From assembly GCF_005876955.1 (NCBI RefSeq), contig NZ_SSCL01000024.1, forward strand, positions 1-36,415: DNA of 36,415 nt, in the 5' to 3' direction. Position numbers and translations under genes: made by a program. This document shows positions 1-36,415 of this stretch, piece by piece. Below the pieces are notes generated by a model that was given only the letters and a program-made list of their open reading frames with translations, did not search any database and was not told where the DNA came from. This stretch comes from Sinomonas gamaensis (GTDB lineage: Bacteria; Actinomycetota; Actinomycetes; Actinomycetales; Micrococcaceae). Each line of letters begins with the position of its first letter. Positions within the stretch are counted from its first letter, which is position 1.

Positions 1-326
1 CGGTCGTTCGAGGTGAACCCGCCGTCCTTGAACACCGGGTGGCTGAACAGGTTCGTCGTCACCATCGGCACCTTCAGGCCCGTCTCCTCCAGCGCCCCCC
101 GGAAGCGCTTGAGGATCAGCTCCCGCTCCTGCGCGCTCGCCCCGAACGGGACCAGGTCATTGTCGTGGAACGTGATCCCGTACGCGCCCAGCTCCGCCAG
201 CCGGCGCACCGCCTCCACCGGATCCACATCCGCCCGCGTCGGCACGCCGAACGGGTCATTCCCCGTCCAGCCCACCGTCCACAGGCCGAAGGTGAACTTG
301 TCCTCACGGGCAGGGGTCAGAGTCAT
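1..326 (-). CDS. xylA: Xylose isomerase, N-terminal part (cut by window edge)
   Basis: This gene starts with ATG at 326 and runs off the left edge, so only about 108 N-terminal residues are visible. Reading the minus strand gives MTLTPARED followed by the [10 protein letters not shown] stretch typical of actinobacterial xylose isomerases, then [30 protein letters not shown] and [16 protein letters not shown]. All match the family N-terminus, including the active-site region around HDND. The enzyme interconverts D-xylose and D-xylulose in the cytoplasm. It is divergent from the GH5-led operon and has its own strong-looking promoter (384-412). A GAGG sequence about nine bases upstream could serve as ribosome binding site. 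Completeness of the rest cannot be judged. Confidence 0.93.
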
Positions 327-383
327 AACAGGCACCTCATCGGGCTAGTTTCCGAACGGAAGAAGAATTAGTATGTGTCCTGA

Positions 384-412
384 ACTATATGGGTCCGAGC
401 GGGCCCGGTCAA
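384..412 (-). promoter_or_regulatory. Promoter for xylA
   Basis: On the minus strand TTGACC (412-407) is followed after exactly 17 bp by TATAGT (389-384), close to the housekeeping sigma consensus. It points at xylA, whose ATG is at 326. The -35 box lies three bases from the -35 box of the opposite promoter. A short perfect inverted repeat, TTCCG-AA-CGGAA, lies in the leader at 350-361 and could be an operator. Confidence 0.7.
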
Positions 413-415
413 CGC

Positions 416-445
416 TTGACAGGAACTTCTCTCGGTTCCTAGCGT
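416..445 (+). promoter_or_regulatory. Candidate promoter for the GH5-led operon
   Basis: TTGACA at 416-421 is a perfect -35 box, followed after 18 bp by TAGCGT at 440-445 as a plausible -10. It points at the GH5 gene starting at 507. The -35 is clear; the -10 is weaker. Confidence 0.5.
421..440. promoter_or_regulatory. Inverted repeat between -35 and -10, candidate operator
   Basis: AGGAAC (421-426) and GTTCCT (435-440) form perfect six-base arms separated by eight bases. The repeat fills the spacer of the plus-strand promoter, where a bound repressor would block RNA polymerase. The regulator is unknown; a xylose-responsive ROK or the LacI protein at 6736 are both possible. Confidence 0.4.
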
Positions 446-506
446 GGTCCCCAACGAAATTAGTCGTAAATAGAGAGAAACTTTTCGCGACAGTGAGGTC
501 AGAGGC

Positions 507-1952
507 ATGAGGATCGAAGAGCGCCCGCCAGGATTCGTGCGCACCGAGGGTGCGCAGTTCCTCGACGGATGGGGGAAACCCATCCGCTTCACCGGGGTCT
601 GTGTGGGCGGATGGCTCAACATGGAGAACTTCATCACCGGCTACGCGGCAAACGAGACGCTCATGCGCGAAAAGGTCGCGAAGGTGATCGGCGCAGACCG
701 GGCAGAGCGCTTCTTCGAGCGGCTGCTGACAGCGTTCTACGGTGAGGCCGATGCGGCGTTCCTCGGCTCGCTCGGCATGACGATCATCCGCATCCCCGTC
801 AACTACCACCACTTCGAGTCGGACGCGAACCCGTTCCACATCCTCCCGACGGCCTTCGATCATCTTGACCGCGCCATCGAGGCCTCGGGACGTCACGGCA
901 TCTACTCGATCATCGACCTGCATGCCCTGCCCGGCAGCCAGAACCATCACTGGCATTCCGACAACTCGACCCACGAGCCGCACCTGTGGAGGCATCCGCA
1001 CTTCCAGGACCGGGTGGAGAACATCTGGAAGGCGATCGCGGAGCACTACAAGGACAACACGTGGGTTGCCGGCTACAACCTCATGAACGAGCCCGCGGAC
1101 GAGACGCGCGCAGTGGTCGGCCCGCTCTACCGCCGACTGTTCGAGGCTGTGCGGGCCATTGACCCCGACCACACGATCTTCCTCGACGGCAACACCTACT
1201 CGACCGAGTTCGACATGTTCGACGCCGAACCGTGGCCCAACACCGTCTACAGCCTGCACGACTACGTGGCCTCCGGCCTCGGCCGCGGGGGCGACTACCC
1301 CGGCTACACGGACGGCACCTACATCGACAAGGAATATGCCCGCAAGAAGTTCCTCCAGCGCTCCGAGTACGCGCGTCAGACGGGAACGCCGATCATGGTG
1401 GGCGAGTTCGCGCCCATCTACACGGGCGACGAGCGCGTCGATGCGATGCGCCGGCAGATCCTCGCCGACCAGCTCGAGCTGTACCGCGAGTTCGACGTGA
1501 GCTGGACCAGCTGGATGTACAAGGACCTCGGTCGCCAAGGCCTTGTGAACGTCTCGGAGCAGTCCCCCTACCGTCAGCGCTTCGACGAGTTCGTCGCGAA
1601 GAAGAACCGGCTCGCCGCCGACCAGTGGGGCAGCGACCGGCTTGGCGGCGAGGGCGTGCGGGAGGTCAGCCAGGCCGTCCAGGATCTCATGGAGCGCGAG
1701 TTCCCGAACTGGACGCCGTACCCGTGGGGCCGCTTCGACACGGTCGCGACGGTGCTGAACAACCTCCTGTTCGCCCAGCCCCTCGCCGACGACTACGCCG
1801 AGCTGTTCCGGGGGCTCACCGACGAGGAGCTCGACGCCCTCGCCGATTCGTTCTCCTTCGAGCAGTGCGTCGTCCGCGAGAGCCTCCGCGACCAGCTCGT
1901 CTCCGGCCAAGACGCCCAGTCCGTCCCCGCGGCCCGGGCAGAGCAGGCGTAG
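507..1952 (+). CDS. Glycoside hydrolase family 5 (cellulase-like fold) enzyme
   Basis: The 481-residue product looks like a retaining GH5 glycosidase. The expected acid/base glutamate is E195 in YNLMNEP and the nucleophile is E300 in MVGEFAP. Other family features are RIPVNYHHF near 95-103, the IDLHALPG strand near 136-143 and the HDY motif near 251. There is no signal peptide, so it should act in the cytoplasm on imported oligosaccharides or glycosides. The last ~100 residues extend beyond the barrel and are not recognised. ATG at 507 follows the promoter and a weak GAGG. The next gene starts three bases after the stop. Substrate cannot be read from sequence; the xylose genes around it suggest a xylo-oligosaccharide or related plant glycoside. 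Confidence 0.82.
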   Translation: MRIEERPPGFVRTEGAQFLDGWGKPIRFTGVCVGGWLNMENFITGYAANETLMREKVAKVIGADRAERFFERLLTAFYGEADAAFLGSLGMTIIRIPVNYHHFESDANPFHILPTAFDHLDRAIEASGRHGIYSIIDLHALPGSQNHHWHSDNSTHEPHLWRHPHFQDRVENIWKAIAEHYKDNTWVAGYNLMNEPADETRAVVGPLYRRLFEAVRAIDPDHTIFLDGNTYSTEFDMFDAEPWPNTVYSLHDYVASGLGRGGDYPGYTDGTYIDKEYARKKFLQRSEYARQTGTPIMVGEFAPIYTGDERVDAMRRQILADQLELYREFDVSWTSWMYKDLGRQGLVNVSEQSPYRQRFDEFVAKKNRLAADQWGSDRLGGEGVREVSQAVQDLMEREFPNWTPYPWGRFDTVATVLNNLLFAQPLADDYAELFRGLTDEELDALADSFSFEQCVVRESLRDQLVSGQDAQSVPAARAEQA

Positions 1953-1955
1953 GCC

Positions 1956-3059
1956 GTGCGCGCCGTCGTCCTTCGCTCCCCCGGTGAGCCGCCGCAGCTC
2001 GAGGATGTCGAGCTTTCGTCGCCTCGCGCCGGCGAGCTGCTCGTTCGCATCGAAGCAGCGGGTGTGTGCCACAGCGACTACCACTACATGACCGGCGACC
2101 TGACCGCCCCTCTGCCGCTCGTTCTTGGGCACGAGGGTGCGGGAATCGTCGAGGAGGTCGGACCGGGAACCTCGGGCCACATCCGCGTCGGCGACCGGGT
2201 AGCGCTCCTCTGGCGACCCCGCTGCGGCCGTTGCGACGCCTGCATCTCCGGCAATCCCGTACTGTGCGAGCTCGGCGCGGTGCAGGCGGCGGCAGGCGGC
2301 CTTCCGGACGGCACCTCGCGGCTTGCAACCGTCGACGGCGGTGCGCTGCACCATTTGATGGGTGTCTCCTGCTTCGCGGAGCGGGTGGTCGTGAACGAGA
2401 ACGCGGCCGTAGCCGTGCCCGACGGCGTCCCTCCCGAGATCGCTGCCATCTCGGCGTGCGCCGTCATCACCGGCGTGGGCGCCGTGTTCCACGAGGTGCG
2501 GGAGGCGGCAGGAAAGCCGCTTCTCGTCCTCGGTGCGGGCGGCGTCGGCCTCTCGAGCGTGATGGGCGCGGCGCTCGTCGGAGCGCACCCGCTCATCGTC
2601 GTCGACGTCGACGATGAGAAGCTCGACCTCGCCAGGGAGCTCGGCGCAACCCACACCGTCAATGCCAAGGAGGACGACGTCGTCGGGCGCGTCCTCGAGA
2701 TCACCGGCGGTGCCGGGGTGCCGTGGGCGATCGAGGCGATCGGCCGCGCGCAGACCCTCCAGCAGGCGCTCACGTGCGTCGCACCTGGCGGAACCCTCGT
2801 CGCCGTCGGCCTCGGTGCCACGGGCGCCGAGTTCCCCGTCCCCCTGAACCAGCTCGTGCAGCGGCAGAAGCACATCGTCGGCTCGCTCTACGGATCGAGC
2901 AACCCACCGCTCGACCTGCCGCGGATCTTCGCGCTGTATCTCGCCGGAAAGCTGCCGCTCGACAAGCTCGTGGGCGATCGGCTGCCGCTTGCGGAGTTCG
3001 GCGAAGCGTACCGGCGGCTCACAGCGGGCGCCGTCGGGCGCGGAATCCTCGTGCCGTAG
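1956..3059 (+). CDS. Zinc-dependent alcohol dehydrogenase (MDR family)
   Basis: A 367-residue medium-chain dehydrogenase. Catalytic zinc ligands are C38 in GVCHSD and H59-E60 in LGHEGAG. The structural zinc site is the four cysteines C90, C93, C96 and C104. The nucleotide-binding GAGGVG is at 193-198. The pattern resembles class III-like and mycothiol-linked alcohol dehydrogenases of actinobacteria. The GTG start lies three bases after the GH5 stop, so translation is probably coupled. It sits between a glycosidase and a sugar-acid dehydratase, so oxidation of a sugar, polyol or released aglycone alcohol is plausible; the substrate is unknown. Confidence 0.85.
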   Translation: MRAVVLRSPGEPPQLEDVELSSPRAGELLVRIEAAGVCHSDYHYMTGDLTAPLPLVLGHEGAGIVEEVGPGTSGHIRVGDRVALLWRPRCGRCDACISGNPVLCELGAVQAAAGGLPDGTSRLATVDGGALHHLMGVSCFAERVVVNENAAVAVPDGVPPEIAAISACAVITGVGAVFHEVREAAGKPLLVLGAGGVGLSSVMGAALVGAHPLIVVDVDDEKLDLARELGATHTVNAKEDDVVGRVLEITGGAGVPWAIEAIGRAQTLQQALTCVAPGGTLVAVGLGATGAEFPVPLNQLVQRQKHIVGSLYGSSNPPLDLPRIFALYLAGKLPLDKLVGDRLPLAEFGEAYRRLTAGAVGRGILVP

Positions 3060-3109
3060 GGCAGATCGAACGACAGTGCAGCCCTAGCGCAGAAAGAGAA
3101 GTGAAAAGC

Positions 3110-4819
3110 ATGGTCCGCTCACAGGGCTGGTACGGCGGCGAAGGCCGCGACCCCTTCATCCACCGGGCGTGGATGCGGCGCGGGGTGCCCGACCACGCAT
3201 TCGACGGGCGCCCGCAGATTGCCATCGCCAACACCGCGAGCGACCTGACGCCGTGCAACATGCACTTCAACGAGGTTGCCGACTACGTCAAGCAAGGCGT
3301 GTGGGAGGCGGGCGGCGTGCCCGTCAACCTGCCCGTGGTCTCGCTGGGCGAGACGGTGGTCAAGCCCACCGCGATGCTGTGGCGCAACATGGCCGCCATG
3401 GCGATCGAGGAGATGCTGCGCGCAAACCCGATCGACGCCGTTGTGCTCCTCGGCGGGTGCGACAAGACAATCCCCGCCCTCCTCATGGGCGCAGCGTCGG
3501 TGGACCTGCCCGCCGTCGTCCTTCCCGGGGGACCCATGCTGAACGGCTACTTCCGGGGTGAGCGGATGGGCTGCGGCACCGGGGTGTGGCAGCTCTCCGA
3601 GGAGGTCCGCGCGGGCACCCTGCCCGCGGCGGAGTTCGAGGCCAGCGACAAGAAGATGATCCGCAGCAAGGGTCACTGCAACACGATGGGCACGGCCTCG
3701 ACCATGGGTCTCCTGGCCGAGGCGCTCGGCATGACCATCCCCGGCGTCGCCGGGACGCCCGCCGCAGACAGCCGTCTGCTCGAGGCGGCCCACGCCTCGG
3801 GCCGGCTCGCGGTCGAGCTCGCCACGGAGGACCGCCGCATCTCCCAGGTGATCACGAAGGAGTCGTTCCACAACGCCATCGTCGCGCTCGCTGCCATCGG
3901 CGGCTCCACAAACGCAGTGGTGCACCTCCTCGCGATCGCTGGCCGTCTGGGAATCGATCTCAGCCTCGAGGACTTCGACCGCATCGGCGGGAAGGTTCCC
4001 CTGCTCGTCAACCTGCAGCCCGCGGGTCGCTATCTCATGGAGGATCTCTTCCGAGCCGGCGGCTTCTTCGCCGTCCTGGACCAGCTCGTCGACCTCCTCG
4101 ATCCGCTCGCCCAAACCGTCACCGGCAAGCCCCTCACGGAGTACCTCGGCGGCCACGACGTGTGGGACCGCGACGTGATCTCCCTGCGCTCCGATCCCTT
4201 GCAGGACGACGCCGGCATTGCCGTTCTGCGGGGAAACCTCGCCCCTCGAGGGGCGATCATCAAGCCCGCCGCAGCCTCGCCCGAGCTGCTTGTGCACACT
4301 GGGCGCGCCGTCGTCTTCGACTCGATCGAGGATGTCCACGCACGCCTCGACGACCCCGAGCTCGACGTCGACGCTGATTCGGTACTCGTTCTCCGCGGCT
4401 GTGGCCCGAAGGGCTATCCCGGCATGCCCGAGGTCGCGAACATGCCGCTGCCCCAGAAGCTGCTCAAGCAGGGCGTCCGCGACGTGGTCCGCATCTGCGA
4501 CGGCCGCATGTCCGGAACCGCCTACGGGACCGTCGTGCTCCACGTCGCCCCGGAGGCCGCCGCGGGAGGACCGCTCGCCCTGGTCCAGGACGGCGACCTC
4601 ATCTCGCTCGACGTGCCGAACCGACGCCTCGAACTGCTCGTCGAGGAGGCAGAACTCGCTAACCGCCGAACCGCCCAGCGCGCCCTCGACGGGTTCGCGC
4701 GGGCCGACCGCGGCTGGCAGAAGCTCTACATCGACCACGTGCAGGGCGCGGACACGGGAGCCGACCTGGACTTCCTCGTCGGCTCGAGTGGATCCGTGGT
4801 CACCCGAGAATCGCACTGA
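3110..4819 (+). CDS. IlvD/Edd-family sugar-acid dehydratase (pentonate dehydratase type)
   Basis: A 569-residue member of the IlvD/Edd family. Iron-sulfur ligand cysteines are C49 in TPCN, C117 in GGCDKT and C190 in HCNTMG. A C-terminal CDGRMSGT motif carries the catalytic serine. The N-terminus (RSQGWYGG, then WMRRGVPDHAFDGRP) resembles arabinonate/xylonate dehydratases more than dihydroxy-acid dehydratase of valine synthesis. Expected reaction: pentonate to 2-keto-3-deoxypentonate. The ATG at 3110 was chosen for its GA-rich ribosome site seven bases upstream; an in-frame GTG at 3101 is possible, and the frame stays open further upstream inside the previous gene. It pairs with the dehydrogenase and lactonase at 4940-6594, which make its substrate. 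Confidence 0.85.
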   Translation: MVRSQGWYGGEGRDPFIHRAWMRRGVPDHAFDGRPQIAIANTASDLTPCNMHFNEVADYVKQGVWEAGGVPVNLPVVSLGETVVKPTAMLWRNMAAMAIEEMLRANPIDAVVLLGGCDKTIPALLMGAASVDLPAVVLPGGPMLNGYFRGERMGCGTGVWQLSEEVRAGTLPAAEFEASDKKMIRSKGHCNTMGTASTMGLLAEALGMTIPGVAGTPAADSRLLEAAHASGRLAVELATEDRRISQVITKESFHNAIVALAAIGGSTNAVVHLLAIAGRLGIDLSLEDFDRIGGKVPLLVNLQPAGRYLMEDLFRAGGFFAVLDQLVDLLDPLAQTVTGKPLTEYLGGHDVWDRDVISLRSDPLQDDAGIAVLRGNLAPRGAIIKPAAASPELLVHTGRAVVFDSIEDVHARLDDPELDVDADSVLVLRGCGPKGYPGMPEVANMPLPQKLLKQGVRDVVRICDGRMSGTAYGTVVLHVAPEAAAGGPLALVQDGDLISLDVPNRRLELLVEEAELANRRTAQRALDGFARADRGWQKLYIDHVQGADTGADLDFLVGSSGSVVTRESH

Positions 4820-4916
4820 GTATCTGTACCCGAGACGTATCTGTACCCGAAACGTCAGAATGCGTCTCGGGTACGCCAGCTCACCACCCACGGCGTCTCG
4901 GGTACGCCAACTCACC
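4820..4916. repeat. Intergenic TCGGGTAC repeat cluster (two A units, two B units)
   Basis: Between two convergent genes lie four copies of a short repeat. Type A, on the minus strand, reads CGTYTCGGGTACAGATAC (4820-4837 and 4837-4854, tandem). Type B, on the plus strand, starts with CGTCTCGGGTACGCCA and ends CTCACC (4862-4885 and 4893-4916). A and B share a 12-base core in opposite orientation, so the cluster can fold into a stem and may end transcription from both sides. Related copies occur at 16899, 17546 and 29948. Confidence 0.8.
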
Positions 4917-4939
4917 CCCGAACTGATCCGTAGCGCGGC

Positions 4940-5803
4940 TCAGCCGGCGTACTGGTGGAGCGCCGCGCCCCGGAGCCCGGGCTTCACTGCGAACACTGAC
5001 CCGGCTTCGGGCTCGGCGTCCTCGGGAAGATGCTGCCGGGACGACGTGATGTAGAGCGTGTCGAGATCGGGCCCGCCGAACGCGGCGGCGCTCGTGTGGG
5101 TCACACCCGGCACATCGACCACTTCGGTGAGCTGGCCGTCCGCGTCATAGCGGCGCACCGCGCCACCGCCCCACATCGCGACCCAGAGGCCGCCGTCGGC
5201 GTCGATCGCCATGCCGTCGGGCGCGCCGGCGACGTCCTCGCCGAGCTCGACCAGGGGCCGGCGGTTGTGGAACGACCCGTCGGAGGCGTCGAAGTCGAAG
5301 ACGTCGACGCGCTTGGTGGGGGTGTCGATGTAGTAGGCGAGGGCGCCGTCGTGGCTCCACTGCAGCCCGTTGGAGATCGTGACGCCTTCGAGCGCCGTCG
5401 AAACCGTACCGTCCGCCTCGAGTCGGTAGACGGTTCCGGCACCCGGCGTCTCGTCGTACGCCATCGAACCGCAGTAGAAGCGCCCGCTCGGGTCGCAGCC
5501 GCCCTCATTGAGCCGGATGCCGCCGTCGTCCACCACATCCGGGAGTCGACGCTCAAGGGCGAAGTTCTCAGCGAAGAGCGCGAACCCATGCTCGGTCGCC
5601 ACGACGAAGCCGCCGCCGGTTCGGGGGCGCACCACGGCAGCCACCGGGCTGCCCACGTCGTAGCGCCGGGGGCTCTCAAGCGAGGAGAGGTCGACGACGG
5701 CCCCCGCCAGCATGTCGACGACGAGCATCCGGCGGCCCACGGGATCCCAGCAGGGGCCCTCGCCGTGCCACGTGATCGGCTTGGTGATCTGCTCTGCCCT
5801 CAC
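4940..5803 (-). CDS. SMP-30/gluconolactonase family sugar lactonase
   Basis: The 287-residue product is a six-bladed propeller lactonase of the SMP-30 family. Metal ligands expected in the family are visible: E15 in HGEGPCWD, N99 in LNEGG, N145 in ISNGLQWS and D196 in GAPDGMAID. It should hydrolyse an aldonolactone to the aldonic acid in the cytoplasm. The GTG start at 5803 overlaps the stop of the upstream SDR gene (GTGA overlap), a strong sign that the two work in sequence: aldose to lactone to aldonate. A longer in-frame reading upstream exists but would lie inside the SDR gene. Family knowledge plus context suggests xylono- or arabinonolactone. Confidence 0.86.
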   Translation of the reverse strand: MRAEQITKPITWHGEGPCWDPVGRRMLVVDMLAGAVVDLSSLESPRRYDVGSPVAAVVRPRTGGGFVVATEHGFALFAENFALERRLPDVVDDGGIRLNEGGCDPSGRFYCGSMAYDETPGAGTVYRLEADGTVSTALEGVTISNGLQWSHDGALAYYIDTPTKRVDVFDFDASDGSFHNRRPLVELGEDVAGAPDGMAIDADGGLWVAMWGGGAVRRYDADGQLTEVVDVPGVTHTSAAAFGGPDLDTLYITSSRQHLPEDAEPEAGSVFAVKPGLRGAALHQYAG

Positions 5804-6594
5804 AGCCAGCCTCCGTCCACGACCCACGTCTGCCCAGTCGCGAGGCGCGAATCGTCCGCGGCGAGCCACAGCATCATGCGGGCCACGTCTGCGGGGTACA
5901 GGAACTCGGGCAGGCTCTGCACCGAGAGGATCTTCTCGCGCTCCGCGTCGCCGACCCACTTCTCAAGCTGCCGCGGCGTCATGATCCAGCCGGGGATCAC
6001 GCAGTTGACCCGGATGCCGTCCGGCCCCATCTCGCGGGCGAGCGTCCGGGTCAGGCCTTCGATCCCGGCCTTGGCCGTGATGTAGACAGGCATGTCGACG
6101 AAGTCGACGTGCGCGCTGATGGACCCCAGGTTGATGATCGAGCCTCCGCCCGCGGCCTTCATCGTGGGCCAGACCGCCTGAGCGGCGAAGAAGTGATGCC
6201 GCACGTTGACGGCCATGCTCTCGTCCCACAGGTCGGGATCGATCTCGGCCACTTTGCGGCGGGTGTCGTTGGCGGCGTTGTTGACCAGAACCGTGATGGG
6301 CCCGAGCTTCTCTGATGCTCGGCCAATGGCCTGCTGCAAGGCGGGGATGTCCCGGACGTCCGCGACCTGGAAGAACGGCTCGGGGTCGCCCCGCTCGGCA
6401 ATGCTCGTTGCGAGCTTGGCCCCCGCTTCCTCGTCCAGGTCCACGAAGGCGACCTTGGCCTTCTGGGCGGCGAGCTGGGACACGAACTCTGCGCCGAGAC
6501 CCGTGGCCCCGCCACTGACGAACGCAACCCGGCCCTCCAGCGACGGGTAACGCGCAAAGTCAGATGCGAGATTAGACTCTCGATCGGTCATCAT
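5800..6594 (-). CDS. SDR-family aldose 1-dehydrogenase (D-xylose dehydrogenase-like)
   Basis: A classical short-chain dehydrogenase of about 264 residues. The cofactor motif GGATGLGA is near 28-35, NNAAND near 105-110, catalytic S158 in NLGSIS, and Y171-x3-K175 in YITAK. The overall run of motifs (YPSL near the start, LVNNAAND, VNVRHHFF, NLGSIS, TAKAGIEG, ending in a DGGWL tail) closely follows the Caulobacter NAD-dependent D-xylose dehydrogenase as I remember it. The double ATG (6594, 6591) is preceded by GAAGGG at a good distance; an extension to 6615 is open but less likely. It is divergent from the LacI regulator, which probably controls it, and is coupled to the lactonase gene. Confidence 0.84.
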   Translation of the reverse strand: MMTDRESNLASDFARYPSLEGRVAFVSGGATGLGAEFVSQLAAQKAKVAFVDLDEEAGAKLATSIAERGDPEPFFQVADVRDIPALQQAIGRASEKLGPITVLVNNAANDTRRKVAEIDPDLWDESMAVNVRHHFFAAQAVWPTMKAAGGGSIINLGSISAHVDFVDMPVYITAKAGIEGLTRTLAREMGPDGIRVNCVIPGWIMTPRQLEKWVGDAEREKILSVQSLPEFLYPADVARMMLWLAADDSRLATGQTWVVDGGWL

Positions 6595-6735
6595 CGTTGA
6601 TACCCTTCGTTGCAAGGTTTCTTTGAGTTAAGCGAAAACTATCTGAAGAGTCAGGCTATGAGCTCCCCATCACAGCGTCAACCGGCCCGAACTGCCCTCC
6701 AGCGGCGTTCTTCTGGCGCCGCTACCATGAGGCCC

Positions 6736-7767
6736 ATGGTGAACGACGGGGCAGACGATGCGCGGCCTACGCGAGCCACTCTGTCAGAAGTCGCGGCTCT
6801 GGCAAACGTGTCCGTGGCAACCGTGTCGAAGGTCCTGAACGGGCGCAGCGGTGTCTCCGACGAGACGCGCAGCCGGATCGAGTCCCTGCTCGAGGAGCGG
6901 AACTACAACCGCCGCCTCAGTGCGCAGAGCACCGCTCCGCTGATCGAGGTGCTCTGTTTTGAGATCGACAGCCCCTTCGCCGGTGCCGCGATCTCGGGCA
7001 TCGAGCGAATCGCCCGCGATCACGAGATCGGGATGGTCGTCACCGGCTCCGAGGAGTCGCACCTGCCCTCGCGCGGGTGGATTGACGGCGTCCTGCGCCG
7101 CCAGCCCCTCGGCATCATCCTGGTCGCCGCCCTCCTGCCCGAGAAGGACCTGGCGCGCCTGCGCAGCCGCGGGATCCCCATCGTGATGATGGACCCGTAC
7201 GGCGCCCCCGCCACCGACGCTCCCGCCATCGGCTCGGCCGACTGGAACGGCGGCTTCCTCGCGACACAGCATCTGATCAAGCTCGGCCATCAGCGCATTG
7301 CGATCATCACGGGGCCCGAAGACATGATGGCGTCCACGGCGCGGCTCTCCGGGTATCGGGCGGCGCTGGACAGCGCCGGAATCCCCGTACGCCGGGACTA
7401 TATCCGTCCGGGCACCTTCCATCGGGACGACGGCGTCGCCGAGGGCCGGGACCTCCTGTCGTCGGCCGAGCCCCCCACGGCGATCTTCGCATCCAGCGAC
7501 CTGCAGGCACTCGGCGTGTACGAGGCTGCCCGCACGCTCGGGCTGCGGGTGCCCGACGATCTCTCGGTTGTCGGCTACGACGACCTCCCGATTGCCCGCT
7601 GGGCGGGACCGCCCCTCACCACCGTCCGGGTGCCGCTTGCCGAGATGGCCGAACAGGCGATGCACCTCGTGCTCCGACTGCGCGATGAGCCCGAACTGGC
7701 GTTCAGCCGCGTCGACCTCGCGACTTCCCTCGTGGTGCGCGAGAGCAGCGCCCCGCCCCGCGCCTAG
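6736..7767 (+). CDS. LacI-family transcriptional regulator
   Basis: A 343-residue LacI-type repressor. The N-terminal helix-turn-helix (TLSEVAALANVSVATVSKVL) is followed by the hinge helix region and a periplasmic-binding-like effector domain with the family DLSVVGYDD and PLTTVRVP motifs near the end. Start is uncertain: ATG 6736 is used because it places the HTH about 15 residues in; ATG 6727 or 6658 in the same frame are alternatives. It lies between the divergent dehydrogenase/lactonase pair and the sugar ABC operon, so it likely responds to xylose or a xylo-oligosaccharide and binds the palindromes at 7814-7825 and 7845-7858. Effector and sites are inferred. Confidence 0.9.
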   Translation: MVNDGADDARPTRATLSEVAALANVSVATVSKVLNGRSGVSDETRSRIESLLEERNYNRRLSAQSTAPLIEVLCFEIDSPFAGAAISGIERIARDHEIGMVVTGSEESHLPSRGWIDGVLRRQPLGIILVAALLPEKDLARLRSRGIPIVMMDPYGAPATDAPAIGSADWNGGFLATQHLIKLGHQRIAIITGPEDMMASTARLSGYRAALDSAGIPVRRDYIRPGTFHRDDGVAEGRDLLSSAEPPTAIFASSDLQALGVYEAARTLGLRVPDDLSVVGYDDLPIARWAGPPLTTVRVPLAEMAEQAMHLVLRLRDEPELAFSRVDLATSLVVRESSAPPRA

Positions 7768-7813
7768 CCTCACCGTCTGCCTCGCTAGCACTGGATCAGC
7801 TGCGCCTTCCCAA

Positions 7814-7858
7814 CGAAAACTTTCGAACTTCTTTGTAAATCTTGACGCAAATTTTCGT
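7814..7858. promoter_or_regulatory. Two palindromic candidate LacI operators
   Basis: Site 1 (7814-7825) is CGAAA-AC-TTTCG, perfect five-base arms. Site 2 (7845-7858) is ACGCAAATTTTCGT, six of seven positions symmetric, and overlaps the -35 box and spacer of the promoter at 7842-7870. The sites are about 32 bp centre to centre, about three helical turns. A shorter related palindrome, GAAA-CT-TTTC, lies at 477-486 before the GH5 gene, and a half site GCGAAAAC at 6632-6639 lies between the LacI gene and the divergent SDR gene. Confidence 0.55.
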
Positions 7859-7870
7859 GGTTGTTAGATT
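7842..7870 (+). promoter_or_regulatory. Promoter of the sugar ABC/glycosidase operon
   Basis: TTGACG (7842-7847) and TAGATT (7865-7870) are separated by exactly 17 bp, a good housekeeping promoter in an AT-rich patch of otherwise GC-rich DNA. The lipoprotein gene starts about 150 bases downstream, leaving a long untranslated leader (to 8023) in which I see no clear structure. Confidence 0.65.
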
Positions 7871-8023
7871 CGTCTCATTCGTTCCAGCCATGAGGCCAGC
7901 TCCCCTGGGCTCGCAGCTCACGACGACGGGGGCTCACTCCAGCCTGAAGCCCCCCGCACGCCGGGCTCCCCGCCCGGCGCCCATCCGGACACGACGCTGT
8001 TTCCGCGAAGCAAGAGGACTGAC

Positions 8024-9400
8024 ATGCGATTTCCATTCCAATCGAAGACCGCTCTCCGGTCACTCGCTGCCCTGGCGGTAGCAAGCCTGGCGGGCCTTGG
8101 GATCGTCGGCTGCTCCGGCAGCAACCAGGGCTCAGCCGGTTCCGCGACAAGCGGCACCATCAACTGGTGGGGGTGGACTCCAACCAACACCAACGAGGCG
8201 AACGACTTCATCGCCGCGTTCAACAAGGAGTACCCGGACATCAAGGTCAACTACAAGCTGGTTGGCATCTCGGACTACCAAGCCACGATGCGCCCGGCCT
8301 TGGCCTCGGACAACGGACCCGACGTGTTCGACCTGTCGCCGGGTGCCTACGTGCAGCAGTTCGGCTCCTACGCCGAGGACCTCAGCTCCGCTGCCCAGGG
8401 CGCCCTCGGCAGCGACTGGAAGTCCAAGATCTCGAGCATCGCCGTCGATGGCCTCAGCTCCAACAACAAGCTCACCGCCATGCCTGTCGGCTCGACCTAC
8501 GCCGGCTCGCTCTGGTACAACGCCGATCTGTTCAAGAAGTACAACCTGCAGCCGCCGAAGACTCTCGACGAATGGAAGAAGGTGTGCCAGACCTTCGCGA
8601 GCAACGGAGTCGGCTGCTTCGCCCAGGGCGCCGCGCAGGAGGGCTTTGATCAGGACACCCTGCAGGCCATCTCGAACTCGGTCGAGCCGGGCTACTGGAC
8701 GAAGGCCTCCAAGGGCGACGCGAAGTGGGATTCTCCCCAGATCGCCCAGACACTGACGATCTGGAAGGATCTCTTCGGCAGCGGCATCATGCAGAAGGGT
8801 GCGCTCGGCGCCCAGCAGTACCCCGACATCAACAATGCCTTCCTCACCGGGAAGTACGCGATGGTGATGATGGGCAGCTGGTACACGCAGTACGCGACCC
8901 AGAACGCCATGACCCAGGCCCTTGGATCTGCGGGTGTCGCGGGGGCGAAGCCCTTCCCCATCCTGCCGATGCAATTCCCTGACGTCGCCGGCAAGGGCAA
9001 CACGTCCGAGATGTTCGGCGACGCCGACTACGGCCTCGCCGTCGCCAGCAAGTCGAAGAACAGGGCGGCCGCGGAGACGTTCGTGAAGTGGATGGCCGCG
9101 AATCCCAAGGGCCAGCAGGTGGTCGCCGACCGTCTCGACACCACCTCGGTTCTGAAGGGCGTCTCACCCGACTTCACCACCATCAAGTTCGTCGATCCCG
9201 CCCAGCAGAGCGGCCCGGTCAACGACTACCTGAAGAACGCGTCCTCGGTGAACGAGCACCGCTTCGCCCTCCTCAACTCCGACATTGAGAACGCCTTCCT
9301 CGCGGCGGCGCAGTCGGTCGTCGGCGGCAGCGCCACCCCGCAGGCAGCGGCGGCAACGCTCCAGCAGGCGGCGGACGCGGCAAAGGCACAGAACAAGTAA
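8024..9400 (+). CDS. Sugar ABC transporter substrate-binding lipoprotein
   Basis: A 458-residue family 1 extracellular solute-binding protein. Residues 1-29 form a lipoprotein signal peptide with positive N-terminus, hydrophobic stretch and lipobox GIVGC, so C30 should be lipidated and the mature protein held on the outer face of the membrane. The mature part starts with a serine/glycine linker and the TINWWGW strand common in carbohydrate-binding members, and includes YNADLFKKYN, a typical interlobe motif. First gene of the operon, followed by the two permeases. Substrate is inferred from the neighbours to be a xyloside or oligosaccharide. Confidence 0.92.
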   Translation: MRFPFQSKTALRSLAALAVASLAGLGIVGCSGSNQGSAGSATSGTINWWGWTPTNTNEANDFIAAFNKEYPDIKVNYKLVGISDYQATMRPALASDNGPDVFDLSPGAYVQQFGSYAEDLSSAAQGALGSDWKSKISSIAVDGLSSNNKLTAMPVGSTYAGSLWYNADLFKKYNLQPPKTLDEWKKVCQTFASNGVGCFAQGAAQEGFDQDTLQAISNSVEPGYWTKASKGDAKWDSPQIAQTLTIWKDLFGSGIMQKGALGAQQYPDINNAFLTGKYAMVMMGSWYTQYATQNAMTQALGSAGVAGAKPFPILPMQFPDVAGKGNTSEMFGDADYGLAVASKSKNRAAAETFVKWMAANPKGQQVVADRLDTTSVLKGVSPDFTTIKFVDPAQQSGPVNDYLKNASSVNEHRFALLNSDIENAFLAAAQSVVGGSATPQAAAATLQQAADAAKAQNK

Positions 9401-9416
9401 TGAAGGCCCTGGACCA

Positions 9417-10352
9417 ATGACCCTCTCCACCCAAGAGCGGTTGGCCAGCGCGGCCGGCTCCCCGAGCCGGCCGCGCGGCGGCGGCCGCCTTCAAGCATCG
9501 GGCCTGCCCTGGATCCTGCCCGCCCTCGTCCTCGGCGTGGGCCTCATCTACTACTGCATCGGCTATACCGGCTACATCTCCACCCTGAACTGGGACGGCG
9601 CCAGCCCTGAGCCTCTCTCAGTCGGCACGAAGAACTACTCCAACATCTTCGGCGATCCCGTGTTCTGGAAGGCCATCACCCACACGGTGCTCTTCTTCGT
9701 GGTGACCTTCGTCGTTCAGACGGCGCTCGGCGTCGTCTTCGCGGTCATCATGCACTCGCACATCAAGCTCGCCGTGCTCTACAAGGTGATCATCTTCGTA
9801 CCCGTCGTTCTGGCCCCGGCCATCATGGCACCCGTGTTCCGGCAGATCTTTGCCGCGAACGGCCAGTTCAACTGGGTGCTCGACCACCTCGGCCTGGGCT
9901 TCCTCGCCCAGCCCTGGATCGGCCAGGAGTCCACCTCACTCCCCGTCATCATGGCGATCACGATCTGGCAGTGGACCGGACTCACGTTCGTGCTGTACTA
10001 CGCCGCGATGAGCCAGATCGACCAGTCGCTCATCGAGGCCGCCCGCATTGACGGGGCCGGGAACCTCCGCGTCCTCTGGAGCATCATCTGGCCCAACCTC
10101 CGGGGGACCACGGTGTCGCTCGGGATCCTCAGTGCCATCGGTGCGCTGAAGACGTTCGACATCCCATGGCTCGTGACCATTGCAGGACCGAACAACTCAA
10201 CGCAGTTCCTGGGCACGTACATCTACCAGATGACGATCCAGCTGGCCCACGTCGGCTACGGCGCAGCCCTGTCGATCATTCTGCTGATCGTCGCCCTCGT
10301 CATGGCGATCATCCTTCAGATCGTGGCGCGTGAGAGGACGGGGAGGCGCTGA
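9417..10352 (+). CDS. Sugar ABC transporter permease (MalF/UgpA type)
   Basis: The 311-residue product has six predicted membrane segments, the first at about 30-54 after a basic, proline-rich N-terminus. The coupling (EAA) loop EAARIDGAGNLRVLWSIIWP is near residues 204-223 and is where the ATPase docks. ATG 9417 was chosen over longer in-frame readings because it falls just after the preceding stop, with GAAGG upstream. The stop overlaps the next permease start, so the two subunits should be made in equal amounts. Confidence 0.92.
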   Translation: MTLSTQERLASAAGSPSRPRGGGRLQASGLPWILPALVLGVGLIYYCIGYTGYISTLNWDGASPEPLSVGTKNYSNIFGDPVFWKAITHTVLFFVVTFVVQTALGVVFAVIMHSHIKLAVLYKVIIFVPVVLAPAIMAPVFRQIFAANGQFNWVLDHLGLGFLAQPWIGQESTSLPVIMAITIWQWTGLTFVLYYAAMSQIDQSLIEAARIDGAGNLRVLWSIIWPNLRGTTVSLGILSAIGALKTFDIPWLVTIAGPNNSTQFLGTYIYQMTIQLAHVGYGAALSIILLIVALVMAIILQIVARERTGRR

Positions 10353-11140
10353 TGTTCGAAGTTCGCAGGTGGTGGAGCAAGGGGCTCCTCCAGCTGATCG
10401 CGACGCTGCTCGTGCTGCCGTACCTGTTCCCGCTGATCGCGATGGTGCAGGGGTCCTTCGCCGGCGACGGCTGGGGCAACTACCGGGACGTGATCCTGGT
10501 CCCCGGGTTCTTCCGATTCTTCCTCAACAGCGCCATCATCTCGGGCGGCGTCATCGTGCTCGTCTACGCGGTGACGATGCTCGCGGCCTACGGCTTCTCG
10601 AAGCTGCGCATCCGCTTCCGTGAGGTCTATTTCTGGCTCCTGTTGGCGTGCCTCACGCTGCCCGAGGTCGTGCTGCTCACGCCGCTCTTCACGACCACCC
10701 AGGCAGTCGGCCTCTTCAATACCTATTGGGCCGTAATCCTTCCCCTGGCGGCGCTGCAGGTCCCGTTCGCGGTGCTCCTCACCCGGAACTTCATCAATGG
10801 TCTGCCCGACGAGATGTTCGAGGCCGCACGCGTTGACGGCGCGAGTTCAATCGGCGGCTTCATCCACCTTGTCATCCCCCTGACCAAGCCCATCGCGGCA
10901 GCGGTGCTGATCTTCACCCTCATCGGTGCGTGGAACGACTACCTGATGCCTCTCGTGTTCCTGCAGTCGCAGGACATGCAGACCATCACGCTCGTCCCCC
11001 AGTTCTTCGTGGGCGAGTTCAGCAATGACCAGACCAAGATCCTCGCTTCCGCAGTGCTGACCGCGATTCCCGAGATCGTCGCCTACCTCTGCCTCCAGGG
11101 CCTGTTCGAGCGCGGCCTTTCGGCCGGCGCTATCAAGTGA
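10352..11140 (+). CDS. Sugar ABC transporter permease (MalG/UgpE type)
   Basis: A 262-residue inner-membrane permease, partner of the preceding gene. The EAA loop is EAARVDGASSIGGFIHLVIP near residues 155-174, and six membrane segments are visible. The start overlaps the upstream stop (TGATG). No ATP-binding subunit gene follows; many actinobacterial carbohydrate transporters of this class share one multitask ATPase (MsiK/UgpC type) encoded elsewhere, which would explain its absence. Confidence 0.92.
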   Translation: MFEVRRWWSKGLLQLIATLLVLPYLFPLIAMVQGSFAGDGWGNYRDVILVPGFFRFFLNSAIISGGVIVLVYAVTMLAAYGFSKLRIRFREVYFWLLLACLTLPEVVLLTPLFTTTQAVGLFNTYWAVILPLAALQVPFAVLLTRNFINGLPDEMFEAARVDGASSIGGFIHLVIPLTKPIAAAVLIFTLIGAWNDYLMPLVFLQSQDMQTITLVPQFFVGEFSNDQTKILASAVLTAIPEIVAYLCLQGLFERGLSAGAIK

Positions 11141-11159
11141 TCCTCAGCTAGGAGTCCGT

Positions 11160-11516
11160 ATGCCACTCATCCAGGTCGACCTCGACCGTGGACTTTACGA
11201 AGCCTCGCACGACGCAATCGGCGAGGCCATCCACGAAGCGCAGATCGAGGCGCTCGGGATCCCCTCAGACGACCGTTTCCAAGTGTTCCGCCCCCACGAT
11301 CACGGCGAGCTCAAGTTCGATCCCGGGTACAACGGCGTCGACCGCCGTACCCTCCTGCTCATCCAGGTGACGGCCGTTCACATGTATCCCGTGGCGGTGA
11401 AGCGAAAGTTCTTCGAAACCGTCGTGGCCAAGCTCGCGCCTCTGGGGGTTCGGGCAGAGGATGTGCTCATCTCGCTCGTCGAGAACGGCTTCGAAGACTG
11501 GTACGCAGGCAAGTGA
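11160..11516 (+). CDS. Tautomerase-superfamily protein
   Basis: A 118-residue protein starting MPLIQVDL, so that after methionine removal it would have the N-terminal proline that is the catalytic base in 4-oxalocrotonate tautomerase/MIF-fold enzymes. The length and the central FQVFRPHDHGEL and VTAVHMYP stretches fit the longer tautomerase group rather than the 60-residue one. A clear TAGGAG ribosome site precedes the ATG. It sits inside a sugar operon, between transporter and oxidoreductase genes, so an enol/keto isomerisation of a sugar-acid intermediate is possible; the reaction is unknown. Confidence 0.75.
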   Translation: MPLIQVDLDRGLYEASHDAIGEAIHEAQIEALGIPSDDRFQVFRPHDHGELKFDPGYNGVDRRTLLLIQVTAVHMYPVAVKRKFFETVVAKLAPLGVRAEDVLISLVENGFEDWYAGK

Positions 11517-12595
11517 GCGGAGAAAATCAAGTGCTTAGGTATGATGCCGCGCCCCTCGCGGTGCTCTTCATCGGGGGAACCGGAACGATCAGCGCCTCGT
11601 GCGTGCGGCTCGCCGCCGCGCACGGGATGGCGGTGACGGTCCTCAATCGCGGCGCGAATCGGGTAGGCCGATCTCTCCCGGACGACGTCGAGCAGCTCAC
11701 CGCGGACGTGGCCGATGACGCGTCGGTTCGCGGCGCCCTCGGCGACCGCAGCTTCGACGCCGTCGTCAACTTCCTTTCCTACGATGAGGACGACGTGGCC
11801 CGCTGGGTCTCGCTGTTCTCCGGCCGCACGCGGCAGTACATCCACATCAGCTCGGGCTCGATCTACGCCAAGCCCGTGCTCGTCACGCCGATCACCGAAT
11901 CGACGCCCATCGGCCCCAACCCGCCCCTGCCCTACGCGACGGCCAAATGGCGCGCCGAGCTGGCGCTCGCCCGCGCGCACCGCGAGCAGGGCTTCCCCGT
12001 CACCGTGATCCGCCCCTCCCACACGTACGACGACGCCAACCCGCCTCTGCCGGGCGGCTGGACGGTCGTCGACCGCATCGCCCGCGGCGCCGAAATCCCT
12101 GTCCACGGCGATGGAACCTCACTCTGGACCCTCACCCACGCGGAGGATTTCGCTCAGGGGCTGGTCGGCCTGCTCGGGAGCGAGCGGGCCATCGGTGAGA
12201 CATTCCACATCACGGGCGACGACGTCCTCACCTGGGACCAGATCTACACGCTCTTCGCCAACGCCCTCGGGGTCGAGCCTCGCCTCGTGCACGTCGCGAG
12301 CGAGCTCTACCCGGTCGTGGCGCCCGAGTGGTTCTGGTCCGGAGAGTTCGTGGGCGACCTCGGGCATTCCGCGGTGTTCGACAACTCCAAGATCCGCCGG
12401 TTCGTCCCGGGCTTCGCGCCGCGCCTCACGTTCGAGCGGGCGGTCAAGCGGATGATCGAATGGCGCGAGGCCCACCCCGAGACGGCGACCGGTGACGCTG
12501 GCACCGAGGCGATCCTCGACCGCATCGTCGACGCCTATCACGCCGCTCACCAGGCCTTCGCCGACCGCGCGCCCGCGCTCGAGGACGCGTCGTGA
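11513..12595 (+). CDS. NAD(P)-dependent epimerase/dehydratase-like extended SDR
   Basis: A 360-residue extended short-chain dehydrogenase. The Rossmann glycine motif FIGGTGTIS is near residues 19-27 and the active-site region has SSGSIYAKP and a YATAKW motif as the YxxxK pair. Such proteins act on nucleotide sugars or on free sugar derivatives. The GTG at 11513 overlaps the tautomerase stop; an in-frame GTG at 11531 has a better placed GGAG and may be the true start, giving MLRYDAAPLAV. It is coupled to its neighbours on both sides. I cannot assign a substrate. Confidence 0.8.
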   Translation: MSGENQVLRYDAAPLAVLFIGGTGTISASCVRLAAAHGMAVTVLNRGANRVGRSLPDDVEQLTADVADDASVRGALGDRSFDAVVNFLSYDEDDVARWVSLFSGRTRQYIHISSGSIYAKPVLVTPITESTPIGPNPPLPYATAKWRAELALARAHREQGFPVTVIRPSHTYDDANPPLPGGWTVVDRIARGAEIPVHGDGTSLWTLTHAEDFAQGLVGLLGSERAIGETFHITGDDVLTWDQIYTLFANALGVEPRLVHVASELYPVVAPEWFWSGEFVGDLGHSAVFDNSKIRRFVPGFAPRLTFERAVKRMIEWREAHPETATGDAGTEAILDRIVDAYHAAHQAFADRAPALEDAS

Positions 12596-13539
12596 CCCTC
12601 GCAACCCACACGCTCGGTTCCACCGGTCTCAAGGTCACCGAACTGTGTGTGGGGACGAGCCCGCTCGCGAGCATGTCGAGGCTCTACGGCTACGACGTGA
12701 GCGACGAGCGGGCCGTCGCCACCATCGAGGCTGTCCTCGACAGCCCGATCCGCTTCATCGACACCTCCAACGGCTATGGCGAGCACGGCGAGGCGGAGAA
12801 GCGGATCGGTCTCGCCCTCGCCGCCCGCGGCGGCCTCCCGGCCGACGTCGTGCTCGCAACCAAGGTCGACCCGGACCCGGTGACCGGGGACTTCTCGGGC
12901 AAGCGGGTGTTCGCCTCGTATGAGGAGAGCCTCGAGCGGCTCGGCGTCGACCGGGTTCCGCTGCTGTACCTGCACGATCCCGAGCGGATCTCCTTCGAGG
13001 AGGCCACCGCGCCCGACGGGGCGGTCGAGGCCCTAGTGCGGCTGCGCGATGAGGGACGGGTCGACTACATCGGTGTCGCAGGCGGTCCCGTGCGGCTGCT
13101 TGCTGAGTACGTCGAGACGGACGTGTTCGACGTCCTGCTCAGCCACAACCGCTACACGCTGCTGGACCGGTCGGCCGCATCCCTGTTCGCCACGGCCCAT
13201 GAGCGCGGCATCGGCGTCGTGAACGCTGCGCCGTTCGGCGGGGGCATGCTCGCGAAGGGTCCCGATGTGCAGGGCAAATACGGCTACGGCGAGCGCGACG
13301 AGCGCATCGCCGACGCAGCGCGTGCGATGGCAGAGGCGTGCGCGCGGCACAACGTGCCGCTGCCGGCGGCCGCGCTGCAGTTCTCCCTGCGGGCACCGTT
13401 CATCGACGCCACGGTGGTAGGGGTCTCCTCGCCCGAGCGTGTCGGTCAGACCCTTGAGTACGCGGCCCTGGAGATCCCCGAAGCTCTGTGGGCTGAATTG
13501 GAGACGATGGTCCCGCCGACCGAGTGCTGGCTGAATTGA
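12592..13539 (+). CDS. Aldo/keto reductase (aldose 1-dehydrogenase-like)
   Basis: A 315-residue TIM-barrel aldo/keto reductase. The catalytic tetrad is visible: D57 and Y62 in FIDTSNGYG, K91 in LATK and H128 in YLHDPE. The early GTSPLASM and the long PDPVTGDFSGKRV segment resemble D-threo-aldose/L-fucose 1-dehydrogenases, which oxidise aldoses at C1. The GTG start overlaps the previous stop (GTGA). In this operon it may be a second pentose or deoxysugar dehydrogenase, parallel to the SDR at 5800. Confidence 0.83.
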   Translation: MTLATHTLGSTGLKVTELCVGTSPLASMSRLYGYDVSDERAVATIEAVLDSPIRFIDTSNGYGEHGEAEKRIGLALAARGGLPADVVLATKVDPDPVTGDFSGKRVFASYEESLERLGVDRVPLLYLHDPERISFEEATAPDGAVEALVRLRDEGRVDYIGVAGGPVRLLAEYVETDVFDVLLSHNRYTLLDRSAASLFATAHERGIGVVNAAPFGGGMLAKGPDVQGKYGYGERDERIADAARAMAEACARHNVPLPAAALQFSLRAPFIDATVVGVSSPERVGQTLEYAALEIPEALWAELETMVPPTECWLN

Positions 13540-14510
13540 TGGGCGCCGCCTCTCTCCGGGTTGGCCTTCTGGGTGCCGCTGGCATCGCCCCCGCCGCCAT
13601 GATTGCCCCAGCACGACGCCGCGGCGACGTCGAACTCGTGGCGGTGGCCTCCCGCCGTCGCGCGTTTGAATTCGCCGAACGGCACCGCATCCGTACTGCT
13701 TATCCGCGTTATGAGGATCTCCTCGCAGACAATTCGATCGAACTCGTCTACGTGGCGCTCCCGCCTTCAGAACATGCACGGTGGACCATGGCGGCGCTCG
13801 AGGCGGGAAAACACGTCCTCTGCGAAAAGCCAATGGCCATGAATGCTTCCGAAGCGAGCGCCGTCCTGGCCGCAGCCGAGAGAACGGGCAAAAGGGCATT
13901 CGAGGCCTTCCACGATTACTACCACCCGCTCCAAGCGTGGATCCGGGATTTCCTGGCATCCGGGGCATTGGGCGCACCGGTCTCGGTCAAGGCGACCTTC
14001 AACGGCGCAATCCCCTTCGATCCGGCGTCCATCCGCCACGTGCCGGAACTCGGGGGCGGAGCGCTCATGGACCTCGGCTGCTATCCCGTGCATTGGGTGC
14101 GGACCCTGCTCGGCGAGCCGCGGGTCACGCACGCGAGCGCTGCCCGGAACCCCTTGGGAGCGGATCTCTGGATTGAGGCGCTTGCGGAATTCGACGGCGG
14201 GGTGCACGGCGTCGTGAGCGCGAGCATGGAGCCCGGAGTAACGCTCGAATCCAGCCTCACCGTTGTCGGCGAGACCGGAACGCTCCACGTGGACAATCTG
14301 GTCTTTCCTGCCCGTGGACATTCCATTCGGATTGAACGTGACGGCGTCACCCACATCTCAACGGTTGCCGGCCTGGACACCTACGACCACCAACTCGCCG
14401 CCGTGATTGACGCCCTCCGTTCGGGGAAATCGCTGGCGACGGAAGGTACCGATTACGTCAACAATATGGCAGCAATCGACGCCATTTACGCGGCGGCAGG
14501 AATTCGCTGA
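13539..14510 (+). CDS. Gfo/Idh/MocA-family oxidoreductase
   Basis: A 323-residue NAD(P)-dependent sugar oxidoreductase. The Rossmann motif GLLGAAGIAP begins near residue 9, the cofactor-binding EKP motif is at 96-98 in HVLCEKPMA, and the C-terminal domain has GGGALMDLGCYPVH (172-185) with the typical aspartate and histidine. The short length and FHDYYHP motif fit the group that includes bacterial xylose dehydrogenases and dimeric dihydrodiol dehydrogenase relatives. The ATG overlaps the previous stop (TGATG); a GTG at 13524 is in frame but would overlap more. Confidence 0.85.
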   Translation: MGAASLRVGLLGAAGIAPAAMIAPARRRGDVELVAVASRRRAFEFAERHRIRTAYPRYEDLLADNSIELVYVALPPSEHARWTMAALEAGKHVLCEKPMAMNASEASAVLAAAERTGKRAFEAFHDYYHPLQAWIRDFLASGALGAPVSVKATFNGAIPFDPASIRHVPELGGGALMDLGCYPVHWVRTLLGEPRVTHASAARNPLGADLWIEALAEFDGGVHGVVSASMEPGVTLESSLTVVGETGTLHVDNLVFPARGHSIRIERDGVTHISTVAGLDTYDHQLAAVIDALRSGKSLATEGTDYVNNMAAIDAIYAAAGIR

Positions 14511-14532
14511 CCGCCCTCGGAAGGAAGCATCA

Positions 14533-16896
14533 ATGTCCTCTTCAAGCACCACCCTCGCGGGACCCTGGAGCGACCCCGCCCGATCCGCGGCCGAGCGCGC
14601 AGCCGCCTTGATTTCCCAAATGACGATCGAGGAAAAGGTTGCCCAGCTCTACGGAGTGTGGGTGGGCGCCTCCGATCAGGGCGGCGAGGTCGCGCCGCAC
14701 CAGCACGAGATGGAGGAGGGCGTCGACTTCGACCAGCTGCTGCCCTCCGGACTCGGCCAGCTGACCCGGCCGTTCGGAACCGCACCCGTGGACCCCGCGC
14801 TCGGCGCACTCTCTCTTCTGCGGACGCAGCGCCGGATCATGGCCGAGAACCGATTCGGGATCCCGGCTCTGGCGCACGAGGAGTGCCTGGCCGGCTTTGC
14901 GACGTGGGGCGCGACCGCGTATCCCGTGCCTCTCTCGTGGGGTGCAACCTTCAATCCCCAGCTTGTGCAGCAGATGAGCTCGCGGATAGGCCGCGACATG
15001 CGTTCCGTCGGCGTCCACCAGGGGCTTGCCCCCGTCCTCGATGTGGTGCGAGACCCCCGCTGGGGCCGCGTCGAGGAGACCATCGGCGAGGATCCCTACC
15101 TGGTCGGGAGCATCGCCACCGCCTACATCAAAGGCCTCGAGGGCGCCGGCATCGTCGCCACCCTCAAGCACTTCGTCGGCTACTCGGGATCAAAGGCCGC
15201 GCGCAACCTCGCACCCGTCTCGATCGGCCGCCGCGAACTCGCGGACGTCCTGCTGCCGCCGTTCGAGATGGCGGTCCGGGAATCCGGTGTCCGGTCCGTC
15301 ATGCACGCCTACACCGACATCGACGGCGTGCCCTCCGCGGCTGACGAGGAGCTTCTCACCGGGCTGCTTCGCGACACCTGGGGCTTTGAAGGGACGGTCG
15401 TCGCCGACTACTTCGGGATCGCGTTCCTCCGGACGCTGCACGCGATCGCGGGGTCGTGGGAGGAGGCCGCCGAGCAGGCGCTGACCGCCGGGGTGGACGT
15501 CGAGCTGCCGACGGTCAAGGCCTACGGTGCCCCGCTCTGCGAGGCTGTGCGCGAGGGCCGGATCAAGGAAGAACTCGTCGACCGCGCACTCGAGCGAGTG
15601 CTCACCCAGAAGATCCAGCTGGGTCTGCTCGATCCCGACTGGTCGCCGGTCCCTGAGGCGCTGCAGAACGCCGACCTCGCGGACACGTCCGGTCTCCGGG
15701 GCTCCATCGATCTGGACAACGGCCAGAACCGGGCACTCGCCCGCGAGCTCGCCGAGCAAGCCGTCGTCCTGCTCGCCAACAATGGGATCCTGCCGCTGGC
15801 GGCCCCGCACAGAATCGCACTGATCGGCCCGACCGCGAACGACCCCATGGCTGTCCTCGGCTGCTATTCCTTCCCGGCCCACGTCGGAGCACAGCATCCC
15901 GAGATTCCGCTCGGCTTGCGGCTGCCCACGCTGCTCGAGTCCCTCACGGAGGAGTTCTCGGCGAGCGAGGTCACCTTTGTTCAGGGCACCAGCATCGACG
16001 GCGGGGACACGGAGGAGTTTGCAGACGCCACTCAGGCGGCTTCCGACGCCGATCTCGTCATCCTCGCCCTCGGCGACCGTGCCGGACTGTTCGGCAGGGG
16101 GACGAGCGGGGAAGGCTGCGATGCCGGCTCCCTGGCCCTGCCCGGGGCGCAGCAAGAGCTCCTCGACCAGGTCCTCGCAGTGGGGACGCCCGCCGTCGTC
16201 GTCCTTCTTTCGGGGCGCCCATACGCGCTCGGTGCGGAGACGCGATCTGCGGCCGGCGCGATTGTCCAGGCGTTCTTCCCGGGCGAAGAGGGAACGGGGG
16301 CCGTGGCCGGCGTTCTGAGCGGGAGGGTCAACCCCTCGGGCAGACTTCCCGTCAGCATTCCGAGCCGCCCCGACGCCCAGCCCTCCACGTACCTTGCGCC
16401 CGCGCTGGGACGGAAGACCTCCGTCTCGAACATCGATCCGACCCCCGCGTTCGCCTTCGGGCACGGCCTCAGCTACACGAGCTTCGACTGGAGCGGCCTC
16501 ACGGCGGACGCGGACGGCATGTCCACCGACGGAACGGTCCGGCTCACGCTTCGGGTCCGGAATGTCGGCCAACGGGCCGGAGCTGACATCGTCCAGCTGT
16601 ACCTCCAGGATCCGGTCGCCTCGGTCGTGCGGCCGCTCCAGCGCCTGATCGGATATCAGCGGGTTGAACTGGAGGCCTCGGAAGAAGCGCTGCTCACATT
16701 CGAGGTGCCGGCAGACCTGGCCTCGTTCACCGGCCGCGACGGACGGCGCATCGTCGAACCGGGAGAGCTCGTCCTCGGCTTCGGTCGGTCCAGTGCCGAC
16801 ATAGTGCTCAGCCATACCGTGACTCTGACCGGGTCTGTACGGGTCGTCGATCATACGCGGGCGCTGCACGCGCGCTGCACCGTCGCCACCCCCTAG
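14533..16896 (+). CDS. Glycoside hydrolase family 3 beta-glycosidase (beta-xylosidase/glucosidase)
   Basis: A 787-residue GH3 enzyme with the N-terminal barrel, the alpha/beta sandwich domain and a C-terminal fibronectin III-like domain. The nucleophile is D292 in VVADYFG; the substrate-binding K212-H213 pair is in LKHFVGY; RDPRWGRVEETIGEDPYL (173-190) is the family signature. The C-terminal domain includes the usual FAFGHGLSYT and DIVQLYL segments. There is no signal peptide, so it should cleave imported oligosaccharides in the cytoplasm. ATG 14533 follows GGAAGGAAG. It ends the transporter operon and is followed by the TCGGGTAC repeats and a strong hairpin. Confidence 0.9.
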   Translation: MSSSSTTLAGPWSDPARSAAERAAALISQMTIEEKVAQLYGVWVGASDQGGEVAPHQHEMEEGVDFDQLLPSGLGQLTRPFGTAPVDPALGALSLLRTQRRIMAENRFGIPALAHEECLAGFATWGATAYPVPLSWGATFNPQLVQQMSSRIGRDMRSVGVHQGLAPVLDVVRDPRWGRVEETIGEDPYLVGSIATAYIKGLEGAGIVATLKHFVGYSGSKAARNLAPVSIGRRELADVLLPPFEMAVRESGVRSVMHAYTDIDGVPSAADEELLTGLLRDTWGFEGTVVADYFGIAFLRTLHAIAGSWEEAAEQALTAGVDVELPTVKAYGAPLCEAVREGRIKEELVDRALERVLTQKIQLGLLDPDWSPVPEALQNADLADTSGLRGSIDLDNGQNRALARELAEQAVVLLANNGILPLAAPHRIALIGPTANDPMAVLGCYSFPAHVGAQHPEIPLGLRLPTLLESLTEEFSASEVTFVQGTSIDGGDTEEFADATQAASDADLVILALGDRAGLFGRGTSGEGCDAGSLALPGAQQELLDQVLAVGTPAVVVLLSGRPYALGAETRSAAGAIVQAFFPGEEGTGAVAGVLSGRVNPSGRLPVSIPSRPDAQPSTYLAPALGRKTSVSNIDPTPAFAFGHGLSYTSFDWSGLTADADGMSTDGTVRLTLRVRNVGQRAGADIVQLYLQDPVASVVRPLQRLIGYQRVELEASEEALLTFEVPADLASFTGRDGRRIVEPGELVLGFGRSSADIVLSHTVTLTGSVRVVDHTRALHARCTVATP

Positions 16897-16898
16897 CC

Positions 16899-16984
16899 CG
16901 TCTCGGGTACCCCAACTGACCTTCCACACCGTCTCGGGTACGCCAACTGACCTTCCAAGCTGTCAGTTCACGTACCCGAGTCGG
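16899..16984. repeat. TCGGGTAC repeat cluster after the GH3 gene
   Basis: Two direct B-type units (16899-16926 and 16930-16957) share CGTCTCGGGTAC, then CCAACTGACCTTCCA. A third, partial unit lies on the opposite strand at about 16961-16984 (core GTACCCGAG). The inverted arrangement can form a stem and directly follows the operon end, as at 4820. Confidence 0.8.
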
Positions 16985-17002
16985 AGACCGAAGCCTAAGG
17001 AG

Positions 17003-17054
17003 CCTCTTCCCCGCAATTGTGCTGCGGGCCCGTAGCACAATTGCGGGGAAGAGG
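17003..17054. terminator. Perfect 21-bp hairpin, probable bidirectional terminator or REP-like element
   Basis: Arms 17003-17023 and 17034-17054 are exact reverse complements over 21 bases, with a 10-base loop (17024-17033) that itself contains GGGCCC. The stem includes CCCCGCAATTGTGCT. It sits 106 bases after the GH3 stop and has no T tract. The perfect symmetry is unusual for a simple terminator and may mark a mobile repeat. Confidence 0.75.
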
Positions 17055-17065
17055 GCCAGTAACTG

Positions 17066-17096
17066 TTGCTGCCACCAGCCCGGGCATCGGTAGAGT
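17066..17096 (+). promoter_or_regulatory. Weak candidate promoter for the monooxygenase-like gene
   Basis: TTGCTG (17066-17071) and TAGAGT (17091-17096) are separated by 19 bp, longer than optimal, upstream of the gene starting at 17184. Some promoter is needed here because a strong hairpin precedes the gene. Confidence 0.3.
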
Positions 17097-17183
17097 CGAT
17101 GTCAACACCGAGTCCGGAAGTGAGGCTCGCCCGCAAGACAGGCCAGCGACGAGGTCGCGGCCAATCACCTCCTAGGAGCCACC

Positions 17184-17495
17184 ATGACCGTCGTCGTCAC
17201 CGCCATCTTCAAGCCTGCGCCGGGCCGCAAGGACGAGCTCGTCGAGGCAATGCGCCCCGGAATTGCCGCCGTGCACGAGGAGCCGGGCTGCGAGCTGTAC
17301 GCGATCCATGACGCCGAAGACGGCACGATCACCATGCTTGAGAAGTGGTCCTCCCAGGCCGACCTCGACGCGCACGCCAACGGCTCCGCCGTCGCCCTCC
17401 TGAACAAGGACATCGATGGACTCCTCGCCGAGCCGGTCCTCGTGACCACGATGTCGCCCATCCCCGCTGGCACCGAGTCGCAGGGCAACCTCTAG
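17184..17495 (+). CDS. Antibiotic biosynthesis monooxygenase (ABM)-fold protein, putative quinol monooxygenase
   Basis: A 103-residue dimeric alpha/beta-barrel type protein. It opens with a beta strand VVVTAIFKPAPG, then has EEPGCELYAIHD, MLEKWSSQADLDAHANG and a final strand, the classic order of the ABM/YgiN family. Such proteins oxidise quinols or protect from reactive quinones without a cofactor, though many are uncharacterised. TAGGAG lies seven bases before ATG. It is followed by a terminator hairpin and stands alone, next to the decayed gentisate genes, so a former role in aromatic degradation is possible. Confidence 0.8.
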   Translation: MTVVVTAIFKPAPGRKDELVEAMRPGIAAVHEEPGCELYAIHDAEDGTITMLEKWSSQADLDAHANGSAVALLNKDIDGLLAEPVLVTTMSPIPAGTESQGNL

Positions 17496-17506
17496 AACAG
17501 ACGACG

Positions 17507-17542
17507 ACGGGCGGCGACTTCCCTGCAGAAGCCGCCGCCCGT
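17507..17542 (+). terminator. Hairpin terminator after the ABM-fold gene
   Basis: ACGGGCGGCG (17507-17516) pairs with CGCCGCCCGT (17533-17542) around a 16-base loop, starting 12 bases after the stop codon. There is no T tract. The upstream flank ACGACG is shared with the other terminator stems at 30005 and 31673. Confidence 0.7.
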
Positions 17543-17545
17543 TCG

Positions 17546-17619
17546 TGTACCCGAGAGCGCTATTCGGAGGCAGTAGCCGCACCCGAAACGGCCTAGGGGG
17601 TGAGTTGGTGCACCCGGAC
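17546..17619. repeat. Degenerate TCGGGTAC repeats
   Basis: TGTACCCGAGAG at 17546-17557 and CGCACCCGAAACG at 17579-17591 are A-type cores on the minus strand. GGTGAGTTGGTGCACCC at 17599-17615 is a B-type tail on the minus strand (GGGTGCACCAACTCACC). The copies are diverged. They sit between the terminator and the truncated isomerase gene. Confidence 0.55.
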
Positions 17620-17685
17620 GACGGCGGGCAGCGGCCCCTCCAAGACGGTCGCCTCCGAGCGAAGGGCCCGCGTCCGCCCCGGCCG

Positions 17686-17931
17686 TCACGCGGAGCGCGG
17701 CGTCTCGACGCCGGTCGAGGCCCATTCCACGAGCCGGGCCACCGCCCGGGCGTTGTAGCCCACATGGGCTATGATGTGGCGGCGGGACCAGCCGGGAAGC
17801 AGCGAGTCGGCGTCGAGGTCGTCGTAGGAGAGCTCGCTGAGCTTGCGGGCGAAGAACGCGGTGCCGCGCCGGGCAGTGAGCAGCCCGGCGCGGACCTCGG
17901 CGTCCTCGACAAGGTCGTGGCGAGCGACCAT
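17686..17931 (-). pseudogene. Maleylpyruvate isomerase, mycothiol-dependent, truncated after the N-terminal third
   Basis: An 81-residue reading matching the start of mycothiol-dependent maleylpyruvate isomerases: LARRGT-like TARRGTAFFARKLSEL, then LLPGWSRRHIIAHVGYNARAVARLVEWA and the VETP turn, after which the family sequence stops and a stop codon follows four residues on. Full-length enzymes are about 240 residues, so roughly 160 C-terminal residues, including much of the dimer/sterol-carrier-like domain, are missing. The ATG at 17931 is one base from the stop of the fumarylpyruvate hydrolase gene. The conserved HVGYNA metal-site segment remains, but activity is unlikely. Part of a broken gentisate pathway cluster. 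Confidence 0.75.
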
Positions 17932-17932
17932 C

Positions 17933-18817
17933 TCAGGCCTTCGCGGGCAGCTCGGCGCCCGCGGGCGGAACTTCGGGCAGCTCGGCTTGGGCGTGGGCCA
18001 CGTTGCGCAGCTCGCCGATGCCCTCGATCGCGACCGTCACGGTCTGGCCGTCCGCGAGGTACACCTCCGGGCGGCGGGCGTGACCCACGCCGCCGGTCGT
18101 GCCGGTCAGGATGAGGTCGCCCGGGTTCAGCGTGATCATCTCGGAGATGTACGAGACGAGGAACTCCGGACTGTGCACCAGATCGCCGATCGAGCCGCGC
18201 TGCCGCTCTTCCCCGTCCACGGTGGTGGTGATGGCGGCGTCCTGGTCGAGCTCGTCGGGTGTGACCATGACCGGGCCGACCGGCGTGGACTTCTCCCAGA
18301 CCTTCCCCTGGAGCCATTCCTTGGTGCGGAACTGGTACGAGCGCATCGAGACATCGTTGGCAGCCGTGTAGCCGGCGATGTACTCCCCCGCGATGTCCTC
18401 CCCGACGCGGCGGGCGCGCTTTCCGACCACGACGACGAGCTCCGCCTCCCAGTCGATCGCGTGATCCGCGACCGGCAGCTCGATGTCGTCGAACGGGCCG
18501 GTCAGCGTCTCGGCGAACTTCGCGAACAGGGTCGGGTACTCCGGGAGATCGCGGCCCATCTCCTCGATGTGGGTCGCGTAGTTCATGCCGACGCAGAAGA
18601 CCTTCGACGGCGAGGGGACCACCGGGGCGAGGTCCGCGCCCTCAACGGGGTGGGCGGCGCCGTCGGCCTTCTCGGCGATCTCCCGCCAGCCCTCGACGGC
18701 GAGCAGCGCACCCAAGTCGGAATACCCGGGGATCTCCACGAACGTGTCGCCGTCCTGACGGACGGCCACCGTCCCGGCTGTGCCGGAAGAGGACAGGCGG
18801 AGGGTCGCGAGCTTCAC
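17933..18817 (-). CDS. Fumarylacetoacetate hydrolase-family protein, probable fumarylpyruvate hydrolase
   Basis: A 294-residue FAH-fold enzyme that looks intact. The core begins at VFCVGMNYATHIEEMG; metal ligands expected in the family are glutamates in DWEAELVVVVGK and the aspartate in AGYTAANDVSMR, followed by the LITLNPGD-like MITLNPGDLILTGTTGGVG signature. The GTG start has GGAG eight bases upstream and overlaps the stop of the truncated dioxygenase. Between gentisate dioxygenase and maleylpyruvate isomerase remnants, the expected role is cleavage of fumarylpyruvate to fumarate and pyruvate, the last step of the gentisate pathway. With both partners broken it may now be an orphan. Confidence 0.85.
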   Translation of the reverse strand: MKLATLRLSSSGTAGTVAVRQDGDTFVEIPGYSDLGALLAVEGWREIAEKADGAAHPVEGADLAPVVPSPSKVFCVGMNYATHIEEMGRDLPEYPTLFAKFAETLTGPFDDIELPVADHAIDWEAELVVVVGKRARRVGEDIAGEYIAGYTAANDVSMRSYQFRTKEWLQGKVWEKSTPVGPVMVTPDELDQDAAITTTVDGEERQRGSIGDLVHSPEFLVSYISEMITLNPGDLILTGTTGGVGHARRPEVYLADGQTVTVAIEGIGELRNVAHAQAELPEVPPAGAELPAKA

Positions 18818-19277
18818 TTGTTCGTCTCCTTCAATGGGTTCTGGTCCTTCAATGGGTTCTGGCCTTCACTGAACGTGCGGCTGAAATGCAGCCGCTCGAC
18901 GATCGGCGCGTCGCCGAACTTGAACAGGTCGAACCGGGTCTCGGCCTCGATGGACCACGCGGCCCACGACGGGACGACGATCATGTCGCCCTTGCCCACG
19001 GTAGTCCTCTCGCCGTTGAGGACAAACGCGCCCTCGCCCTCGAACACCTGGTACACCGAGGAGCCGACCTCGCGGGTCGTGCGGGTCTGGACCCCGGCGC
19101 GGAGGCGGTGGAACTCGACGCGGATGGTCGGCATGACGTCCCCGCCCGTGGTCGGGTTCACGTAGCGGACCGCCGCCTGGCCCTGGCCTACAGTGCCGGG
19201 GTGGCCCTCGTCCTCGAGCGCGAGCTGCTCGGTCAGAGCCCGGTCGGTGTGCTCCCACCGGTACGCGCGGCTACTCC
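18814..19277 (-). pseudogene. Gentisate 1,2-dioxygenase, C-terminal remnant
   Basis: The reading from about 19266 down to 18814 matches the C-terminal cupin half of gentisate dioxygenases: AYRWEHTDRAL, then AAVRYVNPTTGGDVMPTIRVEFHRL, YQVFEGEGAF and VVPSWAAWSIEA. Full-length enzymes are around 350 residues or more; the N-terminal cupin, which binds the catalytic iron, is absent. Beyond about 19270 the frame continues into unrelated sequence that is antisense to a flavin hydroxylase fragment, so the gene was cut by a rearrangement. Its 3' end overlaps the hydrolase gene. An 18-bp tandem duplication lies near its end. Confidence 0.78.
18827..18862. repeat. 18-bp tandem duplication
   Basis: TCCTTCAATGGGTTCTGG occurs twice head to tail (18827-18844 and 18845-18862) near the 3' end of the dioxygenase remnant. 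It duplicates six residues in frame, giving NPLKDQNPLKE. Exact copies suggest a recent slip. Confidence 0.9.
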
Positions 19278-19279
19278 TG

Positions 19280-19642
19280 GAGAAGTGGGTCGACGGCAAC
19301 GTCACCCTCCTCGGCGATCTGGTGAGCCGGCACGTCGTCGGAACAGACGACGACGGCGAGCGCCTCGAGGCGTGGGCCCGCGCCTTGCGCGAGTACAACG
19401 AGATCCGGGAACCGCGGACGAGCCGGGTCCAGACGACCGCTCGGGTGTGGGGCGAGTCCTGGCATCTGGACGAGCCAGTGGCTCTATGGGCGCGAGAGCG
19501 GCTGAGACGGCGTCGCCCTTTTGGGTTAAGGAACCTTCCGCGTCAAGAGGCCGGTGAGTCGAACAGTACTGATTCGATCGCCGCGGGTTGGGTATCACTT
19601 GACCGTGGACTTCATGGCACGCGCATTGATTGTCTGCCCTGA
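19280..19642 (+). pseudogene. Flavin-dependent aromatic hydroxylase fragment (3-hydroxybenzoate 6-hydroxylase-like)
   Basis: On the plus strand the reading EKWVDGNVTLLGD from 19280 resembles the strand before the second FAD motif of 3-hydroxybenzoate 6-hydroxylases. The following DAAHP region and the next helix are missing. It then resumes with LREYNEIREPRTSRVQTTARVWGESWHLD, the conserved C-terminal part. Neither an N-terminal FAD domain nor a start is present. Homology fades near 19510 and an in-frame stop is at 19640. It lies head to head with the gentisate dioxygenase remnant; the hydroxylase would make gentisate, so both belong to one former pathway. The family call rests on remembered motifs. 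Confidence 0.6.
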
Positions 19643-19833
19643 GGCGCCCTAGCCAGCGCTGGACGCCTATGGCATCGTGGGACCACGCTGGATATTCCGT
19701 TCGCATTCGGCGCCGGCCCAAATAAAAAAGCGGTCCGCTCGCACTCTACCGGGCCGCATCACAGCTTCCGAGGAAACCAGAAACCCGGAGCTTCAATATC
19801 ATATAACGACCTTGTCACGGATGGAGGCTAACC
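19643..19833. other. Non-coding region before the gas vesicle operon
   Basis: No convincing gene. An AT-rich patch at 19795-19808 contains TATAAC (19802-19807), a possible -10 about 25 bases before the first gas vesicle start, but no matching -35 is visible at 16-19 bp; a GGAAAC at 19772-19777 could suit an alternative sigma factor. This must hold the operon promoter unless transcription enters from further upstream. Confidence 0.4.
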
Positions 19834-20775
19834 GTGAATGGAAGGGCGCAATTAGCCGTTGTTCTTCTCGGCGGCTACCTGCTTGGCAGGACCAAGAAGA
19901 TGAAGCTTGCGATCACGGTGGCAAGCGCCATCGGCGGCAAGCAGCTTCTCAACAATCGACAGGACCTCGTGAGCAGGGCCACCAAGGTCCTTGATTCCTC
20001 GCCCGAGGCCAAACAACTCGTCAATCAGGTGACCGGCACGCTCGTGCAGGCTGCCCGGGGCGCAGCGCTCACTGCGGCCTCGAAGGGCGTCAGCTCGCTG
20101 AGCGACAACCTCCAGGGCCGTGCCGAAAAGCTTCGTGCCCCGAAGGAAGCGGTCGGCAAAGCCGGGGACAAGGCGGCGCAGGCCGGAGGCCAGGCGACCG
20201 AGACGGCCGGCAAGGCCACGGGGTCCGCCGGAAAGACCGCCGGGAGATTGGCCGGTCCCGCCGTCGGGCTTCTTCGGAGGAAGCGGCGTAGCAGGTCCGA
20301 AGAGGAGGAGCCCGAGGAAAGGACTCCACGGGACGAGGAGACTCGCTCCCAGGACGAGGACCAGGACGAGGGCTACGAGGACGAAGACCACGGCGAGGAC
20401 TACGCCGAGGATGAAGGTCACGCCGAAGACGAGGACTACGAAGACTACGAAGACGAGGAGCCCGAAGGCGAAGAGTCCGAGGGTGAGGACTACGAGGACG
20501 AGGAAGAGCCTCAGGACGAGGACGAAGAGGAGCAGCCTCGGGACGAGGAACGCAGGCCCGAGCGCCAGGCCGACCGTCAGCCCCGACGAGAGCCGGCTGG
20601 CCGCTCCGGCGGAGAGTCGGGTCGCTCGTCGGGCGGCGAGAAGTCCAGCCAGCGGCCGGCGCGGCAGCGCCCGGCAGCCCCGCGCCCAGGCGGCCCCGAG
20701 CGCCGCAGTTCAAGCAGTTCCGAGCGCCGTCAGGCTCCGTCCGGACGTCCGAGCAGGAAGCCCACGTCCGAATAG
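19834..20775 (+). CDS. Gas vesicle cluster protein, GvpY-like, with charged disordered tail
   Basis: A 313-residue protein. Residues 5-33 contain a glycine-rich hydrophobic segment and GYLLGRTKKMKLAIT, which matches the N-terminus of the protein called GvpY in Streptomyces gas vesicle clusters as I recall it. Residues 40-150 are helical and alanine-rich. Residues 153-245 are extremely acidic (runs of Glu, Asp and Tyr such as DYEDYEDEE), and 246-313 are Arg/Ser/Pro-rich, so the last half should be disordered with separate negative and positive blocks. The GTG start has GGAGG six bases upstream. The next gene follows 15 bases on. Function unknown; a role in vesicle clustering or wall contact is only a guess. 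Confidence 0.75.
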   Translation: MNGRAQLAVVLLGGYLLGRTKKMKLAITVASAIGGKQLLNNRQDLVSRATKVLDSSPEAKQLVNQVTGTLVQAARGAALTAASKGVSSLSDNLQGRAEKLRAPKEAVGKAGDKAAQAGGQATETAGKATGSAGKTAGRLAGPAVGLLRRKRRSRSEEEEPEERTPRDEETRSQDEDQDEGYEDEDHGEDYAEDEGHAEDEDYEDYEDEEPEGEESEGEDYEDEEEPQDEDEEEQPRDEERRPERQADRQPRREPAGRSGGESGRSSGGEKSSQRPARQRPAAPRPGGPERRSSSSSERRQAPSGRPSRKPTSE

Positions 20776-20790
20776 CCCAGGAGGCATGTC

Positions 20791-22122
20791 ATGGCCGAAA
20801 ACGCAACCACAGAACCGGCTTCTGAAACCAAAGAATCGGGCTCCCTCACCGACAAGCTCGGCCTGGGCGGCCTGAAGGAGGCCGCCGGAAGCTATGCCGG
20901 GTCCCTCCTGAGCAACGGGCTCGGCAAGGTCACCGACTCGGTCGAGGGCCTGAGCGGGAAGCTGAACGACTTCGCCGAAGGCAAGGTCTCGGTCAAGGAC
21001 AAGGCCAAGGTGGGGGGCCTGAAGTCGAAGCTCCAAGGCAAGAATCCCGTTCTCGGGGCCGTGGGCGGTGCCCTCGGCGGCGTCACGGACAAGGTGAAGG
21101 ACACCCTCAAGTCGGGAGTCGAGGCCGTGACCGGCGGCGGCAAGAAAGGCCGGGGCAGCCGGAAGCAGAAGCTCGTCAATATCGTCGAATGGGCCGATGT
21201 GGGCGTTCCCGTCAAGGTCGCCTACAACCAGTGGACCGAATTCGAGCAGTGGTCCGACTTCATGAAGAAGGTCAAGAACGTCGAATACGACAAGGACAAA
21301 GGAAAGGTCTCGTTCAAAGGCCAGGTATTCCTGTCCCACCGCACCTGGGAATCCCAGATCAAGGAGATGGTCCCGGATACGCGGATCATCTGGAAGTCGA
21401 AGGGCCCTAAAGGCCACATGGACGGTGCGGTCACATTCCATGAATATGGTCCAGAGCTGACCAAGATCTGCGCCATCGTGGAGTACTACCCGCAGGGGCT
21501 CTTCGAGAAGACCGGGCAGATCTGGCGCGCGGTGGGCCGCCGCGTCCGCGTAGAGCTCAAGCGCTACGTGCGCCATGTCATGACCTACAGCATCCTCAAC
21601 CCGGAAGAGGTTGTGGGATGGCGGGGCGAGATCCGCGACGGCGAGATCGTCCGCACCCACGAGGAGGTCGTGGAGGAAGAGCAGCGCGAGGAAGAGGAAG
21701 CCCAGCGCCAGCGCGAGGAACAGGGCCAGGGTCAGGATCAGGGCGAAGAAGACTACGAGGACTACGACGAGGAGGAAGACGAGGAGGGGCGGTCCCCAGA
21801 GGATGAGGGCTCCGAAGAGGAGACCTCCGACGAGTACGACGACGAGGACGAGGATTCCGAGGCGGTGGCCGCCGACGAGGAGTCCGACGAGTACGACAAC
21901 GAGGACGAGGACGAGGACTCCGAGGAGGGGACCTCCGACGAGTACGACGAGTACGACGACGAAGAACCCAACGAGGAGGAAGAGGGCGAAGAGGAAGAGG
22001 GCGAGGCGTCCGACGAATACGAGGACGAGGAGCCCGAGGAAGAAAGCCGTGAGGGCAACGGCCAGAGGCGCGCCGGCGGAAGCCGCCGCTCGCCGTCGTC
22101 GTCCGGCCGAGGCCGACGGTGA
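20791..22122 (+). CDS. Gas vesicle cluster protein, GvpZ-like SRPBCC protein with acidic tail
   Basis: A 443-residue protein in three parts. Residues 18-125 are a low-complexity Gly/Lys/Ala region. Residues 130-262 form an SRPBCC (START-like) domain with DVGVPVKVAYNQWTEFEQWSDFM, FHEYGPELTKI and VEYYPQGLFEKTG, closely like the SRPBCC protein (GvpZ) of Streptomyces gas vesicle clusters. Residues 291-425 are a Glu/Asp/Tyr-rich tail. SRPBCC domains bind hydrophobic ligands, so chaperoning hydrophobic GvpA is an attractive but unproven role. AGGAGG lies seven bases before ATG. The DNA for the tail is strongly repetitive (21746-22040, GAGGACGAG units). Confidence 0.78.
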   Translation: MAENATTEPASETKESGSLTDKLGLGGLKEAAGSYAGSLLSNGLGKVTDSVEGLSGKLNDFAEGKVSVKDKAKVGGLKSKLQGKNPVLGAVGGALGGVTDKVKDTLKSGVEAVTGGGKKGRGSRKQKLVNIVEWADVGVPVKVAYNQWTEFEQWSDFMKKVKNVEYDKDKGKVSFKGQVFLSHRTWESQIKEMVPDTRIIWKSKGPKGHMDGAVTFHEYGPELTKICAIVEYYPQGLFEKTGQIWRAVGRRVRVELKRYVRHVMTYSILNPEEVVGWRGEIRDGEIVRTHEEVVEEEQREEEEAQRQREEQGQGQDQGEEDYEDYDEEEDEEGRSPEDEGSEEETSDEYDDEDEDSEAVAADEESDEYDNEDEDEDSEEGTSDEYDEYDDEEPNEEEEGEEEEGEASDEYEDEEPEEESREGNGQRRAGGSRRSPSSSGRGRR

Positions 22123-22180
22123 GGGGCCCGTTCACGGGGCTACAGCGCCGCGCGCGAGAAAGAGGCCGAACGTCCATCTC

Positions 22181-22197
22181 GCTCAGCACGTCTGAGC
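22181..22197 (+). other. Small hairpin upstream of gvpA
   Basis: GCTCAG (22181-22186) and CTGAGC (22192-22197) form perfect arms around five bases in the 136-base gap before gvpA. It may be an mRNA processing or stability element that lets gvpA accumulate over upstream cistrons. The rest of the gap shows no clear promoter. Confidence 0.4.
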
Positions 22198-22258
22198 ACA
22201 ACACTGAGCCCAACAGCAGGAACGCTGCCAGGAGCAACGCGACAGTTAGGAGCGGATC

Positions 22259-22666
22259 ATGAGTACGGCTATGCAGCCGCGTGGGGGCTACTTGGACCGT
22301 CCCCACTCGAGTTCTCTTGCCGACGTCCTGAACGTCATCCTCGACAAGGGTCTCGTCATCGACGCGTACATCCGCGTCTCACTCGTGGGAATCGAAGTCC
22401 TCACGATTGATGCCCGCATCGTCATCGCCAGCGTCGACACCTACCTGCGCTTCGCGGAGGCGACCAACCGGCTTGACCTCGCCAGCCAGGGCGGAAAGGG
22501 CCTCCCAGACATGATCGATGACATGCGCGAGGGCGGCTCGCGCAGCAAGACCAAAGGCGTGATCGGCGGGGTGAAGGATGCCATCAGCGGTGGCAGGGAC
22601 AACGATGAGGACGAGGACGACAAGGAAGAGGCGAGGGCGCCACGCCGTCGGCGTGAAGACAAGTAG
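22259..22666 (+). CDS. gvpA: Gas vesicle major structural protein GvpA
   Basis: A 135-residue protein with the canonical GvpA core at residues 18-70: [20 protein letters not shown], then [20 protein letters not shown] and [11 protein letters not shown]. GvpA monomers form the ribbed hydrophobic shell of the gas vesicle. The core is followed by a 65-residue extension, lysine- and aspartate-rich and ending [10 protein letters not shown], longer than cyanobacterial GvpA but similar to actinobacterial versions. GTTAGGAG is a good ribosome site. The separate 5' region fits stronger expression than the genes upstream. I see no second plain GvpA in the window. Confidence 0.95.
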
Positions 22667-22681
22667 ACGAAGGGAGTGACT

Positions 22682-23407
22682 GTGAGCCTCTATGTGTACG
22701 GAATCGTCCCGGAGGGTTCGGAGGTCCCCGATCTCGACGGCCTGCAGGGCCAGATGGTGACGACGCTGCCGGCGGAAGGCCATGCCGCCATCGTCTCCCG
22801 GGTGGAAGACGAGGAGGCGCTCGGGACTCCCGACGACCTCGTGGCGCACAGTGCCGTCTTGGACCGCATCGCGGCCGACGTGCCGGTCCTCCCCATGGTC
22901 TTCGGAACGGTGGTCCCGGACGAGGAGACCCTCGTCGAGGAGGTCCTGGTGAGCCGCCATGGCTTGTACGCCGAGAGCCTGCGGAGGGTCGAGGACGCAG
23001 TGCAGTTCTCGCTGCGCGCGCGTTTCGTCCGTGACGAGGTGCTCGGCGAGCTCATCGCCGAGCAGCCGGAGATCGCGGCGCTCCGCGAGGCGATCGCCGG
23101 AACCGGAGAGGACGAGACCCGCGACGAGCGGATCAGGCTGGGCGAGCTGGTCGTCCAAGGCCTCCAGCGGAAGGCCGCGGAGGAGGCGCCCCGCATCCGC
23201 GCGGCGCTCGAGCCGCTCGCCCGTGAGCTCGTGGAGCGCGAGGCGTCCCAGGCAGAGGACGTCATCGAGCTCGCCGCCCTCGTGGACCGGGACCGTCAGG
23301 ACGACTTCGAGCAGGCCGCCGAGGAACTCGCGCGGGAGGGTGCCGGGCGGATCACGTTCCGGCTCCTCGGGCCGCAAGCGCCCTACGATTTCACCGGCAG
23401 CTTCTGA
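22682..23407 (+). CDS. gvpF: Gas vesicle protein GvpF (GvpF/L family)
   Basis: A GvpF/L family protein of 241 residues. It starts MSLYVYGIVPEG, the family's first strand, has VLPMVFGTVVPDEETLVEE in the middle and ends FRLLGPQAPYDFTGSF, the conserved C-terminal motif. GvpF binds GvpA and is thought to help start assembly. GTG 22682 is preferred because GGGAG lies six bases before it; GTG 22676 in the same frame is too near that site. The stop overlaps gvpG (TGATG). Confidence 0.92.
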   Translation: MSLYVYGIVPEGSEVPDLDGLQGQMVTTLPAEGHAAIVSRVEDEEALGTPDDLVAHSAVLDRIAADVPVLPMVFGTVVPDEETLVEEVLVSRHGLYAESLRRVEDAVQFSLRARFVRDEVLGELIAEQPEIAALREAIAGTGEDETRDERIRLGELVVQGLQRKAAEEAPRIRAALEPLARELVEREASQAEDVIELAALVDRDRQDDFEQAAEELAREGAGRITFRLLGPQAPYDFTGSF

Positions 23408-23658
23408 TGGGACTCTTCTCAGCTGTCTTCGGCCTCCCCCTCGCACCCGTGCGAGGGGTGGTCTGGGTCGCGGAGCGACTTCAGGAGGAAGCCGAGCGGC
23501 AGTACTACGACCCGGGGCTGATCCGGCGCCAGCTGGAGGAGGTCGCACAGGCACGCGCTGAGGGGACCCTATCCGACGAGGACGCAGGGAAGCTTGAGCG
23601 CGAGCTGGTCGCCAGGATGCTCGAGGGCAGCCGGCGTCAGCGGAGGGAGGGGTACTGA
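23407..23658 (+). CDS. gvpG: Gas vesicle protein GvpG
   Basis: An 83-residue protein with the GvpG pattern: MGLFSAVFGLPLAPVRGVVWVAERLQEEAERQ followed by a charged helical region. The GLPLAP-RG and hydrophobic helix are the family hallmark. It is a small accessory assembly protein. Its ATG overlaps the gvpF stop, so the two are coupled, as in other actinobacterial clusters. Confidence 0.92.
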   Translation: MGLFSAVFGLPLAPVRGVVWVAERLQEEAERQYYDPGLIRRQLEEVAQARAEGTLSDEDAGKLERELVARMLEGSRRQRREGY

Positions 23659-23660
23659 TC

Positions 23661-24170
23661 GTGGCAGACGAGGAGGAGCGTGCGCCGGTACGGCGCCGCC
23701 CGCCCGAAGAACGAACGACCTCGCGCGAACGCCCCGCTGCTCGCGAGCGCCCGGCTACCCGCGAGCGCCCCCCAGCGCGGGAACGGCCTGCGCCCCGGGA
23801 GCGGGACGACCGGCCAGAGCGGGACGACCGGCGGGAGCGGGACGACCGGCCCGAGCGGGAAGAGCGGCCCGAGCGGGACGAGCGGCCTGAACGCGAAGAG
23901 CGGCCGAAGAAGCTCAGCTCGACCCGGCTCGCGCAGCTGGCGGTCTCCCACCTGAAGGCGCTCACGACCCGAGACATCGAGGCCGTGGTCGGCATGTCCC
24001 GGAAGGACGACGGGAACCTCGTGGTGATCCTCGAGGTTGTGGAGAACCATCATTTCCCGGACTCGGCCGACATCATGGCCGAATACTCGGTGGAAGTGGA
24101 CCCGGACGGGGAGCTGGTGGGCTACTCCCGTGGGCCCCGCTATCTCCGGGGGCGCCCGGGCGACAAGTAG
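23661..24170 (+). CDS. gvpO: Gas vesicle protein GvpO with Arg/Glu repeat N-terminus
   Basis: A 169-residue protein. Residues 85-169 are the GvpO domain: LAVSHLKALTTRDIEAVVG, VVILEVVENHHFPDSADIMA and a final YSRGPRYLRG. Residues 15-82 are a mixed-charge region made of repeated RERP, RERDDRP and REERP units. GvpO is required for vesicle formation in haloarchaea and actinobacteria, with an unclear role. The GTG start is two bases after the gvpG stop with GGGAGGGG upstream. The repeated N-terminus is probably disordered. Confidence 0.88.
   Translation: MADEEERAPVRRRPPEERTTSRERPAARERPATRERPPARERPAPRERDDRPERDDRRERDDRPEREERPERDERPEREERPKKLSSTRLAQLAVSHLKALTTRDIEAVVGMSRKDDGNLVVILEVVENHHFPDSADIMAEYSVEVDPDGELVGYSRGPRYLRGRPGDK
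23796..23906 (+). repeat. 15-bp tandem repeats coding the GvpO charged region
   Basis: About seven imperfect copies of a 15-base unit resembling GAGCGGGACGACCGG encode five-residue ERDDR/EREER units. Such arrays change copy number easily, so this segment may vary between strains. Confidence 0.8.
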
Positions 24171-24236
24171 GCACCGGGCCACAACAAGCAGCACACGTGA
24201 GATTGGAGCGGGCATCGACAATCAGGCGGAGATCTG

Positions 24237-24875
24237 ATGAGCACCGAAAGCGAACACCCCGACCCCGGGCCCTCAGCTGAGGGGCAGTCCGGGCGGGGTG
24301 GGCGTGCGTCTCAGGCACCCCGCGAGGCGGCCCGCTCCGACGTGGTTCCCTACTCCGCCCGTGGCGCCTCCGCCCGCCCGGCCGGAGCCGGCGGAATGTC
24401 CCCCGGGGGAATGCCGCCCGGCTCGCCACTCATGCCTCAGCGCAGCCGCGAGGGAACTCTCACCCACATTATCGAGACGCTGCTCGACAAGGGCCTCGTC
24501 ATCAACGCGGACATCACCGTCTCGCTCGCCGGCGTCGAACTCCTGGGCATCCGCGTCCGCGCCGCGCTCGCCTCGTTCGATACCGCGGCCCGCTACGGGC
24601 TCGACTTTCCGTCCGGCACGGACCGCAACACGGTCGCGTGGAACGAGGCCTCCGAGCGGAAGGACACCTGCCCACAATGCGGCAAGATGGCACCGGTCGA
24701 TCAGCTCCTCTACGAGTTCTGCCCGTGGTGCGGCTGGCGGAGCGCGATCGCGATCGCGCAGTCCGACGGCGGACGCTCACCAGACAGCGGTGGGTCCCCT
24801 GAGCCCGAGCGGGCGCGCGAGAGCGAGGGCGAGGACGGCGGCGATGCGGGAACCGCCGAGGAGGCCCGGGAATGA
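24237..24875 (+). CDS. gvpJ: GvpA/GvpJ-family protein with C-terminal zinc ribbon
   Basis: A 212-residue protein in four parts: a disordered Gly/Pro/Ser N-terminus (1-68), a GvpA/J core at 72-122 (LTHIIETLLDKGLVINADIT, SLAGVELLGIRVRAALASFDTA), a short linker, and a zinc ribbon at 143-167 with CPQC and CPWC, that is C145-x2-C148 and C162-x2-C165. The tail is acidic. The core marks it as a minor shell protein of the J/S type; the symbol is assigned on core similarity and position only. The zinc ribbon could bind a partner or nucleic acid. GGCGGAG precedes the ATG. The stop overlaps the next gene. Confidence 0.8.
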   Translation: MSTESEHPDPGPSAEGQSGRGGRASQAPREAARSDVVPYSARGASARPAGAGGMSPGGMPPGSPLMPQRSREGTLTHIIETLLDKGLVINADITVSLAGVELLGIRVRAALASFDTAARYGLDFPSGTDRNTVAWNEASERKDTCPQCGKMAPVDQLLYEFCPWCGWRSAIAIAQSDGGRSPDSGGSPEPERARESEGEDGGDAGTAEEARE

Positions 24876-25885
24876 CGGAGCTGCGCGAGCCCGAGGGGAC
24901 GGCCTCTCGGGAGGCAACCAGGCCGTCGTCGTCCGCGCGCGCCCTCACGCCTACGCGGGATCGCGAGGCGACGCTCGCCGCGCTTGTGGATTCGCTCCTG
25001 AACAAGGGCGTGTACCTCGATCTCGACGCCGTGATCACGGTCGCCGGAATCCCGCTCATCGGGCTGAGCCTCCGCGCCGCCCTCGCGGGGATGGAGACCC
25101 TGCTCGAGTACGGCATGTTCGAGGATTGGGACGAGCGGACACGCGCGTGGGCGCGCCGGCTCGCGCCAGCCGGACTGGACTTGGCCGACGACGAGGAGAT
25201 CGTCGCGCGGATGCCCGGCGCCTATCGTCTGGACCTCACCCCGCCCGTCTGGCAGCCCGGCACCGTCTTCCTGACGGACCGGCGGCTGCTCGTCTACCGC
25301 AGCGAGCCCGCAGCGATGCTCTGGCAGGCTCCGCGTGCGCGCGTCACCCACGTGGGGAAGGTGTCCGAGCGCGGGGTCGGCGGCAAGGACGTTCCACGCC
25401 TCCTCGTGACGACGGACGACGGCGGCCTCGCTCACCTCACTGCCGCGCGGCCCGATCGGCTGCGGAATCTGCTCCTCCGGGGGCTGCGGGGTGCGTCTTC
25501 CGCGGTCGCTGACGTGCGGGCCAGCGACCTGTCGTCCGCCGAGGCAGCAGGCACTGAAGAGGCGACCGAGCAAGAGGACGCTGAGCTCTGGGTCGTGGAG
25601 CGGCGGGCGTCGGGGTCCGCGTGGCGGCGGGGCGAGGGCCGCATCGACGACGACGGATTCCATTGGAAGGGCGACGGTGACCGGCGGCCAGCGGTGCGGA
25701 TCGCGCCATCGGACGTTCTCGAGATCCGCCGGGGGGAGCGGGAAGGCGAGCCGGAAGGCCTGCTGGCGTTCGTCGTCGTCACCCCCGACGGGGAGACGCG
25801 CTTCGCGGCTGCGCCCGCCGCGGACTGGCAAGCGCGGCTGCAGAAGATGGCGACTGGGCACGCTGCCGGCGGGGAGGCGAAGTGA
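24872..25885 (+). CDS. GvpA/S-like domain fused to GRAM/PH-like domains
   Basis: A 337-residue protein. Residues 32-82 are a diverged GvpA/J/S core (LAALVDSLLNKGVYLDLDAV, TVAGIPLIGLSLRAALAGMETLLEYG). Residues 108-200 look like a GRAM/PH domain: EEIVARMPGAYRL, then the telling GTVFLTDRRLLVYRS strand pair and a basic loop. Residues 238-326 look like a second PH-like barrel. By position it corresponds to gvpS or a second gvpJ of Streptomyces clusters. GRAM/PH domains bind lipids or proteins, so it may link a shell cap to the membrane. The ATG overlaps the previous stop and the stop overlaps gvpK. Domain calls beyond the core are by eye. Confidence 0.7.
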   Translation: MTELREPEGTASREATRPSSSARALTPTRDREATLAALVDSLLNKGVYLDLDAVITVAGIPLIGLSLRAALAGMETLLEYGMFEDWDERTRAWARRLAPAGLDLADDEEIVARMPGAYRLDLTPPVWQPGTVFLTDRRLLVYRSEPAAMLWQAPRARVTHVGKVSERGVGGKDVPRLLVTTDDGGLAHLTAARPDRLRNLLLRGLRGASSAVADVRASDLSSAEAAGTEEATEQEDAELWVVERRASGSAWRRGEGRIDDDGFHWKGDGDRRPAVRIAPSDVLEIRRGEREGEPEGLLAFVVVTPDGETRFAAAPAADWQARLQKMATGHAAGGEAK

Positions 25886-26175
25886 TGAGCACGCTCAAGA
25901 TCGATGAAGACAACCTCACGGCGGGGCTCCTGACCCTCGTGGTCACGCTCGTCGAGATCATCCAAGAGGCGCTCGAGACACAGGCGGTCCGGCGGATCGA
26001 GGGTGGGACGCTCACGGCCGAGGAGCAGGAGCGGCTCGGCAACGCCCTGCTTCAGCTGGACGAGGCCATGGCCCAGCTCAAACTGGACCACGGGATCGCC
26101 GATTCCGTCGCGGAGCTGCGCCGCGGGTTGGACGACATCGTCGCCGACCTCGTTGAAAAGGTGACGAATCCATGA
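25885..26175 (+). CDS. gvpK: Gas vesicle protein GvpK
   Basis: A 96-residue protein matching GvpK: NLTAGLLTLVVTLVEIIQEALETQAVRRIEGG, then LTAEEQERLGNALLQLDEAM and a C-terminal DDIVADLVE. It is a conserved accessory assembly protein. ATG 25885 has GGGGAGG seven bases upstream and overlaps the preceding stop; GTG 25882 is possible. The stop overlaps gvpL. Confidence 0.93.
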   Translation: MSTLKIDEDNLTAGLLTLVVTLVEIIQEALETQAVRRIEGGTLTAEEQERLGNALLQLDEAMAQLKLDHGIADSVAELRRGLDDIVADLVEKVTNP

Positions 26176-26975
26176 GCGCGGGCGGGGAACTGGACGGCCT
26201 GTACGTCTACGCGGTAGTGCCCGCGGACTTCGATGCGGCCGGGCTCGGGACGGGGATCGACGGCGCACTCCTCGAGCTCGTTTCCGCGGAGGGTGTGGCC
26301 GCGGTCGTGCATCGCCACTCGTCGTCGCCCTACAGCGGCGACGACGAGGAGGCCCAGCGCCGCGTACTCGAGCACGGGGACGTTGTCGAGCGGTGCTGGG
26401 ACCACCGGCGCAGTGTGCTCCCCATGGGGTTCAACGTCATCGTGGCGCCCGGGCCGGACGAGACCGCCGAGGAGCGGCTCGTCGCCTGGCTGGCCGACTC
26501 GGCCCACGTCCTCTCCGAGCGGCTCGCTGCGCTCGCGGGGCTCGTGGAGCTGCGGGTGGAGATCTCGCTCGACGAGCGGGTGGCCGCGGAGCAGAGCGAG
26601 GACGTCCACGCGCTCGAGGCCGAGCTCCGCGAGCGCCCCCCCGGCGTCCAGCGGCTCCTGCAGCGCCGCCTCACGGCTCTCCGGGAACGTGCCGCCGAGC
26701 GGCTCGCGGACCGGCTCTACCCAGAGTTCCGGCGCCGGCTCGCCGCACTCTCCACCGACCTCGCTGAGAACGTCCGCGGCCATCCCCCGGCCGGGTGCGT
26801 GACCGTGCTCAACGTCGCGGTGCTCGCGCGCGAACAGGACATCCCGCGGATCGGCGCGGAACTCGGGGACATCGAGCTCGAGGAGCCTGCCGCGCGAGTG
26901 ACCTTCCTTGGGCCCTGGCCTCCGTTCTCCTTCGCCGACGTGCCCCACTCGCCGTCGGTAGAGTGGACTGCATGA
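26172..26975 (+). CDS. gvpL: Gas vesicle protein GvpL (GvpF/L family)
   Basis: A 267-residue second GvpF/L paralogue: DGLYVYAVVPADF at the N-terminus, VLPMGFNVIVAPGPDETAEERL in the middle, and FLGPWPPFSFADV as the conserved C-terminal motif. It is expected to interact with other Gvp proteins in assembly. Its ATG overlaps the gvpK stop, and its stop overlaps the start of the Rieske ferredoxin gene, which ties that gene to the operon. Confidence 0.92.
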   Translation: MSAGGELDGLYVYAVVPADFDAAGLGTGIDGALLELVSAEGVAAVVHRHSSSPYSGDDEEAQRRVLEHGDVVERCWDHRRSVLPMGFNVIVAPGPDETAEERLVAWLADSAHVLSERLAALAGLVELRVEISLDERVAAEQSEDVHALEAELRERPPGVQRLLQRRLTALRERAAERLADRLYPEFRRRLAALSTDLAENVRGHPPAGCVTVLNVAVLAREQDIPRIGAELGDIELEEPAARVTFLGPWPPFSFADVPHSPSVEWTA

Positions 26976-27343
26976 GTGACGGAATCGACGTCGGCAGCCC
27001 GGAGGAAATCGAGGAGGGAACCGCGCGGATCGTAGAGCCCGAGGAGTCGGGCTTCGACGAGCCGATCGCCGTCTTCCACACGGAAACCGGCTGTTTCTTC
27101 GCGCTCAACGACATCTGCACGCACGAGGAGGCCTCCCTCGCGGAGGGCTGGATCGAGGGCGAGACGGTCGAGTGCCCGCTGCATTCCTCGAGCTTCGACC
27201 TGCGCTCCGGCAAAGTCCTCGGCCTGCCAGCCACTGAGGACGCGCGCACTCACAGGGTCGAGGTCGAGGACGGCAGGATTGTCCTCTACCCCGGTCGCGA
27301 CGCTGAGCAGGCCGTGCGGCCCAGCGGTCCGTCGGCTGGCTGA
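26972..27343 (+). CDS. Rieske-type [2Fe-2S] ferredoxin
   Basis: A 123-residue small Rieske protein. The cluster ligands are C49-x-H51 (DICTHEEA) and C68-x2-H71 (CPLHSSSFD). The overall pattern fits the ferredoxins of non-heme oxygenases (bphF/mocE type) that carry electrons from a reductase to a terminal oxygenase. There is no oxygenase gene nearby. Its ATG overlaps the gvpL stop (ATGA) and its stop overlaps the reductase start (TGATG). A longer in-frame reading inside gvpL exists but is not favoured. Confidence 0.88.
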   Translation: MSDGIDVGSPEEIEEGTARIVEPEESGFDEPIAVFHTETGCFFALNDICTHEEASLAEGWIEGETVECPLHSSSFDLRSGKVLGLPATEDARTHRVEVEDGRIVLYPGRDAEQAVRPSGPSAG

Positions 27344-28560
27344 TGCCGCTCCGCCGCATCCTTGTGGTGGGCGGCGGGGTCGCGGGATTCAGTGCCGTGC
27401 GCGAGCTGCGCGAGCGCGGGTACGACGGCGAGCTCACGCTCCTCTCCCCGGAAGGCCTCCCCTACGACCGCCCGCCGCTCAGCAAGGGCTACCTCCTCGG
27501 CACCGAGGACGCCCAGAAGATCCGCCTCGTCCCGGAAGCCTGGTACGCCGAGCACGGCGTGGGGCTCGTGCCCGAGCGGGCTTCTGCCCTGCGCCCTTCC
27601 GAGGGGGCCGTTGAGCTCTCCGGCGGCCGACTTGTTCCGGCCGACCGGGTCCTGTTGGCCACCGGCAGCACGCCGCGTCGCCTCGGCGTAGCGGGCGGTG
27701 ATACTGCGCTGACCTTGCGAACCCGCGCCGATGCCGACGCGCTTCGGACCGCTCTCGCACCCGGCGCGCGGGTCGCCGTCGTCGGTGCCGGGCTCATCGG
27801 CTCGGAAGTCGCCTCAGCTGCGGTCGTCCTCGGTGCAGAGGCGACGCTCATCGATCCCGTGGTTCCGCCCCTCGTCCCCGCCGTGGGCCGCGCCCTCGCC
27901 GAGCGGCTGCAGGGGATGCATGCAGAGCGGGGCGTGCGGACTTCGGTGTCGGTTCCGGTCGAGATCACTGACGACGGCGGTCGCCGGCTCGTGCGGCTTG
28001 CCGACGGTTCTGCCGTGGAAGCCGACGTGGTGGTGGCGGGGATCGGCGTGGTGCCCGAGACGTCCCTGGCCGAGAAGTCCGGGCTTGCGGCCGACGACGG
28101 GATTCTCGTGGACGCTGCTGGCACCACCTCGAATCCGGCCGTCTTCGCCGCCGGCGACGCCACGCGCCTCCGACGCCCGGACGGGACTCTCGCCCGACGC
28201 TCGGAGCACTGGGAGGCCGCTGTCCGGTCAGGTCAGGCGGCCGCCGCGGGGCTCCTCGGGGAGGCACCCCCGACGTTCGGTGCGCCCTGGTTCTGGTCGG
28301 ACCGGCACGGGGTGCACGTCGAGGCGGTCGGGACGCTCGACGAGCGACAGGCGCCGGATGGCCGCACCGTGGTGCGCTTCGTTGACGGCGTCCCTCAGGC
28401 CGCGTTCCTCCTCGCCGCCGACGGTCGCCTTCTCGGATGCGCCGTCGTCGATCTCCCGCTCATGGTGCGGGCCGCCCGCCGCATCATCGACCGCGGACTC
28501 GTCCCGGACCCCGCCGCCCTCTCGGACCCGTCGGCCGACCCGCGGAAGCTCGCCCGCTAG
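27343..28560 (+). CDS. FAD-dependent ferredoxin reductase
   Basis: A 405-residue pyridine nucleotide-disulfide family reductase of the oxygenase-coupled type. The FAD motif GGGVAG is at 10-15, YDRPPLSKGYL at 41-51, the NAD motif GAGLIG at 148-153 and the second FAD motif VFAAGDATR near 264-272. The C-terminal domain fits BphA4/PdR-like reductases. It should pass electrons from NADH to the Rieske protein encoded just upstream, with which it overlaps. It is the last gene of the run and converges on gntK with 21 bases between; I see no clear terminator there. Confidence 0.9.
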   Translation: MPLRRILVVGGGVAGFSAVRELRERGYDGELTLLSPEGLPYDRPPLSKGYLLGTEDAQKIRLVPEAWYAEHGVGLVPERASALRPSEGAVELSGGRLVPADRVLLATGSTPRRLGVAGGDTALTLRTRADADALRTALAPGARVAVVGAGLIGSEVASAAVVLGAEATLIDPVVPPLVPAVGRALAERLQGMHAERGVRTSVSVPVEITDDGGRRLVRLADGSAVEADVVVAGIGVVPETSLAEKSGLAADDGILVDAAGTTSNPAVFAAGDATRLRRPDGTLARRSEHWEAAVRSGQAAAAGLLGEAPPTFGAPWFWSDRHGVHVEAVGTLDERQAPDGRTVVRFVDGVPQAAFLLAADGRLLGCAVVDLPLMVRAARRIIDRGLVPDPAALSDPSADPRKLAR

Positions 28561-28581
28561 CAACCCCTGGCCACGTCTGTA

Positions 28582-29103
28582 TCAGGCAGCCGTGAGGTGC
28601 AGCCCCGCCACGATCGTGTCGACAATGCCCTGGGGCGCCTGCGAAATGTCGAGCCTCAGATGACCACGGGAAAGCTCCTCCTCGGTCAGCGGCTCGAGTG
28701 TGGCGAGCTGGCTGGGCAGCAGGCCGGTGGGCATGAAGTGCCCCGACCGCGAAGCCATGCGCTCGGCGAGCAGTTCGGGGGTGCCGTCGAGGTGCGCGAA
28801 GACCACGCGGCCGTCAGCCTGGGCGAGCAGATCGCGATAGCTCCGCTTGAGCGCCGAGCAGGTGAGCACCGTGCTCCGGCCCGCGGCCGCCTGCTCGCTC
28901 ATCCAGTCGCGGATGCTGGCGAGCCACGGCCAGCGATCATCGTCGGTGAGGGGGACGCCGCTGGCCATCTTGTCGATGTTCGGCTGGGGATGGAACTCGT
29001 CGGCCTCGGCGAGCGTCCAGCCGAGCCGCTCGGCGAGTGCGGCGGACACGGTCGTCTTGCCGGCCCCGGCAACGCCCATGACCACGACATGCAGGGATTC
29101 CAC
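28582..29103 (-). CDS. gntK: Gluconate kinase
   Basis: A 173-residue gluconokinase of the small P-loop type. The Walker A motif GVAGAGKTT is at 10-18, EADEFHP near 33-39, NIDKMASGVPLTDDDRWPWL near 42-61 and CSALKRSYRDLL near 82-93, all family signatures. It makes 6-phosphogluconate from gluconate in the cytoplasm. The GTG start has CGGAGG six bases upstream. It diverges from a GntR regulator. No permease gene is adjacent. Confidence 0.93.
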   Translation of the reverse strand: MESLHVVVMGVAGAGKTTVSAALAERLGWTLAEADEFHPQPNIDKMASGVPLTDDDRWPWLASIRDWMSEQAAAGRSTVLTCSALKRSYRDLLAQADGRVVFAHLDGTPELLAERMASRSGHFMPTGLLPSQLATLEPLTEEELSRGHLRLDISQAPQGIVDTIVAGLHLTAA

Positions 29104-29193
29104 TTGCTACCTCCGCAGAAGACGTCATTGGCTTCGTGAGAAGCACTCCCTCAAAGATAGCACCATTGCGTGGGATAGGTCATACTTTTCGTC
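29104..29193. promoter_or_regulatory. Divergent control region of gntK and the GntR regulator
   Basis: This 90-base gap must carry both promoters. AGGTCATACTT at 29177-29187 is a partly symmetric match to FadR-subfamily operators (pattern GT-n3-AC) and lies just before the regulator start, suiting autoregulation. No clear -35/-10 pair stands out. Confidence 0.35.
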
Positions 29194-29913
29194 ATGATGG
29201 CGCAACAGAACGACAAGGGCGAGTCGGGGGCCGGGCGACTCCACCGGAGAATGCTCGATGCAGTGGGCGAAGCCATCGCGTCTGGGCGCTACGAGCCCGG
29301 TTACCGCCTGACTCTCGACGCGCTCCAGCGCGAGTTCGGTGTCTCCCGCACGGTCGCCCGGGACACGATGCGCGTCCTCGAGACGATGAACCTCGTGACG
29401 TCGCGCCGGCGGGTCGGGATCGTGGTCCAAGACCCGGCGCAATGGAACGTCTACGACCCCCAGCTCGTCCGCTGGCGCCTGACGTCCCCGCGCCGCGATG
29501 AGCAGTATGCCTCGCTCACTGAGTTGCGCATCGCCGTCGAACCTCTTGCCGCCGCCGGCGCGGCCCGACGCGCGAGCGCGACCCAGCGGATTGAGCTCAC
29601 GCGACTGGCGGCCGACCTCCGGCGCCTGGGCGAGTCGGGCGATCTGGACGCCTTCCTCGACGCCGACATTGCCTTCCACCGGCTCATCCTGAGCAGCAGC
29701 GGCAATGAGATGTTCGCCGCCCTCGAAGGAATGGTGGCCGAGGTCCTCACGAGCCGAACCCGGCAAGGGCGCATGCCCTTTCACCCGCGCGACGAGGCGC
29801 TCGACGCCCACGAACGCGCGGCCGCGGCGATCGCTCGAGGTGACGCGAACGACGCCGAAGCCTCCGCCCGCGAGATCCTCCACGAGGTTCGCGGCGCCCT
29901 CAACCTCAGCTGA
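29194..29913 (+). CDS. GntR-family (FadR subfamily) transcriptional regulator
   Basis: A 239-residue regulator. The N-terminal winged helix covers about 15-80, with LTLDALQREFGVSRTVARDTMRVLE as the HTH and SRRRVGIVVQ as the wing. The C-terminal FCD domain has metal-binding positions D161 and H165 in DADIAFHRLIL and later histidines. Divergence from gntK suggests that it senses gluconate or a phosphate of it. Start is ATG 29194 or 29197. Its 3' end is followed by a hairpin and repeat cluster. Confidence 0.9.
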   Translation: MMAQQNDKGESGAGRLHRRMLDAVGEAIASGRYEPGYRLTLDALQREFGVSRTVARDTMRVLETMNLVTSRRRVGIVVQDPAQWNVYDPQLVRWRLTSPRRDEQYASLTELRIAVEPLAAAGAARRASATQRIELTRLAADLRRLGESGDLDAFLDADIAFHRLILSSSGNEMFAALEGMVAEVLTSRTRQGRMPFHPRDEALDAHERAAAAIARGDANDAEASAREILHEVRGALNLS

Positions 29914-29947
29914 TTCTGCTGAGCGCGCCGTAGGGCCCCACCCCACC

Positions 29948-30124
29948 CGCTTCGGGTACAGATACTGCACCCGGCCGGCAACTCAGGTACACCAACTGAC
30001 CCGCACGACGACGGAGGGCGCCCTTCGCTGGAAAGGCGCCCTCCGTCGTCGTACCCGAGATGGCTCCAGGACTGATGATCTGTACCCGAAACGGTGAGGG
30101 AGGCGAAGATCTGTACCCGAAACT
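29948..30124. repeat. TCGGGTAC repeat cluster between convergent genes
   Basis: An A-type unit on the plus strand (29948-29965, TTCGGGTACAGATAC) is followed by a diverged B unit (about 29981-30001, CAGGTACACCAACTGACC), then a strong hairpin, then a core GTACCCGAGA at 30051-30060, and two A units on the minus strand (30077-30093 and 30107-30122). The last one touches the stop codon of the DUF3151 gene. Confidence 0.75.
30005..30052. terminator. 18-bp hairpin, bidirectional terminator
   Basis: Arms 30005-30022 and 30035-30052 pair perfectly over 18 bases around a 12-base loop. The stem starts ACGACGACGGAGGGC. It lies between convergent genes (GntR regulator and DUF3151) and inside the repeat cluster, so probably ends transcription from both sides. 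Confidence 0.85.
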
Positions 30125-30546
30125 CAGAGAGCCTCGATCGCCGCCTTCGCGGCCGGGTCGGACTCGTTGAGGAACGTCGAGATCCGCTCGGGCTCGCCTT
30201 CCTCGCCGATGGCCGCGGCCGCACGGCCGAGGTCGTACAGCGCGCGCAGGAAGCCCTGGTTCGGCTCGTGCTCCCACGGCACCGGACCGGCCCCGCGCCA
30301 GCCGTTGCGGCGCAGGGCGTCCAGTCCGCGGTGGTACCCCACGCGGGCGAACGCGTACGACTCGACGGTCTCGCCCGCGGCCCAGGCCTCCTCGGAAAGC
30401 AGGGCCCAGAGCAGCGAGGACTCGGGATGCTTCACGACAAGGTCACGCGGGGAATGCCCCGTCGCGAGGCCCTGGTACACCTCGGCCTCGGCCGGGAGCC
30501 GCGTCGGCTCGGGGCCGAGGAGGTTGGTGCGGAATTCGTCGCTCAC
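30124..30546 (-). CDS. DUF3151 domain protein
   Basis: A 140-residue protein with NLLGPEPTRLPAEAEVYQGLATGHSPRDLV at the N-terminus and HPESSLLWALLSEEAWAAGE, FARVGYHRGLDALRRNGWRG and VPWEHEPNQGFLRALYDLGRAA, which I recognise as DUF3151. The family is actinobacterial and usually next to fructose-bisphosphate aldolase; its role is unknown. The GTG start at 30546 overlaps the fba stop. Longer in-frame readings upstream lie inside fba and were not used. Confidence 0.85.
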   Translation of the reverse strand: MSDEFRTNLLGPEPTRLPAEAEVYQGLATGHSPRDLVVKHPESSLLWALLSEEAWAAGETVESYAFARVGYHRGLDALRRNGWRGAGPVPWEHEPNQGFLRALYDLGRAAAAIGEEGEPERISTFLNESDPAAKAAIEAL

Positions 30547-31565
30547 TTGATCGACTTGCCCTCGGAACCGAGCTGCTGCGCGGCCTCGACGACGCGCGCC
30601 GCCATGCCACCCTCGGCCGAGGCGCCCCACACCCGCGGGTCGTAGGTCTTCTTGTTGCCGACCTCGCCGTCGACCTTGAGGACGCCGTCGTAGTTCTTGA
30701 ACATGTGGCCGGCCACGGGACGCGTGAACGCGTACTGGGTGTCCGTGTCGATGTTCATCTTGATGACACCGAAGGAGACGGCGTCCGCGATCTCCTGCTC
30801 GCTCGAGCCCGAGCCGCCGTGGAACACGAGGTCGAACGGCTGATCCTTGCCGACCTTGGCGCCGACCTCGGCCTGGATGTCCTTGAGGATCTCGGGGCGC
30901 AGCTTGACATTGCCCGGCTTGTAGACGCCGTGGACGTTGCCGAACGTGAGGGCCGTGATGTAGCGGCCGTTCTCGCCGGTGCCGAGCGCCTCGACCGTCG
31001 CGAGGCCGTCCGCCGCGGTCGTGTAGAGCTTCTCGTTGATGGCGTTCTCGACGCCGTCCTCCTCGCCGCCGACCGTGCCGATCTCGATCTCGAGGATCAT
31101 CTTCGCAGCGGAGGTGCGGGCCAAGAGGTCCTTCGCGATGCGGAGGTTCTCCTCGAGCGTCTCGGCGGAGCCGTCCCACATGTGCGAGTTGAACAGCGGG
31201 TTCCGGCCCGCCTTGACCTCGGCCTCGGAGGCGGCGAGGAGCGGCAGCACGAACGTGTCGAGCTTGTCCTTCGGGCAGTGGTCGGTGTGGAGGGCGATGT
31301 TGACGTCGTAGTTCTTCGCGACCTCGCGGGCGAACGCCGCGAAGCCGAGCGAACCGGCGACCATGTCCTTGACGGAGGCGCCGGACCAGTAGGCGGCGCC
31401 GCCCGTGGAAACCTGGACGATGCCGTCGGAGCCGGCCTCCGCGAAGCCGCGGATCGCCGCGTTGAGCGTCTGGGACGAGGTGACGTTGACCGCCGGGAAT
31501 GCGTAGCCGCCGTTCTTGGCGGAGTCGATCATCTCGGCGTACTTCTCAGGGGTGGCGATAGGCAT
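30543..31565 (-). CDS. fbaA: Class II fructose-bisphosphate aldolase
   Basis: A 340-residue zinc-dependent aldolase of glycolysis and gluconeogenesis that splits or forms fructose 1,6-bisphosphate. It starts MPIATPEKYAEMIDSAKNGG and has the zinc-site motif ALHTDHCPK, the EIEIGTVGGEEDG segment, FGNVHGVY with another zinc histidine, and HGGSGSS for phosphate binding. ATG 31565 has GGAG five bases upstream. A longer in-frame reading to 31628 lacks homology. It is cotranscribed with DUF3151. Confidence 0.95.
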   Translation of the reverse strand: MPIATPEKYAEMIDSAKNGGYAFPAVNVTSSQTLNAAIRGFAEAGSDGIVQVSTGGAAYWSGASVKDMVAGSLGFAAFAREVAKNYDVNIALHTDHCPKDKLDTFVLPLLAASEAEVKAGRNPLFNSHMWDGSAETLEENLRIAKDLLARTSAAKMILEIEIGTVGGEEDGVENAINEKLYTTAADGLATVEALGTGENGRYITALTFGNVHGVYKPGNVKLRPEILKDIQAEVGAKVGKDQPFDLVFHGGSGSSEQEIADAVSFGVIKMNIDTDTQYAFTRPVAGHMFKNYDGVLKVDGEVGNKKTYDPRVWGASAEGGMAARVVEAAQQLGSEGKSIK

Positions 31566-31672
31566 GGAATCTCCTCGATTCAGGTCCGTGCGGCAGGGAA
31601 CTGCTCGGCGGTGTGCTGGCCACTTCACATCCTAGCGATCGGCGTCGCGCCGGGCTTCCCCGCCCAACAGAT

Positions 31673-31707
31673 GACGACGACGGCGGGAGCCTCCCGCCGT
31701 CGTCGTC
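31673..31707 (-). terminator. 17-bp hairpin terminator after the S53 peptidase gene
   Basis: Arms 31673-31689 and 31691-31707 are perfect reverse complements with almost no loop, 16 bases past the peptidase stop. The stem carries GACGACGACGGCGGGAG. There is no T tract, as is common in high-GC terminators. Confidence 0.85.
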
Positions 31708-31722
31708 CGCTGTGATGCTGAG

Positions 31723-33702
31723 CTAATGCTGAGCTGCGACCTGCTGCGCGAAGGCCTCGGTCATGCTTCCGACGCCGGTGACGTCGTCGTAGCCGGACGT
31801 GGCCACCAGCGACGTGTCGAGGCCGAGCGTCGCCACGTATGTCTGGCCGGGGTAGGCGCGGGCGAGGTTGATCGCGTGGGCGGGGCTGGTCACGTCGCGC
31901 ATCGCTGCGGTCGGCGCCGCCGCGGCCTGGTAGACCGCCGGGTTCGCGAAGCCGATCCGCTTGCTGGCGGCCGCCTGTGCGCTCGCCATGAGGCCTGCGG
32001 TGAGCGGGCACGCCAGCGAGGTGCCGCCGATGCGGAGCTCGCTGTAGGAGCCGGAGTTCAGGGAGTGGTCATTCGTGATCGGGCTGTAGCCGATCTTGAA
32101 TCCGGTCCAGACGTCGGCGAGCGCCGAGACGTCTGGCGAGACGCGCTTTCCGCCCGCGAGCGCAGCCGGCACCAGCGCGGCTTGGTACGCGGGCTGGTCG
32201 AAGGCGGCGCTGCGGCCGCCGCCTGCACCGTACTGGAAGACGCCGGGCAGCGGCCCCGCGTAGGCGAGGGACCCGTCAGACTGGGTCACGATGGCCTGAC
32301 GCGTGGTGCCCCACGCGGTCTCCCAGAGGTAGTTGTTGGAGGCACCGAGCGCAAGGCTCGTGCCGCCGACCGAAGTGACGAACGGCGAGCTCGCCGGGAA
32401 GTCGGGCGAGGTGTAGCCGAGGGCAGCCTTCTCGTCGCCGCTGTCGCCGCTGGAGAAGTAGAGGCCGATTCCCTCGGCCGCGGCCTGCAGATGGTTGTTC
32501 TGCTCGCCGAGGAGGACGTCGGAGGGAACTGCTTCCCCGACGTAGCCGTAGCTGTTGCTCACGACCGTCGCAAGCTGGCCGTCGAGGACCTTCGACATCG
32601 CGAGGTCGAGGCCGCCGCCGCAGTTGGAGCCGCCGACGTAGAGGATGTTGGCGCCGGGGGCCGTGCTGTGGACCGCTTCGACGTCGAGCGCCTCTTCGCC
32701 CTGCCACCCGCTGGGCTGGCCGCAGAGCGCTTGATCGTAGTAGACGGGGGGCAGGAGTTCGCGGTACGAGGTGGAGGTCAGCGCCGGGAGTCCGTGGAGC
32801 GACGCGTACTGGTTGGCGTCCTGCGCCATGGTCGGGGCGGCGTACGCGTCGATGATGGCGACGGTCTGGCCGGTGCCCGCCGTCGTGTTCATGGCGACGC
32901 CGTTGCCAAGGCCGTAGGCGGCCTGGATCTGGCCCGGGGTGTAGCCGCAGAGGACGGTCGGGACCGAGGTTGCGCCGGTCTCCGTGGGCGGGACCGCGAC
33001 TTCTTTCTGGTCCCAGTATTCAGAGCACGGCGTCGCGACGGGCGGCGGGGCCGTCTTCGCCGCCGGCTGCGCGTCGCCGCCGTCGACGACGTTGTCCGGG
33101 CGGGTGAGCATCCGGCCTTGGTCGATGCTCACGGCTGAGACGGAGGCCGCGATGTCGCCCGGGAGCGTGGGAGCCCGGTCGGGGCCGATGAGGCTCTGGC
33201 CCTCGAAGGAATACGTCTGCTCCGAAACCTGGAAGGCGTTGTTGAACTGGCTCACGGTGCCGCGGAACACCACGTACTGGCCGCTGTCGGGGACGCCTGT
33301 GACGACCATGCCTTGCGCCTGGAGCCAGTTGACCACCGCATCAGTGTCCGCTGGGGCGGGCGCGAAGCGGGACTTCCACTGGGCGAAGCTCAGGAACTGG
33401 CCGTACTGGGGGCTCCCAGGCGTGGAGACCGCCGTCGCCAACGCCTTCGCGCCCGCCTCATCCCGGAGGCCGAGGTAGATCTCGCCCTCGATCGTGGTGT
33501 TGCTGAGGGGTATGCCGGTCTTCGCCCGGGATCCCGCCCACGGCGGGACCGAGCCTGGATAGGCGGTGGATTTCGACGGCGGAGGGCTGGGCGGGGCTGC
33601 GACGGCCACAGCGGCGGTGCCCAATCCCGCGACGCAGGCCAAGGCGGTTGCGGCCGCAGCAGCACGCAGTGAATGTCGACGAGAAGCCAAATGAATGCCC
33701 AT
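31723..33702 (-). CDS. Secreted S53 family peptidase (sedolisin/kumamolisin type) with propeptide
   Basis: A 659-residue serine-carboxyl peptidase. Residues 1-36 are a signal peptide (MGIHLASRRH, hydrophobic stretch, then AVAVAAPP). Residues 55-200 form the pro-kumamolisin activation domain. Catalytic residues in the family pattern are E336 and D340 (GEEALD), the oxyanion D420 (SSGDSG) and S562 (GGTSLACPL). A C-terminal DVTGVGS suits the calcium site. Such enzymes are secreted, self-activating and work best at acidic pH. ATG 33702 was chosen for the signal peptide and the GGAGAGGG upstream; the frame is open for 61 codons more. It stands alone, with a terminator after it. Confidence 0.9.
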   Translation of the reverse strand: MGIHLASRRHSLRAAAAATALACVAGLGTAAVAVAAPPSPPPSKSTAYPGSVPPWAGSRAKTGIPLSNTTIEGEIYLGLRDEAGAKALATAVSTPGSPQYGQFLSFAQWKSRFAPAPADTDAVVNWLQAQGMVVTGVPDSGQYVVFRGTVSQFNNAFQVSEQTYSFEGQSLIGPDRAPTLPGDIAASVSAVSIDQGRMLTRPDNVVDGGDAQPAAKTAPPPVATPCSEYWDQKEVAVPPTETGATSVPTVLCGYTPGQIQAAYGLGNGVAMNTTAGTGQTVAIIDAYAAPTMAQDANQYASLHGLPALTSTSYRELLPPVYYDQALCGQPSGWQGEEALDVEAVHSTAPGANILYVGGSNCGGGLDLAMSKVLDGQLATVVSNSYGYVGEAVPSDVLLGEQNNHLQAAAEGIGLYFSSGDSGDEKAALGYTSPDFPASSPFVTSVGGTSLALGASNNYLWETAWGTTRQAIVTQSDGSLAYAGPLPGVFQYGAGGGRSAAFDQPAYQAALVPAALAGGKRVSPDVSALADVWTGFKIGYSPITNDHSLNSGSYSELRIGGTSLACPLTAGLMASAQAAASKRIGFANPAVYQAAAAPTAAMRDVTSPAHAINLARAYPGQTYVATLGLDTSLVATSGYDDVTGVGSMTEAFAQQVAAQH

Positions 33703-33858
33703 ATTCCCTCTCCTTCGAAGCACGGGCTGCCTCGACTGCAGCGAGACTAGTCCTGAAATGTTCGTGACAGGAGTGTCGAGAAGCTGGGAGTTCGCCGTGA
33801 ATCCTGAAAGCCAGCTGTGATTGGCCTTGAGCGCAGCGCCCCCTGTACGCTGGTCATG

Positions 33859-33992
33859 CGCAGGGGAGTATCCCAAGCGCCGCACACGTCAACACGTCGG
33901 GCGCAGGAGCCCGGCCGGGTGCGGCGGCCCGTATACGGCGATTGAGCCGGTCAGCGGGTGGAAAGACTTGTGGGGATCACGCCTACCTTGCG
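33859..33992 (+). promoter_or_regulatory. yybP-ykoY manganese riboswitch upstream of terC
   Basis: The leader before the TerC gene has the conserved parts of the yybP-ykoY RNA: GGGGAGTA (33863-33870), ACGTCAACA (about 33886-33894), a GC-rich variable middle, and GCCTACC (33981-33987). The closing stem can form between CGCA (33859-33862) and TGCG (33989-33992). The ribosome site (AAAGGG, about 33994) lies immediately after, so manganese binding can expose or hide it. This element is well known before TerC/Alx and MntP genes. Confidence 0.85.
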
Positions 33993-34004
33993 AAAGGGAC
34001 TTGA

Positions 34005-35198
34005 ATGTCCGTCTCTCCCCTGGTCTGGACCGCCACGATCGTCGCGATCGTGGGCCTTCTGGCCTTCGACTACTTCTTCCACATCCGCAAACCCCACGCT
34101 CCCACGCTGCGTGAGGCCTCGATCTGGTCCGCCATCTACGTCGGCGCCGCGGTGGTCTTCGGGATCCTCGTCCTCATGGTCGGCGGAAGCGAGATGGGAG
34201 GCCAGTACTTCGCCGGCTTCATCACCGAGAAAGCCCTCTCGGTCGACAACCTCTTCGTGTTCCTCGTGATCCTCGCGAGCTTCCGGGTGCCGAGGGAGGA
34301 CCAGCAGAAGGTGCTGCTGTTCGGCATCGTCTTCGCGCTCATCGCCCGGACCGTGTTCATCTTCCTGGGCGTGGCCCTCATCAACAGCTTTGCGTGGATC
34401 TTCTACGTCTTCGGCGCCATCCTCCTCATCACGGCCGGGCACCTGCTCAAGCCCGAGAGCCACGACCAGGACGAGGCGGACAACATCATCGTCCGGCTCG
34501 CCAAGAAGATGTTCCGGACCTCTCCCCACTACGACGGCGACAAGCTCTTCACCGTCGAGAACGGCAAGCGTGTCCTCACTCCGATGCTGCTCGTCATGGT
34601 GGCCATCGGCGGGACGGACATCCTCTTCGCGCTCGACTCCATCCCCGCGATCTTCGGCCTCACCCAGAACGCGTACGTCGTGTTCACGGCGACGGCGTTC
34701 TCCCTCATGGGCCTGCGGCAGCTGTTCTTCCTGCTCGACGGCCTCCTCGACCGCCTGATCTACCTCTCCTTCGGCCTCGCCGCCATCCTCGCGTTCATCG
34801 GCGCCAAGCTCGTGCTGCACGCCCTCCACGAGAACACGCTGCCGTTCATCAACGGGGGCCAGCACGTCGAGGTCTTCGAAGTCACGACCGGCCTGTCCCT
34901 CGTGGTCATCGTCGGCGTCCTCGCCATCACTATCGTGGCCTCGCTCGTGAGCCCCGCCGGCAAGGCGCAGACGGCCATCAACAACGCGCGCCGGCACGCC
35001 GAGAACTACCTCGATCTCGAGTACACCGCCGATCCTGCCGAACGCGAGCGGATCTATCAGGTCCTGCTCGACGAAGAGGCCGCGATCCGCGCAATGGACA
35101 AGAAGTACCGGGACAAGGCGAAAGACGTCGACGCTATTCGGGCGAAGGTCGCGCAGGCTCACGCCCGCCACGCCGAGTACCTGGGCAGCGCGACCTGA
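34005..35198 (+). CDS. TerC-family integral membrane protein (Alx-like, metal homeostasis)
   Basis: A 397-residue membrane protein with about nine hydrophobic segments. Acidic membrane motifs typical of TerC are EKALSVDNLFVFLVI near 81-95 and GGTDILFALDSIPAIFG near 204-220; the Asp residues probably bind metal. The last ~60 residues are a charged helical tail. Relatives such as Alx export manganese and some link to tellurite resistance; the riboswitch in the leader supports a manganese role. No ter operon genes are nearby. Confidence 0.92.
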   Translation: MSVSPLVWTATIVAIVGLLAFDYFFHIRKPHAPTLREASIWSAIYVGAAVVFGILVLMVGGSEMGGQYFAGFITEKALSVDNLFVFLVILASFRVPREDQQKVLLFGIVFALIARTVFIFLGVALINSFAWIFYVFGAILLITAGHLLKPESHDQDEADNIIVRLAKKMFRTSPHYDGDKLFTVENGKRVLTPMLLVMVAIGGTDILFALDSIPAIFGLTQNAYVVFTATAFSLMGLRQLFFLLDGLLDRLIYLSFGLAAILAFIGAKLVLHALHENTLPFINGGQHVEVFEVTTGLSLVVIVGVLAITIVASLVSPAGKAQTAINNARRHAENYLDLEYTADPAERERIYQVLLDEEAAIRAMDKKYRDKAKDVDAIRAKVAQAHARHAEYLGSAT

Positions 35199-35276
35199 TC
35201 CGGGGCTTCCGGCCCTAGCCGTCTCCGGGGGCGCCTGACACGCTGAAGGGTCAAGGCGCCCCGGAAGGAACCGATC

Positions 35277-35702
35277 ATGCCGTACACGCTGTCCCTCGTC
35301 GTCCCGCTGTCCTTCGCCGAGACCATGGAACGGGTACGAGCCGCCTTGGCTGGACAGGGATTCGGAATCCTCTCGGAGAGCGACATCCGTGCCACCTTTG
35401 CCGCCAAGCTGGGCCTCGAGGCGGCCGCCGCCCTCGGCGACTACGTCATCCTCGGAGCCTGCAATCCCGGGCTTGCGCGGCGCGCCCTCACCGTCGAACC
35501 GCAGCTGGGCGCACTGCTGCCGTGCAACGTCGCTGTGCGTCGCGGCCCCGACGACGTGGAGACGACCATCGACGCCGTCGATCCCCTCACGCTGGTGCAG
35601 CTGAGCGACAGCCCGCAGGTCAAAGCCGTGGCCGACGACGCGGGCGCGCGGATCAAAGCCATGCTCGCCTCCGTTGCCGCCGCAACGCAGCCGGCTGCCT
35701 AG
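35277..35702 (+). CDS. DUF302 domain protein
   Basis: A 141-residue protein with the DUF302 pattern: SFAETMERVRAALAGQGFGILSESD at the N-terminus, then FAAKLG, DYVILGACNPGLARRAL, EPQLGALLPCNVAVRR and a hydrophobic end. The family is small, widespread and of unknown role, possibly binding metal or a small ligand. ATG 35277 follows GGAAGGAA. Its stop codon TAG overlaps that of the convergent next gene. Confidence 0.88.
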   Translation: MPYTLSLVVPLSFAETMERVRAALAGQGFGILSESDIRATFAAKLGLEAAAALGDYVILGACNPGLARRALTVEPQLGALLPCNVAVRRGPDDVETTIDAVDPLTLVQLSDSPQVKAVADDAGARIKAMLASVAAATQPAA

Positions 35703-36235
35703 CGGTTTCTCCGGAACGTCCTTCCGGGCGGCGCTGGAACTGCCGCCCTCGCCTCCGGGCCCGCAGCCCTTCGACGGCGCAGCTCAAGCGCGAGGCTCTC
35801 CTGTCCGCGCGCCATGGCCCACCGGTGGTTCGCCGCGAAGACCGGCTTGAACAGCCAGCTGAGCCGCTTGAGGAGTGGCTTGCCGACCGTCACGTTCCAG
35901 TCGTAGCGGATCACGGTCTCGGGGCCGTCCTGGGTGAGGGTCCATCTGCCATTTCCGTTGAGGTCGCCCACGGCCGAGATGGTGAAGCCCTCGAGGGTGA
36001 TGGGTTGGGTGACTTCGAGGGTCCAGCGGAGAGTGTACGGAAGCCAGCCTTTGGTGTAGAGCGCCGCGCGCCTCCCCTTCCCGTCGGGTCCCCCGGGTTC
36101 CAGCGTTCGGACGTCGAGGTACACCGCGGGCCACCAGCGAGGCAGTTCCTCGACCGGTCCGAGGACCGAAATCACTTCCTCCCGCGTGCCCGCAACCCTC
36201 CAGATCGTCACAAACGAGTAATCCGTGCTGGCCAT
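35699..36235 (-). CDS. SRPBCC-family protein
   Basis: A 178-residue START-like protein. It begins MASTDYSFVTIWRVAGTREEVISVL, then has ELPRWWPAVYLDVRTLEPG, WLPYTLRWTLEVT, GRWTLTQDG and TVIRYDWNV, the strands and WW motif of polyketide-cyclase/SRPBCC proteins. The C-terminus is basic and proline-rich. ATG 36235 has GGGAAG just upstream; 26 more in-frame codons upstream lack similarity. Ligand unknown. It shares no operon with neighbours and its stop overlaps the DUF302 stop as CTAG. Confidence 0.8.
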   Translation of the reverse strand: MASTDYSFVTIWRVAGTREEVISVLGPVEELPRWWPAVYLDVRTLEPGGPDGKGRRAALYTKGWLPYTLRWTLEVTQPITLEGFTISAVGDLNGNGRWTLTQDGPETVIRYDWNVTVGKPLLKRLSWLFKPVFAANHRWAMARGQESLALELRRRRAAGPEARAAVPAPPGRTFRRNR

Positions 36236-36351
36236 GGGCTTCCCTTCCGCGCCTCTCGTGCCTCCACTGTACGGCTGGCCGTGTTCCAGCTTGGGCTCAG
36301 GACTTCGAAGCAACGCCTGCGATGATTTCGGGGCATGAGCTGAGGAGTCGC

Positions 36352-36415
36352 ATGGAGCGTAGGGAGCTGACCCCTGAGGATCGGCTGATGATCCAGGCCG
36401 GGATCGGGAAGCGGA
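36352..36415 (+). CDS. Start of an unidentified gene (cut by window edge)
   Basis: ATG at 36352 with GAGGAG six bases upstream opens a frame that reads MERRELTPEDRLMIQAGIGK before the window ends. The ribosome site and codon use suggest a real gene, but 21 residues are too few to identify it. Confidence 0.5.
   Translation, partial: MERRELTPEDRLMIQAGIGKR

Follow-up and report, generated by a model that had tools for sequence, protein, structure and literature searches.

A Rieske ferredoxin and ferredoxin reductase gene pair abutting a Sinomonas gas vesicle cluster is kept independently of gas vesicles and likely has its own leaderless promoter

In Sinomonas gamaensis, the last gene of a gas vesicle cluster runs into the start codon of a Rieske ferredoxin gene, and this gene runs in turn into one for a ferredoxin reductase, raising the question of whether the two redox genes belong to the gas vesicle operon or have a function and promoter of their own. 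The window, meaning the whole stretch of DNA that we analysed, is an entire contig of 36,415 bases (G000:C17, with G000 denoting the window's genome), and contains the following features.

22259-26175, + strand: remaining gas vesicle cluster, with gvpA-like, gvpF, gvpG, gvpO, two more GvpA-family genes and gvpK (Pfam)
26172-26975, + strand: gvpL, the last gas vesicle gene (PF06386, E 2e-47)
26959-26964, + strand: putative -10 box TAGAGT, inside gvpL (at -13 to -8 in 15 of 15 Sinomonas orthologues)
26972-27343, + strand: Rieske [2Fe-2S] ferredoxin, 123 aa (PF00355, E 3.5e-17)
27343-28560, + strand: FAD-dependent ferredoxin reductase, 405 aa (PF07992, E 8e-55; PF14759, E 5.5e-15)
28582-29103, - strand: gluconokinase gntK, a shared downstream neighbour (TIGR01313, above cut-off)
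29194-29913, + strand: GntR/FCD-family regulator, a shared downstream neighbour (PF07729, PF00392)

Both stop-start overlaps described in an earlier sequence-only reading of this DNA are real by coordinates: the gvpL TGA (26973-26975) overlaps the Rieske ATG (26972-26974) as ATGA (26972-26975), and the Rieske TGA (27341-27343) has one base (27343) in common with the reductase ATG (27343-27345). The Rieske start codon occupies the same position in the orthologues of all 15 Sinomonas genomes, window's included, and the ATGA overlap is kept in all four genomes in which gvpL and the pair are joined. Bacterial genes often overlap by their stop and start codons in this way, so the gvpL/Rieske overlap is by itself unremarkable, and overlap alone is no proof of common function. 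A search of the + strand from 22000 to 29300 revealed nothing resembling a terminator; read-through from the gvp genes is therefore plausible, and transcription possibly runs on from them into the Rieske-reductase pair.

The two proteins are of a familiar type. The ferredoxin has the CxH and CxxH ligands of the Rieske family (CTH-x16-CPLH, from residue 49), and the reductase combines PF07992 and Reductase_C (PF14759) with the nucleotide-binding GxGxxG motifs GGGVAG and GAGLIG. The solved structures nearest to the Rieske protein are dioxygenase ferredoxins, that nearest to the reductase is the BphA4-type ferredoxin reductase 1d7y, and the nearest named structures for both are electron-transfer proteins of biphenyl, toluene, naphthalene and carbazole dioxygenases; in contrast to those systems, no terminal oxygenase is linked to the Sinomonas pair. 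Among NCBIfam models the best matches are HcaC and HcaD of 3-phenylpropionate/cinnamate dioxygenase, with which the pair shares its domains. However, the window ferredoxin falls below the equivalog cut-offs of PRK09965 (106 of 113 bits), HcaC (86 of 150 bits) and AndAb (77.4 of 150 bits), as does the reductase for the curated HcaD equivalog (273.3 of 450 bits), and the names HcaC and HcaD should therefore not be given to the pair. The Hca system also differs in that no alpha or beta oxygenase subunit is recognised beside the window's genes: the linked alpha (PF00848) and beta (PF00866) subunits that define a three-component ring-hydroxylating dioxygenase are absent among the window's ORFs around the pair. 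The absence of a terminal oxygenase from the window, proposed from the letters alone, was borne out for the 21 ORFs (17933-33138) run against Pfam, none of which matched an oxygenase family.

We then compared the distribution of the pair with that of gas vesicle genes. A Rieske orthologue is present in 15 of 15 Sinomonas genomes including the window's, the other 14 sharing 75-83% identity with the window's protein. A reductase homologue is likewise present in all 15 and adjoins the Rieske gene in 14 (13 others and the window), where the homologues are 68-77% identical to the window's. Only five of the 15 genomes contain gvpF, and only four (G000, G007, G013 and G014) have the joined gvpL-pair order; in S. 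albida (G001), two separate contigs carry gvp (contig 32) and the pair (contig 35). The Rieske orthologue is thus found in all ten gvpF-free Sinomonas genomes and is unlinked to gvp in an eleventh, S. albida. Rieske and reductase are themselves not always one unit. G006 (L068) has a Rieske gene with no adjoining reductase and a 56% reductase homologue about 26 kb off on the other strand, and a further Rieske gene of G014, located on a different contig (L063:9413-9772), stands alone: the 19.5 kb examined there contain no reductase match, and TACAGT precedes the ATG of this gene.

A gvpF search at E 0.001 identified gas vesicle clusters in 16 of 295 Micrococcaceae genomes, all 16 of which were examined. 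These clusters have the same gene set as the cluster upstream of the window's pair, but the redox pair stands behind gvpL in only four, all Sinomonas, and in the other 12 no Rieske match was found (tblastn, E 1e-5) in at least 5.2 kb behind gvpL. The C-terminus of the window's GvpL is unlike those of the 12 unlinked GvpL proteins. Relatives of the Rieske protein occur at E 1e-12 in at least 233 of the 295 Micrococcaceae genomes, a rough guide that includes other ferredoxins. A class-wide gvpL search (E 1e-20) matched three of 394 genomes, the window's among them, and the other two add little, with no Rieske match found in 1.5 kb of flank.

A gas vesicle operon gene would be expected to recur with related gvp clusters and to be absent where gvp is absent, and the pair does neither. 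In the sequence-only reading both redox genes appeared to be part of the gas vesicle operon; its account of the junction stands and read-through is plausible, but operon membership does not survive the finding of the pair away from gvp genes and of gvp clusters that lack it, the two observations which that reading had itself named as refuting. A redox partner for gas vesicles was accordingly rejected on distribution. It is very improbable that the pair works within the gas vesicle operon, supplying electrons for modification of a Gvp protein or sensing redox state or oxygen for buoyancy: the overlap kept in every joined genome and the lack of anything terminator-like between gvpL and the pair are compatible with such a role, but the ten gvpF-free genomes, the unlinked pair of S. 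albida and the 12 of 16 clusters with no pair behind gvpL, that of S. albida among them, argue against it. Of the three roles proposed earlier, this distribution disfavours Gvp modification and sensing, and service to an oxygenase encoded elsewhere is now preferred. In gvp loci of other genera we observed weak reductase-like matches about 7 kb behind gvpL (L080, 38%) and on the far side of the cluster (L085, 30%), with no Rieske match (E 1e-5) beside either. Literature titles and abstract openings, those on Sinomonas, Streptomyces and Arthrobacter included, yielded no link of gas vesicles with Rieske proteins or ferredoxin reductases, and PMC9956245, in excerpt, names gas vesicle and Rieske/ferredoxin reductase genes as separate genes. 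The pair is a known kind of electron-transfer set, kept in Sinomonas independently of gas vesicles.

How, then, did the two come to be joined? Two loci with no gvp genes (L001 and L002) have the order Rieske-reductase-gntK-gntR as in the window, and the stretch before the pair varies among Sinomonas species. G003 has a short-chain dehydrogenase (SDR) gene whose end lies 42 bases ahead of the Rieske ATG; in G014, G007 and G013, relatives of this gene (74-75%) are located upstream of the gvp cluster instead. Genes at the compared loci were called by a simple rule based on reading frames and GC3, with some errors; tblastn matches are the basis of the synteny statements. A tree of the aligned Rieske and reductase proteins (16 rows, 14 Sinomonas and two Bowdeniella; G006 and the extra G014 copy, having no adjacent reductase, were left out) grouped G007, G013 and G014 (0.999), put G000 in a group with G001 and G012, both unjoined (0.889), and set these six apart from the rest (0.962; eight of the nine other genomes are in the tree). 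The joined genomes thus do not form one clade, and the order of G000, G001 and G012 is left open. Because the four joined genomes share an identical joint, we provisionally assume that the junction arose once and that G001 and G012 later lost it, or that exchange took place. That the joined order is ancestral in Sinomonas, gvp having been lost elsewhere and not added upstream of the pair, is rather unlikely: the joined genomes fall into two groups of the tree, so that a single origin of the junction would make its loss from G001 and G012 likely, but the nine genomes outside the six-genome group contain no gvpF and the site upstream of the pair differs among species.

The sequence immediately before the Rieske gene suggests what has been held constant at this junction. 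The hexamer TAGAGT occupies positions -13 to -8, leaving seven bases to the ATG, in every one of the 15 Sinomonas orthologues, joined and unjoined alike, and no column between -60 and -14 is invariant among them. Joined and unjoined loci are 0.77 identical over -14 to -1 (shuffled mean 0.28, with none of 500 shuffles reaching 0.77), compared to 0.35 over -60 to -15, a slight excess over shuffled sequence (mean 0.32, sd 0.02, reached by 19 of 500). The likeness between joined and unjoined loci therefore stops just upstream of TAGAGT. G001 and G012, the unjoined genomes most closely related to the joined ones, show upstream identity to the joined loci at background level (0.28 and 0.27). Over P-S-V-E-W-T-A, the four joined genomes use identical codons, bar one third base in G013; elsewhere in gvpL, of the 156 conserved residues other than M and W, 60 have the same codon in all four.

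Similar hexamers precede other candidate starts in Sinomonas. Across 19 Sinomonas stretches, with the Rieske gene excluded, TANNNT stood six to seven bases before 11 of 490 candidate starts (nine at six, two at seven), against a background mean of 1.2 cases at each other spacing and one of 1,541 internal positions. By their first residues these 11 cases amount to about seven distinct genes, homologues included, and one of them, at 6736 of the window, falls within a predicted gene; their peak spacing is six, whereas that of the Rieske box is seven. A scan for E. coli-type promoters found none. In excerpts of the published work, TANNNT about 12 bases before the start is a mark of leaderless genes, frequent in Actinobacteria (Zheng 2011, PMC3160421), and M. 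tuberculosis start sites have TANNNT and no conserved -35 (Cortes 2013, PMC3898074). The Sinomonas box resembles the leaderless promoters of these excerpts in its TANNNT near the start, with its first T at -13 compared to about 12 reported, and in having no recognised -35 element; unlike them, it also encodes the C-terminus of the preceding gene's product. TAGAGT is thus most likely the -10 box of the pair's own leaderless promoter, as judged from its position and conservation. We consider it unlikely that the conserved TAGAGTGGA is instead a ribosome binding site or a regulator site. Its closeness to the ATG and a near-constant GGA at -7 to -5 (G at -7 in 14 of 15, G at -6 in 15 of 15, A at -5 in 13 of 15) would suit such a site, but the invariant part is TAGAGT, in which both T's are fixed and needless for a Shine-Dalgarno sequence, and the spacing of the box agrees with the leaderless promoters of the published excerpts.

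Taken together, these observations make it likely that we are dealing with an NADH-dependent reductase and Rieske ferredoxin pair that has no linked oxygenase, is expressed from a leaderless promoter of its own, and is abutted by the gvp cluster in some species. The FAD-containing ferredoxin reductase would take electrons from NADH and pass them to the Rieske ferredoxin. The pair resembles the electron-supply half of a ring-hydroxylating dioxygenase system of the HcaE/HcaC/HcaD type and most likely supplies oxygenases coded elsewhere, Rieske oxygenases, P450s or both. Transcription of the pair probably starts from TAGAGT and yields a leaderless mRNA. The gvp cluster of one group of Sinomonas species lies directly upstream of the box, where it would have been added if the rearrangement ran in that direction, and GvpL there would end in codons that belong to the promoter and start codon of the pair. 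Since the box is conserved and the likeness is lost upstream of it, the last residues of GvpL in the joined species appear to be encoded within the promoter of the pair itself. The overlap would then be a product of the junction and no sign of gas vesicle function, marking the place where the gvp cluster meets the promoter of an operon unrelated to it. What deserves mention here is the proposed double use of the box, as promoter and as coding sequence for the GvpL C-terminus, a compact case in which a conserved promoter box would also serve as the last codons of the preceding gene.

Several findings count against this explanation: no oxygenase family among those searched occurs with the pair throughout the 15 genomes, both proteins stay below the equivalog cut-offs, the two genes do not always form a unit, the joined genomes make up no single clade, the TANNNT peak of other candidate starts is at a different spacing from the Rieske box, and no promoter of E. 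coli type was found. In addition, the overlap is kept in four species although GvpF is only 71-72% identical to the window's, which leaves room for a benefit from coupling. Selection for read-through and translational coupling with gvpL in the joined species, on top of the pair's own function and promoter, is nonetheless improbable: it would fit the persistence of the overlap in four species and the lack of a terminator-like site between gvpL and the pair, but the box could by itself account for the fixed junction, as its bases are conserved in unjoined species too, and S. albida manages with no linkage. Somewhat less probable again is that the overlap is useful in that the pair is expressed from both the embedded leaderless promoter and coupling to gvpL, so that the electron supply of an oxygen-using enzyme would rise with the vesicles.

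The preferred explanation, a pair serving oxygenases coded elsewhere, agrees with the company kept by its relatives. Outside the genus, the closest named relatives among the matches found are those of Bowdeniella (60-61%), where locus L007 has the order oxygenase alpha subunit, ferredoxin, reductase, beta subunit (PF00866) and AMP-binding ligase. The alpha subunit has PF00848 with a Rieske domain and is HcaE-like, under the cut-off, and the ferredoxin of the Bowdeniella relative passes the PRK09965 cut-off (120.2 of 113 bits). An HcaE-like alpha subunit also precedes the pair in a Micrococcaceae locus (L098), the one locus tested out of 20.

Each of the 15 Sinomonas genomes matches PF00848, the P450 family PF00067 or both. 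G001, G013 and G014 have P450 matches and no PF00848, and G008 and G012 show the reverse. A genus-wide oxygenase partner was sought and rejected, as none of the three families occurs in all 15 genomes (PF00848 in 12, PF00067 in 13 and VanA_C, PF19112, in six). The electron acceptor may differ between species or belong to a family outside these three. In G013 and G014, the pair's reductase is the sole reductase homologue at E 1e-25. The window's genome has a sole PF00848 gene, located on contig 32; it is GbcA-like, under the cut-off, and has a ferredoxin and reductase of its own. Other Rieske proteins of this genome comprise a VanA_C oxygenase (L115), a DUF2231-Rieske protein (L116) and a DAO-Rieske fusion (L117); for a further Rieske match, L118, the chosen reading frame gave no family. 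The GbcA-like alpha subunit stands in a separate oxygenase cluster, at L064:6688-11096, with its own reductase, Rieske ferredoxin and a ProP-like transporter. The oxygenase-type ferredoxin and reductase are kept genus-wide with no linked oxygenase, and their acceptor could be sought.

The gas vesicle cluster itself has several further features. Before gvpA lies a Polyketide_cyc/SRPBCC protein with a long acidic tail (20791-22122), and 12 of the 15 other clusters have a relative of it next to gvp. A third GvpA-family protein (24872-25885) extends about 260 residues beyond a short Gas_vesicle domain, with no Pfam match in that extension. The GvpA-family protein at 24237-24875 has a C-terminal CPxC...CPWC zinc-ribbon-like motif, which is found in all 15 other gvp clusters examined.
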